IMG/VR virus record: IMGVR_UViG_3300005527_000084
Location: 1-48,022 of that record
Source: a virus
Length of the DNA stretch: 48,022 bases
Strand: one strand, 5' to 3'
In this document: in pieces, positions 1 to 48,022 of the stretch
Layout of the letters: the number at the start of each line of letters is the position of its first letter
Position numbering within the stretch: position 1 is the first letter of the stretch
Position numbers and translations under genes: made by a program
The notes under the pieces: model-generated
What the model was told of the DNA's origin: nothing
The model's database searches: none
The model's input: only the letters and a program-made list of their open reading frames with translations

Positions 1-198
1 ATGAAGATGAAGATGAAGATGAAAACTAAACCTACGTCAAAACCCGACAAACTATTGGGTCATGCCACAGATTATTTTGGAGATCGGCCGTTAGTATCCC
101 CGGAAATCTACATACGACTATTCACGGCAGAAAAGCATCCTAAAACCAAACTTCAACAATTTTCAGACTTACTTAAGAAAATTTTCGGACTCTCTTAA
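1..198 (+). CDS. Small basic hypothetical protein at the window edge
   Basis: A 65-residue lysine-rich protein with no recognised family. It opens with a hexanucleotide ATGAAG run that encodes alternating Met-Lys four times, so any of four Met codons could be the start. The window begins exactly on the first ATG, so no ribosome binding site can be seen and the reading frame may continue upstream. It ends one base before the ATG of the helicase gene, which suggests co-transcription. The rest of the protein is charged, with a short hydrophobic C-terminus (LLKKIFGLS). It could be the tail of a longer gene or a small early phage protein. Confidence 0.4.
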   Translation: MKMKMKMKTKPTSKPDKLLGHATDYFGDRPLVSPEIYIRLFTAEKHPKTKLQQFSDLLKKIFGLS

Positions 199-199
199 A

Positions 200-1546
200 A
201 TGCGAATCGAATTACGCCAGTATCAAAAGAACGCAGCCTCAGATTTAGCTGAAATCTTATCCGAAAAGAAGTTTGCGTTAGACGGTTCAGATACCGGCAT
301 TGGAAAGACGTTTACTGCTATAGGCACTTGCTTGCGCTTTAACAATCCGGTGGCCGTTATATGCAAAGCCAGAACCTTGACCAAATGGAAAGAAGCTCTA
401 GCACAATTTGGAATTGAACCTATATTCTTGTTGAGCTGGGAAAAGGCACGTAATGGCAAGAATGGATTCTTTCTTCCGCTCAATTCAAAAGGCCGTGTTT
501 CTGGCTTCAATTTGCAGCTTAAAGAACCAACGGTCGTTATCATTGACGAGATTCATTGTGGCGGTGCGCTCAAGAGTTTAAACGCAGAACTTGTCATTGC
601 ATGCAAGCGATGCCCAAATGCGTACACTCTTGGGCTTAGCGCTACCGTCGCCGACTCGCCTCTTAAAATGCGGGCGATTGGATTTTGTTGCAATCTGCAC
701 TCATTAGGTAACGACTTCTGGAATTGGTGTCGGAAGAATGGTTGCGGCAAGTCTCCATTCGGCGGTTTGTATTTCCGACAAAAAGATCGTGAACGCGTAC
801 TCAAGACACTTCATCAATATCTATTCGGTAAAGATGCCAAATGGGGAATCCGTTTACGTAAGAAAGAACTCATGGAGGAAGGCAGTTTTCCTGAGTCCGA
901 AGTTTATGTGGAATTGTGGGATCCGCCGAACTCTTTGCCAGCTTGGGCACAAGCTTCTATAGCTGAGATTGATCAACGTGAACAAGCCGACATGGAAAAA
1001 TACGACGGCAATCCGCATGGTGGAATTCTGCACATGCGTAGTCGTCAGCGGACAGAAATCCAAAAATTACCGTCTCTCATTGATGAAATCGAAGACCGGT
1101 TGGCCGAAGGAGAGTCTGTTATTGTGTTCGTCCAATTCACCAGAACCATCCAGGTCTTGGCGAAACAATTGGAGCATATTCCTCATGCCATTATTTCTGG
1201 TGTTACGGCTAATAACCGCGTTGGTAGAGACGGCATTGAATACTTCCAGCGCAATCAAATCAAACTTATCATTTGCCAAGTAGACGCTGCCGCCGAAGGT
1301 ATCGACTTACATGACGTTCATGGAGATTGCCCGCGACATGTTATCGTATTCCCAACTTACAAAGCGATTACGCTGATCCAGGTTTTAGGCCGAGCAGTGC
1401 GCGCTAATGCCAAAAGTCCCGTGGTTCAACGCATTGTCTATTCTTCAGAAGGCATTGAGGAAAAGATCGCCCGTACCGTGGAAAAGAAACTTGAGAACTT
1501 GTCAATGTTATCCGACGGCGAACTCAATGCTGGAGGTATGTTGTGA
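200..1546 (+). CDS. SF2 DEAD/SNF2-type DNA helicase
   Basis: A 448-residue superfamily 2 helicase/translocase that would use ATP to remodel or unwind DNA during phage replication or recombination. Visible motifs in order: a Q-motif-like start (RQYQKNA), Walker A DTGIGKT at 31-37, the DEIH box at 116-119, motif III SAT at 147-149, and motif VI QVLGRAVR at 394-401 with the arginine fingers. The length fits a minimal two-RecA-lobe phage helicase of the UvsW/SNF2-like type without accessory domains. The gene begins one base after the preceding stop. Its own stop overlaps the GTG start of the next gene as GTGA, so it is the head of a coupled operon. The helicase class is firm; the exact role is inferred. 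Confidence 0.9.
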   Translation: MRIELRQYQKNAASDLAEILSEKKFALDGSDTGIGKTFTAIGTCLRFNNPVAVICKARTLTKWKEALAQFGIEPIFLLSWEKARNGKNGFFLPLNSKGRVSGFNLQLKEPTVVIIDEIHCGGALKSLNAELVIACKRCPNAYTLGLSATVADSPLKMRAIGFCCNLHSLGNDFWNWCRKNGCGKSPFGGLYFRQKDRERVLKTLHQYLFGKDAKWGIRLRKKELMEEGSFPESEVYVELWDPPNSLPAWAQASIAEIDQREQADMEKYDGNPHGGILHMRSRQRTEIQKLPSLIDEIEDRLAEGESVIVFVQFTRTIQVLAKQLEHIPHAIISGVTANNRVGRDGIEYFQRNQIKLIICQVDAAAEGIDLHDVHGDCPRHVIVFPTYKAITLIQVLGRAVRANAKSPVVQRIVYSSEGIEEKIARTVEKKLENLSMLSDGELNAGGML

Positions 1547-2412
1547 AGACCGCTTTCGCTGGAATCCTAAACAACCCGGCAAATAGTCTTAACAGTCATT
1601 CTGCGGGTTGGAACCGATTAGTCCGTTCTCTCGTTGATCCTAAAGCCGTATTTGTCGGTGAAGACTGCGACTGGTCTGCATTTGACCGTATCATCATCAA
1701 TCATGGACCGAACTTTAAACCCGGCTCGTTTAACATTATTGGCGGTATCGGTGACGCGGTACTCATGCGTTTAGAAAAGTTAGCTGCGGCTTTTGATACG
1801 GCAGAAGTTTATCAAATGGATGGATTCAATCTTGGCGACTTCTTGCAAAAGCGTTTACCTGGGCGATACGACTTTGAAGGCGAGATTCCATTTATGCCTT
1901 TGCCACAGCGCGACAAATTGGTACTGGGTGATAGTCATTCTATCTCGGTTTGGCCAGGACCTGAATATACGATTGAGCGGCGAGATGGCCAAACGTTATG
2001 GGGATTCATGAGAGATCCCAAACCCGCGGACTTCCTATATCTGGGCAATATCGATATACGCTTCCATCTTTGCCGCCAAGAGGATCCGTTAAAATCCATG
2101 CATTCTCTTCTTGACCGATACTTACAATTTGCAGCGGACTGTAAGGCAAAAGTTAGTTGTTTACTCCCGGTAGAATCCGAAACTCGTAAAATTCCCGGCA
2201 CCGGTCTTTACAAAGGTCAACCTTTCTATGGGTCACAAGCCGACCGCGCGCTTCTCGTTAATGAATTCAACTCTAGACTCATTGAGTCTGGATTAGACGT
2301 CTATTGCTGGCCAAAAACCTGGTATGAAAACGTCGAGCAATACGAGAATGAAGTCATGGAACCCCGTCAATCTGTACATATACGCCCAAAACACTATGCA
2401 AGTCAAATCTGA
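1543..2412 (+). CDS. GDSH-motif (SGNH-hydrolase-like) phage protein
   Basis: A 289-residue protein. It starts at GTG (overlapping the helicase stop) with a good ribosome binding site, GGAGG at 1532-1536. A central segment reads LVLGDSHSISVW, which resembles block I (GDSL/GDSH) of SGNH hydrolases. A conserved-looking C-terminal stretch SVHIRPKHY could supply the block V histidine. The usual Gly and Asn blocks are not obvious, so the hydrolase assignment is tentative. It is not membrane-bound. It lies directly upstream of the putative amino-acid:DNA transferase and PLP enzyme, so a role in DNA modification, for instance handling a modified nucleotide side chain, is possible but is inference only. 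Confidence 0.5.
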   Translation: MKTAFAGILNNPANSLNSHSAGWNRLVRSLVDPKAVFVGEDCDWSAFDRIIINHGPNFKPGSFNIIGGIGDAVLMRLEKLAAAFDTAEVYQMDGFNLGDFLQKRLPGRYDFEGEIPFMPLPQRDKLVLGDSHSISVWPGPEYTIERRDGQTLWGFMRDPKPADFLYLGNIDIRFHLCRQEDPLKSMHSLLDRYLQFAADCKAKVSCLLPVESETRKIPGTGLYKGQPFYGSQADRALLVNEFNSRLIESGLDVYCWPKTWYENVEQYENEVMEPRQSVHIRPKHYASQI

Positions 2413-3361
2413 AATTCTTGAAGCCTTAGACGACTATCACTATAAAAGTCTACGAATGCAGCGTTATTTCCTCGACAAACAAACCCGAGGTCTTTCGCTT
2501 GAAGAAATCGAGTTAGAAATCAATGATGACTTAATCTTCCGCGTGCCGATTTACGACATGTTAGACCGACGCTATGCGGCTTTCTGTTCTTTCCTGGAAG
2601 CTCTTGACAAACGAGAAGACGACCCAAAAGGACATGGCCTTCGATTCAAGGACCACCAGGTCGCGCGTAGAATCGACAAACTCATGCTTTATTATCTTTT
2701 CCGTTTATGCGGTTCTGGGATCAATTACGTGCCAACAACGCATGGATTCGGGAACTTCTGGATCGTTAAAAGTATCCTGGACGGAAGATACCGCTATGAA
2801 GAATGGCTTCAAGACTTGCCGGACGCCAAGTTCAGTGACAACAAAGGCTATCTTCTTCCGCAATTCTCAATCGGTCTTAAGACATTCATTCTTGAACACG
2901 CTTACGGCCTTGTGAAGTTTATCGAATCCGAAATTGTGGATTCACTCCAAGACATCAAAGAGATTGTGGACAAAGGCAATATCTATCTGAAAGAAAACGG
3001 CTTCAAGCGCCAAACGTTTGTGCTCTCTGCTTTTGCCGCGGATATTGCCGAGTATTATCCTGATTATGTGAACCCCCATAGCATGATTTACGCCGGTACA
3101 AACGCTCAGAAGTGCATCAAGGCTATATTCGGCCGTTGTAATCCGGATGAAGCGATTTCGTTCTTAACCGAACGGTACAATTCCGTACCTTATTCCATTG
3201 AAGACTCAAGACTCTGCGATCCAGTACGGTACTTTCTGGAATATCAGTCAAAAGACCATATCCGCGCTAATGGCGGAAAAACTTACAAGAACAATTCAAC
3301 CCTCAAAAAATTGTGGACCGAACAAGAATACCAAAATTTTCAGCAACAACTTCAGAAGTAA
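2396..3361 (+). CDS. Putative amino-acid:DNA transferase (aGPT-pyrophosphorylase-like)
   Basis: A 321-residue protein. I chose the ATG at 2396 (MQVKSEIL) because it gives the usual short overlap with the preceding gene, although an in-frame ATG exists at 2324. The pattern FRLCGSGINY...HGFGNFWIV followed by FAADIAEYYPDYVNP resembles, from memory, the alpha-glutamyl/putrescinyl-thymine pyrophosphorylase group. These helix-hairpin-helix-glycosylase-related enzymes replace the pyrophosphate on a 5-pyrophosphorylmethyl pyrimidine in DNA with an amino acid or amine. The next gene is a PLP enzyme, as in some known hypermodification loci. A thymidylate-synthase-family hydroxymethylase and a dNMP kinase lie further down the same block. 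The family call is recall-based and needs a profile search; a conserved phage protein of another function remains possible. Confidence 0.5.
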   Translation: MQVKSEILEALDDYHYKSLRMQRYFLDKQTRGLSLEEIELEINDDLIFRVPIYDMLDRRYAAFCSFLEALDKREDDPKGHGLRFKDHQVARRIDKLMLYYLFRLCGSGINYVPTTHGFGNFWIVKSILDGRYRYEEWLQDLPDAKFSDNKGYLLPQFSIGLKTFILEHAYGLVKFIESEIVDSLQDIKEIVDKGNIYLKENGFKRQTFVLSAFAADIAEYYPDYVNPHSMIYAGTNAQKCIKAIFGRCNPDEAISFLTERYNSVPYSIEDSRLCDPVRYFLEYQSKDHIRANGGKTYKNNSTLKKLWTEQEYQNFQQQLQK

Positions 3362-4161
3362 ATCAGGACGCTATCTATACTCGAGACCAGTATCTCGAAA
3401 TGATAGGCGACTTCAAGAGTTCTTTTCCTACTCCGGTTATCGAGACGCATGAAGGTCGGTACGTTGTGCGTGAAGATTTACTCGAAGTAGGCACGAAATC
3501 CCGAGCTGGAGAATTCCTTATCGCGACTTGCCCTTATGATACGATCGTTTACGTTCAACCTCGTTGCGGTTTTGCCGGAATTTCGTTGACCAAACTCTGT
3601 AAAATGTACGGCAAAAAACTGGTCTTGTTTATGCCTTCGTCAAAAGAAGTCTCGAATCATCAAGCTTGGTGCATTGAACACGGCTGCGAATATCATTTCC
3701 ATAGGATTGCGGCTATGCCCAATTTGAATTTGATTGCGGCTAAATGGGCTGAAGAAAACGGAGCATTTTTCGTTCCTCTTGGTTTGCACCATAAATTGGT
3801 CACGGCCATGCTTGTCAAAGTCGCCTATGAACTATGCGAACCGGATTGCTTTTGGACGGCATTTTCAACGGGTGTTCTTAACCGCGCTCTTCAAATTGCT
3901 TGGCCCGAGGCTGAAGCAAATGGCGTAGCGGTGGCCCGCAATATCCATGAAGGGGAAAAAGGTCGTGCCAGGATCGTGGGCCATTATAGATCCTTTACTC
4001 AAGATAGTCTAATATTGCCGCCATTTCCTTCTGCACCAAATTATGACGCCAAAGTCTGGGAATTCACAGAACCTGGCGATTTATTTTGGAACGTAGCCGG
4101 AGAAGTCAAAAGCAATTTAAACCCTGCGACAATCAATTCTTATCGAGACTGGAAAAAATGA
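3313..4161 (+). CDS. PLP-dependent enzyme, tryptophan-synthase-beta-like fold
   Basis: A 282-residue fold-type II PLP enzyme similar to ACC deaminase/TrpB/cysteine synthase. Near the N-terminus the segment REDLLEVGTKSRAGEFL matches the family motif that carries the PLP-binding lysine (here K62, counted from the GTG at 3313). Later features fit the family: the cofactor-domain phrase CGFAGISLTKLCKMYGKKLV, and FSTGVLNRAL where a phosphate-binding glycine loop is expected. The start is uncertain: GTG 3313 overlaps the preceding gene by 49 bases, while ATG 3400 would leave a shorter leader but still include the lysine. In a phage DNA-modification locus such an enzyme could build or trim the amino-acid group attached to a modified base. 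The stop overlaps the next ATG (ATGA). Confidence 0.75.
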   Translation: MDRTRIPKFSATTSEVNQDAIYTRDQYLEMIGDFKSSFPTPVIETHEGRYVVREDLLEVGTKSRAGEFLIATCPYDTIVYVQPRCGFAGISLTKLCKMYGKKLVLFMPSSKEVSNHQAWCIEHGCEYHFHRIAAMPNLNLIAAKWAEENGAFFVPLGLHHKLVTAMLVKVAYELCEPDCFWTAFSTGVLNRALQIAWPEAEANGVAVARNIHEGEKGRARIVGHYRSFTQDSLILPPFPSAPNYDAKVWEFTEPGDLFWNVAGEVKSNLNPATINSYRDWKK

Positions 4162-4784
4162 GTGCTAATCACCATTGCTTAAACGCGTCAATTCCTCAGC
4201 ATCTTTATGGCTATGTAAACCGTCTTTTTTTGACGGGGTATGACCCAGAAGAAGAACTTAATTACGAACCGTGCGTCATTTTTGGCGTGACGTCGATTCC
4301 TTCGCGCGCGTTGCATTTTTCAATTTTATGCGAAAGCGGGGCGCAGTGGGCAAGAGTCCCATTGCACATGTTACGCTGGGAAATTCCGGCAATAGACAAA
4401 GCGCCAGAGCATTCACTCTCCGAGTTGCAAATGTGGGATTCTCATGGCTGGGATTTTAGCGTTTGTCGTTACGAGTATTTGCGCGAACTCGGTTGCCAAT
4501 ACCGCAAACGCGACGGCGCATTATTGCCCGCGTCGTATTGGTTCACCCTCGATCACACGGACAACGGATATAGTCAATATCCACCTGAACATAAGTGCTA
4601 CCATTTGCTTTTGATTGAAGATGGATCTGGACAAATTGCGGCGCAACCGAATAACCGTATCGTATGGCGCGATGATAGTTTTGTCAAGCCAGGACATAGT
4701 CTGAACTACAAAGTCGTAACGCGTGAAACTTATCACGCTGAGATTGGACGCAATCCCCAAGATACCGCTTTTACAACTGAGTAA
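4158..4784 (+). CDS. Conserved-looking phage protein of unknown function
   Basis: A 208-residue soluble protein. I chose the ATG at 4158 because it forms an ATGA overlap with the PLP enzyme stop, although the open frame extends to 4086. It is rich in Trp, Tyr and His, with segments such as LQMWDSHGWDFSVCRYEYL and AAQPNNRIVWRDDSF. I have the impression that proteins of this type recur in phage genomes, but I cannot name a family. No catalytic motif, signal peptide or membrane segment is visible. Translational coupling to the transferase/PLP pair makes it a candidate extra component of that pathway. It is the last gene before an intergenic promoter-like element. Confidence 0.6.
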   Translation: MSANHHCLNASIPQHLYGYVNRLFLTGYDPEEELNYEPCVIFGVTSIPSRALHFSILCESGAQWARVPLHMLRWEIPAIDKAPEHSLSELQMWDSHGWDFSVCRYEYLRELGCQYRKRDGALLPASYWFTLDHTDNGYSQYPPEHKCYHLLLIEDGSGQIAAQPNNRIVWRDDSFVKPGHSLNYKVVTRETYHAEIGRNPQDTAFTTE

Positions 4785-4790
4785 ATTTTT

Positions 4791-4816
4791 AAAAAAAAAT
4801 GTTTACTTAGCAGCTG
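4791..4816 (+). promoter_or_regulatory. Promoter-like intergenic repeat, copy C (degenerate)
   Basis: A nine-A run followed by TGTTTACTTAGCAGCTGG. It shares the poly-A block, a GT..TAC core and TAGCAGC with two much better conserved copies at 14707-14741 and 16154-16188. Like those, it sits in a short gap directly upstream of a new gene start, here ATG 4840. It is probably a phage-specific promoter or transcription-factor site; the relation of this copy to the other two is plausible rather than proven. Confidence 0.4.
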
Positions 4817-4839
4817 GCCATATTAAAACCAACATTGTC

Positions 4840-5271
4840 ATGAGTACAACAAGCCCAAAACCCAATCTCGTCATTAGACGTGATGCTAAGAAAGAAATCG
4901 TCGAAGCTTTGCAAGCAGTTTGCGATTCCCTTAAAGGATCCAATTCGCTGCTTCTTCGTCAATGTCAGTCAGCCTTGAAGAAAGCTCTTGCGCTATCATT
5001 TGCGGTATCGCTAAGCGCATGCTCTTCGATGGTCAAAGAGACCTACACTGAGACACGCGAATTCAACTACCCGAAAGGTGTCACCCCGCACCTCAAGGAT
5101 ATGTATATGCACAAGTCGCCGCCACCGCAAGCTTCCAATAACGACGTAGTCGACTTTGCTCAACCAGTCGCGGAATTACAAGATGAACTACCGCGTAGTC
5201 TTGAAGAGATCAAAGCCGAAAACCGCCTTCTAGCGGCAATGCACGTTAACAAAATGCTACGCGAACAATGA
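4840..5271 (+). CDS. Hypothetical protein containing an internal lipoprotein-like signal
   Basis: A 143-residue protein from ATG 4840 (MSTTSPKPN). The frame is open further upstream to 4723, but that would overlap the preceding gene by 62 bases. About 45 residues in, a TTG codon at 4975 would begin a textbook lipoprotein signal: two lysines, a hydrophobic stretch LALSFAVSL, then the lipobox SAC. The downstream part is Pro-rich and charged, ending in a helical segment. Either the real start is TTG 4975, giving a 98-residue outer-membrane lipoprotein that could act as a spanin-like or superinfection protein, or two products are made. Neither start has a Shine-Dalgarno site. The stop overlaps the next ATG. 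Confidence 0.55.
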   Translation: MSTTSPKPNLVIRRDAKKEIVEALQAVCDSLKGSNSLLLRQCQSALKKALALSFAVSLSACSSMVKETYTETREFNYPKGVTPHLKDMYMHKSPPPQASNNDVVDFAQPVAELQDELPRSLEEIKAENRLLAAMHVNKMLREQ

Positions 5272-5732
5272 AACGTTTATCGATCGAAGACTATGCAATG
5301 GCTATTGCTTTTGCTGCGTCCATGCGCAGCGAAGATCCATCCAGGAAAGTTGGCGCAGTGGCGCTAGACTGGGAAAACCGGGTCATAGCCACAAGTTATA
5401 ACGGGCTACCGAAAGGGTTCCAAGAATCGGATTCTTTCTGGGAAGACCACGACAAACGTCGTAAGTTTGTGGTACATGCCGAGACTAATCTTTGTTCATT
5501 GACGGTGCGCGGTCAAGTTCTCACAGTAGCAGTGACAACGATGCCTTGCGCAGCTTGCGCTATAAACCTTGTAGCGCATGGAGTCAAAAAAGTTATCTAC
5601 GGCGAAGACTATCCGCGCGATCCCGTAGGACGAGAAATCCTTGAGCATTACTGCGTAGAATTAATTCACGTTCCACGCAATGCATTAACCCGCATTAATT
5701 TTCCAATTCAAACAAGTCAACAATCATTATGA
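5268..5732 (+). CDS. dCMP/deoxycytidylate deaminase family enzyme
   Basis: A 154-residue zinc-dependent cytidine/deoxycytidylate deaminase. It would convert dCMP (or a 5-modified dCMP) to the dUMP form and so balance pyrimidine nucleotide pools. The zinc ligands are clear: H70-A-E72 with the catalytic glutamate, and P93-C94-A-A-C97. The length is normal for the ComEB/phage dCMP deaminase family. The N-terminal segment DPSRKVGAV and the motif SYNGLPKGF are also typical. Start and stop both overlap neighbours by four bases. Together with the hydroxymethylase at 11778 and the kinase at 11123 it forms a phage nucleotide-supply pathway. Specificity for dCMP over a modified form cannot be read from sequence. 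Confidence 0.9.
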   Translation: MKRLSIEDYAMAIAFAASMRSEDPSRKVGAVALDWENRVIATSYNGLPKGFQESDSFWEDHDKRRKFVVHAETNLCSLTVRGQVLTVAVTTMPCAACAINLVAHGVKKVIYGEDYPRDPVGREILEHYCVELIHVPRNALTRINFPIQTSQQSL

Positions 5733-6889
5733 GTACATTAAACCATAGCGAACGCGAGCATTCGCGTATATCCCCATCAGGACTAAAGTCCTTGCAGGTT
5801 TGCCCGGGTTATCAATCCGATGGCAAAGAAAACGCAGCTTCTAAACGCGGCACTAGTTTGCATGAAATCATGGAACTCGGCAAGATTCCGGATAATTGCA
5901 CGCTACCTCCTGAAGACATTGCCGTGGCAAATCAAGTTTTAGAATTGCTAAAAGAGATTGACGCTCAAAGCGAGTATGAACCTATTGTGGAAATACTCGT
6001 ACGTTACGATGCCTTAGAACTCAAAGACTTTGAACAAGGCCATATCGATCGAGTTTTAGTTCTCGACACGAATCCTGAAGGCGAACCTACTAAGTTAGAA
6101 TTAGTTGACTTTAAGTTTGGGCAATGGGAGGTTGATTCACTCCACGAAAACATCCAGTTCAGGGCTTATGCCTTGGGTCTTTTCTTGCAATTTCCGGCAG
6201 TACAAACTATTCGATTACGACTCGTTCAACCAGCGTTGAATATCAACACTACATACGATCTAACTCGCTCAAAAGACTACGAGTTGATTGTCACGCAAAT
6301 TAAGTCAATTGTCAAACGCAAGCATCACTACGATGAAACTAAAGATGCAAGCATGCTCAAACCCGAATCGCAATGCGCATTCTGCGCGGCTCAAGCGACT
6401 TGCAAAAAATGGCAAGAGCACATGGTTCGAGTGGCCAACGAGAGTAACTTTCTCGGCACGCAAGTCGTACCGATCGAAAAAGTAGATGATCCATACTCGG
6501 CCGAACCGAATGAAGTCGTTAGAATCTTCCGCTGGATCAAACCCATGGAAGATTACTTGAAAAAAGTCAAAAAATTGGCTTTGGCTTGTTATGACAATGG
6601 TAGATTTTCGGACGAGTTCACGCTTATCGAAAAGTCAGGCGACGTGACAGTCGTCGACCCGATCCTTGCCCGCGACTTATTACAGCAGCACTACGGCATT
6701 GATCCGATGGAATACTTGGCATCTTGTGAGATTTCTTTAACCAAAATACGCGAGTTAGTTGGCGCAAAAGCTTCTCAAGGCAATAAAGGAAAAGATCAAG
6801 AAGAAGCCATTAAACTTCTCTCTGATAACGGGATCATACAATATGGCCCTGAAATCCGATATGTCCAGTTATCGCGTAAACGCAAATGA
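5729..6889 (+). CDS. Cas4/RecB-like PD-(D/E)XK nuclease (DUF2800-like)
   Basis: A 386-residue nuclease of the RecB/Cas4 group, probably an exonuclease for phage recombination. Motifs in order: RGTSLHEIME at 40-49 (motif I histidine), GHIDRVLV with D107, LVDFKFG with D127 and K129 (the D-x-K core), and the downstream Q-x-R-x-Y motif (IQFRAY). Four cysteines, C25 and C216-x2-C219-x5-C225, match the Fe-S-coordinating pattern of Cas4/AddB nucleases. The C-terminal 130 residues are helical. It resembles phage DUF2800 proteins, which are often encoded beside ssDNA-binding proteins, as may be the case here. The ATGA overlap with the deaminase suggests coupled translation. Confidence 0.85.
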   Translation: MSTLNHSEREHSRISPSGLKSLQVCPGYQSDGKENAASKRGTSLHEIMELGKIPDNCTLPPEDIAVANQVLELLKEIDAQSEYEPIVEILVRYDALELKDFEQGHIDRVLVLDTNPEGEPTKLELVDFKFGQWEVDSLHENIQFRAYALGLFLQFPAVQTIRLRLVQPALNINTTYDLTRSKDYELIVTQIKSIVKRKHHYDETKDASMLKPESQCAFCAAQATCKKWQEHMVRVANESNFLGTQVVPIEKVDDPYSAEPNEVVRIFRWIKPMEDYLKKVKKLALACYDNGRFSDEFTLIEKSGDVTVVDPILARDLLQQHYGIDPMEYLASCEISLTKIRELVGAKASQGNKGKDQEEAIKLLSDNGIIQYGPEIRYVQLSRKRK

Positions 6890-7128
6890 CGCTAACTAAC
6901 TTTCAAAAGATGCTAGCCGACGAGGATTTACTCCCGGCGTGCATCGTAGACCATGAAACAACTTTCGCACAAATGAAGTTCACTGACTTGGATGTCGTGC
7001 AACTCGTCTTTGCGACTAGAGAATTTAGCCCGGATTTCGACGTGGAATTCGGGTCAGCTGACGAAATGTCGGTTGGCCAATGGCTAAAACTGGCTGAATG
7101 CCAGGAAACCAACAAACAAACAAAATAA
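6886..7128 (+). CDS. Small acidic protein, possibly degenerate acyl-carrier-like
   Basis: An 80-residue acidic protein translationally coupled to the nuclease (ATGA). The segment FTDLDVVQLVFATREF followed by DVEFGSADEMSVGQWLKLAE has the spacing and hydrophobic pattern of acyl carrier proteins around helix II and helix III. However, the phosphopantetheine-accepting serine of the DSL motif is absent, and the aligned position looks like Asp. If the resemblance is real, this is an ACP-like scaffold that cannot carry a prosthetic group. It could otherwise be an unrelated small helical protein. The last residues are encoded in an AC-rich stretch that also forms the leader of the next gene. Confidence 0.6.
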   Translation: MTLTNFQKMLADEDLLPACIVDHETTFAQMKFTDLDVVQLVFATREFSPDFDVEFGSADEMSVGQWLKLAECQETNKQTK

Positions 7129-7142
7129 CATACACACATAAT

Positions 7143-8111
7143 ATGGCAGTTGTACCAATGAAGTTGTCGCTGAAAAAGAAAACAGCAGACGTGACACCCG
7201 CACAAAACGCAGTTCAAGAAGAACCTGTAGCTCCAAAAAGGCTTACTAAGAAAGTTGAAGAAGAGCAAATGGAATTATTTGAAGACGCTCCGGCCAAACC
7301 CGTAGTTCAAGTCGACTCTGAACCTGTAGAAGAAACTCCTAAATTGAAAAAAGTCGCAATTGTTGAAAAAACTCTGGCGCCTAAAGTTGAAGAAGTTGAC
7401 GAGGAACTTGAAATCATTAGCGCCGATCCGGCAGATCGTGCTTTGGCCAATTTCTCGCCAATGGCAATGGGAACAATCGATGGTGCAATCACAGAGCGCG
7501 ATCTTTTGCGCCCGCGTATCACCATGGTTCAAGCCAATTCGTCAGATTTGGAAGAACGAGGATATACCGTTGGCCAAATCGTTCTGAATGGACAGGTGTT
7601 GATCTGGGACAAAGGTTTTGATCCTCTTAATTTAGTCCTCGTAACTGGCCGTAAAAAGTTTATTCAAAAACTTAGCGACGAGGAATACAAAGAAGGAGTT
7701 ATTCCGATGATCTTTGAAAATCCTAAGGACGCAGAAGCCGCTGGATTTACTACCGAGTGGGAAAATAATGAACCTCCAACCGTTGACCCGGCGTTGTTCT
7801 GCTTGTTCCTCTTGCAACAACCGGATTACATCGAACCAGATCCGATTTTCAGCATGGAGTTTGACGGTAAAGCATACACGCTTGCAGAAATGCGTTTTTC
7901 AGGCGTTAACTTCCGTAGTTCCAGCGCGGGCCGTTGGCTAATGACGCAAACGCGCACATCGCTTGCGCCCGATAGTCGGCATTTTTCAATCGGTATGACA
8001 TGCTCTCGTGAAAAACAGAAATCCGGGAATATTGTTACGGTTGCTTCATTCCGCAATCAAGGGCGCCACAAAAATCCACGATTCATAGAGTGGGTTATGT
8101 CGCTCGCATAA
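7143..8111 (+). CDS. Putative ssDNA-binding/recombination-associated phage protein
   Basis: A 322-residue protein. I chose ATG 7143, preceded by an AC-rich, purine-poor leader rather than a Shine-Dalgarno site; the open frame extends to 7098 within the previous gene. Residues 1-85 are a low-complexity linker rich in Lys, Glu, Pro and Val. Residues 95-322 form a globular domain (for example RDLLRPRITMVQANSSDLEERGYTVGQI and a C-terminal ASFRNQGRH). Its place directly after a DUF2800-type nuclease, and its general pattern, resemble phage ssDNA-binding or recombination-mediator proteins. No catalytic motif is visible. The role is inferred from context. The stop is followed within 10 bases by strong RNA hairpins. 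Confidence 0.55.
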   Translation: MAVVPMKLSLKKKTADVTPAQNAVQEEPVAPKRLTKKVEEEQMELFEDAPAKPVVQVDSEPVEETPKLKKVAIVEKTLAPKVEEVDEELEIISADPADRALANFSPMAMGTIDGAITERDLLRPRITMVQANSSDLEERGYTVGQIVLNGQVLIWDKGFDPLNLVLVTGRKKFIQKLSDEEYKEGVIPMIFENPKDAEAAGFTTEWENNEPPTVDPALFCLFLLQQPDYIEPDPIFSMEFDGKAYTLAEMRFSGVNFRSSSAGRWLMTQTRTSLAPDSRHFSIGMTCSREKQKSGNIVTVASFRNQGRHKNPRFIEWVMSLA

Positions 8112-8117
8112 TTTGGG

Positions 8118-8147
8118 CGCTAGTTCCCTAGGGCTTCGGGACTAGCG
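8118..8147 (+). promoter_or_regulatory. Strong RNA hairpin after the 7143-8111 gene
   Basis: CGCTAGT (8118-8124) pairs perfectly with ACTAGCG (8141-8147). The stem continues inward with CCC/GGG, giving about ten base pairs around a nine-base loop. No U-tract follows, so it is not a complete intrinsic terminator. It may protect the 3' end of the upstream mRNA or act together with the structure at 8159-8200. Confidence 0.55.
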
Positions 8148-8158
8148 GCTCATGACAC

Positions 8159-8200
8159 CCGAGCTGGCAGACCTCGGTCAAAAGCTGTCTGCCTATTTTT
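8159..8200 (+). terminator. Hairpin plus U-tract that can also fold as an H-type pseudoknot
   Basis: GGCAGAC (8166-8172) pairs with GTCTGCC (8187-8193) and is followed by TATTTTT, the layout of an intrinsic terminator. The same 5' arm lies in the loop of a second helix, CCGAG (8159-8163) with CTCGG (8173-8177), so the two helices together form an H-type pseudoknot with an A-rich joining loop (TCAAAA). The next gene starts immediately after the T-run at ATG 8201, with no room for a ribosome binding site. This could be a terminator, an attenuator or a small regulatory pseudoknot. Confidence 0.5.
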
Positions 8201-8842
8201 ATGAACCAACCCGCAATTTACCGATTTAGAATTCCAGATTTTCCAGGTCACGAAGACAGCGTTACCGGTTTTCATTTTTCATTTTTGGCAAACCTGACTG
8301 ACATAGCCACACTCCCTAATCTTCCTTGGACGACTATCTTTGTGGATTCTCCAGAAGAAGCCGGCGAACCTTTGGCCTGGCGAATGAATGCCACAGACCA
8401 ATCTACATTCGTGGAGTTGGAAACAATTTCAGATGCCGGTATGTCTACTATGTTAGACGAAGCTCGGAAAGCTTGGCAAAATTTAATCGCTACAACGTTT
8501 AAGAATGCTCGCTACATGTCATTGTTAGGAGCGCACCGCGAAGTCATTGATAGAGTCCAAGAACCGATTAAAAAGCGGCACGTTAAAGTCTACACGCTGC
8601 AAGATGATTTTTTAGCTAAAATGTATGCCGTAGGATCCGCGGATATCGTTCGTATAGCGGGTGTCCTCTCAAGGAAAGACAGCGAAGATGAGGCCGATCA
8701 TTTTATCGGGGCTATAAAACTTGAACATTTTTTGTGGGGACTAAACGAAACTCGTCTTGAAGAATGGCAACAACAGCGTTACGATAAGGCCATTGCCGGG
8801 GATTACAGTTTATTTATCAGTAAATACGCTCCACAAGAATGA
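8201..8842 (+). CDS. Hypothetical protein upstream of DNA polymerase
   Basis: A 213-residue soluble protein of no recognised family. The ATG directly follows the T-tract of a hairpin/pseudoknot and has no Shine-Dalgarno site, so expression may depend on read-through or structure-controlled initiation. The N-terminal half is beta-rich (YRFRIPDFPG) and the C-terminal half helical and charged (DEARKAWQNLI, EEWQQQRYDKAI). The stop overlaps the DNA polymerase ATG (ATGA), so the two are translationally coupled, which suggests a replication-related role such as a polymerase accessory factor. That role is inferred from position only. Confidence 0.6.
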   Translation: MNQPAIYRFRIPDFPGHEDSVTGFHFSFLANLTDIATLPNLPWTTIFVDSPEEAGEPLAWRMNATDQSTFVELETISDAGMSTMLDEARKAWQNLIATTFKNARYMSLLGAHREVIDRVQEPIKKRHVKVYTLQDDFLAKMYAVGSADIVRIAGVLSRKDSEDEADHFIGAIKLEHFLWGLNETRLEEWQQQRYDKAIAGDYSLFISKYAPQE

Positions 8843-10626
8843 AAAAACCATTTGTAGCCATCGACTTTGAAACTTCCTTCTTCCCTAAACGGAAGATCGG
8901 GTTAAAGACCATGGGCGTTGACCAATATCTTTGGCACCCAGAAGTTGAAATTTATCTAGTCTCGGTTTATTCCGACATTTTAGAGCCTTTTGTAGGCCAT
9001 CCGTACGATATGGATTGGAGTCTTATCAAAGACTTTGATTGGGTCAGTCATAATGCCGGATTTGACCGCCGTGTTTTCCGTAGACTTTGCCACTTAAGAC
9101 CGGAAATTGCTGAAGGCGAAACAAAGTATTGGCAATGTACGGCAAACTTGTCTACGTGGTTTGGCCATCCAAGAGACTTAAAGAAAGCGTGTGCCGCAGT
9201 GTTTAACAGCGACATTAGCAAAGACGCTCGGAAAAAGATGGAAAACAAAACCTATACCGAGTTAAAGCACTCAAATGACTGGAATGAAATTTTAGATTAC
9301 GCCGCTCGCGATGCCTATTGGTGTTGGCGTCTTTGGGATGAACTCGCCGACGCATGGCCTCAAATCGAGAAAGACATATCAGATATGACGACTCGGCAAG
9401 TCATGCGCGGTTTACCTTGCGACAAAGAGTATCTCGATCGCTCGATCAAAAAACTCGAGCGCGAATGTTGGGAAGCAAAGAATAATATTCCATGGGCTAG
9501 TAACTCCAACGACAAAGCCGTATTAAGTCCTATTGCTTTGGCCGAAGAATGCCGCAAGATTAATGTGGCTCCGCCTAAGTCAATGGCTGAAGACAATCCT
9601 GAAACGCAACAATGGGAACTAGACAATTTGTCCATTCCATGGGTCAAAGAAATGCGTCGATATCGGAAAGCAAATTTGTTGCTGACAAAACTAAGTACGA
9701 TGAAAAACCGTCTTCGGCCGTATGATGGCCGTTTTGACTTCAGCCAAAAATACTGCGGAGCCCATACAAAGCGCACTTCCGGCGACCAAGGATTCAATGT
9801 TCAAGGTTTTCAGCGTGATCCATACATGTGCAGCGATAACGAGCGCGTGGATATGCGCCGGGTCATCCATTCCATGAATGGCGGCAAACTCATTATCGCC
9901 GATCTTGCGCAAATCGAACCTAGGACGTTAGCTTGGATCACCGACGACCGAGCTAAAATTGACCTAATCAACAAAGGCGTTTCGGTCTACGAAGTTCACG
10001 CGATTCAAACGTTGGGTTGGTCCGGCGGAAATCTTAAAAAGGAAGACCCTAAAACGTATGCGCTTTGCAAAATGCGCGTCCTTGGACTTAGTTATGGCTG
10101 CGGATGGCAAAGATTCATTGACTATTGCTTCAACCAGTTCGGATACGAGCTTAGCGATCGTGATTCAAAGATGCAAGTCAACGATTTTCGCCGTAAAGAA
10201 CGGTTGATTGTCGGTTTATGGAATCAACTACAAAGCAAGCTTGAAAATTCAGCCGGCCAAGATTTAGAAATTGAATTGCCTTCTTGGAATACTCTAAAGT
10301 ATCGCGATGTACGCAAAGTTGCCGGTCAGATTACGGCCACTCTTGCGACTGGACGCGTCAACAAAATTTGGGGCAGTCTAGCTGTTGAGAATATTATTCA
10401 ATCTACGGCGAGAGATTGTTTTTACGAGAAGCTCATACAAATCGAAAATGCCGGAATTCCAACGTTGTTTAGCGTGCACGATGAAGTCATTACGGATGAA
10501 ATTCCGGAAGATCAACAAAAAGACGCGCTAGAAACCGTCGAAAGTATTATGCGCGGCGAATGCGCGTGGATGCCTGGAATTGCCTTAGACTCAGAAATCA
10601 CCGTTAGTCCCTTCTATTTAAAATGA
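8839..10626 (+). CDS. polA: Family A DNA polymerase with 3'-5' exonuclease
   Basis: A 595-residue phage replicative DNA polymerase of the PolA family without the 5'-3' exonuclease domain. The proofreading domain shows ExoI D9-x-E11, ExoII with D76 in SHNAGFD, and ExoIII Y154-x3-D158. The polymerase domain shows motif A around D355 (IADLAQIEPRTLAW), motif B K411-x3-L-G-x2-Y-G ending at G420, and motif C V-H547-D548-E549. All catalytic carboxylates are present. Motif A reads DLAQIEPR rather than the bacterial DYSQIELR, a divergence I believe is common in phage enzymes. It is translationally coupled to the genes on both sides and acts with the primase-helicase at 12596 and the helicase at 200. 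Confidence 0.95.
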   Translation: MKKPFVAIDFETSFFPKRKIGLKTMGVDQYLWHPEVEIYLVSVYSDILEPFVGHPYDMDWSLIKDFDWVSHNAGFDRRVFRRLCHLRPEIAEGETKYWQCTANLSTWFGHPRDLKKACAAVFNSDISKDARKKMENKTYTELKHSNDWNEILDYAARDAYWCWRLWDELADAWPQIEKDISDMTTRQVMRGLPCDKEYLDRSIKKLERECWEAKNNIPWASNSNDKAVLSPIALAEECRKINVAPPKSMAEDNPETQQWELDNLSIPWVKEMRRYRKANLLLTKLSTMKNRLRPYDGRFDFSQKYCGAHTKRTSGDQGFNVQGFQRDPYMCSDNERVDMRRVIHSMNGGKLIIADLAQIEPRTLAWITDDRAKIDLINKGVSVYEVHAIQTLGWSGGNLKKEDPKTYALCKMRVLGLSYGCGWQRFIDYCFNQFGYELSDRDSKMQVNDFRRKERLIVGLWNQLQSKLENSAGQDLEIELPSWNTLKYRDVRKVAGQITATLATGRVNKIWGSLAVENIIQSTARDCFYEKLIQIENAGIPTLFSVHDEVITDEIPEDQQKDALETVESIMRGECAWMPGIALDSEITVSPFYLK

Positions 10627-11126
10627 ACAAACCAACACCAAAATCCCTGCCACAACCACTACCACACTTCACGGTTTCCGTGATTCCTTTGGATCCAGAA
10701 AACTTGACTACGGCGTTACTCTACCGAGGCGAAGGAGTGCGCTCTGCTAAAAATTGTCTGGCCATTCCATCCGGACTTTTAGAACACGGCGAATCTTTTA
10801 AAGAGTCTATCGTGCGAGAACTAGAAGAAGAACTCGGCATACCCGCGGATGCTTGCGGATTCCTTAAATTTCACTCACTTTACCGGAATATTTTACCAGA
10901 CGGTTTTGATTGGGTAATCGGAATTTGGAGTATAGAAGTTTCTAACTTGGCGGATCTCGCGAAAAACTGTGAACCCGACAAACACGATTACGTGAAAGTC
11001 GTGAAACTTTATGAACTTTGGGATTGGCTTAATAATGAAAAGTCTCTTGAATTTGCGCCTAATTTAGCAGAAAACTTAAAACCCGTTGTCCGCGAAATTC
11101 TAATAAATGCTCCAATCGGAAAATGA
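10623..11126 (+). CDS. NUDIX hydrolase
   Basis: A 167-residue NUDIX hydrolase with a perfect Nudix box: G51-x5-E57-x7-R65-E66-L67-x-E69-E70-x-G72-I73. These enzymes cleave nucleoside diphosphates linked to another moiety. In a phage nucleotide operon the likely substrates are nucleoside triphosphates such as unwanted dCTP/dUTP, or a modified nucleotide, but the box does not define the substrate. The layout DWVIGIWSIEV after the box fits the family beta-strand. It sits between DNA polymerase and dNMP kinase with four-base overlaps on both sides, which supports a role in shaping the dNTP pool for modified DNA. Confidence 0.9.
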   Translation: MNKPTPKSLPQPLPHFTVSVIPLDPENLTTALLYRGEGVRSAKNCLAIPSGLLEHGESFKESIVRELEEELGIPADACGFLKFHSLYRNILPDGFDWVIGIWSIEVSNLADLAKNCEPDKHDYVKVVKLYELWDWLNNEKSLEFAPNLAENLKPVVREILINAPIGK

Positions 11127-11815
11127 ACCCAATCATCATCATTGAAGGTCCGGATGGTTGCGGTAAAACAACATGGTGCAAACACTATCAAGCCATGTTC
11201 GGCGGAAAGTATATGCATCTCGGATTGCATAAAAATTTATACGCATATCAGACTATGAGTTTAGTTCGCGCGGTGTACTGGGCAAAAAAAGTCCCGGTGC
11301 TTATCGATAGGCATTGGCCTTCTGAACAAATCTACGGGTCTGTTTACCGCGGGGCATGTTTGCGCAAAGAAGCCGCTCGGCTAGAAAAGTTTTGCGAGGA
11401 TCTCGGTATTTTTTATGTTGTGGCCATTGGTGATGATGCCGAGTCTATGGCAAATTGGCATCAAGAAACTTCGGCTCAGCGTCCCGAAATGTACTCGCCT
11501 GACTCGAACTACCGAAAAGTACTAAATGGCTATCTTGATTGGTGGTCAGGTAAAAGTACTTGCGCCGTGAATATCGGCCATTGTGCTGAAACTAAGCCTA
11601 TGTGCTCTAAATTTTTTTCGGCCATCCAGTATAACCGCGAAGGATTTAAAGGTCAAACCGGTATTAACAACCATATTCATATTACTCAGGTTTTAGCTAC
11701 AAACTGGCGTAATTTTCGACTTTCGTTAAAAGACAGCAACACCCTCACTAAAAACCAACTCATCAAAGAATGCGGATATGAAGCCCCAAAAAACAGCAAC
11801 CAATGCATGGCTTGA
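11123..11815 (+). CDS. Thymidylate-kinase-like (d)NMP or DNA-base kinase
   Basis: A 230-residue P-loop kinase. The Walker A/P-loop EGPDGCGKTT spans residues 8-17, and the LID-like/substrate motif IDRHWPSEQIYG starts at 61, matching the DR(Y/H)..S..Y signature of thymidylate kinases. It would phosphorylate a deoxynucleoside monophosphate; the adjacent hydroxymethylase suggests 5-hydroxymethyl-dNMP. If the phage makes hypermodified DNA, it could instead act as the kinase on hydroxymethyl bases in DNA, although the motif layout favours a TMK. The last 60 residues are unusual for a TMK and may be a small extra domain. Its 3' end overlaps the next gene by 38 bases. Confidence 0.8.
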   Translation: MNPIIIIEGPDGCGKTTWCKHYQAMFGGKYMHLGLHKNLYAYQTMSLVRAVYWAKKVPVLIDRHWPSEQIYGSVYRGACLRKEAARLEKFCEDLGIFYVVAIGDDAESMANWHQETSAQRPEMYSPDSNYRKVLNGYLDWWSGKSTCAVNIGHCAETKPMCSKFFSAIQYNREGFKGQTGINNHIHITQVLATNWRNFRLSLKDSNTLTKNQLIKECGYEAPKNSNQCMA

Positions 11816-12599
11816 CCTAATAGCAAAAATTACTGCTTCAGGTCAAATTCACAAACCTAGAAACCTCCCTATTCGGGAAATCGTCGGAAATCAAGTCAAA
11901 TTTGACATGAAGTATCCGATCGTCTTAACTAAAGCTAGAAATCTTAACTACAAGTTTATGGCCGCCGAAGCTTGGTGGATGCTTAGCGGCCGAAACGATA
12001 CCGCGTCTATCGGAGAATACTGTAAAGCAATTCTAAAGTTCTCAGATGATGGCAAAACTTTTTTTGGTGCTTACGGTCCCAAAATTTCGTCTCAGATTGA
12101 CTATGTGGTTAGCAAATTGAAGCAAGATCACGAAAGTCGACAAGCCGTCATAAACATCTGGAGAGAAAATCCACCTGAAACTAAAGATACGCCTTGCACA
12201 ATTTCTGCGCAGTGGTTGATTAGAAATGGCGAGTTACACTGCATCGACACTATGCGTTCAAATGACGCGTGGCTAGGTTTTCCTTACGACGTATTCAACT
12301 TCTCGATGTTATCTTGGCATATTGTTAATGAACTCCAAAAAGACGGGTTTAATGATCTTAAACTTGGCACTTTCACGCTGAATGCCGGATCGCATCATCT
12401 TTACGAGCCGGATTGCGAAAAGATCCGCGTCCTATCGCCGATAGAGTGGTCTGACAGCATAGACTTCAATATTTGCGCCGGCGGCGAATCCTGGCCAATC
12501 CTGGATCAACTGGCGTGGGTTTTAGGTAAAACTGAAAATCCAGAAGGCTCAAAAAGCGCATTTTTCACGGAGTTCAAATCGAAACTTGTCTCCAAATGA
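11778..12599 (+). CDS. Thymidylate-synthase-family deoxynucleotide hydroxymethylase
   Basis: A 273-residue thymidylate synthase fold protein. Features: EAWWMLSGRND near residues 64-74, R121 (SRQAVINIW), the catalytic cysteine C140 in DTPCTISAQW, the phosphate motif MRSNDAWLGF at 159-168, and GSHHLYE near 204-210. Two positions depart from thymidylate synthase. Thr141 follows the catalytic Cys where TS has His, and Asp171 (PYDVFNF) replaces the Asn that recognises uracil. T4 dCMP hydroxymethylase has the same Cys-Thr and Asp features, so the likely reaction is 5-hydroxymethylation of dCMP using methylenetetrahydrofolate. A plain dTMP synthase is unlikely; a dUMP hydroxymethylase remains possible. 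Confidence 0.8.
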   Translation: MKPQKTATNAWLDLIAKITASGQIHKPRNLPIREIVGNQVKFDMKYPIVLTKARNLNYKFMAAEAWWMLSGRNDTASIGEYCKAILKFSDDGKTFFGAYGPKISSQIDYVVSKLKQDHESRQAVINIWRENPPETKDTPCTISAQWLIRNGELHCIDTMRSNDAWLGFPYDVFNFSMLSWHIVNELQKDGFNDLKLGTFTLNAGSHHLYEPDCEKIRVLSPIEWSDSIDFNICAGGESWPILDQLAWVLGKTENPEGSKSAFFTEFKSKLVSK

Positions 12600-14707
12600 A
12601 ATTAGCCACCATCCAGAATCTGCAATGCCAGGACGTTTCGTTTGACCATCCGTGGACGTTCGAACCGAAAGTTCCGACTTTCAAAAATAAAAAAGCTTAC
12701 AAAGAGTGGCTCGGCCAAGAAAACACGGAGCACATGCTCTACAGCGGTTTTACCGGACTCATAGCGTCCCTTAGAATCCACAAAGATGCTAATGCCATAC
12801 ACTCGATGCAAGCTTTGGTGGCGGATTATGACGCCGAGATAAGCTTATCAGATATCGAATCGATGCTTTCGCGGTGTGAGGCTACTGCCCCAAATTGGGT
12901 TCACAAAACTCCTTCGGGAGGAGCCCGACTCGTTTGGTTAATCGAACGCCCGGTCTTGGTGGCTTCAATGCCAATATTAAACAAGGCCCTGAAAATGGCG
13001 GCGAAACAACTCGACTTAAAAGGACTTTTGCCAGGTTTTGACTATCAAAACGCGTTCTTAAATCCATCCATCTACTATGACGTCGGCAAGGACTGGATGG
13101 TTGTGGAAGGATCCGAGCCGCTTAAAGCCGCGCTAGCTGAAGGTTGGATGCTTAAATCTTCAGACAATATCGAATGGCATGGAGAAACTATCCCGTTGGA
13201 TGTTGTCGAGAAAAAAGTCCATGAGATGTTTCCAAATCGGTGGAACGGTCCGTTTTCTGAAGGTTCTAGAGGTTGTCGCTTTTGGGATCCAATGGCGGAT
13301 AACCCTTCTTCGGCAATTGTGCGTCCTACTGGAATGCAATGTTTCACCGGTCCGTCAGGTTTTGTGCCATGGTCAAAGATTTTCGGCTCTAAGTTTGTCG
13401 ATCAATATACCGTCGAGAGACTCGGCGATATAGTCGATGGGATTTGGTATGACGGCTCATCCTATTGGTACGAGTCGGCGGACGGAAAATGGGAAGCTCG
13501 GTCTGAACGCGAAATGTCACGCTGGCTTAAAGTAGAACAAGGACTTTCGGGCGAAAAGGAGAAGAACGCGACGTTTTCCGAAGTCGACCACGCGCTATTC
13601 ACAATCGATCAACATAAACGCGTTATCGGCGCGGCCCCTTTTGTCTACCTTCCAGCAGGCATGATCGAGTTCATGAAAAAGCGCGTATTGAATACGGCTA
13701 GGGTCAAGCCATTGCCTCCAGCTCCGCCCGTTGACGACTGGGCGCATGGTTTTCCGTGGCTCGCGTCTTTCCTAGAAAAGTTCTTTTCTTGCGAAGACCA
13801 GTTAATGCACTTTTTGAGTTGGCTAAAACGGTTCTATGTTTCCGCCCTCGAAGGAGCCCCGAAGCAGGGACAAGCGTTGTTTATCGCCGGTGAACCAGGT
13901 CAAGGAAAAACCTTACTCTCAAACCGCATCATTTCGGGTTTAGTCGGCGGGCATCAAGATGCGACTCAGTTTTTACTAGGGGCTTCTAATTTTAACAAAG
14001 AACTTTTCCATCACGGTCTGTGGACAGTCGACGACGCAACTCCAGGTGACAATGCCGCGGACCATAAAAAGTTTTCCAGTCTGTTAAAAAAAGTCACCGC
14101 AAATACCACATTCGAGTATCACGCCAAATTCCAGGATTCGGTAATGGTCGAATGGACAGGCCGCGTAATCATTACTGGCAATTTGGACGCCGAGTCACTA
14201 AGGATCTTGCCAGATTTAGACACCTCGATCCTCGACAAGATTATGCTTTTCAAAGCCGCGACTATCGATAAAAAATTTCCTGACCGCCATGAGTTGCAAA
14301 ATACGATCAACCGCGAGTTGCCTTACTTAGGCGCTTGGTTAACCGAATACCAAATTCCCGAAGAGTACTTCGGAGAGACGCAGCGTTACGGCGTGAAAAG
14401 TTATCACCATCCAGAATTACGGCATGCGGCAGGCGAATCCACGGACGCCGCGGTGCTCGACGAAATATTGGATTCGTTTTTAGAGCAGCGAAAAAAGAAT
14501 CGCGAACCTATTCCTTGGAGTGGTACTGCCACGCAACTCATGCAAGACATTTTTGTCGACGACATTTTAAAAGGTATTGTTGGCCGCAATTCAGCGCGAT
14601 GGTTCGGAATCAATCTTGGAAAACTTGAAGCTCAAGGCAGAGGCGTAGAATCGAAGCGTTCCAATGGCAAAAAAATTTATATCGTAGGCCTAGAGAAAAA
14701 AAGTTGA
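12596..14707 (+). CDS. Primase-helicase (AEP-like primase plus P-loop helicase)
   Basis: A 703-residue two-domain replication protein. The N-terminal part has archaeo-eukaryotic-primase-like features: VADYDAE with D77 and D79 as metal ligands, and the SGGARLVWL segment at 107-115. The C-terminal helicase has Walker A GEPGQGKT at 432-439, Walker B-like WTVDDATPG with D479-D480, and a sensor-like ITGNLDAES. The arrangement resembles superfamily 3-like phage/plasmid primase-helicases. The C-terminal 90 residues look like a winged-helix DNA-binding tail (VGRNSARWFGINLGKLEAQ). It would open the origin and prime synthesis for the family A polymerase. It starts with an ATGA overlap and ends at the promoter-like repeat copy A. 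Confidence 0.85.
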   Translation: MKLATIQNLQCQDVSFDHPWTFEPKVPTFKNKKAYKEWLGQENTEHMLYSGFTGLIASLRIHKDANAIHSMQALVADYDAEISLSDIESMLSRCEATAPNWVHKTPSGGARLVWLIERPVLVASMPILNKALKMAAKQLDLKGLLPGFDYQNAFLNPSIYYDVGKDWMVVEGSEPLKAALAEGWMLKSSDNIEWHGETIPLDVVEKKVHEMFPNRWNGPFSEGSRGCRFWDPMADNPSSAIVRPTGMQCFTGPSGFVPWSKIFGSKFVDQYTVERLGDIVDGIWYDGSSYWYESADGKWEARSEREMSRWLKVEQGLSGEKEKNATFSEVDHALFTIDQHKRVIGAAPFVYLPAGMIEFMKKRVLNTARVKPLPPAPPVDDWAHGFPWLASFLEKFFSCEDQLMHFLSWLKRFYVSALEGAPKQGQALFIAGEPGQGKTLLSNRIISGLVGGHQDATQFLLGASNFNKELFHHGLWTVDDATPGDNAADHKKFSSLLKKVTANTTFEYHAKFQDSVMVEWTGRVIITGNLDAESLRILPDLDTSILDKIMLFKAATIDKKFPDRHELQNTINRELPYLGAWLTEYQIPEEYFGETQRYGVKSYHHPELRHAAGESTDAAVLDEILDSFLEQRKKNREPIPWSGTATQLMQDIFVDDILKGIVGRNSARWFGINLGKLEAQGRGVESKRSNGKKIYIVGLEKKS

Positions 14708-14741
14708 AAAAAAGTATGTACGATAGCTAGCAGCCTGATAG
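14707..14741 (+). promoter_or_regulatory. Promoter-like intergenic repeat, copy A
   Basis: A 35-base element: seven A residues, then GTATGTAC, two variable bases, TAGCTAGCAGC, one variable base and TGATAG. It matches copy B at 16154-16188 at 32 of 35 positions. It starts on the last base of the primase-helicase stop codon and ends 13 bases before ATG 14755. Conservation in non-coding DNA upstream of separate genes points to a phage promoter or regulator-binding site. No ribosome binding site is visible between it and the ATG. Confidence 0.6.
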
Positions 14742-14754
14742 CATAGCTCTCGTC

Positions 14755-15687
14755 ATGAGCATACCAGACATACAAATCGGTTCACCTGTCACCGTCAAGG
14801 TCCAAGGTGAAGTAGTCAACGCCACCTACCAAGGTTGGTCAGATAAATACAGCCTCGCTATTGTCGAGGTCAACGGGCAACGGCTTTACCGCAAGTTGCA
14901 AAACTCACCTACTTCTTCGAAGCAAACCGTAGTTCCAAAGAAATCGCGCTTCGACATCAACACGCGATTCGACTTCATCGAACAAGTCGTCGATATGGTT
15001 GTGTCTGGCGAATCAAAGTCCGTGATTATCACCGGCGACGGTGGTCTCGGAAAAACGCACACCGTTATGGACCGCTTGACTAGTCAAGGTCTTGAATGCG
15101 CGGATGTCGTACTTGACAGTGACGACGAAGAAGACGATGGTACAACTAGGCGCGGTGCCGGCGACTATGTCGTTATCAAAGGTTTTGTGACAAGCCGAGC
15201 GCTTTACGATCTTCTCTATGAGAACCGCGACCGACTCATCGTATTTGACGACTGCGATTCTGTCTGGGAAGTGCCTACTTCGGTATCGCTGCTCAAAGCG
15301 GCTTTAGATTCTTACGACAAGCGCACGATCTCCTGGCTCACGGCCACGTCTCCTGATATACCGCGCTCCTTTGAGTTTACTGGCCGCGTCATATTCGTGT
15401 CAAACTTGCACCTCGGCGAACTCGACCAAGCTGTACTTAGTCGCTGTCTCTATGTGGACGTCAGCATGACGACCGAAGAAAAGATTGAGCGCATCCGCCA
15501 TGTAGCTCCCCGCGTCCGACCTGACATGACGAAAGATGCCAAAGACGAAGTCATCGAACTACTCGACTCTGTCCGAGATCAGATCGGCGACCTCAATATC
15601 CGCACCTTCCTCAAAGCCTGCGAAATCCGCAATCGCAATTCCGCCAATTGGCGCGACCTCGTCGAATACGTAGTCACCGCATTCTAA
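14755..15687 (+). CDS. AAA+ ATPase of phage replication block
   Basis: A 310-residue AAA+ ATPase. The N-terminal 50 residues look like a small SH3/KOW-type beta domain (GSPVTVKVQGEVVNATYQG). The ATPase core has Walker A GDGGLGKT at 94-101, Walker B LIVFDDCD with D165-D166, a sensor 1-like VSNLHL and an arginine-finger region LSRCLYVDV. An unusual acidic insertion, about residues 121-130, sits between Walker A and B. It could act as a helicase loader, clamp loader-like factor or transposition-type ATPase; replication is favoured by context. Codons are noticeably more GC-ending than in the upstream block. It lies just downstream of promoter-like copy A. Confidence 0.75.
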   Translation: MSIPDIQIGSPVTVKVQGEVVNATYQGWSDKYSLAIVEVNGQRLYRKLQNSPTSSKQTVVPKKSRFDINTRFDFIEQVVDMVVSGESKSVIITGDGGLGKTHTVMDRLTSQGLECADVVLDSDDEEDDGTTRRGAGDYVVIKGFVTSRALYDLLYENRDRLIVFDDCDSVWEVPTSVSLLKAALDSYDKRTISWLTATSPDIPRSFEFTGRVIFVSNLHLGELDQAVLSRCLYVDVSMTTEEKIERIRHVAPRVRPDMTKDAKDEVIELLDSVRDQIGDLNIRTFLKACEIRNRNSANWRDLVEYVVTAF

Positions 15688-15695
15688 TCAGCATA

Positions 15696-15718
15696 GCGCC
15701 AGGTTCAATCCCTGGCGC
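15696..15718 (+). repeat. tRNA T-arm-like perfect inverted repeat
   Basis: GCGCCAGG and CCTGGCGC pair perfectly around a seven-base loop TTCAATC. The combination GG-TTCAATC-CC is exactly the TPsiC arm of a tRNA. No matching D arm, anticodon stem or acceptor strand is found upstream, where the AAA+ gene ends. It may be a 3' mRNA hairpin, a tRNA remnant or a tRNA-derived attachment site; no integrase is seen. Confidence 0.4.
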
Positions 15719-15736
15719 ACAACATTTCTGGAGTAT

Positions 15737-16144
15737 ATGCAAACCTTCCTTCCATACAGTTCATTCACAGCGAGCGCGGCAGCACTAGACAACCGCAGAC
15801 TCGGTAAACAGCGCGTTGAGTGCTTGCAAATTTTAACGGCTCTCAGCAATCCATCTTACGGCTGGCAAAATCATCCCGCGACTAAAATGTGGCGTGACTG
15901 CAAAGGCAGTCTAGTCATCTACGCCCAGTCAATTTGCCTTGAATGGCGCTCGCGCGGATTCAACGACACCTGCCTTGAAAAAGTTTCTTGCTTTGCAGGA
16001 CCTCTCGGCGACTTGTCGTGGATTACGCCGGACCTTTGCCGTTCGCACCAGTCTAATCTTGTTCGTAAAGACCAGGATTACTACGGACCGCTTTTTCCTG
16101 GCGTGCCAAATGACCTACCGTACATCTGGCCGGTCGCGGCCTAA
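15737..16144 (+). CDS. Pyrimidine-dimer DNA glycosylase family protein (Pyr_excise)
   Basis: A 135-residue protein beginning MQTFLPYSSF, followed by LDNRRLGKQRVECLQIL and YGWQNHPATKMWRD. This is the characteristic pattern of the Pyr_excise family that includes T4 endonuclease V, which cuts DNA at UV-induced pyrimidine dimers. Like many family members it is annotated by this domain alone, and true dimer repair is not assured; it could also process modified pyrimidines in host or phage DNA. The start has a ribosome binding site (GGAG six bases upstream). The gene follows a tRNA-T-arm-like hairpin and precedes the promoter-like copy B. Confidence 0.85.
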   Translation: MQTFLPYSSFTASAAALDNRRLGKQRVECLQILTALSNPSYGWQNHPATKMWRDCKGSLVIYAQSICLEWRSRGFNDTCLEKVSCFAGPLGDLSWITPDLCRSHQSNLVRKDQDYYGPLFPGVPNDLPYIWPVAA

Positions 16145-16153
16145 AATTTTTTA

Positions 16154-16188
16154 AAAAAAAGTATGTACACTAGCTAGCAGCTTGATAG
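16154..16188 (+). promoter_or_regulatory. Promoter-like intergenic repeat, copy B
   Basis: A 35-base element matching copy A (14707-14741) at 32 of 35 positions: A-tract, GTATGTAC, AC, TAGCTAGCAGC, T, TGATAG. It lies 81 bases upstream of the DUF932 gene. Its presence in two separate gaps, and in degenerate form at 4791, is the main evidence that it is a functional promoter or operator. The palindrome GCTAGC in the core could bind a dimeric regulator. Confidence 0.65.
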
Positions 16189-16196
16189 TTTCATCC

Positions 16197-16268
16197 TTGA
16201 AGCGAGGGTGACCGAGCTTCAAAAACCAACCAACAAAAACCAACCAACAAAAATAGAAACCAAATAAA
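16197..16268 (+). promoter_or_regulatory. Structured, AC-repeat leader of the DUF932 gene
   Basis: The leader begins with an inverted repeat, TTGAAGC (16197-16203) and GCTTCAA (16216-16222). It continues with two perfect copies of the 14-base unit AAAAACCAACCAAC (16221-16248) and an A-rich tract to ATG 16269. There is no Shine-Dalgarno sequence. Such an unstructured AC-rich stretch probably serves as a translation-enhancing leader; the hairpin could be a protein-binding or stability element. Confidence 0.5.
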
Positions 16269-17114
16269 ATGAACATCCGCATCACACCCGACAGCATCCG
16301 CAACCTCGCTCCTTTGAGCAACGACCAACTCCAAACAATGGCGCCCGCCATCTTCTCTAAGAAAGCTGCGCCTGACGTTAGCGACCGCTACTCGTTTGTG
16401 TCCACCGCTGAGATCCTCCCGGTTCTTCGCGACCACGGCTTCCAACCCGTCGCCGCTGCTCAGCGCGGTAGCCGCAACTTCGGTGTCCACCGCGTTGAAC
16501 TCTTCCACGAGAATCACCTCAAGGGTCTCACTTCTGGCAAGCTTGAAGAAGCTCCTCGCTGGATTCTCAACAACAGCCACGACCGCACGACTCGCCTCAA
16601 CTTGATCGGCGGTTTCTTCCGGTTCGCTTGCTCAAACGGCATGATCGTCGCTTCTGGCGTCACCGCGTCACTGCGTATGCTCCATATCTCGCTGGACGAT
16701 GCGGCTATCCGCACGGCAATTAGCGGCATGTCGCAAATGCTCGACGAGACCATGAGCCGCGTGGCTGACTTCCGTAACCGCAAGCTCAACAAGATCGAGC
16801 AAAACCTCCTGGCCAACTATGCGGCCGAAGTCCGCTACGCCGGTTGGAATTCGGTTCCAGTCGAAGCCAAGGACCTTCTAGCTGTGCGCCGTGACGAGGA
16901 CCGCGGCGAAGATCTGTGGACGGTATTCAACCGTGTCCAAGAAAACAGCACTCGCGGAGGTATCGCGACTCGCAATGGCCGCGTCACCCGCCCGCTCAAG
17001 TCGTTCTACGCCGACGTAACCGTCAATCGGCGCCTTTGGGCCGGCGCTGAAGCCATCTTCGAAGGTGGTGCTTCAGGTATCCAAGCCCTCCGCAAAGAAC
17101 TCGCCAAAAACTAA
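16269..17114 (+). CDS. DUF932 phage/plasmid-like protein
   Basis: A 281-residue protein of the DUF932 (phage/plasmid-like, TIGR03299-related) family. It is recognised by the central NLIGGFFRFACSNGMIV segment followed by a long helical region. Members are common in phages and plasmids near replication and recombination genes; their biochemical role is not established. The gene stands alone, with its own promoter-like element (16154-16188) and a long AC-rich leader, and ends at a strong terminator. Codon choice is strikingly GC-ending (many CGC, CTC, AAC), unlike most of the window, as expected for a highly expressed gene or one of different ancestry. This suggests an abundant early or middle product. 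Confidence 0.85.
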   Translation: MNIRITPDSIRNLAPLSNDQLQTMAPAIFSKKAAPDVSDRYSFVSTAEILPVLRDHGFQPVAAAQRGSRNFGVHRVELFHENHLKGLTSGKLEEAPRWILNNSHDRTTRLNLIGGFFRFACSNGMIVASGVTASLRMLHISLDDAAIRTAISGMSQMLDETMSRVADFRNRKLNKIEQNLLANYAAEVRYAGWNSVPVEAKDLLAVRRDEDRGEDLWTVFNRVQENSTRGGIATRNGRVTRPLKSFYADVTVNRRLWAGAEAIFEGGASGIQALRKELAKN

Positions 17115-17123
17115 TTGGCCAGA

Positions 17124-17159
17124 GGGGTCCGGGGTAAATTCCCCGGGCCCCTATTTTTT
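17124..17159 (+). terminator. Strong intrinsic terminator between convergent blocks
   Basis: GGGGTCCGGGG (17124-17134) pairs with CCCCGGGCCCC (17141-17151) over 11 positions with a single G-T wobble. The six-base loop is TAAATT and the hairpin is followed by TATTTTTT. It ends rightward early/middle transcription 10 bases after the DUF932 stop. In the leftward direction the hairpin lacks a U-tract, so late transcripts may not stop here. Confidence 0.9.
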
Positions 17160-17163
17160 ACGG

Positions 17164-20100
17164 CTAAGATTGCCGTCTAACTTCACGCATCGCATCGCGT
17201 ACCATCTCTTCCCATTCATCTTCGGTTGACGAAGAGCGATAGACACCCCGCCGCCTGAGAAATTCTTCAGCGCGGCGGCGGTCGTTTAACCAGGCGTCGC
17301 GGTTAAAAGAGCCATCGTCATTCGAATACCGAGGATTATACCCTGGCATATAAGATGCTTTAGATAATGGACCTCTGTCTGTATTAGGTAATGCTGTTTC
17401 GGCAAGACCTGGACCATCCTGGTTAATAGGAGGTCCCATTTCTTCGGGCATAAAGTCCGAATCTAGCGAATCGGCATCTTTTTCGAGGTAAAAGTCACCC
17501 AAGTCGACTTTGTCGGTGAAAATCCCGACGGTGGGTACATTACTTTCCCAGGCGATATATCCGTCGAATCCGGCTTGATTTATTAACTTCGCATAAAATT
17601 CGACACTTCCTCCTCCAGAAACCTTGTCTTTTCCAGCTTCAAGTTCTTTGCGAATTTGCTTGTCAGTTCCGGCGACTTTCTTAATGTCTTCTTCGTCCGA
17701 GGGGTCGAAGATATTCTGATTGACTAAATTTCCGGCAAAAACATCGCCTTCGCTTGAGTAATACAAAGCTTGTCCAGGATCCGGCGTGAGATACGTAACC
17801 GGGGTCTGTTCTTCTTCGTATGCCGGATAAAGTGCCGATTTGTCTTTCGATAGAGTCTTTGGAATTTCTCCACTTTTGTTTTTGTCAACGCCATGGTAGA
17901 AAACCCCATCAAGAGAAGTCGGCATATAGGAAATATTCGGCGCTACGGCACTAACCATGGCCTCTCCATCGTTTTCCCACATTCCGTCCATAGTTTCTTC
18001 TTCTTCAAAAAGTTTACGGCGAGTTTTTGCCGCACTTTCACTAACCTGATCCGACACAAGTAAACTAGCGTCATTTCGTTGAGCAATTCTGGCCAACTCT
18101 CTATAAATCTGTTCTCCGTATCCTTTATTCCGATCCTTTTTGTTAACAAAAGTGTGGTTAACCACTATAGAATCAGAATCTTCGAAAAAACTAAATTGTC
18201 CTACTTCTTTTCCTTTTTTATTAAAAACTTTGAAAGCCTTGGGCGTAGAGACTTCATCTCCCATTTCTTCTTCATCCATTTCATCTAACTCGTACTCCTC
18301 GGATATTTCTTTAAAAGTAACTTCTGGCAACTTTGCTTTTCGCTCATCTAACGTGACTTGGCTTAAATCTGGATTAGAAGTCGGCATATAGGAAATGTTC
18401 GGCGGCACTACACTACGCATGCCACCGACTCCTCTTTCAAAAGGCCATAAATCGCGAGGGTCTACGCCTTCTACTCCTTTTGACCAAGACCGTTCGCCTT
18501 TCCTAGGTTTTTCTTCAAATAGTTTATTCCTAACCGCCGCGGCTTCTGGGGAAACCTCCATTGCGTAAAGATATTTCATCCCGGTTTTTTGCGCATATCG
18601 CGCAACTGCCCGGTATAAAGCTTGACCGTATCCGGCACCCCTGTATGGTTTTGCCACGTTCGTGAATTCGACAGCCAAAGATTTAGCATCAAATTCGTGG
18701 CCCACGTAAACATGCGCAAATCCGATAATGCGCTTTTCATCTTCAGGTAAATCCGCGCCTTCGTATTGATCAAGATAAGATTCTCCGTACTTAGTACCGC
18801 GTTTCATCTTTTCTCCTTTTGGTATTGAAATAAAGATAAAAGCTTCACGCGGGCCGTCGTACTTATTTTTTGGAATTCTTTCGGTAATATTTATTTCGTG
18901 TTTTGGCAGATTTTTCTTCGTGCGGTTTAGCGCCGCTTGAGTTGGCATGAAACTCGGAATCCCTTGCGCAACTTTACTGAGTGATTCTCCCTTGCCAAAA
19001 TAGCGGTGGACATTGAGTGGATTTGTATTTTTTACAAGTACTTTGATACCCGACTCGCTAGATCCTAAAGCCTCGGCTTCAATATCGTCGGCCGCAAAAG
19101 TTTCGTTTAATAGTTTTACTAAGGTCGAAGTATCATTCGAATCCACCGCGTTTCTAATCTGACTGGATTTTTCGACATACGAACCGTATTCTTCTGGATT
19201 ACGCCAATTCCTTCTAGCATGAGCCATTAATTTATTCTCGACAGAATCCGGATCTAGCTCAATCGTAAAATCTCGGTCGGCGTAAATTGATGTCTCGACT
19301 CTTTCCGGGGTCGAGTCTTCTCCGTAATCCCGGTAAATTGCGGCTATCGTCACCAGTTTTTTTCCAGGCCGCGCGATAAGCTCGGATTCATTGACATAGC
19401 GACTACTAGCGTTTAGTTCGGAAACGTCAATGGCCACGGAGTCTGAATCCAATACCGTCGACAATACTAAACCGTAGTCTCCTGGAAGACCTTTGCGGTT
19501 TTCTTTTTCGGCTTCAGATTTATTGCGCAGCCATTGCATTGTCGACCCAAACATGTCCATTCCGGTATTGCTTATTTTTGTAGCAAATCTGATGGCGACT
19601 TTAGGATCCGTCGACCAAGACTCGTATGCCGATGAATCGACTTCTAGCGTGTCTCCTACTTTCAACCCTTCGATAAGAGGACCATTTAGCGCAATTCCTC
19701 TGAAAGATTCTACCGGTTCTCCGGTATACGGCGCCGCACCTTCGATACGCCAGAGTTGATTGCTCTGCCGGTTTTCGTTAACATAGTTGCTGATAATCTC
19801 GGCGATTTCTTTAGTATTAAAACTTTTCGGGTCATTAAGAAGTCTAGTAACCGATGAACGCGCGCGTTTTATATCTGCGGCATCCCCATTTTTAACGGAT
19901 CTATTCAATTCCCGCAACCACGAACTAAGTTCTGCACTAGGTAAAGATCTTCCTTGTCGGGGTTTTTGCTCTTGCATGAACACCGAAAATACCGGGTCCG
20001 CGGCAATAGCGGCAAAATCGTTTTCATTACCGGTTTTTACATACCGGGCGACCATATCTTTAAGTCGGTTTCGATCCCGAAATGCAGCGTTTACGCTCTG

Positions 20101-23100
20101 CATGTGCTCCGGCGTTAATCCAACTTCGCTTAAGACCGTCGGCATGAAAGATCCAGCGGGTCCGCCAAAGTCAGAGGATAGCCGCAGGTCTCTATCAACA
20201 TTTCGACTATATGCTCTAACATCCCGGGCATTTGCGATGAGATTAAAGGCCGCCATGAGATCGGAAGCGTTGCTAAACTTAGAAAACAGGAGTTCATCCG
20301 TGTTATGGATGGCGTTATTTAAACGGTCCATGTAGAAAAGCCGCTGATCCCGCGTTTGGGCACTTTCTAAACCTTTCAGAAATTCAGTAACTAGATTCCA
20401 AACATCATTTCGACGACGCATATCACTGCGGTACGTTCCGCGCATCAACTCGTCTAGTTGACTAGCGGACTTGGCGTTCTTCAAAGCTTCCTTTGTGACA
20501 AAAGGATCTACGCGGCCTCGGCGAATATACTTGTTGATTTGATTTTTGACAAGATCCGAAAACACGTTAAGGTAGAGATCTTTGTATTTTTTGATGTACT
20601 CGTTCTGTAGAGACCGGCCATACTCGTTTCCAGGGTCTCCTTCAGTCGAGATATAATACAGATTATAGAGAGTCTTCGGCGTCAATCTAGACTCGGATTT
20701 TTCCCCACTTTCAAGTCCGTATTCTTCGCTAGGCATGAAAGATGCCGGAGGATTTTTAGTTCCGTCTGGTTTCGACCACCGCAAGTATTCTTGGTAAAGT
20801 TCTGGTTCAAAACTTGTAGCTTGTATGATGGAGTTTAAATCCTGCATAGTCGCTAAGTCTAAAGCTTTTTGGAAACTCTCAGCGGATATGCCTTGGAGCA
20901 TATCCCAAGCACTCTCGTGAATATTCAGGATTTCTTCGGCATACGCGGTTCCAAAAGTGTCAATACTTGTTTCTTTAGCCGAATCTCCGAGGGCTGTTTT
21001 TATACGCTTGAAAAGCTTCAATTTCCAAGGGTCTCCTCCGACTTTCAATTTCTCAAATCCCGAAACTCCTGGTGGCCATGCGACACCTTCTTTCCAATAT
21101 TCTAAGATATTTTTCTTGCTACCATACGCGTCGTTAAACGAGAACAAATCGTCCGTGGCAAAACCGCTCTCGCCGTCCTCGGTTTCCATCTGGTAGAGTT
21201 CTTTTTCACCAGTCGGTTCTTGTAAACTTTTATTGGTTTTAGTTTCAACAAGAGGAACCCAAACGCCGCTAGAATTTTTGTATTCCAGCCATTCTGGCGG
21301 AATAGTTTCCAACGCACCCATGTCATCGGTCGAAAGGTAGACTTCGCCATTGTAAGGATCAAACTGAAGTCCCATCTTAACAACTTGGCTGTATTGTCCA
21401 AAGGCATCCAGCAACTTGTTTTTATTGACGCGAAGTATAAAACTTGTTTCTGAATCGAGGTCGTCGTAAACTTGGGTATTTTCTGGAGTATTTCCGAAAT
21501 AAACTCCAGGCCCGGAATAACCGCGTTTAGATGGCAGTATTCCTTTTTCGGTAATTGAAGCTATGACGTCCGGATCATTTGACGTTAAATGGTAGACATA
21601 GGGGTCGGTCGTACCAAAAACAGGTTCATTTGCCGGAGTCGGTGGCTTCTTATTTGAGACAGGTTTAATGCCGGAAGTTAAGGCTTCGTTGGTAACTGCC
21701 TCTATAAATTTATAGAATTTAAATAGTTTGTCGAAATGTATTTGACTAGTTTCGATACCTGATTTTTTAAGTACTTTATCAGCATCAGTTTCAATTTCGC
21801 CGGTATCCGGATTGACAATGGCTTTTAAAACCGGGATAAGGTCGTCCATCGAAAAAGCTCCGCCAAAATACCCGTTACTATCCCAATATTCCGACATGAG
21901 CGTCTTCTTGCTTTTTTCAAACCATGTATTAATTTTAGACTTAGGTGATGTTACCGCTGGAGTTGGGTAATGCGCTGTTGACCATGCTTTTTGGACCCAA
22001 GGATATGCAATTGACGCCCCGGGAGGCGGCGGGATAATTCCGGTTTTTTTCCAAACTTGTTGTAAGTTTTGCGCAACTTCGCCAGTATTCGGATTAATTA
22101 TTGCGTCCAGTATGTCTTGTTTTTCCGCGTCGGAATAGTATCCGGCGTTTTCCGACATCATTGCAGTTTTCCAGTCTTCCGCGGACTCAAATTGGTCGGG
22201 CAATACTCCTTCTAGTATGGGTTTAGGAGTACCGTAGATAGCGTCTAGCGTTTTATTCTCTTCGGCATGCTCTTTGACCGAATTTTTTATAGCCTGATCA
22301 ATAGCCTTGGCTATTTCTGTACCTATTAAAGTATTTTCGAATAAAGTTATTATCTCGCTATGTGGCTTAAATGTACCTCTGCTAATTAGGCTTTTATATT
22401 TTTCAATGGCAGATTTAATTTGAAACTCCGGGACATCATTAGTTATTAAGTTGTCTACGTCGTAAAATTCAAGCCCGAAGTCTTCAAAATTATCGGCGAC
22501 GTATTCATCAAGTGCCGAAGGATCTATTTCTTTCGGCGCACTTGCTTCAGGTTTTGCCTGGGATTTAAGTTTTACGGCTTCTCCAATTGCCGCTTTAATA
22601 AAATCCGCCTGTTGACTATACGGAGCATTTACGCCAGATTTAGTTTGGATAAATGACAAATCCGTAGTCAACTCGCCTGTTTTTTCGTCAACGATAGCTT
22701 CAAGAAGTTTTTGAGCCTGGTCTTGGCTGTAAACAGGTCCGGTATTAGACTTATAGATGTTTTGCGTTTGCAGCGCATCGAGCATCTGCGATTTCCATTT
22801 CTTTTTCCAAGCACTTGCTTCAGGTTTTGCCGGAGATTTAAGTTTTACGCCGGCCTCTAAAGCTCTAAAATTTTCTTTTAGCTTACCTTTAAGTTCTTCG
22901 GCTGTAGTTCCGGAAATTTCGAATAACGTTTCATCCGGATTATATTCTCCGGACTCTTTCATTGATCCTTTTTTGCTAATGGTAAAGGTTTTTACCGGTA
23001 AAGCCGTTCCTTGTTGTCCCGTATTTGTGGCAATATATGTTGCCAATCCATTTGGAGTAGAAACCTGAAATTCAGTTTTTTGACCGACATTTTTTCCGAT

Positions 23101-26100
23101 TAGCGTATCGCCTAGAAAATTTAAATAGTGAGTCGTAAGAAAGGTTTGTTTTTTCTTGATTCCTAAAGAGGCTTTAATAAAATCGGAGTAAAGCAGAGCA
23201 ATTTCGTTGTAGTCTTCAACGGAAGTTGGGACAAGACCTTCGGCTAATGGATCAATTTCGTCAATCGCCGCGCCGCTTTCGTCTACAGCAACTAAAATTG
23301 TGCTGCTATAAGGGTCTCCTTGTGGGTCATATCCGCTACTATTTTCTAGTTTAAAAGAATACTCGCCAACCCGAAACGTATTTTTCTTGCCAGTAACTAA
23401 ATCTTGTGCGCCTTGCAAAATTTCATCATCTGATATTTTTACCCCGGCGTCGGTTTGTTGCGGTTCATCGGAGTTGTTTATCAACTGGGCATTTTCTATG
23501 GCCGACTGTTCTGCTAGGTTTTGATTTTTGACATTCTCAAAAATCTGTTTCATTTCTTTAGACGCAAACACGCCTACGGGTTTTGAACCCATTTTTTCAG
23601 AGATTAGCAATTGCGCTAGTTCGATAAAAGCTTTTGGAGGTTTAACGTCAACAGCGTATTGCGTACCGTCTTCGCGCGTAATGATTTCGCTTTTTTTCGG
23701 AGCATAACTAGTAAGCTTAGATTGCAACCATTTACTCAACTCCGTAGAAAAATCTCTGCCGGATTCTTTTGGCGCGGAAACACCAATTCTCGGATAAATC
23801 GAGTATCCGGGTTTCATCTTTTGGATAAATTCCGTAAGTTCTCCGACCGCTTCGGGTCCAACCTCATCGGTAGCCACTTTCTGGAGGAATTCTTTTGTCG
23901 GGGCTGTTGCATTCCCAAAATCCTTGAGAACCGGAAGGGCCAATTTTTTCAAATCTGAAGAAACTAATGGAAGTAGCTCGCGAGGATTTTTCAAATGGTA
24001 CTTGAAATCCAGCATCTCCATAACCCAGCTATACCCGCCATCTTTCGCGTACCTTTCAATTTTGTTGAAAACGGTATTAGTATTATGCTGTAAGTCGTAA
24101 ACCTTGTCGATGGCAAACGCTATTTTTTCTGGCGTATTGGCATAATGCAACAAAACAAAAGCTTCAGCAATTTGTGCCCATTTTTCTCCGCCATATCCTG
24201 AACTCCACGCTCCTTCGCGGAATACTTTTGCCATTTCTAAAGCCAGATCTTTCCTGCGCGCTTTTGCGAAGTCTTTTCCGCCGTAATTCTCTAATGCCCG
24301 AGTTGTAGCTTGCCAAGATTTTTTGCGAATACTTTCCGAAGTTTTGAATTCTTCCGGTACACCGGGTTTTCGACCTTCATACGGACTTGGAGCGTCATAC
24401 GCGGAAAAGTATTTGATATATTGATTCATGATCGGGCCATAGATGGCCGGATCTTGAGATCTCTTAATTGCGTGCCGTATTTCAGCGGAGAGCGAAAAGA
24501 ATACTTGGTCGAGTAAATGCTCTTTTAAGAAAGTTTGTAGACGGTCTTGCGTGACTTTTACGATAGGACGGTAATCTTCAGATCGAAGGAAACTAATAGC
24601 TTCTGGATTTTCTCCAGAATACTTAGCCAGACTCGTTTCACTGAGACCCGCCAAATTTCCTTGAAATGGAACATCGGAAAACCCAGACAAATAGTTGATA
24701 AGGTAAAAATCTGCCATCAACGTCCTAGGGTCGCTAGGAACCGTATAATTCAAGTTCGGCATGAAGTTGATCTTCATCTTGCCGTAATCGACTGGTAGTT
24801 TTGTAGACGCCGATTCTTGAAAGTGGTTTATGCGGTCAACCCTTGCCGACATAATTAGCCGATCCGGCGAATCTTGTCCTTTTTTGGCTTTGATCTTGGT
24901 CCGCATCGGGTTTAAAGCCTCTGTACCTTTGTCAAACAAGTTGAAGAAGTCATTAACGCGGTGTTTCTTCAATTCGGCTACGGCATCGTCTGCGTCTAAT
25001 CTTTCTCCAACGTACTGATTTGACGAGTTTTTGCCATCGCCTGTCAAACCCGCGTTGTGGTTGTTCAAGACTTTAAGTAGATCTTGCCAAAAGCTAAAAG
25101 TATCGCCATTCCAGAGTGTCAAATTTTCAGGAAATTTTGAAGACCAGACATTCAACTTATCAAACATCCGGCTAACCGAAATTGAAGTGAACAAGAAGTT
25201 TTGCTTTTGGCTGATACGCCAGCTTAAAGGAACAATGTCTCGAACGCGCGGGGCTAGTGAACGCGCTTTTCCTCCGCGGTAGACAGCCTGATAATCAATA
25301 ATTGCCCGAGTTCCATCTTTGCGTTGCAACATGGCATTGCCTTCGGCAATAATTCGTTTCAGTCTAGCCGGAACAAGATTGTTAGGCAAGTTCAGAACGG
25401 CTTGTAACTGCGCAGGACTTAAAACACCAGTTAGAACACCGTTGTTATCCACATCACGCATTTTAGGCATACCATCCTCAGGGGCAGTGATGATAGCGTC
25501 GTAAATAATCTTGCCGCGCTTAGTTGCTCGAGCATTAGCTTCGCGTGGAGAAATTACAACCGGCGTCCCATCCGGATTCCGCCGAATCCTAAAGTCAGTT
25601 TCAACTTTGGATCCATTAGGCAAAGCACTCAAATTTACTGGTTGACCAAGGACAATCTCATTACCGGCTTCGTCCACAATCTTCCCATCTTTCATGTAGT
25701 ATTGGGCGATATATGGATCAAGTCCTACTCCGTCAGGGAGGACAACTTCGGATATTTTATTGCCGGCGTCGTCGTAAGCCGCCAGAACCTGATCTTTAAC
25801 GAACCGATCGTCGGAAATATATTGTTCCTGAAGAGCCGGACTTGACATGACTACAGCCCACGGAATATCTCCGTCATCCCGCACTTTTTCGGTACCATCA
25901 GGATTTAGTCCGTCGGTCTCGAATGTGTACGACCCAATTTCATCGCGTATCAAGCGCGTAACGCGGCGCATTAACGCCGAAGATTCTGGATCGATCTTTG
26001 CTCCTAAAGCCGTAGAAAATTGACCTTGGCTATCGAATATAATTCCTCGACTGCGCAAAGCCTCTTTTAGTTGTTTTAGAGATCCGTTCCGAGTCTTTGC

Positions 26101-28788
26101 TTCAATCCAGTCTACAAGAGCTTGACCCGGAGAATCAGCTGCCGCGCGCAAACCGCCTTTAACATTTCCGGATGTGGCGTAGTTCTCTACGAGCATTTCT
26201 TCGCGGATATACTCTAAGAATTTATCGACGCTGTCAAACTGATCGATAAACGATTGTCCTCCCATGCGAGCAGCATAGTTTTGGCCATACCGCATGACCT
26301 CGGCTTCGCTATAAATACCCGGGATTTCGGCAATAACTTGACCGTTATCGTCTTTAATTTTCCGCCCGAACATTTGTTGTTCGAGTTGTTCTAACCCTAG
26401 AGCATCGCGGACTTCTTTAAACTGTTTTAATACGTGGAAACTTTCATGCCGCAGGGTGTGGCCAGGATTGAAACCTTCTCTTCCAAGATGGGAAAGAAGG
26501 TTTCCATTCAAAGCCACAATAGGAGAGTCCAGGTTTGCCGGAATCAAATGCGCCGGTTGATTAATGTAATGATTTTTGTGAAGCGCAAAGCCGCGCGTAC
26601 TTTTTGCCGCTTCCACCATATCGCTAGCGAGCTTGATGGTCTGTTCGGCTTTTTGCAGTAATTCGGCTTCATTCGGTTCCAATGTTGGTTTGCCAGCAAT
26701 TTGACTACGGAAGAATTCTGCATCGGCTAAAGTTTTTCCCCAGATTTTGCGAATTTCCTCTTCGGCATTTGCATCATCTAGAATTTTAAAGCTTGGACTG
26801 CCTAAACCGGCTTGGTTTCCTATAGCTTTAAGTTGTTCTAAAGCGTCTGCAAAATCTAACGTGACTTGACGCTGAACTTCGTCGGTAAACTGTTTGTTAT
26901 TCTTGTTCTGGTCTAGTAAGTTTCGATGTCTGGTTAACGTATTCATTTCGTCTTGCCAGAATTTCCACTCTCGACTATTTTTAGTTGAATCGCGGTAAGT
27001 TTGGAACTGCTTTATTTGTCCGTCAAGTGTAGCAATTCGCGCATTAACGTCAGAAAATGCGTTTATCTTAGACTTTACGTTTTCATCCGCTAAATCCATG
27101 AATCTTGCAATATCGGCATCCTCGTCTGCACGACGCGATACCGGATCCGGATCAATAAACTGATCTATTTTTGTACTGAAGTTAGTCGTCGGATCAAGAA
27201 GAGCGCTTACTCGACCGACCGGATCTGAACCCATGACAAGGCCAATGCCTACACCAGTTCCAAGCGACTGACCAAGTTGCGTAGGGTTCTCAATTTCAGG
27301 CAACCCTAGCATAACGTTTAACGCCGCGCCACTAGTTCCAGCTCGAGTCATTGCGCCAGTATAACGGCCAATCCAATCTGCCGACCGCGCGCGCATGAGA
27401 CCGCCTTTTGTCGTACCAAAAAGTCGGCGGTTAAACTCGCTAGAACGCGCATCTCCGCCTATTTTTTCGGCTAGTCCTTTCCGACCGCGCATTCCTTGCT
27501 TATCAATTTGGCGGCCCGCGTCTCTGAGTAAACGTCCAGTTCCAGTTAAAATTTTTCCAGAAAGATACGTAGGAACTTGCGGGACTAAACTAATATTTTT
27601 CAGTAAAGTGTCAGGATCACCGGTCAAAACTTGACTAAGTTTACGTCCTGCTATATTTGAAAACTCCGAAGCTTTTTCCAAACCCATGCCGACGGCTTCA
27701 ACAGGATGCACACCTTTAATCGTCCCGGTCAAAGCTTTGGCTGTTAAATCTGTGCCTTTACGGAACGGTTTTGCAATAACTTTTGAGACCGGTTGAACTA
27801 GTCTATTCGGTAATCCGAGTGGGTTAAAGATTTCCCCGGCTAAAGCCATTTCTTTATCCGGCACAATGGACTTTTCAAGGATGCTCTTTCGGTAATCTTC
27901 TTGCGCAACGTCTAGTTGTTCTGGAGTCAGTTCAACGCCCTGCAATGCCGAAGTTGTGGCTATAATCGGTCGAACTAGCGGGTTTTCAGCTAATAGCGCT
28001 GCCGCGCGATCCGGATTTTCATTAGCTTTTGCCGCGGCTTCGCGCGTCATGTAAGTCCGATCTACGAAGTCTTTAAAGGATTCTTTTTCGGTCTTTGTAC
28101 CTAAAGCTTCTTGAACTCGGTCGGTAAAGGAACTTCCGAAGTTGTAAAATTTAGTGGCGGATCCAGCGGTTTCCTCTAGATCATTAGCCATACCAGAAGC
28201 TACAGAACGTAGAGCAAGTTCAGCATCCGCCGCTTCTTTAACTTGTTGCGCGTTTCTATCCCAAGGATGCAAGAACTTACTACCGGCAGTAGGAATATTT
28301 GCGCCTGGACCGAATTGTGTAGCATAAAGACGTTCTCCGCCTAACGCCGTAGAAACTTTATTGATTACTTCGGATGCTGCGTCAACAGGCAAACCCACGA
28401 TATCTGATAGTGCTCCGGCAGGATTTGCTACGACTTGATCGACGGCGGCTTCTTTCGTAAATTTACCAAGTCCTATTCCGGTATCTACCGCCATTTCGGC
28501 CACCCTAGGAAGAAAATTCGTAGCAACTTCAGTAGCTTGGTCTACTAAAGGTTGTTCTCGCTGTTTTTCAAATACAATTTTTAATTGCTCTTGATCGAGT
28601 TCTGGGTCGCCTTCATTGTAACGTTCGTATAGCGAATCGGGATCTTTGTCTTTTTTGCGGCGTATGATTTCTGAAGTCGGAACTTTAGATTTCAGTTTTT
28701 CGCGTATTTGTTCGGATGCACTAACTGACGAAGGAGGCTGTTGGCCTCCTTCTCTCAGACGTTTTCGGATTTCTTCAGAAGCGGACAT
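17164..28788 (-). CDS. Giant polyvalent virion effector polyprotein (zincin, three ART-like, two GNAT domains)
   Basis: A 3,874-residue protein, the last gene of the late operon and about a quarter of the window. From N to C: three short SxSExIR repeats (1-46); long helical and glycine-rich virion-type regions; a zincin motif H-E-S-F-H at 781-785; a large unassigned region; three degenerate ~75-residue repeats (1994-2370). Next is a KptA-like ADP-ribosyltransferase fold (YHLT, H2400; about 2396-2510). Then an R-S-E type ART with R3014, the SWST motif S3059 and E3134-x-E3136. Then GNAT 1 (YRGAGYG at 3382-3388), GNAT 2 (GYG at 3556-3558) and an ART-PolyVal-like domain starting VFYHG (H3632). 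The C-terminal domains are separated by [F/Y]MP motifs. Polyvalent proteins of this type in phages and conjugative elements are thought to enter the cell with the DNA and counter host functions. Target molecules are unknown. The Shine-Dalgarno site is weak. Confidence 0.85.
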   Translation of the reverse strand: MSASEEIRKRLREGGQQPPSSVSASEQIREKLKSKVPTSEIIRRKKDKDPDSLYERYNEGDPELDQEQLKIVFEKQREQPLVDQATEVATNFLPRVAEMAVDTGIGLGKFTKEAAVDQVVANPAGALSDIVGLPVDAASEVINKVSTALGGERLYATQFGPGANIPTAGSKFLHPWDRNAQQVKEAADAELALRSVASGMANDLEETAGSATKFYNFGSSFTDRVQEALGTKTEKESFKDFVDRTYMTREAAAKANENPDRAAALLAENPLVRPIIATTSALQGVELTPEQLDVAQEDYRKSILEKSIVPDKEMALAGEIFNPLGLPNRLVQPVSKVIAKPFRKGTDLTAKALTGTIKGVHPVEAVGMGLEKASEFSNIAGRKLSQVLTGDPDTLLKNISLVPQVPTYLSGKILTGTGRLLRDAGRQIDKQGMRGRKGLAEKIGGDARSSEFNRRLFGTTKGGLMRARSADWIGRYTGAMTRAGTSGAALNVMLGLPEIENPTQLGQSLGTGVGIGLVMGSDPVGRVSALLDPTTNFSTKIDQFIDPDPVSRRADEDADIARFMDLADENVKSKINAFSDVNARIATLDGQIKQFQTYRDSTKNSREWKFWQDEMNTLTRHRNLLDQNKNNKQFTDEVQRQVTLDFADALEQLKAIGNQAGLGSPSFKILDDANAEEEIRKIWGKTLADAEFFRSQIAGKPTLEPNEAELLQKAEQTIKLASDMVEAAKSTRGFALHKNHYINQPAHLIPANLDSPIVALNGNLLSHLGREGFNPGHTLRHESFHVLKQFKEVRDALGLEQLEQQMFGRKIKDDNGQVIAEIPGIYSEAEVMRYGQNYAARMGGQSFIDQFDSVDKFLEYIREEMLVENYATSGNVKGGLRAAADSPGQALVDWIEAKTRNGSLKQLKEALRSRGIIFDSQGQFSTALGAKIDPESSALMRRVTRLIRDEIGSYTFETDGLNPDGTEKVRDDGDIPWAVVMSSPALQEQYISDDRFVKDQVLAAYDDAGNKISEVVLPDGVGLDPYIAQYYMKDGKIVDEAGNEIVLGQPVNLSALPNGSKVETDFRIRRNPDGTPVVISPREANARATKRGKIIYDAIITAPEDGMPKMRDVDNNGVLTGVLSPAQLQAVLNLPNNLVPARLKRIIAEGNAMLQRKDGTRAIIDYQAVYRGGKARSLAPRVRDIVPLSWRISQKQNFLFTSISVSRMFDKLNVWSSKFPENLTLWNGDTFSFWQDLLKVLNNHNAGLTGDGKNSSNQYVGERLDADDAVAELKKHRVNDFFNLFDKGTEALNPMRTKIKAKKGQDSPDRLIMSARVDRINHFQESASTKLPVDYGKMKINFMPNLNYTVPSDPRTLMADFYLINYLSGFSDVPFQGNLAGLSETSLAKYSGENPEAISFLRSEDYRPIVKVTQDRLQTFLKEHLLDQVFFSLSAEIRHAIKRSQDPAIYGPIMNQYIKYFSAYDAPSPYEGRKPGVPEEFKTSESIRKKSWQATTRALENYGGKDFAKARRKDLALEMAKVFREGAWSSGYGGEKWAQIAEAFVLLHYANTPEKIAFAIDKVYDLQHNTNTVFNKIERYAKDGGYSWVMEMLDFKYHLKNPRELLPLVSSDLKKLALPVLKDFGNATAPTKEFLQKVATDEVGPEAVGELTEFIQKMKPGYSIYPRIGVSAPKESGRDFSTELSKWLQSKLTSYAPKKSEIITREDGTQYAVDVKPPKAFIELAQLLISEKMGSKPVGVFASKEMKQIFENVKNQNLAEQSAIENAQLINNSDEPQQTDAGVKISDDEILQGAQDLVTGKKNTFRVGEYSFKLENSSGYDPQGDPYSSTILVAVDESGAAIDEIDPLAEGLVPTSVEDYNEIALLYSDFIKASLGIKKKQTFLTTHYLNFLGDTLIGKNVGQKTEFQVSTPNGLATYIATNTGQQGTALPVKTFTISKKGSMKESGEYNPDETLFEISGTTAEELKGKLKENFRALEAGVKLKSPAKPEASAWKKKWKSQMLDALQTQNIYKSNTGPVYSQDQAQKLLEAIVDEKTGELTTDLSFIQTKSGVNAPYSQQADFIKAAIGEAVKLKSQAKPEASAPKEIDPSALDEYVADNFEDFGLEFYDVDNLITNDVPEFQIKSAIEKYKSLISRGTFKPHSEIITLFENTLIGTEIAKAIDQAIKNSVKEHAEENKTLDAIYGTPKPILEGVLPDQFESAEDWKTAMMSENAGYYSDAEKQDILDAIINPNTGEVAQNLQQVWKKTGIIPPPPGASIAYPWVQKAWSTAHYPTPAVTSPKSKINTWFEKSKKTLMSEYWDSNGYFGGAFSMDDLIPVLKAIVNPDTGEIETDADKVLKKSGIETSQIHFDKLFKFYKFIEAVTNEALTSGIKPVSNKKPPTPANEPVFGTTDPYVYHLTSNDPDVIASITEKGILPSKRGYSGPGVYFGNTPENTQVYDDLDSETSFILRVNKNKLLDAFGQYSQVVKMGLQFDPYNGEVYLSTDDMGALETIPPEWLEYKNSSGVWVPLVETKTNKSLQEPTGEKELYQMETEDGESGFATDDLFSFNDAYGSKKNILEYWKEGVAWPPGVSGFEKLKVGGDPWKLKLFKRIKTALGDSAKETSIDTFGTAYAEEILNIHESAWDMLQGISAESFQKALDLATMQDLNSIIQATSFEPELYQEYLRWSKPDGTKNPPASFMPSEEYGLESGEKSESRLTPKTLYNLYYISTEGDPGNEYGRSLQNEYIKKYKDLYLNVFSDLVKNQINKYIRRGRVDPFVTKEALKNAKSASQLDELMRGTYRSDMRRRNDVWNLVTEFLKGLESAQTRDQRLFYMDRLNNAIHNTDELLFSKFSNASDLMAAFNLIANARDVRAYSRNVDRDLRLSSDFGGPAGSFMPTVLSEVGLTPEHMQSVNAAFRDRNRLKDMVARYVKTGNENDFAAIAADPVFSVFMQEQKPRQGRSLPSAELSSWLRELNRSVKNGDAADIKRARSSVTRLLNDPKSFNTKEIAEIISNYVNENRQSNQLWRIEGAAPYTGEPVESFRGIALNGPLIEGLKVGDTLEVDSSAYESWSTDPKVAIRFATKISNTGMDMFGSTMQWLRNKSEAEKENRKGLPGDYGLVLSTVLDSDSVAIDVSELNASSRYVNESELIARPGKKLVTIAAIYRDYGEDSTPERVETSIYADRDFTIELDPDSVENKLMAHARRNWRNPEEYGSYVEKSSQIRNAVDSNDTSTLVKLLNETFAADDIEAEALGSSESGIKVLVKNTNPLNVHRYFGKGESLSKVAQGIPSFMPTQAALNRTKKNLPKHEINITERIPKNKYDGPREAFIFISIPKGEKMKRGTKYGESYLDQYEGADLPEDEKRIIGFAHVYVGHEFDAKSLAVEFTNVAKPYRGAGYGQALYRAVARYAQKTGMKYLYAMEVSPEAAAVRNKLFEEKPRKGERSWSKGVEGVDPRDLWPFERGVGGMRSVVPPNISYMPTSNPDLSQVTLDERKAKLPEVTFKEISEEYELDEMDEEEMGDEVSTPKAFKVFNKKGKEVGQFSFFEDSDSIVVNHTFVNKKDRNKGYGEQIYRELARIAQRNDASLLVSDQVSESAAKTRRKLFEEEETMDGMWENDGEAMVSAVAPNISYMPTSLDGVFYHGVDKNKSGEIPKTLSKDKSALYPAYEEEQTPVTYLTPDPGQALYYSSEGDVFAGNLVNQNIFDPSDEEDIKKVAGTDKQIRKELEAGKDKVSGGGSVEFYAKLINQAGFDGYIAWESNVPTVGIFTDKVDLGDFYLEKDADSLDSDFMPEEMGPPINQDGPGLAETALPNTDRGPLSKASYMPGYNPRYSNDDGSFNRDAWLNDRRRAEEFLRRRGVYRSSSTEDEWEEMVRDAMREVRRQS
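17914..18404 (-). repeat. 29-base direct repeats flanking the second GNAT module
   Basis: The sequences at 17914-17942 and 18376-18404 are identical at 28 of 29 bases and encode the same peptide (NISYMPTS). They bracket the second GNAT domain exactly. This is the footprint expected of a tandem domain duplication or a recombination-driven module insertion. Confidence 0.75.
21679..22809 (-). repeat. Three degenerate ~75-residue protein repeats
   Basis: Residues 1994-2072, 2206-2270 and 2289-2370 of the giant protein share a pattern. It is an N-terminal aromatic/Lys helix ending in a Met, then a Tyr-containing turn, a helix ending in L-x-A-I-[VI]-[DN], the turn [PK]-x-TGE-[LVI], and [KT]-K-[ST]-G-[VI]. 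The core turns read VDEKTGEL, INPNTGEV and VNPDTGEI. They look like an ancient internal duplication forming a helical or spacer module. Confidence 0.6.
22538..22850 (-). repeat. 39-base direct repeats in the giant gene
   Basis: The sequences at 22538-22576 and 22811-22849 match at 37 of 39 bases. They encode the linker VKLKSxAKPEASA on either side of the first ~75-residue repeat. Recombination between them would delete or amplify one module in frame, because the 273-base spacing is divisible by three. Confidence 0.75.
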
Positions 28789-28793
28789 TATTC

Positions 28794-30137
28794 TTATTTG
28801 CCTTGTTGCTGAATTATCAGTTCTTCTAATTTTTTATACAACTCTGAATACTCTTTTGAAGCAGGATCTACTTTCTCGATTTTCCGGTCAAGTTCGTTAA
28901 TTTGGTCTTGCAAACTGTTTTTTGCTTCTATGGCTTTGAAGTATCCGGAAACGTCGTAACCGCCGTTTTTGGCCGACTCTAAATATTTGCTTCTTGAAGA
29001 CTCAAGTTTCTTTTCAAGTTGCGCCATTAAACCATCAGCAAGCTCCTGCTCTGTTCTTACATTCGGCACCATCGATTTGTAGCGCGCCACGTCTTCATTT
29101 GTTAAAACGCCAACTTCGCCAAAGACGGATCTAGCTAATCCTGGGACAATGCTTTCAACAAGTTTATTGAGTCTTTGCGCCGCGACGTCGTAAGGATTTT
29201 TTTCCTTAAAAATACCAAATAACGGTCCGCGGGTCACATTTTTCATCTGAGCCTTAATATCTTCCAGCGATGCGCCTAACTCGTCATACTGAGCCATTCT
29301 TGTCACAAAAGTGTCAGTTACCGGTCTCCCTTCGCCTTTTGGCTTTACCGTTACGGTTCCAGTTGGAGTTTTATAAGTTTGCGACGTAATTTCGGATCCC
29401 TCGGGTATGTTTACTGCGCCTAAAGGAGAATCACTTTTCTCGTAAGGATCACCTACACGTTTGCCAGTTATCCGATCCACGAGTATAACTTTGCTTGTTC
29501 CTTCTATAGGCATTTCTACAAATGGCGATGGTGGTTTGGATCGCGCCAATGGTGCGGCACTTGCAGGCGCTCCCGATTGTCGATTGTCGTACGAAAATTG
29601 TTCGACTCCTTTTCCAGGTTTTTCTGTAAAACCGAATCCAAATTTGCTGTCAGATGGAATATCTTGCGGAAATAGTGAAGCATCTACATCGCCTAATGGT
29701 GTAGTTTCGGTAGGCAAAGCTTCTGGCGGTAAAGGACTGTAGTAATTTGCCGCAGCTTGTTCGCGCCGTTCTTTGTCTATTTGGAGTTGCGTTAGCGTAT
29801 CTTTGAGTACGTTGTCTTCGGACTTTAAGTCGGCGAGATAGACATTTTGTAAAAACTTGTTGAGATCTTCCTCTTCCTCTAGCGCGGCTTTTTCTTTTAA
29901 TAGTTCTTTTTCGTGTTCTTGCTTGAATCTTTCAGATATGCCTTCGGTTACGCCTTTAACGCCAATGGTAATGCCTGACAAGAGATTTTCAGATGCTTGT
30001 TGTTGGCCTTTTAACCACAAGTCGATTCCCGGGTCAGCGACAAGACTTTCGCCGCTCGCAAATCCAAAACTTGGACCTTGAACGTTTTCAAGTCTTGCTG
30101 CCGCCGGGGCGTTAAACTGAAATCCTCCTGTTTGCAT
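28794..30137 (-). CDS. Internal virion/structural protein with coiled coils
   Basis: A 447-residue late protein without a recognised family name. There is a long charged coiled-coil at about 70-130, a Pro/Ala-rich middle (150-290), and another helical charged region near the C-terminus ending in a Gln-rich tail. The start has a good ribosome binding site (GGAGGAA). It lies just upstream of the giant effector gene and downstream of a run of small structural genes, so it is likely part of the internal core or ejection machinery. No enzyme motif or membrane segment is visible. The role is inferred from position and composition. Confidence 0.65.
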   Translation of the reverse strand: MQTGGFQFNAPAAARLENVQGPSFGFASGESLVADPGIDLWLKGQQQASENLLSGITIGVKGVTEGISERFKQEHEKELLKEKAALEEEEDLNKFLQNVYLADLKSEDNVLKDTLTQLQIDKERREQAAANYYSPLPPEALPTETTPLGDVDASLFPQDIPSDSKFGFGFTEKPGKGVEQFSYDNRQSGAPASAAPLARSKPPSPFVEMPIEGTSKVILVDRITGKRVGDPYEKSDSPLGAVNIPEGSEITSQTYKTPTGTVTVKPKGEGRPVTDTFVTRMAQYDELGASLEDIKAQMKNVTRGPLFGIFKEKNPYDVAAQRLNKLVESIVPGLARSVFGEVGVLTNEDVARYKSMVPNVRTEQELADGLMAQLEKKLESSRSKYLESAKNGGYDVSGYFKAIEAKNSLQDQINELDRKIEKVDPASKEYSELYKKLEELIIQQQGK

Positions 30138-30140
30138 AAC

Positions 30141-30923
30141 TTACATTCCTCCAACTCGGGCTTGCGGATTTGAATAAGTCAAATTGGCAGCCTTATTAAT
30201 AGACTCGCCGAACTTCGTAAACACCTGAGAGTTTGCCGGCAATCCTAATATTGTATTTTGGACTGTTGCCGGAGACATAACACTTACCGCGGCGGGTCTA
30301 GTGGTTCTTGCTACTCCTGTGTCCGCACCTTTTTCTTTCTTAAGAAACGTTTCTCCGCCAGTGACTTTTGTAGCTGCAGAACCGGCCTTTGACTCGTATT
30401 CTTTGCGTCGTTTTTCACCTTCGGCTTTACTAACTTGCTCAAATCGCGTTTGCTCTGCTTTTTTACGCGCGTCTTCGGAAGCGGCTGCCGTCCGCGCGGC
30501 TTGATCATCCGCAATTTGTTTATTAGCCTGAGCCGGGGTTCCTCCAGAAGGCGTAGCCGGTTTGTTTTGCGGCTGTTGTTGCGGTTGTGATTGCGGTCGC
30601 GGTTGTGGTTTAGGCTCTTCTTTTTTTGGCGGAGAAAAAAAGTTTTTAACGGCTTTAAATACTTTACCAAAGAAGAATTCCGGATAACCCGTCGTCGGAT
30701 TTATTTTATTTGCTTCATTACCGACGGTAAATTCGTTAATATCCACGCCATAAGAAGCGAAAACCTCCTCGATAGTAGCTTTAATTTCCGGGATTTCGGC
30801 TAAACTAGTAGGAATGACAATTTCGCCGGCCGTTAAGTGCCCGACAATATTGTCCGTGGATCTTCCGGAATTTTCAATTTCTTTGAAAATTTCTTCCATT
30901 CCGTTATCGGGAGTATTTTCCAT
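30141..30923 (-). CDS. Late structural protein with a VGHLTAGEIVIP motif
   Basis: A 260-residue protein with a well-placed Shine-Dalgarno site (GGGAGGA). Residues 20-75 contain NIVGHLTAGEIVIP and a later NPTTGYPEFF, a motif pair I associate with phage tail or virion proteins of unknown function. Then follows a Pro/Gln/Lys low-complexity region (95-125) and a charged helix. The C-terminus QARVGGM resembles the ends of the two genes just upstream. It probably belongs to the virion core or tail hub. Expression is late and coupled to its neighbours; the function is inferred. Confidence 0.6.
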   Translation of the reverse strand: MENTPDNGMEEIFKEIENSGRSTDNIVGHLTAGEIVIPTSLAEIPEIKATIEEVFASYGVDINEFTVGNEANKINPTTGYPEFFFGKVFKAVKNFFSPPKKEEPKPQPRPQSQPQQQPQNKPATPSGGTPAQANKQIADDQAARTAAASEDARKKAEQTRFEQVSKAEGEKRRKEYESKAGSAATKVTGGETFLKKEKGADTGVARTTRPAAVSVMSPATVQNTILGLPANSQVFTKFGESINKAANLTYSNPQARVGGM

Positions 30924-30924
30924 A

Positions 30925-31386
30925 TTATAGTCCTCCCATACGAGCGCCAGATGTTTGGTAAATCATGTTGGCTGGTTTGACAATGGCTGTTCCGAACGGC
31001 GTTAAACCTGGCGCTGGAAGTGAAGATTTAGACTGGTCGCCAATTTTTTTGTTCATTGCAGAAGTTGTCGAATCGGCAATTGTGCTATCTTCTGGCGCGC
31101 CTCCTGCTTGCTGCGCAAAAGTTTCGGTTTCTGTTTTATATTTTTGTAAAGCATCCGCGTCTTTAGCCATTTGTTTTTCATCCCATAATGCTTGTTCGCG
31201 CTTAGCATTATCGGCGGCAATTCTCGCATCCTCGTCGGCTTTTTGCTTTTCGTATTGCTTAATCATATCGTCATATTGCTTTTGTTGCATTTGACGTTGT
31301 TTGTCCATTTCTGCAGCCCAAATCTGCATTGAGTTGTCTGGAGCAGGTTTACTGCTACTACTACTACGACGACGTCCTCCACCCAT
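30925..31386 (-). CDS. Small coiled-coil virion protein (MGGG start)
   Basis: A 153-residue protein with a strong ribosome binding site (AAGGAGGAA). It starts MGGGRRR and a serine run. Residues 20-90 form a highly charged Gln/Lys/Glu/Asp coiled coil, followed by a Ser/Thr-rich stretch and a C-terminus ending SGARMGGL. The Gly-rich start and coiled coil resemble small phage internal virion (ejection) proteins. There is no enzymatic motif. It forms a series with the genes on both sides that share N- and C-terminal tags. Confidence 0.6.
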   Translation of the reverse strand: MGGGRRRSSSSSKPAPDNSMQIWAAEMDKQRQMQQKQYDDMIKQYEKQKADEDARIAADNAKREQALWDEKQMAKDADALQKYKTETETFAQQAGGAPEDSTIADSTTSAMNKKIGDQSKSSLPAPGLTPFGTAIVKPANMIYQTSGARMGGL

Positions 31387-31419
31387 ATTATTTCCTCCTT
31401 ATTTTATTTTTGTGTTATA

Positions 31420-31749
31420 TCAAAACCCGCGTCGTGCGGGATTCGAAAAATTAGTTCCCGAGTACATTCCGCCATTGCGAAGATCTGCGTCCGACGTAAC
31501 GCCCGACCCAAAGTTATACTTATAATTCGCAAAGACTGGTTTATTCATTTCAGGAGAATATCCAGTTTTTTGGTTAGCATACGCGTCTCCAAACTTGCTA
31601 AACGCGTCCGTGACTCCTGAAGCAAGAGCTTGCCGTTGTGCTAATTGCTGTGCGGCTTGCTGTGTTGCTTGTTGTGTTGCGGCCGAAGTTGCCGATGACG
31701 CGGCGGCTGATGACGCGGCTCCGGCTCCCGCTGATGCTGCTCCTCCCAT
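31420..31749 (-). CDS. Small Ala/Gln-rich virion protein (MGG start)
   Basis: A 109-residue protein. I chose the ATG at 31749 (MGGAASAGAG) because it matches the MGG start of neighbouring genes; the open frame continues upstream to 31821. Residues 1-45 are Ala/Ser/Gln-rich and helical, as in phage ejection proteins. The C-terminal part contains DLRNGGMYSGTNF. Codons for the last residues lie in an inverted repeat CCCGC/GCGGG followed by TTTT at the stop codon, possibly a weak terminator. The function is inferred from position only. Confidence 0.55.
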   Translation of the reverse strand: MGGAASAGAGAASSAAASSATSAATQQATQQAAQQLAQRQALASGVTDAFSKFGDAYANQKTGYSPEMNKPVFANYKYNFGSGVTSDADLRNGGMYSGTNFSNPARRGF

Positions 31750-31802
31750 ATTTTTATTTCTTTCTGGTTTGTTGTTATTTTGTAGAAAGTCCTTTTTTTG
31801 CT

Positions 31803-32603
31803 TTAGTTCCTTAACCCGCAATACGGGATTTTAGGTTCGCATATTTGAACCGACTCCGATACATTTGGAATGACCATGTCGTTTAGTTTCGGGCACTTAA
31901 CATACTCAGGGGAATTTTTATTTATGCAATTTGTGCAAGCGTGGTAATAGTCGCTATTTAGATGTTTATCGGATTTGGTTTTGATAATTCCATCCACCAC
32001 TTCATAACGGTTTTCGTCAAAAGGAATATTATTGTTTAGCGTGTAATCGGACACGTCTTTTTCAGACCAATCTTTTAAAGGAAACCAAATATCCGCAGAA
32101 TTCGGGATTTTTTGAATGTCCAATTGAAGCGGAATTGGTCCGCTTAAAGGATCTACGTCGCAACTTTTGTGCCCGCAAATAAGACTGTCCCAAACAAACT
32201 CGGTTTTGTCAATTTTGGGTCTTAAAAGCCACTCAACTCCGCATACAAATTTTTTATTTGGCTCGTACGGTTCGGTTCCTCTGGCGATGATTAAACTTTC
32301 CTGGCCGATGGAATAGGATTCCATAAAATCAATCCTATCGTTTCCATAACAAAGCGCGATAGACTTAGGCATCGAGTCATAAACCGAAAGATTTAAATCT
32401 TGCGATAGTTTATTGTGGAACGACCACTTTGCTTTCATCCAAGGAAGAGTCCATTGAATGCAGTCAATGTCTTTCTTCATCACTTCTTTTATCAGAAAAA
32501 GAAGGACGGTACTATCTTTTCCACCAGACCAAAGTAGCGCGGGTCTTTTCGATTTCTCGAAAACTAAGTGAATTTTTTCTACCGTTTTGTCTATGAGTTC
32601 CAT
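31803..32603 (-). CDS. PAPS-reductase-like PP-loop enzyme
   Basis: A 266-residue member of the adenosine nucleotide alpha-hydrolase (PAPS reductase/ATP-sulfurylase-like) superfamily. The PP-loop SGGKDS at 26-31, which binds ATP or adenylyl substrate, is followed by a typical Rossmann-like pattern. The C-terminal part has several cysteines (HACTNCINKNS...KCPK) that could bind a metal or Fe-S cluster. In phages, such enzymes are often found among structural genes with no proven role; possible roles include sulfur transfer to DNA or RNA, or sulfate metabolism. Here it interrupts a run of virion genes, with one-base spacing to the next stop, so it is expressed late. No Dnd-like partners are visible. 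Confidence 0.8.
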   Translation of the reverse strand: MELIDKTVEKIHLVFEKSKRPALLWSGGKDSTVLLFLIKEVMKKDIDCIQWTLPWMKAKWSFHNKLSQDLNLSVYDSMPKSIALCYGNDRIDFMESYSIGQESLIIARGTEPYEPNKKFVCGVEWLLRPKIDKTEFVWDSLICGHKSCDVDPLSGPIPLQLDIQKIPNSADIWFPLKDWSEKDVSDYTLNNNIPFDENRYEVVDGIIKTKSDKHLNSDYYHACTNCINKNSPEYVKCPKLNDMVIPNVSESVQICEPKIPYCGLRN

Positions 32604-33362
32604 TTAGAAAATAATAGCTGCGCCAGCCAAAGCGCCGGCGGCACCAATTCCTGCTCCCATAAGCGCCGTTTTATTTCCTTCTCCGGCAGCGGCCGCCGCA
32701 TTTTTTGCTTGAAGATTTTGAGATCTCCTTTGCGCGTCCATTTGAGCAAACTGTTGAAAACCGCCCATGATGTTTTCGGCGTTGTTTGACATCAATCCCA
32801 AATTTCTTGTTTTATAAGCATCTCGCGCATTTGCGTTTTCAGCAGCCATCTGCGTCTCATAACTGGCAATTGCGCCAGGATCTAATCCAACCATTGCCAT
32901 TGGATTTGCCGCCAAATGACGGGCAGCGCGGTCCTGGGCTAATGCCCGGTTCATATAATAATCTTCGCGGGTCTTATCCGCAAGCGCAGAGCGGGCAAAT
33001 CCAGACCGGAGATTAGCGCCCGTCGATATGACATCGGCCAATCCCTGTTTGAGCCACATATTGGAAAGTTCTTTACTTGGACCTCCTTCAAGATCTTCTG
33101 CTGTTTGCCTGGTCAATCCTTTTCGTATTTCAGCTAAACGCGGATCCATCCGTTCTTCAAGACCGCGCGATTTAAGAGCATTTATTTCGGATTCTCGGGC
33201 TGCAGATTTTTGAAGTGCGTCGACTTTTTGTGCCCGCATTTCTGGCGACATCTTAATAGACGACTCAAGAATACCCGTTCCTAAACCTAACCCAGAAATC
33301 ATAGTCGGGGCTAGAAGCGGGTTCCCTGGATCTGTTTTTACTTTTGGCGTTCCTCCTCCCAT
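32604..33362 (-). CDS. Internal virion protein (MGGG start, hydrophobic C-terminus)
   Basis: A 252-residue helical protein rich in Ala, Met, Gln and Arg. It opens with MGGGTPKV and has long amphipathic helices (25-200). It ends with a Gly/Ala hydrophobic segment of about 20 residues (MGAGIGAAGALAGAAIIF) that could insert into a membrane. This resembles phage internal virion or ejection proteins such as T7 gp14-like proteins that form a channel during infection, but no sequence identity is claimed. Neighbours share the MGG start. It is a late gene close to the tail fibre. Confidence 0.6.
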   Translation of the reverse strand: MGGGTPKVKTDPGNPLLAPTMISGLGLGTGILESSIKMSPEMRAQKVDALQKSAARESEINALKSRGLEERMDPRLAEIRKGLTRQTAEDLEGGPSKELSNMWLKQGLADVISTGANLRSGFARSALADKTREDYYMNRALAQDRAARHLAANPMAMVGLDPGAIASYETQMAAENANARDAYKTRNLGLMSNNAENIMGGFQQFAQMDAQRRSQNLQAKNAAAAAGEGNKTALMGAGIGAAGALAGAAIIF

Positions 33363-33364
33363 AA

Positions 33365-33748
33365 TTATTCTCCGGTAGTTACGTATATTTCTCGTTGCAT
33401 TTTTTCAAATCCTTGTCCCTCGATCATGGCCTGCGGGAATGTACTTCTTGTAGCGTCTAATGGCACACCAATAAATCCTTCACCGGCACTTACGAATTGA
33501 CAATGAGCTTTAAATCCTTGGACAACTTCGATGACGGATCTTGGCGTTGTGACTTCAGGATGGAAAGCTGGAAAAGCTACCGGTAGATAAAATATGTCGG
33601 CGTATCCAAACGTTTTGTCGTCACGTTCAAAAGCAAATAATTTAGCATTGCGTTGCGGCACGATCAAATGATCGAAACTAGCAGCAAATTGCTGCATCTT
33701 CACAAAGTCATCACTAAATGGAGATACTTCTACAAATTTTGTTTTCAT
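33365..33748 (-). CDS. Small protein downstream of the tail fibre
   Basis: A 127-residue protein translationally coupled to the tail fibre gene (ATGA overlap at 33745-33748). The C-terminal half (for example FPAFHPEVTTPRSVIEV and EGFIGVPLD) has a faint GNAT-like ring to it, but no acetyl-CoA loop is seen. Its position fits a tail-fibre assembly chaperone, or a virion protein of unknown role. There is no signal peptide or membrane segment. Confidence 0.5.
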   Translation of the reverse strand: MKTKFVEVSPFSDDFVKMQQFAASFDHLIVPQRNAKLFAFERDDKTFGYADIFYLPVAFPAFHPEVTTPRSVIEVVQGFKAHCQFVSAGEGFIGVPLDATRSTFPQAMIEGQGFEKMQREIYVTTGE

Positions 33749-35007
33749 CGGGTTGCCGTAACCACAATCGAAATGTCATTCATAATATTTGTTGCCACAG
33801 TTCCTGTCGCGGATACCGCTCTAAACCTAAGAGACGCCGGCGTTTTCCATTGATTATATGGAAGCGCGGGACTTCCGATCCACAAAGAACCCGTTGACGC
33901 GGTTCCTACCGAACCAGTCCAAGAATACGATGTGTCCGTAAACGGAGTTGTAAATGTTAATCGGTAGTCAAAAGCGGCTAATCTTGTTAACGAGCAACCG
34001 TAACTTGACCTAACTCCATCGGATGTGACGGTAAATGTCGTCACGCCGTTTTGAGTCGTGGTCGCGGCACCAGAAAGCATTTTGAATTCAAGTTGCGTCG
34101 CTGAAATTGCGCGCGTTATTCGAACTCCAAGCGTAGAAACGTTTGCTCCGCCAAGCGTTGCATTTGCGGTACCGCTAATGCTGACTATTTTAAAAATCAT
34201 ACCCACAAAACGATCTCCTTCAAACGTCGTGGCATTTGTCATCGTCCAAGTTCCGAGATCACTCAACGCCGTTACCGCAAGTGTCGATCCAGTTGCTGCG
34301 GCAATTGTTCCATTTGCAGGAATTGCTCCTGCCGTGCAAACTAGTGATCCTCCTGTGGCTTCCAAAAATGCCGGGTCAAAATTTATTGAAGCTGAATTTA
34401 CGCGTCTTTTAGTATTTTTTGTATAGTCAGAATTGTCGCTTAAGCTCGGATATTCTATACCAGCTACAGGCATTTGGGAAGTCGTAAAAACTGTTGCTCT
34501 AAGACGAGCAGGAGTAATAATTTTTAAAGCATCAGTACCCGTGTCTACATCAGATTGAGTTGCTAAAAAAGCAACGCCTTTTACAGTTTCAGAAGCCGGA
34601 GGATACGAAAACCCAGTTCCGCCTAGCGTGTACGATCCTGGAGGAATACCCGTAATGGCAAGATCAATGGCAAAAAATGCCGCCGTAGTACTAACTTTAA
34701 CCACGATCGGACTTGCTTGAGAATAAACAGCAAAAAGGATACCCGTGCTTGTAATAATACCGATTTCCTGGCAAGTATAAGTGTCGGTTGTTTCGTCCGA
34801 GACTGTAAAATGGATTGTATCCGAAGAAGGGTTCGAAAATCCTGAAGGAGTTAGCGATTTAATCGGAGCTTGAAGTGCCGTTTGCGTAGGTGACGGCGTG
34901 TATCCGGCATTTCCAACTTGAATCGTAGAAAGAACAACTGGCCCAAGTGTTCCGGCTTGTGCAATTGCCGCTTTGCCAACGTTTGTGATTACGAAGTTTA
35001 GAGCCAT
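33745..35007 (-). CDS. Tail fibre / tail-collar-like protein
   Basis: A 420-residue late protein. The N-terminal MALNFVITNVGKAAIAQAG, followed by IQVGNAGYTPSPTQTAL, is the pattern of phage tail-fibre N-terminal (DUF3751/collar-like) domains that attach to the baseplate. Around 145-170 the segment ATQSDVDTGTDALKIITPARLR is a tail-collar repeat motif. The C-terminal 200 residues are beta-rich and Thr/Ser-rich, probably the distal receptor-binding part. The stop overlaps the next ATG. Expected role: host recognition; which receptor is unknown. Confidence 0.85.
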   Translation of the reverse strand: MALNFVITNVGKAAIAQAGTLGPVVLSTIQVGNAGYTPSPTQTALQAPIKSLTPSGFSNPSSDTIHFTVSDETTDTYTCQEIGIITSTGILFAVYSQASPIVVKVSTTAAFFAIDLAITGIPPGSYTLGGTGFSYPPASETVKGVAFLATQSDVDTGTDALKIITPARLRATVFTTSQMPVAGIEYPSLSDNSDYTKNTKRRVNSASINFDPAFLEATGGSLVCTAGAIPANGTIAAATGSTLAVTALSDLGTWTMTNATTFEGDRFVGMIFKIVSISGTANATLGGANVSTLGVRITRAISATQLEFKMLSGAATTTQNGVTTFTVTSDGVRSSYGCSLTRLAAFDYRLTFTTPFTDTSYSWTGSVGTASTGSLWIGSPALPYNQWKTPASLRFRAVSATGTVATNIMNDISIVVTATR

Positions 35008-35050
35008 ACTAGTTTAATAATTCACTGTGCATTTTAAAAAGAAAATAGAA

Positions 35051-35572
35051 TTATAAGATTGTTTTTGAGAAAGAAACTCCAGACGTTACTGCCGAAGGAG
35101 TCGTGCCATCTCCCCAGTCTATCAAAGTTGGTTGCCCATTAGTCGTGATAATCATATTGGAGATTAAAGTCCCCGTCGGTGCATCAAGTGTCCAGAATAT
35201 TGGAGACGACGTAAAGTCAAACCGCTCCCAAGTTATTTGTTGCAGTAATGCAAAACTATTAATTTCTCCTTCGAAATCCACGGTAACGCTTTCAAGTGAA
35301 CCTGAAGGAAGAGGCGGTATAGTCGGGGTCTCAGAAGAAGTCGAAATAGAATTTTGCGGAAGTATTACTTTTTCTTCGGCGAGTTGGATTATAAACCTAA
35401 GTAGTTTATTCGAATTTAAAGATGTTAACGAGCAAGGAAGACAGTCGTCGTCATTAGTACCTTTAATAGCTATTGAAGAGTATAGCGCAATAGGCGGTTT
35501 ATCTGAAAATGGACTTATAAACGCGCTAGGAGAAGTTTTTTTGAAATTTTTTATGTCAATTGCAGAAGGCAT
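35051..35572 (-). CDS. Beta-rich tail-associated protein with PKD-like end
   Basis: A 173-residue protein with a Pro/Ser-rich start and a beta-rich C-terminal half. The end reads IDWGDGTTPSAV, the start of a PKD/Ig-like beta-sandwich motif; only the first strands are present, so the domain is truncated or the resemblance is partial. It lies between the large beta-propeller tail protein and the tail fibre, so it is probably a small tail decoration or fibre component. No signal peptide or catalytic motif is visible. Confidence 0.5.
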   Translation of the reverse strand: MPSAIDIKNFKKTSPSAFISPFSDKPPIALYSSIAIKGTNDDDCLPCSLTSLNSNKLLRFIIQLAEEKVILPQNSISTSSETPTIPPLPSGSLESVTVDFEGEINSFALLQQITWERFDFTSSPIFWTLDAPTGTLISNMIITTNGQPTLIDWGDGTTPSAVTSGVSFSKTIL

Positions 35573-35573
35573 A

Positions 35574-38500
35574 CTATTGGCAAGTTACTCCAGAATTTAC
35601 GTAATCTTGAGCGATGGTCAGCGCGTTAATATCCGCATCAGTTTGACTTATTTGGCTCCTATAAACACCGCCAATTGAGTAAGCCAAAAACGAGTTAATA
35701 AAAGTGCCGTTAAAATCTAGTCGGGCAAATCGACTAGCAGTTTCTCCGTCGTATTCGGTAAATTTTCCGACGACAATCAACTTGTTGTCATTTATGATAA
35801 TTTGATTTGCGACATCATTAAACCCAGAACCCACAATAAATGAAGAATCGATCGTTCCGGTTGAAAGAATTTTAACGATTCGGTTTCTTGGACTTCCGTT
35901 GTATGACGTGAATGAACCCGCGGCATATACGTTACCGGTTGCGTCAATTACAATAGATTTTGCAGCAAAACCATTGCCAAATCCAGATCCAACATTGAAT
36001 GAAGAGTCGACAGTGCCATTGGCAAGTAGCCTGACTATATTTTTGTTTGAATTTATTCCTATGGATGAAAATATTATTTTCCCATCGGATTGAAGTGCCA
36101 AAGCGTAAAATAAATTATCTGAAGCATTGTGCTCGTAGTGTGTAAATGAAGTGTCGTCTGTTCCGTCTACATTCAAACGATTAACAGCAATTTTCGAATT
36201 TGTCCCAAAACCTGCAATTATCAGTTTCCCATCAGGTTGTTCAATAAAATCTCTAATAGAATCAAATGGCACGCTATATGTTTTGGCAACTGTCCCATTG
36301 GCATTCAATTTTATAATTGGCGATATTCCTGAATTTCCATTGTAGCTCGTAAATGTTCCAGAAACAAAAATTGATTGGCCGTCGTTGGCGATCTTTACTT
36401 TTCTGGCGGTTCCGGAAGGAAATCCCGCTCCAAAAGTTGGGGTTTGAGCTAAAGTTCCGCTTGAAGATAATTTTGTTATTCCGATTCTATTTTCACCGGA
36501 GTATTTTTGAAAATCGCCTACGCATATTGCGGACCCGTCGGAATAATTGGCAATTGAATACACATTGTAACTTACCGAAGGATCTAATGGGTTGAATGGC
36601 GTATTTACGAATCCGTTTGAGGCAATATTTACTGGCGTGTAGTTTGTCAGTCTTCCGCCATTAATTAACTCTTTTGCCGTTATTTTGCCTTGAAGTCTTG
36701 TGTTGTCAAACCAGAAATTTCCAACTAAAGCAAACTTATCCGGTAACGCGGTGATCGCGTTTACTTCGTCATTCAATACGCTAGAACATGTTCCAGGAGC
36801 AAATTTTACCGAGTCGTAGTAGCACGGATACCCTTGGACAACAACCGCGAGTTGATCTTCGGCGGCTTTTTGGGCCACAGCTAAAGCTTGAATATCGGCA
36901 TCGGCTTGAGAAACTTTCGATCGGTATGTTGCCACGGCCGTAACCGCCACAGGACCGGTTACCGAAGGCGAAGGACAAAGTCTTTCCGCTTTATACGATT
37001 GAGTCGATATGAAAATTGAAGCCACCGAATTTTCGTAGCGATCGCTTATTTTTATGAAATCTTTGGCTCTGCCGTACGAATGATTTTTTCCTTGTTCGTC
37101 GACGATGCAGACTTTAGTTTCATCTTCTTCGCATCTTCCATCTGACCGTTCTGGATGCGGTTCCATGAACATTCTTACCGATTCGACGGCTAATTGGCCG
37201 CACCACCGTATTAAAAGACTGAAAGCTTTGTCTATACTCTCTACGTTTTCGCTTTCGCATGTCGGACAACCAGTATCTAGATTTCCGTATTCGGTGATGA
37301 CCCGACGACTTTGTTTTCTTAGCACTCCTAAGTCTTCAGACGCGTCATCAGGAATATTTGCTCCGGCGTCGTCAATCGCGATTGGCGCGATAATTTCTTT
37401 GCATAAAACATTCTTATAGCTACCGCGCATCCCTTTGTAGTCGACTCTCAAAGAGACGTCGCCTGAAATTTCGATAAGATTTACGTCCGCGTACAAGAAT
37501 ACTTTCAAGTCGTGACCATCACCCATCAATCTCGTTTCAAATTCGCAATAAATCGGGCGGCGAAAAATTTCTATTTCATTATCGGCGCCGAGTTCAAAAA
37601 ATGAGTCTTCGCGTTCTGGCATAAACGCTTCCCAAATATGGTTGTGGCTTCCGTCTGATAGCGCATTATAGTCTACCGAAGCAGCAAATGCTCGGCGGCG
37701 ACTACCGATGTTGGCAGCGACCCATTGTACAGGTCGTATTCCAGTCCATACGCTAGACCAAGCCGGAATTTTTTCCGCAGAAGCTTCGCTCATGGTAGCG
37801 TAATCAAGAACGAAAGTTTCTGAATTTAAATTTTCGCTAATTGGCGCAGAAACGAGCAGATAGTTTTCAAAACTTAAAGTACAAATTCCGGATTGGTCGG
37901 AAGCTAGCGATTGCTTACTAAAAGCCATTTCCGCATCTCTAAAATTAATTTGGCTAGTTAAGTTTGAAGATGCCGCGGCATCCGAAGAAACAAGACCGCC
38001 AGCGCTATACCACCACATTAATCCAGATTGGAATGTGATGCTCCTTCCGGCAATGCATCCAGTACTAGGAAAAAGTATTGACTGAAAGTTTGGAGTGGTA
38101 GCCCATTTTGTCCGATCTCTTATTCCAGATTGAATAACTTCGCTTCTATTTTCTGTAAAAACGGTTAAAATTTCGGCTCGATTGTCGCCTAAAAACCCTA
38201 CAAGACCTGTTATATCTTTCGAAAAAAGAAAGTCGCCGCGACTCGACCCGTTTATTCGTTCTGAGAATCTTAGAGGATCAAAGAGATCGGAAGCCACGAC
38301 AACTTTTCCTCGTGCAACCCAAAGTCTTCCTCCTGAAAAAGCCATCCAGGTACCTCTAGGAGTTTGAAGACCAGGTTCAGCTTCTTTTAAATGTCCGGAA
38401 TCAAATCCGTCCCAAAACCCGGCTTCGCTGACACCGTCTTGGATTATGAGTATATTGTAACTAGGAACGAGTTGTATAGCTTGATTTGAAAGAGTCGTTA

Positions 38501-38894
38501 CAGTTTTTTCCGCAACGCAAAAATGAACCATGCTAGCCGCGGAATCGAATTTTAAATTCGGAATTTTAAAAAAATCCCAATCTTTTGGCTGGGCTAAAGG
38601 AAAAGGAGCTGCGTAAATTGAACCGTCTACGGCAAAAACAAGATAATCGGTTTCGGCTTCAGAGTTTTTTGTGGATACAAAATGTGCCATTCCCTGCAAA
38701 TTTCCTGCAGGAAGAGTCAGTTGATGCGCAAATCCGGGTCTTGTCTGGGCAATTCCGCCACGATTGACTATATTTACAGCCCTTCGGTATTGGTCTGGCC
38801 TTAAAAGCCAAGGATGACGAATAGTATTCATGCCAGCCGTCCATCCGGCATCCACGCTCACTAGTCTTCCAGCCGCGATATTTGGTGCCTGCAT
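35574..38894 (-). CDS. Large tail protein with delta-60 beta-propeller and DUF5977-like segments
   Basis: A 1,106-residue structural protein. Residues 1-620 form the phage-specific part (start MQAPNIAAGRL; many beta strands and a Cys pair CPTCESE near 540). At about 650-695 and again at 1070-1106 are segments YRSKVSQADADIQALAVAQ and YRSQISQTDADINALTIAQ ending in Cys, resembling DUF5977. Between them, about 779-1068, are seven delta-60-type repeats (pattern DGKIxxxGxFTxYNG..I.RLxxNGTxDxSF) that would build a seven-bladed propeller. This combination suggests an exposed host-contact module on a tail or tail-tube protein. The next upstream gene stops four bases before this start. Confidence 0.75.
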   Translation of the reverse strand: MQAPNIAAGRLVSVDAGWTAGMNTIRHPWLLRPDQYRRAVNIVNRGGIAQTRPGFAHQLTLPAGNLQGMAHFVSTKNSEAETDYLVFAVDGSIYAAPFPLAQPKDWDFFKIPNLKFDSAASMVHFCVAEKTVTTLSNQAIQLVPSYNILIIQDGVSEAGFWDGFDSGHLKEAEPGLQTPRGTWMAFSGGRLWVARGKVVVASDLFDPLRFSERINGSSRGDFLFSKDITGLVGFLGDNRAEILTVFTENRSEVIQSGIRDRTKWATTPNFQSILFPSTGCIAGRSITFQSGLMWWYSAGGLVSSDAAASSNLTSQINFRDAEMAFSKQSLASDQSGICTLSFENYLLVSAPISENLNSETFVLDYATMSEASAEKIPAWSSVWTGIRPVQWVAANIGSRRRAFAASVDYNALSDGSHNHIWEAFMPEREDSFFELGADNEIEIFRRPIYCEFETRLMGDGHDLKVFLYADVNLIEISGDVSLRVDYKGMRGSYKNVLCKEIIAPIAIDDAGANIPDDASEDLGVLRKQSRRVITEYGNLDTGCPTCESENVESIDKAFSLLIRWCGQLAVESVRMFMEPHPERSDGRCEEDETKVCIVDEQGKNHSYGRAKDFIKISDRYENSVASIFISTQSYKAERLCPSPSVTGPVAVTAVATYRSKVSQADADIQALAVAQKAAEDQLAVVVQGYPCYYDSVKFAPGTCSSVLNDEVNAITALPDKFALVGNFWFDNTRLQGKITAKELINGGRLTNYTPVNIASNGFVNTPFNPLDPSVSYNVYSIANYSDGSAICVGDFQKYSGENRIGITKLSSSGTLAQTPTFGAGFPSGTARKVKIANDGQSIFVSGTFTSYNGNSGISPIIKLNANGTVAKTYSVPFDSIRDFIEQPDGKLIIAGFGTNSKIAVNRLNVDGTDDTSFTHYEHNASDNLFYALALQSDGKIIFSSIGINSNKNIVRLLANGTVDSSFNVGSGFGNGFAAKSIVIDATGNVYAAGSFTSYNGSPRNRIVKILSTGTIDSSFIVGSGFNDVANQIIINDNKLIVVGKFTEYDGETASRFARLDFNGTFINSFLAYSIGGVYRSQISQTDADINALTIAQDYVNSGVTCQ

Positions 38895-38897
38895 AAA

Positions 38898-41882
38898 TTA
38901 ATCCAACCAATCGTCAGGGTTTGACATTATGTCGGCGTTGACTTGTATAGGGGTAATTCTTGCACCGTCAATTGCGCGATTCCGCTTATTTAAGTATTCG
39001 ACGGCGATGGCTCTATAGCGTTCGGATTCATCGGCAAATTTTCGCATCAGAAGTTCTTGAGATTGAACCATCATGAGTATTGCCATCTTGGAATCGAGAT
39101 TGATGAAATCATATTCCGTCATTAAGTCATAACTACGACGGCGGTATTTCATTCTGATCCATTTTGCGTTATCTCGTATTTTTATCCGCCTGTAAGCCGG
39201 ATTGGTTTCAAAAAAAGGAGAATTTCCTAAAAACGCGATGTTCTGATCTCTGCCGGTATCCCAAGCGTAAAGTCTTTTAAAACCATCTGTAATCGGATGC
39301 TGTATGTTATGAATTTCGGCGATGTTAATTTCTGGAACGGAAAAAACCAATTTTTGTACGCCGGATCCTGTAGAAAAAAACGTCAGTCTTCCAGTAATAG
39401 AGGTTGTATTTTCGGCTTCGGCTTTACTTCCGTATAGTTCAACGGTATCTTGCGTTAGTGATCTTACAAAATATGTCGTATTAGGTAAAAGCGGATCCGG
39501 AAAATCCAACTCGGCCTCAACGCTGACTTCAGTTCCTGTGGAAAATGCTTGATTTGAGACGTCTAAGCTTGTCGCGGCATCGACAGTTAATGCTCTTGCA
39601 ATTTTTAGTTTATGCGTTCCTGACCCAATTCCGGTAAAAGAAACGAGGACATTAGATGTCGTATAAACTTCAATTTGGTCGTTAACTACAGAAACTAAAT
39701 ACGGAGAACCAGAAATAAGAGGTTGGGGAAGCGTCCCGGTTGTCGTAAATGTTGCCGGAACTAAATTTCCGAGAAACGCCGAAAACTCAATATCCAATTG
39801 ATTGTCTCTAGGAACTATTTGCGCGGATCTTTCAGTAAAACCGTAAAGTTTTCCTATTCCCAAAGAAATTGCCGAAATTATCCCAGTCGTAGTCGCCGTG
39901 TTTATCGCCTGTTGATACTGGCCGTACAGTTGAATTCGTGTATCGCCGAGTTTTCGTATGTAAAATGGATTTTGCGTGTCTATTTGAGGAGACGTAACCG
40001 GAACGGCTCCTGTCGTAAATACTCTAACCGCAGATCCAGTTACAAATGAAGTCGCACTTAGTTGCCAGTCTTGCGAAAATCCGACTGAAAAAGTCCTATT
40101 AATAACTAAGAAAAGCGAACCACTTCCTGTAGACGTGATATTTATAGGTTCAGGGATTGCCGAGCTTACCGTAAAACTCGTAAGTCCCATCGGATTTAAA
40201 TCGGTGCCTTCTGCTCGATAAACAGCTTCCGCAGTTAACGGTGCTGGAAGCGTTCCAGTTGTCTGGAATTGAATAAAACTTCCAGAAGCCGGAACAAACT
40301 GTACTGCCGGAGCGGTTGTATATCCTGTACCTCCAGTGATTACAGAAACTGCGACCACTTTTCCGCCGGATACCGTAGCGACGGCTGTTGCACCAGTTCC
40401 CCCGCCTCCGGTTAGTTTGATAACAGGAGAAACATTATAACCGGTTCCGGCGGCCGTTATATTTAACGAGGTGACGGTACCATTTGTTATGACTGAAGTC
40501 CCCGTTGCTCCACTTCCAGAAGGGTTATTTAAATTGTGCGGAACACTAGTCGTTATATTTGCCGAAGCACCCGTAGTTACCGTAGAAATTGGGATTATTT
40601 TTTGTACGACACTTATGCCAGAACCTAATGACGTAAAAACTATTGAATTTAAATTTCCAGTTGCATCGGCCGATGTATTATGCAACGTTATTCGGGTGTC
40701 GTCTATTTTCCGTACAAAATAAGTCGTATTTTCGACAAGAGGTTCCGGCATATCTCCGCCAGAATTTTTGACGGTGACACTGTCTCCGGTTATAAAGTTA
40801 TGAAAGACAGAAAAGTTTAGGGTTGTTACCGGATCGAGAGACAAGAGTTGCCGAAGTTGGAGTCCAGAACCCGGATCTGTAACATTTACAGGATCGGTGC
40901 CCGACTTTGCGTCTTGCAAAGTTTTATGTATATTAAAATTCTCGGTTCCAGCAGTTTTAACGTAGAATATGTTGTCGGCTTTTATTTCAGGCGGATACGT
41001 CGTTGCGCCAAACGCAACTATATCTAAATCATTTAGCCCGTTAGCTCCAAAAGTTTTTACCATCGTCCGAGCCGTCGTACTTCTTTCGTCGATAAGCGAA
41101 ATTGAAGAGTTAGACGACAATTTTGTTACTTGAATCGGACTTTGATTTAATTGCGCGTCAAGTCTTGTTGCGTGAATGGTAACCGTGTTTAAATCGACCG
41201 CCCGTACGTAATAATAAAAACCATTATTGAGAGGTTGCGGAAATAATCCGGTATTGGCCAAGGCCTGCATTCTAACGCCCGTTATCAGCTTATGGTCTGT
41301 AGATGAACTAAAAAACTTCATTACCGAAGTAGTGAATATTCTTTTTTGAGTTCTAGTTAAAGGTTTTGCAGTTGGTATTAAAGCAGAAAATTCAAATGGC
41401 AAGAATATCCCATCTAACCACAGACCGTCTTCGGTTTGTTGTCTAAGTGTATTCCCAAATTCGTCAATTCCCATTATTCGGGTCTGCAATCCTTCATCAG
41501 ACCTAAGATCGCATCTGGCTATAACAGGACCCGGAACTTTTATATCCATGGTTGTCGGGACAATTCCGACGTCGTCCCAAACCCAAGGAACAACTCTTTC
41601 GTCGGTTAATCCGTCACCATTTAAATGAAATCTAGAAAATTCATCTCTACCAAATACCGGGATACCATCGATTGTGACAGCCAACGGAGTTTCGACCTCT
41701 CGCGGCAAAGTTACGGTATTTCCGTCATTGAAAGTCCTTATATCAAGGACGCCAATGTTGGCATTCCAGTCGCCTTCGTCTTGGAGGGCTCTTACTGCGT
41801 CGGTAAGGCGTTTAAGCGCTTTTTCGCGATCGCATCTTCCAAGAATTTCTACGACATCGTCGAGGATCTCAGAGACGAACAT
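38898..41882 (-). CDS. Large tail structural protein with repeated beta-modules
   Basis: A 994-residue protein. The N-terminal 130 residues and the C-terminal 120 residues (ending with DNAKWIRMKYRRRSYDL and NKRNRAI) are the conserved-looking ends of a head-tail adaptor or tail tubular protein. The middle holds about seven degenerate repeats. Each has a TGxxV strand, a P-[EQD]-PL turn, a [YF]-[FYV]-V-[RK] strand and a terminal L-[HY]-x-[TS]-x2-[DE]-A, often separated by GTG- or SGSG-rich linkers. This expansion resembles virion adhesive domains. It is encoded next to the propeller protein, with which it probably interacts. Confidence 0.65.
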   Translation of the reverse strand: MFVSEILDDVVEILGRCDREKALKRLTDAVRALQDEGDWNANIGVLDIRTFNDGNTVTLPREVETPLAVTIDGIPVFGRDEFSRFHLNGDGLTDERVVPWVWDDVGIVPTTMDIKVPGPVIARCDLRSDEGLQTRIMGIDEFGNTLRQQTEDGLWLDGIFLPFEFSALIPTAKPLTRTQKRIFTTSVMKFFSSSTDHKLITGVRMQALANTGLFPQPLNNGFYYYVRAVDLNTVTIHATRLDAQLNQSPIQVTKLSSNSSISLIDERSTTARTMVKTFGANGLNDLDIVAFGATTYPPEIKADNIFYVKTAGTENFNIHKTLQDAKSGTDPVNVTDPGSGLQLRQLLSLDPVTTLNFSVFHNFITGDSVTVKNSGGDMPEPLVENTTYFVRKIDDTRITLHNTSADATGNLNSIVFTSLGSGISVVQKIIPISTVTTGASANITTSVPHNLNNPSGSGATGTSVITNGTVTSLNITAAGTGYNVSPVIKLTGGGGTGATAVATVSGGKVVAVSVITGGTGYTTAPAVQFVPASGSFIQFQTTGTLPAPLTAEAVYRAEGTDLNPMGLTSFTVSSAIPEPINITSTGSGSLFLVINRTFSVGFSQDWQLSATSFVTGSAVRVFTTGAVPVTSPQIDTQNPFYIRKLGDTRIQLYGQYQQAINTATTTGIISAISLGIGKLYGFTERSAQIVPRDNQLDIEFSAFLGNLVPATFTTTGTLPQPLISGSPYLVSVVNDQIEVYTTSNVLVSFTGIGSGTHKLKIARALTVDAATSLDVSNQAFSTGTEVSVEAELDFPDPLLPNTTYFVRSLTQDTVELYGSKAEAENTTSITGRLTFFSTGSGVQKLVFSVPEINIAEIHNIQHPITDGFKRLYAWDTGRDQNIAFLGNSPFFETNPAYRRIKIRDNAKWIRMKYRRRSYDLMTEYDFINLDSKMAILMMVQSQELLMRKFADESERYRAIAVEYLNKRNRAIDGARITPIQVNADIMSNPDDWLD

Positions 41883-41891
41883 TTTGCGTAG

Positions 41892-42125
41892 TTAAATTCC
41901 AAGACGCGAATCAGACATCCCAGAAAGCTCTTGGCCGAATCCTTCAAGGCCGGGAGCTTCTGCGCCAAGGCCAAGGCCTTTCATCTTTTCAGCGGCTTTT
42001 GCGCCTTTCATGTCGGCTTTGATTTTTGCTTCTGCGCCGTCAAGCGCTGAACCTAATTGAGCAATGAATTCTTTTGCCATTTGAAACGTGGTCATTGGCA
42101 TTGTGATTGTAATTTCTTCTTCCAT
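41892..42125 (-). CDS. Small late protein
   Basis: A 77-residue protein. I chose ATG 42125 (MEEEITITM), one base after the preceding stop, with a weak AAGGAAG site; the frame is open to 42239 inside the upstream gene. Helical and Met/Ala/Lys-rich with a Gly-rich C-terminal part (LGLGAEAPGLEGFG). Its position between the staple-like protein and the large tail protein suggests a small virion or assembly protein. No family is recognised. Confidence 0.55.
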   Translation of the reverse strand: MEEEITITMPMTTFQMAKEFIAQLGSALDGAEAKIKADMKGAKAAEKMKGLGLGAEAPGLEGFGQELSGMSDSRLGI

Positions 42126-42126
42126 A

Positions 42127-42492
42127 TTAGTCTTCCTTTTCGTTTTCTGCTTTATCTTCTGTTTCGTCTTCTGATTCGGATAAACCTTTTTCAATTTCAT
42201 CTTCGTCCGAAGAGCTTTTGCTTCCCGAATTAAAGTCAATTCCCATGACGTCGATGTCCACGGATTTCATTTCTTTAACGCTACCGTCGTCATTTTTGCG
42301 TTCAGTTTCGTGTTTAGAAACTACGCGAAATTTAATAGTAGCAGTTCCTTCGACTCCAACATCCGGAGTTTCTAGATCTTCAATCCCGCTTAAATATAAA
42401 GTCGGGTAATGCACGACTTCGTCCATATTTTCGTCAGAAACAAGTTCAACGACGTCCATTTCTGAGTTACGTTTTTTTCCAAGATCGACCAT
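42127..42492 (-). CDS. Capsid staple/decoration-like protein
   Basis: A 121-residue protein with a short N-terminal basic segment (MVDLGKKRN), a central beta-domain (YPTLYLSGIEDL and VGVEGTATIKFRVVSKHE) and a highly acidic Ser/Glu/Asp/Lys tail of about 35 residues. The layout MVDL..., a YP[TG]LxLS strand and VG..GxA.I..RVVS resembles phage capsid staple proteins that clamp capsomers. The acidic tail is typical of proteins that sit on or in capsids. The call is based on recall of the family; a tail completion protein is another possibility. Confidence 0.5.
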   Translation of the reverse strand: MVDLGKKRNSEMDVVELVSDENMDEVVHYPTLYLSGIEDLETPDVGVEGTATIKFRVVSKHETERKNDDGSVKEMKSVDIDVMGIDFNSGSKSSSDEDEIEKGLSESEDETEDKAENEKED

Positions 42493-42528
42493 AGTAGTAT
42501 TATTATCGTTTTGTGGGTTATGAGAATA

Positions 42529-43071
42529 TTATTTACCTTCTAGTAGAAGATACGGAATTGTTTTTTGGTGGTATCTATTCATTTCTGAGTAGACGAGATT
42601 GATGAATCCGTCCCATTGCGGCGGGTAAATTGTTTGGCAACCCTCAGATGAAGTCGTTCGATAACCTCCGCGATGGATATTAATGGCAATGCCCATGTCG
42701 TCTCCGGTAACATCCCGCGTAACCGGAAGTTCTTCTTTTGGGTTAGCAGGTCGCAATGCCGGGTAGCCGCCTCCGGGTTTAGAGATACCGTGATTACCTT
42801 TGCGGTATCTGTGAACGCCCGTTTTAAGAACCGCGATGCCTTTTTTGTAAACCGAAGGATCCGTGTTAGCATTAAAAGTAGCATGGACTGACGGAGAAAT
42901 TAAAATTATGGCATCGTCGTAGATGCCTCTATCGTTTTTTCCTTTTTCTCCCATGCTATCCAGATAATATCCGCGAATCCCGACCAACGAAACAACGTCT
43001 TCAATCCCGGCTTTGATAACCATAGCCAAGGTTTTTTCTTTTGCTTGTTGCGGTCGGGAATTTGGGATCAT
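42529..43071 (-). CDS. L,D-transpeptidase-fold putative peptidoglycan enzyme (endolysin slot)
   Basis: A 180-residue protein at the end of the lysis cassette. The segment IAINIHRGGYRTTSSEGCQTIYPPQWDGFI holds H133 and the S142-E143-G144-C145 motif, matching the HxxG...SxGC active site of YkuD-type L,D-transpeptidases. There is no signal peptide, so it would need the holin to reach the murein. In this position it is probably the endolysin, using the fold to cut or rearrange peptidoglycan cross-links; classical lysozyme, amidase or endopeptidase motifs are absent. The ATG overlaps the holin stop (ATGA). Confidence 0.65.
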   Translation of the reverse strand: MIPNSRPQQAKEKTLAMVIKAGIEDVVSLVGIRGYYLDSMGEKGKNDRGIYDDAIILISPSVHATFNANTDPSVYKKGIAVLKTGVHRYRKGNHGISKPGGGYPALRPANPKEELPVTRDVTGDDMGIAINIHRGGYRTTSSEGCQTIYPPQWDGFINLVYSEMNRYHQKTIPYLLLEGK

Positions 43072-43244
43072 TTTCCTTTGCGGATTACGTTAATTAGTCC
43101 GACTAAACCTAATCCGGCAACAAGAATTGCTTCTTGAAGTTGCGGTTCAATTTTTACTCCAACTGCCGTAGCAATCAGAATTAACCCACGCCAAGTGGAG
43201 TTTTCGCTTAGTTTGTCGATCAGTACGTTGATTACGTTTTTCAT
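43068..43244 (-). CDS. Small phage holin
   Basis: A 58-residue membrane protein: MKNVINVLIDKLSENSTWRG, then two hydrophobic segments (LILIATAVGV about 21-30 and AILVAGLGLVGLINVI about 39-54) and a basic C-terminus RKGK. This is the typical plan of small phage holins with the STWRG signature before the first segment. It would form lesions that release or activate the lysis enzyme encoded next. The start overlaps the lipoprotein stop and its stop overlaps the next ATG, so the three are translated in a chain. Confidence 0.85.
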   Translation of the reverse strand: MKNVINVLIDKLSENSTWRGLILIATAVGVKIEPQLQEAILVAGLGLVGLINVIRKGK

Positions 43245-43396
43245 TTTTTGGTTCCTTTTGGTTCTGGAAGTTCGTATGTGAACTTTCCGTATTCTGTTTC
43301 GAAAGAGATTCCTAGCGTTGTACAGCCGGCTAAAAAAATTGCTCCGAATGCAATAAACAAAATTACGATGATATTTAAAGATATTTTTTTACTCAT
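43241..43396 (-). CDS. 51-residue outer-membrane lipoprotein (o-spanin candidate)
   Basis: A short lipoprotein: MSKKISL, a hydrophobic core IIVILFIAFGAIF, then the lipobox L22-A-G-C25. The mature part is only 27 residues (CTTLGISFE...). In a lysis cassette such a protein fits the outer-membrane subunit of a spanin, though lone small lipoproteins can also have immunity roles. The predicted inner-membrane partner could be the 90-residue protein just upstream (43401-43673). Confidence 0.8.
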   Translation of the reverse strand: MSKKISLNIIVILFIAFGAIFLAGCTTLGISFETEYGKFTYELPEPKGTKK

Positions 43397-43400
43397 AAGT

Positions 43401-43673
43401 TTATTTTTGTTCCAATCGACGCAGACGTTGCTCGTGGTCGAGAATAGCGAGGTCGTGTCGTTTATCGGTTTCAGCGTTTGCTTCCATACGAATTAAAACG
43501 GCTTCAATTTTTTCAATCCTTTGATTAACCATGGCGAACTCTTCTCGGGTCGCAAATTTTGTTCCTAACAAAGCTACACCCACGAGGGCCGCAAATGTTC
43601 CTAACTTTAACGCGTTATCAAAATAACGCATAACTTCGTCGCTTTTTCGTCGGTATGGGTTTTCTTCGGGCAT
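43401..43673 (-). CDS. Membrane-anchored coiled-coil lysis-cassette protein
   Basis: A 90-residue protein with an N-terminal basic segment, one transmembrane helix (about 22-40, LKLGTFAALVGVALLGTKF) and a C-terminal heptad-like helix (MVNQRIEKIEAVLIRMEAN...). This is the plan of an inner-membrane spanin or a class of phage membrane proteins near holins. It lies five bases upstream of the lipoprotein gene and just after the giant adhesin gene. The role in lysis is inferred. Confidence 0.65.
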   Translation of the reverse strand: MPEENPYRRKSDEVMRYFDNALKLGTFAALVGVALLGTKFATREEFAMVNQRIEKIEAVLIRMEANAETDKRHDLAILDHEQRLRRLEQK

Positions 43674-43674
43674 A

Positions 43675-46600
43675 TTAGCTAATTGTTAAAGTTGATGTTG
43701 TTTTGTTGTAAGTTCCAGTCCTTCCTGTAGCACCAGTCAAAGCAACAGCCGAATACGTATTTGTTGTATCTGCAGGGAAAAATTTCCAGGTTGACCCAAC
43801 TGCAGGAACTGGTCCTGTGAAAGTTACATTGAGTGTGGTTCCTGCCGTAAAACTTCCTGTTGCAGTTGTTGTGCCGCTTACAACAGATCTTGTCAGCGTT
43901 CCTGCGCTTATCGTTGTAGAGCCATCGTAGTTGTGCGCATGGTTGCCAAGGTTTAGCGTTCCTGTACCAACTTTTGTTAGAGTAGAAGCGTTAGATGGTC
44001 CTGCTGTTGAAATGGCACCAGAAAGTGTTATTGTTCCTGCACCATCAAATGCTAGTGGTGCTGGCCATACGCCAAGAAGAGAGTCATTTCTGGTTATGCC
44101 ATTTATTGTTAAAGTTAATCCTGCTGCACTCGCTATTCTGTTTACTGCAGAGCCGCCAACTTTAAGAACTCCAGACCCTATCGTGTTGTTCAATGCCGTG
44201 TTGTTCAAAGCACCTTGAGAAGAAACACCATTGCCAGAAATTGTTGTTAATTTTGAAAATGTTCCTGCAACTGTAGGTTGAATTTGAAGAGTTGCTCCAT
44301 CGTTAACAATAACTTCAGATGATGTTCCAAAGGAAGAAAAAGACGTAATTCTTAAAATTCCTTGCAGGACAGATGTTGTGCCTGTGTAGGTGCTTGTTGT
44401 TCCAGAAAGAGTCAAAGTTCCTGAACCGGTCTTTTGGAGAGTTCCAGTTGTCAGAGCTATTTGATTGCTGGCAACAATTTCTGCTCCTGCCGCGGTTGTA
44501 AAAATTAAATTCCTTGTTGCTCCAGTGATTGTTCCTGAAATTGTAAAAATTCCAGCAGAAGATCCAATTGTTGAATCTGCGCCAAGTGTTATTGCTCCTG
44601 AAAAAGTATTATTTCCAGAGCGATTCATCAATGATCCTTCAGATGTTGCTCCAATTCCGCTAATTGTGACGGCTCTGGCAAATGTTATTGCTCCTGAAAT
44701 TTCAAGAGATGCGTTTGTTGCGGCAGTTATTGTTCCGGCGGTTCCAAGAGCTGAAGCATTGGAAATTCTAACTGCTCCAGAATTGATCGCCGTGGCTCCT
44801 GTATACGAATTAGCCGCAGATAAAATTATCGTTCCTGTTCCCGCACAAATTATTCCGCCAGTAGTTAAAGTTATTATTCCAGAAAGTGTAAGTGTTCCAG
44901 CGCCGCCAAGAGTTAAAGTCCTTGTTGCTCCACTTATGGCTCCAGAAATCGTCAAAGATCCGGCAATGCTATGAATTCGGGCATTAGCCGCCATTGTTAT
45001 AGCCCCGGACATCGAATTTGTTCCAGAAAGGTTGGCAATTGCTCCGTCAAATGCTGCTCCATCGCCAGAAATTGTCAATGGCTCTGCAACAAGAGTTATT
45101 CCTCCGCTAACTTGAAGAGATGCTCCTGAATTTACAGTTGTTGCTGTTGCAATTGTGCCGAGAGCTGAAGCATTGGCGACTATAAGGTACCCGGCATTGA
45201 TTGTAGTAGTACCGCTATATGTGTTTGCTCCAGCTAGAGTCCATTTTCCTGTTCCAGATTTTACAAGCGATATAAAGGCTGTTCCTGTGGCTGGAGAAGT
45301 CACTAAATTATCACGAATTGTTCCAGAAATTTGACCATCAGAGCTACCGCCAAGTGTCAGAGTCCTTCCAGCACCAACTCCAGTTGTTGCATTTGTCTGA
45401 ATATTGAAAATTGCTGCAGAAAAAATTATCGTTCCTGTTCCGTTTGAAAGTATTATTGCCCCGCCAATGTCAGTTGCTGCAGGAGTTGCTGCATTTATTC
45501 CAACTCTTATTGTTCTATTCGATGTGTCTCCAGATCCTTGATAATTTAAAGTCCCAGTTGTCCCAAAACCACCAAATTGGACAGGATTTGAAGAATCAGC
45601 ACCAAGACTCGATGGTGTTGAAAAATTTTTTATGGAATTTACATTTGTTGTTCCAGAAAAAACGTGAAATCCGTTAATAAACGTATTCGCTCCAAAAATT
45701 GAGCACTGACCTAACACCATATTAACTACAACGCCGCCAGTTCCAGAAATAATTCCAGAAGAAACAATCGATCCAGAAGAGTTAGATACAAAAGTTAAAA
45801 GGTTGCCAGAAGGATTTATATTGTTTGATAAAACTAATGTGCCAGATTCACAACCAATTCTTGCTGTTGAATTTAAAGTTATTGTCCCAGAAATCTCATT
45901 CGACCCACTTAAATTTTTTATTGCCCCACTGTTGTCAGGACCAAAAGAATTTATTGTGATTGGCCTAGATATAACGATATTATTTCCTAAATTAAACGCT
46001 GTTCCTGATAAAATTGTTAATTGTGAAGAAGAACTCCCAAAAGACAAAGAATTTGTAGCACGCAAAACACCTGCATTTACATTAATTGCTCCTGAAAATG
46101 TGTTTGCTCCATCGAGTTGCAGTGTCCCAGAGCCAAGTTTATTAAAAGTTCCTGTGCCAGAAATAACTCCAGTCAATGTTAGTGCTACTGCTGTTTCCAA
46201 TTCACACCCGAACTGATCTATTAATATCTTTTTATCCGTTGTAGTCGCCGTTCCAGTATAAAGTATTTTAGATAGAGAGTTGATTCCTGCTTTAATCGGA
46301 AGTGTTCCTGCACCAAATGGGCCAGGAACGTTATCAAAATTGAAATTTGAAACAGAAACTGTGCCTCCGTGTATCAAAACTTGTCCTGTAAATGTGTTTG
46401 TTCCGGAAATTACCAGTATGTTTGAACCAAATTTTGCAATTCCAATGCTTCCAGAACCTGTTCCTGTGGAGTCTGCTATAATATTTGATAGCGTAAATGT
46501 TCCGCCAGCGGCATTTGTCGTGTTGAATCCGAAAAATGATCCGGCTTTGAAACCATTATTTGATATCGATGATGCTAAAAGCAACAGACTCGTTATGTCT

Positions 46601-47487
46601 GAAGATGCAAATTCTCCAGTTCCGCCGACATTGATGGCGAATATTCCATTTGAATTGACAATTATCTTATCTTTTGTCCAACTTGCAGACTGACCGTTGT
46701 AAAGAGATGCGATTTTTTCAAACTGTAGAGTGCCGGATAAAATATTTACTATTCCGGTGTTTGTGTTTGTCGCGTTAAACGCGACGGTAGATGTGCCGGA
46801 TTTATCTATTTGACCGGATCCGGAAATTGGAGAAGCTACAATTATATTGTTGCTGCCGGTGAAAACAATAGTTCCGGCGTTTGTAAACGAAGAACTCGTT
46901 AGTTGTCCGCTTGTTTGACGGGATATTGTCAATTTTGCGGCAGAGAGTACTATTGTCGCGCCAGTATAAGTGTTATTGTTCGTAAGTACAACGTCTCCGC
47001 CGGATGTTAGCGTTCCAATACCAGAAATTATTCCGGAAAGTGTCTGTTGAGTTGGCGTTATTATTGAAAATTGAGTGGCGTTTGATATTGCCCCAGAATA
47101 ATTCCCATTCCCAAGAACTCCTGTTTGAATTTCTAAAACACCATCAGTTATTTCTGTATTTCCAGAATAAGTGTTTATTCCTTTCAGCGACAATTTTCCA
47201 GTTCCAATTTTCCTGAGCGATCCAATTCCAATTATTTTTTGATTTATTGTGCCGTCAGCAGATTGTCCAGAAATAAAAAGAATTGCTTGTCCACTTGGGT
47301 TAGTTAAATCAACTGAATTCCCTGCAAACCCATCGATGAATGTTATAAGATTTGGATTCCTTATCGTTACTTCAATTAAATTTTTAAAAACGGACAGATC
47401 TAAAAAACTACTTATAGACTGCGAAAAAGTACCGAAGTCTATTTTCTGTATATTTTCTGTCGGGGTTAATGAAGCAGAAAATGGCAT
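43675..47487 (-). CDS. Giant beta-strand-repeat adhesin (autotransporter-associated repeats)
   Basis: A 1,270-residue protein made almost wholly of autotransporter-associated beta-strand repeats (PATR type). Units such as GANTYSGTTTINAG, NTYTGATIV, ANSYTGATAINSG and GNNTFSGAIT recur about ten or more times along the chain. It has no signal peptide and no C-terminal autotransporter beta-barrel, so it is not a secreted autotransporter; in a phage late operon it is most likely a tail fibre or spike with a long beta-helix. Such repeats are abundant in Verrucomicrobia-type surface proteins. The far N-terminus (MPFSASLTPTENIQ) should be the virion attachment part. There is no clear ribosome binding site. 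Confidence 0.8.
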   Translation of the reverse strand: MPFSASLTPTENIQKIDFGTFSQSISSFLDLSVFKNLIEVTIRNPNLITFIDGFAGNSVDLTNPSGQAILFISGQSADGTINQKIIGIGSLRKIGTGKLSLKGINTYSGNTEITDGVLEIQTGVLGNGNYSGAISNATQFSIITPTQQTLSGIISGIGTLTSGGDVVLTNNNTYTGATIVLSAAKLTISRQTSGQLTSSSFTNAGTIVFTGSNNIIVASPISGSGQIDKSGTSTVAFNATNTNTGIVNILSGTLQFEKIASLYNGQSASWTKDKIIVNSNGIFAINVGGTGEFASSDITSLLLLASSISNNGFKAGSFFGFNTTNAAGGTFTLSNIIADSTGTGSGSIGIAKFGSNILVISGTNTFTGQVLIHGGTVSVSNFNFDNVPGPFGAGTLPIKAGINSLSKILYTGTATTTDKKILIDQFGCELETAVALTLTGVISGTGTFNKLGSGTLQLDGANTFSGAINVNAGVLRATNSLSFGSSSSQLTILSGTAFNLGNNIVISRPITINSFGPDNSGAIKNLSGSNEISGTITLNSTARIGCESGTLVLSNNINPSGNLLTFVSNSSGSIVSSGIISGTGGVVVNMVLGQCSIFGANTFINGFHVFSGTTNVNSIKNFSTPSSLGADSSNPVQFGGFGTTGTLNYQGSGDTSNRTIRVGINAATPAATDIGGAIILSNGTGTIIFSAAIFNIQTNATTGVGAGRTLTLGGSSDGQISGTIRDNLVTSPATGTAFISLVKSGTGKWTLAGANTYSGTTTINAGYLIVANASALGTIATATTVNSGASLQVSGGITLVAEPLTISGDGAAFDGAIANLSGTNSMSGAITMAANARIHSIAGSLTISGAISGATRTLTLGGAGTLTLSGIITLTTGGIICAGTGTIILSAANSYTGATAINSGAVRISNASALGTAGTITAATNASLEISGAITFARAVTISGIGATSEGSLMNRSGNNTFSGAITLGADSTIGSSAGIFTISGTITGATRNLIFTTAAGAEIVASNQIALTTGTLQKTGSGTLTLSGTTSTYTGTTSVLQGILRITSFSSFGTSSEVIVNDGATLQIQPTVAGTFSKLTTISGNGVSSQGALNNTALNNTIGSGVLKVGGSAVNRIASAAGLTLTINGITRNDSLLGVWPAPLAFDGAGTITLSGAISTAGPSNASTLTKVGTGTLNLGNHAHNYDGSTTISAGTLTRSVVSGTTTATGSFTAGTTLNVTFTGPVPAVGSTWKFFPADTTNTYSAVALTGATGRTGTYNKTTSTLTIS

Positions 47488-47488
47488 C

Positions 47489-48022
47489 TTATGTTAGTTT
47501 TGATGGTATCACAGCATTGAATCTCGTGGATGTAACAACTCCATTTGCATAGATAATATTTGCATAAGCAAAGAGATATTTAGCATTATCCGCTACTGGC
47601 ATTGAGCCAATCCAAGTTCGTCCATCATTCGTCGTTGTTACGCTAGACCAAACACGGCTAACATTGAATGGCTCCACTTCAGCTTTCCAGAACACAACAG
47701 AAGAAATTGTCAGCGATGTGTCTGGCTGGACATTGAATTGACAAGTTCCCGATACTTTGGACAACCATGATGCGGGTCGTTTCGGCCAAGTAATTGCAGA
47801 ACCAAGAACATACTTGTTAAGCCAAAGGAGTTCGTTGCCTACATTTAGAGACACATCGTGGTTCTTATTCGCATCATGCGAGAAGTCCCAAGGAATGCCT
47901 ACTGGTATCTTATCGAAAGTATCGTCTACTCTATCGTGTCCTCCGTGATGATCCGCTGATCCGTTGATAAGAAGAATTGGAACCCTTGTATACTTTGCCG
48001 TTGCTTCTGCCGTAGGTGCATT
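47489..48022 (-). CDS. C-terminal part of an alpha/beta-hydrolase (esterase-like) protein, cut by the window edge
   Basis: The last 177 residues of a larger protein, open to the right edge; the GTG at 47854 is only an internal codon of this frame. The segment VPILLINGSADHHGGHD, followed by PWDFSHDANKNHDVSLN, fits the late strands of an alpha/beta-hydrolase with the catalytic Asp (SADHHG) and His. The C-terminal 80 residues are a beta-rich domain (SLTISSVVFWKAEVE). It looks like a secreted acyl/dienelactone-type esterase domain reused in a phage tail, perhaps to de-acylate host surface sugars. The nucleophile region lies outside the window. It ends one base before the adhesin start. Confidence 0.5.
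   Translation of the reverse strand, partial: NAPTAEATAKYTRVPILLINGSADHHGGHDRVDDTFDKIPVGIPWDFSHDANKNHDVSLNVGNELLWLNKYVLGSAITWPKRPASWLSKVSGTCQFNVQPDTSLTISSVVFWKAEVEPFNVSRVWSSVTTTNDGRTWIGSMPVADNAKYLFAYANIIYANGVVTSTRFNAVIPSKLT

Follow-up and report, generated by a model that had tools for sequence, protein, structure and literature searches.

A phage late operon encodes a predicted beta-solenoid protein and an esterase-like alpha/beta-hydrolase that are probably separate host-contact modules

We analyzed a linear virus record of 48,022 bases (IMG/VR record IMGVR_UViG_3300005527_000084; hereafter the window), whose right part is occupied by a minus-strand late operon. Two ORFs that lie one base apart in the window encode a protein with autotransporter-type repeats and, upstream of it, an alpha/beta-hydrolase whose ORF is cut off by the end of the record. 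We think that these two proteins are probably independent modules of the virion that contact the host: a beta-solenoid fibre or adhesin, and an ester hydrolase that is carried on a fibre. An earlier note on this DNA had viewed them as a bacterial surface adhesin and a carbohydrate esterase that were captured together as tail components. Its descriptions of the two proteins were borne out, as shown below, while its account of their origin was not.

The repeat protein (43675..47487, minus strand; 1270 amino acids; the long PATR protein) does consist of autotransporter-type repeats. Its sole Pfam family is PATR (PF12951), with nine stretches, E = 5.6e-38, and 129.1 bits versus a cut-off of 27. 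The TIGR02601 beta-strand repeat from NCBIfam is also found in nine stretches (E = 5e-42, and 141.1 bits versus a cut-off of 19.85). Because threonine, glycine, and serine account for 42% of the residues, we controlled for composition. The long PATR protein scored 151 bits with a profile of short phage relatives (described below), versus 1.1 bits for the best domain among 300 residue shuffles, so the PATR match is not an artefact of composition. PATR repeats are also known from non-adhesive contexts.

The protein begins with about 90 residues that are conserved in two sister phages, continues with the nine PATR stretches, and ends in a C-terminal beta cap. The N-terminal 90 to 120 residues are probably the attachment end. 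(The first 120 residues are encoded by 47128..47487, minus strand, and the first ~90 of these are 57% identical in one sister phage, L131.) This 90-residue N-terminus was found only in the window's lineage and in the two sister phages, L131 and L149.

The long PATR protein resembles PATR/TIGR02601 proteins, and the IcsA passenger, in that its repeats score above the curated cut-offs and its predicted solenoid resembles 5ke1. Unlike a type Va autotransporter, it has neither a signal-like N-terminus nor a translocator barrel, as the earlier note had stated. Judging by hydropathy only, the best 19-residue Kyte-Doolittle mean within the first 40 residues is just 0.86, and there are no lysines or arginines among the first ten residues. 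Pfam finds no autotransporter translocator barrel at E <= 1, and the protein ends at the PATR cap. It also differs from the PATR/TIGR02601 proteins, and from the IcsA passenger, in having a phage-type cap and in being encoded in a phage late operon.

The earlier note had proposed structure prediction as a check for a beta-helix, and the prediction of a solenoid holds. The last part of the solenoid and the cap (residues 1002-1270; 43678..44484, minus strand) were modeled with AF2 from 45 sequences. The model is all-beta, with a mean pLDDT of 75 and about 88-96 for the cap. VIA matched this model to the Awp1 A-domain (Z = 11.8), pectate lyases (about 10.4), the IcsA passenger (5ke1, Z = 10.0), and the Dettilon tailspike (Z = 9.8), where Z scores of 10-12 are partly generic for solenoids. 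Foldseek gave nothing significant for the same model (the best match was IcsA, with E = 0.34), and the long PATR protein had no matches to PDB sequences with phmmer or to INPHARED phage records with tblastn.

Initially, the long PATR protein matched only the window itself and an identical contig. Three of the contigs that carry the hydrolase have short PATR ORFs, and these gave an entry point to a wider family: at 80 viral loci, we found relatives of about 287 amino acids with a C-terminal cap like that of the long protein. One of these short proteins aligns with the final 269 residues of the long PATR protein at 38.5% identity (275 columns, E = 1e-24), and the homology of the solenoid end and cap to the short family scores 85 bits, versus 1.1 for the best shuffled domain. 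An upstream gene is present at 78 of the short-PATR loci, and at 58 of these its product terminates in the tail-tip-type motif NT[LVI]Y[IV][IV]; the two genes mostly overlap by 4 nt. (This count rests on a regular expression because PF24243, which is above the curated cut-off in the upstream genes of L083 and L131, falls below it in several of the others tested.)

PATR-type repeats in phages are already catalogued. For example, phrog_15824 (tail fiber protein proximal subunit) matches part of the window's solenoid only (7e-15), and a protein of an uncultured Caudovirales phage in BFVD (A0A6J5M3L0, "Autotransporter-associated beta strand repeat") is a weak match (E = 0.34). A literature search on PATR plus phage turned up no account of such phage proteins, and tblastn of the short PATR against INPHARED gave weak matches only. 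PATR proteins are a widespread phage-resident family with its own C-terminal cap, so the direct capture of a bacterial adhesin that the earlier note envisaged is not supported. Autotransporter-type solenoid repeats are a regular feature of the late genes in a set of environmental phages.

Of the hydrolase, the window encodes just the C-terminal 177 residues (313-489 of 489; 47489..48022, minus strand). Another contig from IMG/VR, L002, is 100% identical to the window over its last 7,084 bp and extends beyond the end of the record, so that the complete gene (L002:7065-8534; 489 amino acids) could be examined. The alpha/beta-hydrolase-like domain that the earlier note had recognized from the truncated gene, with its SADHHG motif, is supported by Pfam's DLH family (PF01738; 27 bits versus a cut-off of 21), and the same stretch has weaker matches to S9, BAAT, and Abhydrolase_1. 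The note had also singled out the nucleophile as decisive, and it is present in the full-length protein: Ser256 lies within GHSYG (or GNSWG) at the nucleophile elbow, with its codon outside the window. Ser256, Asp336, and His367 are invariant in an alignment of 16 hydrolase relatives, down to 29% identity. Asp336 (codon at 47951..47953, minus strand) is the aspartate of SADHHG, or of STNDFHG in relatives; we propose that it is the catalytic acid, and its region aligns with the aspartate motif of the hydrolase in the 4hxe match. His367 (codon at 47858..47860, minus strand) is the proposed catalytic base.

Which kind of hydrolase is it? The closest folds are acetyl xylan esterases, in line with the carbohydrate esterase of the earlier note, but confidence in the AF2 model is low (mean pLDDT of 52). 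The top Foldseek matches of this model are acetyl xylan esterases (6agq, E = 4e-9). With VIA, they align to it over 214 residues (Z = 13.7, 4.3 A); as the model is weak, the fold match depends on about 215 aligned residues at that distance. A profile search of PDB sequences gave marginal matches (the best E was 0.0017), which include acetyl xylan esterases as well as an acylaminoacyl peptidase whose serine and aspartate motifs align. The CE7 acetyl xylan esterases and dienelactone-hydrolase-type proteins are the best fold matches of this weak model, and the window's protein resembles them in its PF01738 match and in the order Ser-Asp-His. It differs from the CE7 enzymes in being only about 15-19% identical, in having a phage-type N-terminal region, and in having an extra C-terminal domain, which is beta-rich. 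The CE7 signature consists of the motifs RGQ, GxSQG, and HE. All three are absent from the hydrolase alignment, which has GHSYG/GNSWG and HD/HN/HI/HV instead, so we call the protein an esterase-like alpha/beta-hydrolase and not a member of CE7.

This phage family of alpha/beta-hydrolases has no match in PHROGs over its catalytic part, and tblastn gave no match in INPHARED phage records. A scan of genome contigs with two degenerate patterns, which is a weak negative, found no bacterial relative. We propose that this serine hydrolase, with the triad Ser256-Asp336-His367, would be carried by the virion and act on esters of the host envelope; the simplest activity would be that of a polysaccharide deacylase, which would strip esters off the glycans of the surface. 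Deacetylases that act on surface polysaccharides are known from phage tailspikes or fibres, as in Aristophanes (PMC8471582) and PP99 (PMC6989608), and prophages of Klebsiella encode SGNH hydrolases that are surface polysaccharide deacetylases (PMC13123978). The proposed removal of glycan esters by a virion protein would be alike in all of these, but the Klebsiella examples are SGNH hydrolases, whereas the window's candidate deacylase has a different fold, that of the alpha/beta-hydrolases.

The hydrolase is present in 25 viral contigs. Downstream of it, most of these contigs have a small holin-like gene for a hydrophobic protein, frequently a gene for an Rz1-like lipoprotein, and a gene for a lysis enzyme. 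In the window, the lysis block opens with a holin- or spanin-like protein of 90 amino acids (43401..43673, minus strand), which has one hydrophobic segment (KD19 maximum of 1.54 at residue 24) and a charged tail; the equivalent position is occupied in relatives. A probable lysis enzyme of 180 amino acids (42529..43071, minus strand; phrog_3000, 5e-11) is also kept downstream of the hydrolase in relatives (cluster c3). On the other side, a DUF285/PARCEL (BspA-type) repeat protein precedes the hydrolase wherever the contig reaches far enough upstream. This constant partner is encoded at L002:5723-7042, with equivalents in L006, L010, L016, and L022. DUF285/PARCEL proteins are usually described from bacterial surfaces. 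A jumbo phage of Vibrio is reported to have PARCEL/DUF285 ORFs (PMC7765460). In both L002 and L006, the gene before the DUF285 gene has PF24243, a tail-tip domain, at its end, and in L006 it has collagen repeats as well.

A second, distant subfamily of the hydrolase occurs in 16 contigs. Most of its members have an N-terminal motif of the type [FL].P.[TS][GR]K[LI].[FY] (for example, F.NPFTGKLDF), which is common to adjacent collagen-like fibres. In contigs L055-L061, the hydrolases have a C-terminal extension of 250 residues, and the extension in L055 matches phrog_10356, "virion structural protein" (E = 1.8e-20). (A motif had suggested a LamG-type lectin for this extension in L055-L061, but Pfam gave no support for it, and PHROGs gives virion structural.) The window's hydrolase, which starts with MPIKIGTSSLSPV, has neither the N-terminal fibre motif nor the C-terminal extension. 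In the distant subfamily, the fibre-type N-termini and the fusion to a virion structural domain suggest that the enzyme is carried by the virion. One contig, L022, holds both subfamilies (L022:3055-4527 and L022:7062-8534) in the same fibre block, and the two are about 33% identical.

The sister phages L131 and L149 are syntenic with the window, and each encodes a long PATR protein of 1113 amino acids that is 56-57% identical to the window's. In L131, the gene order is capsid protein, small protein, short PATR, 71-aa gene, long PATR, and membrane/coil gene. In L149, it is capsid protein, small protein, long PATR, and membrane/coil gene, without the short PATR or the 71-aa gene. (The small protein has 154 or 258 amino acids.) In other words, the slot upstream of the long PATR gene holds the DUF285 and hydrolase genes in the window's lineage, a short PATR in L131, and neither in L149. 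Queries with the hydrolase and with the DUF285 protein found nothing in the L131 record, while each matched in three control records. L149 has no hydrolase gene at this locus, but as it is a 10.9 kb fragment, its genome could hold one elsewhere. Before these sister phages were compared, the long PATR gene looked like a lineage-specific insertion between the hydrolase and the lysis genes; they show instead that the long PATR is constant and that the hydrolase cassette is variable.

This exchange across the three phages implies that the hydrolase cassette is a module separate from the long PATR. The cassette, consisting of the hydrolase and the DUF285 repeat protein, occupies an exchangeable slot between a tail-tip-type protein with PF24243 and the long PATR. 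The long PATR protein itself would be a beta-solenoid rod, with a probable attachment end at its N-terminus and a capped C-terminus, and would act as a fibre or an adhesin. When the window's lineage is compared with L131, identity is 92.6% for the putative capsid protein and 56.6% for the long PATR protein, and about 150 solenoid residues of the window's protein are missing from L131's. Such fast divergence and the change in repeat number fit a host-contact rod, which may vary by losing or gaining repeats. More speculatively, the conserved long PATR and the slot behind the tail-tip-type protein could form a modular surface-contact array, in which enzymatic and adhesive-only strategies are swapped within one phage genus; we consider this possible but would not bet on it. 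The slot would then be filled by a DUF285-LRR and alpha/beta-hydrolase cassette or by a short PATR solenoid, or would be empty. Either way, the window, L131, and L149 are a natural exchange series with a nearly constant capsid, and could show what the esterase cassette adds to host contact.

The late-operon setting that the earlier note described also stands, with head-closure/baseplate matches to PHROGs in the flanking minus-strand ORF (38898-41882), a tail-collar gene nearby, and fibre genes beside the related loci. Placing the proteins specifically in the tail is another matter. The fibre and lysis block begins directly downstream of a putative major capsid gene (in L002, L131, and L149), so attachment to the head is possible. 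(The putative capsid protein has no match in Pfam or PHROGs, and is identified by its position, size, and conservation.) Head fibres of the phi29 type are encoded beside the capsid gene. If the PATR and hydrolase proteins sat on the capsid, as head fibres or decoration proteins, then they would make weak, reversible contact with surfaces and would not be part of the tail. The tail-collar fibre gene (PF12571; 33745-35007, minus strand) is separate from the PATR and hydrolase block, and the PHROG that matches the L055 fusion domain is filed under "head and packaging," both of which fit a location on the capsid. This is a serious alternative, but we consider it unlikely: in relatives, neighboring genes encode the PF24243 tail-tip domain and Peptidase_S74, both found mostly in tail fibres, and phrog_15824 is filed under tail.

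The proximity of both genes to the lysis block, and the gain and loss of the hydrolase cassette as an accessory, might instead suggest late cargo that is not structural and that acts on the infected cell or the lysate, for example by modifying glycans to limit re-adsorption. This seems improbable, as the PATR, hydrolase, and DUF285 proteins all lack a signal-like N-terminus and the distant hydrolase subfamily has its virion structural fusion and fibre-type N-termini. We give even less credence to the reading in which an esterase and an adhesin from a bacterial surface were captured jointly and now form one tail unit. The two genes are indeed just one base apart in the window, and PATR is named from bacterial autotransporters, but each protein occurs without the other: 24 further contigs have the hydrolase but no long PATR, while L131 and L149 have the long PATR but no hydrolase at the locus. 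Also, many phage-resident relatives of the PATR protein share its C-terminal cap. Thus, we favor two independent modules for host contact.

Several other genes in and around the window caught our attention. Immediately before the putative capsid gene, L002:1003-3827 contains glycosyltransferase-like and FkbM-methyltransferase-like genes (mostly judged by eye). In the tail region, a 1,106-aa protein (35574-38894, minus strand) has C-terminal DUF5122 beta-propeller repeats (1.1e-34) and DUF5977 repeats. About 120 bp (40819-40938) inside a 994-aa ORF are missing from the otherwise identical contig L002/L027, where the ORF is split; it is intact in the sister phages L131/L148 and L149, and the difference reflects either a mistake in assembly or a genuine variation in length. 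A 3,874-aa ORF (17164-28788, minus strand) has almost no family matches except to GNAT acetyltransferases toward its C-terminal end (PF00583 at residues 3349-3415, 2.7e-10, and PF14542 at 3523-3574), and is possibly a giant virion protein that is ejected. Finally, two genes are of metabolic type: 31803-32603 (minus strand) has an N-terminal match to PHROGs for PAPS reductase (2e-8), and 3313-4161 (plus strand) matches phrog_7093, "threonine dehydratase" (1.6e-32).
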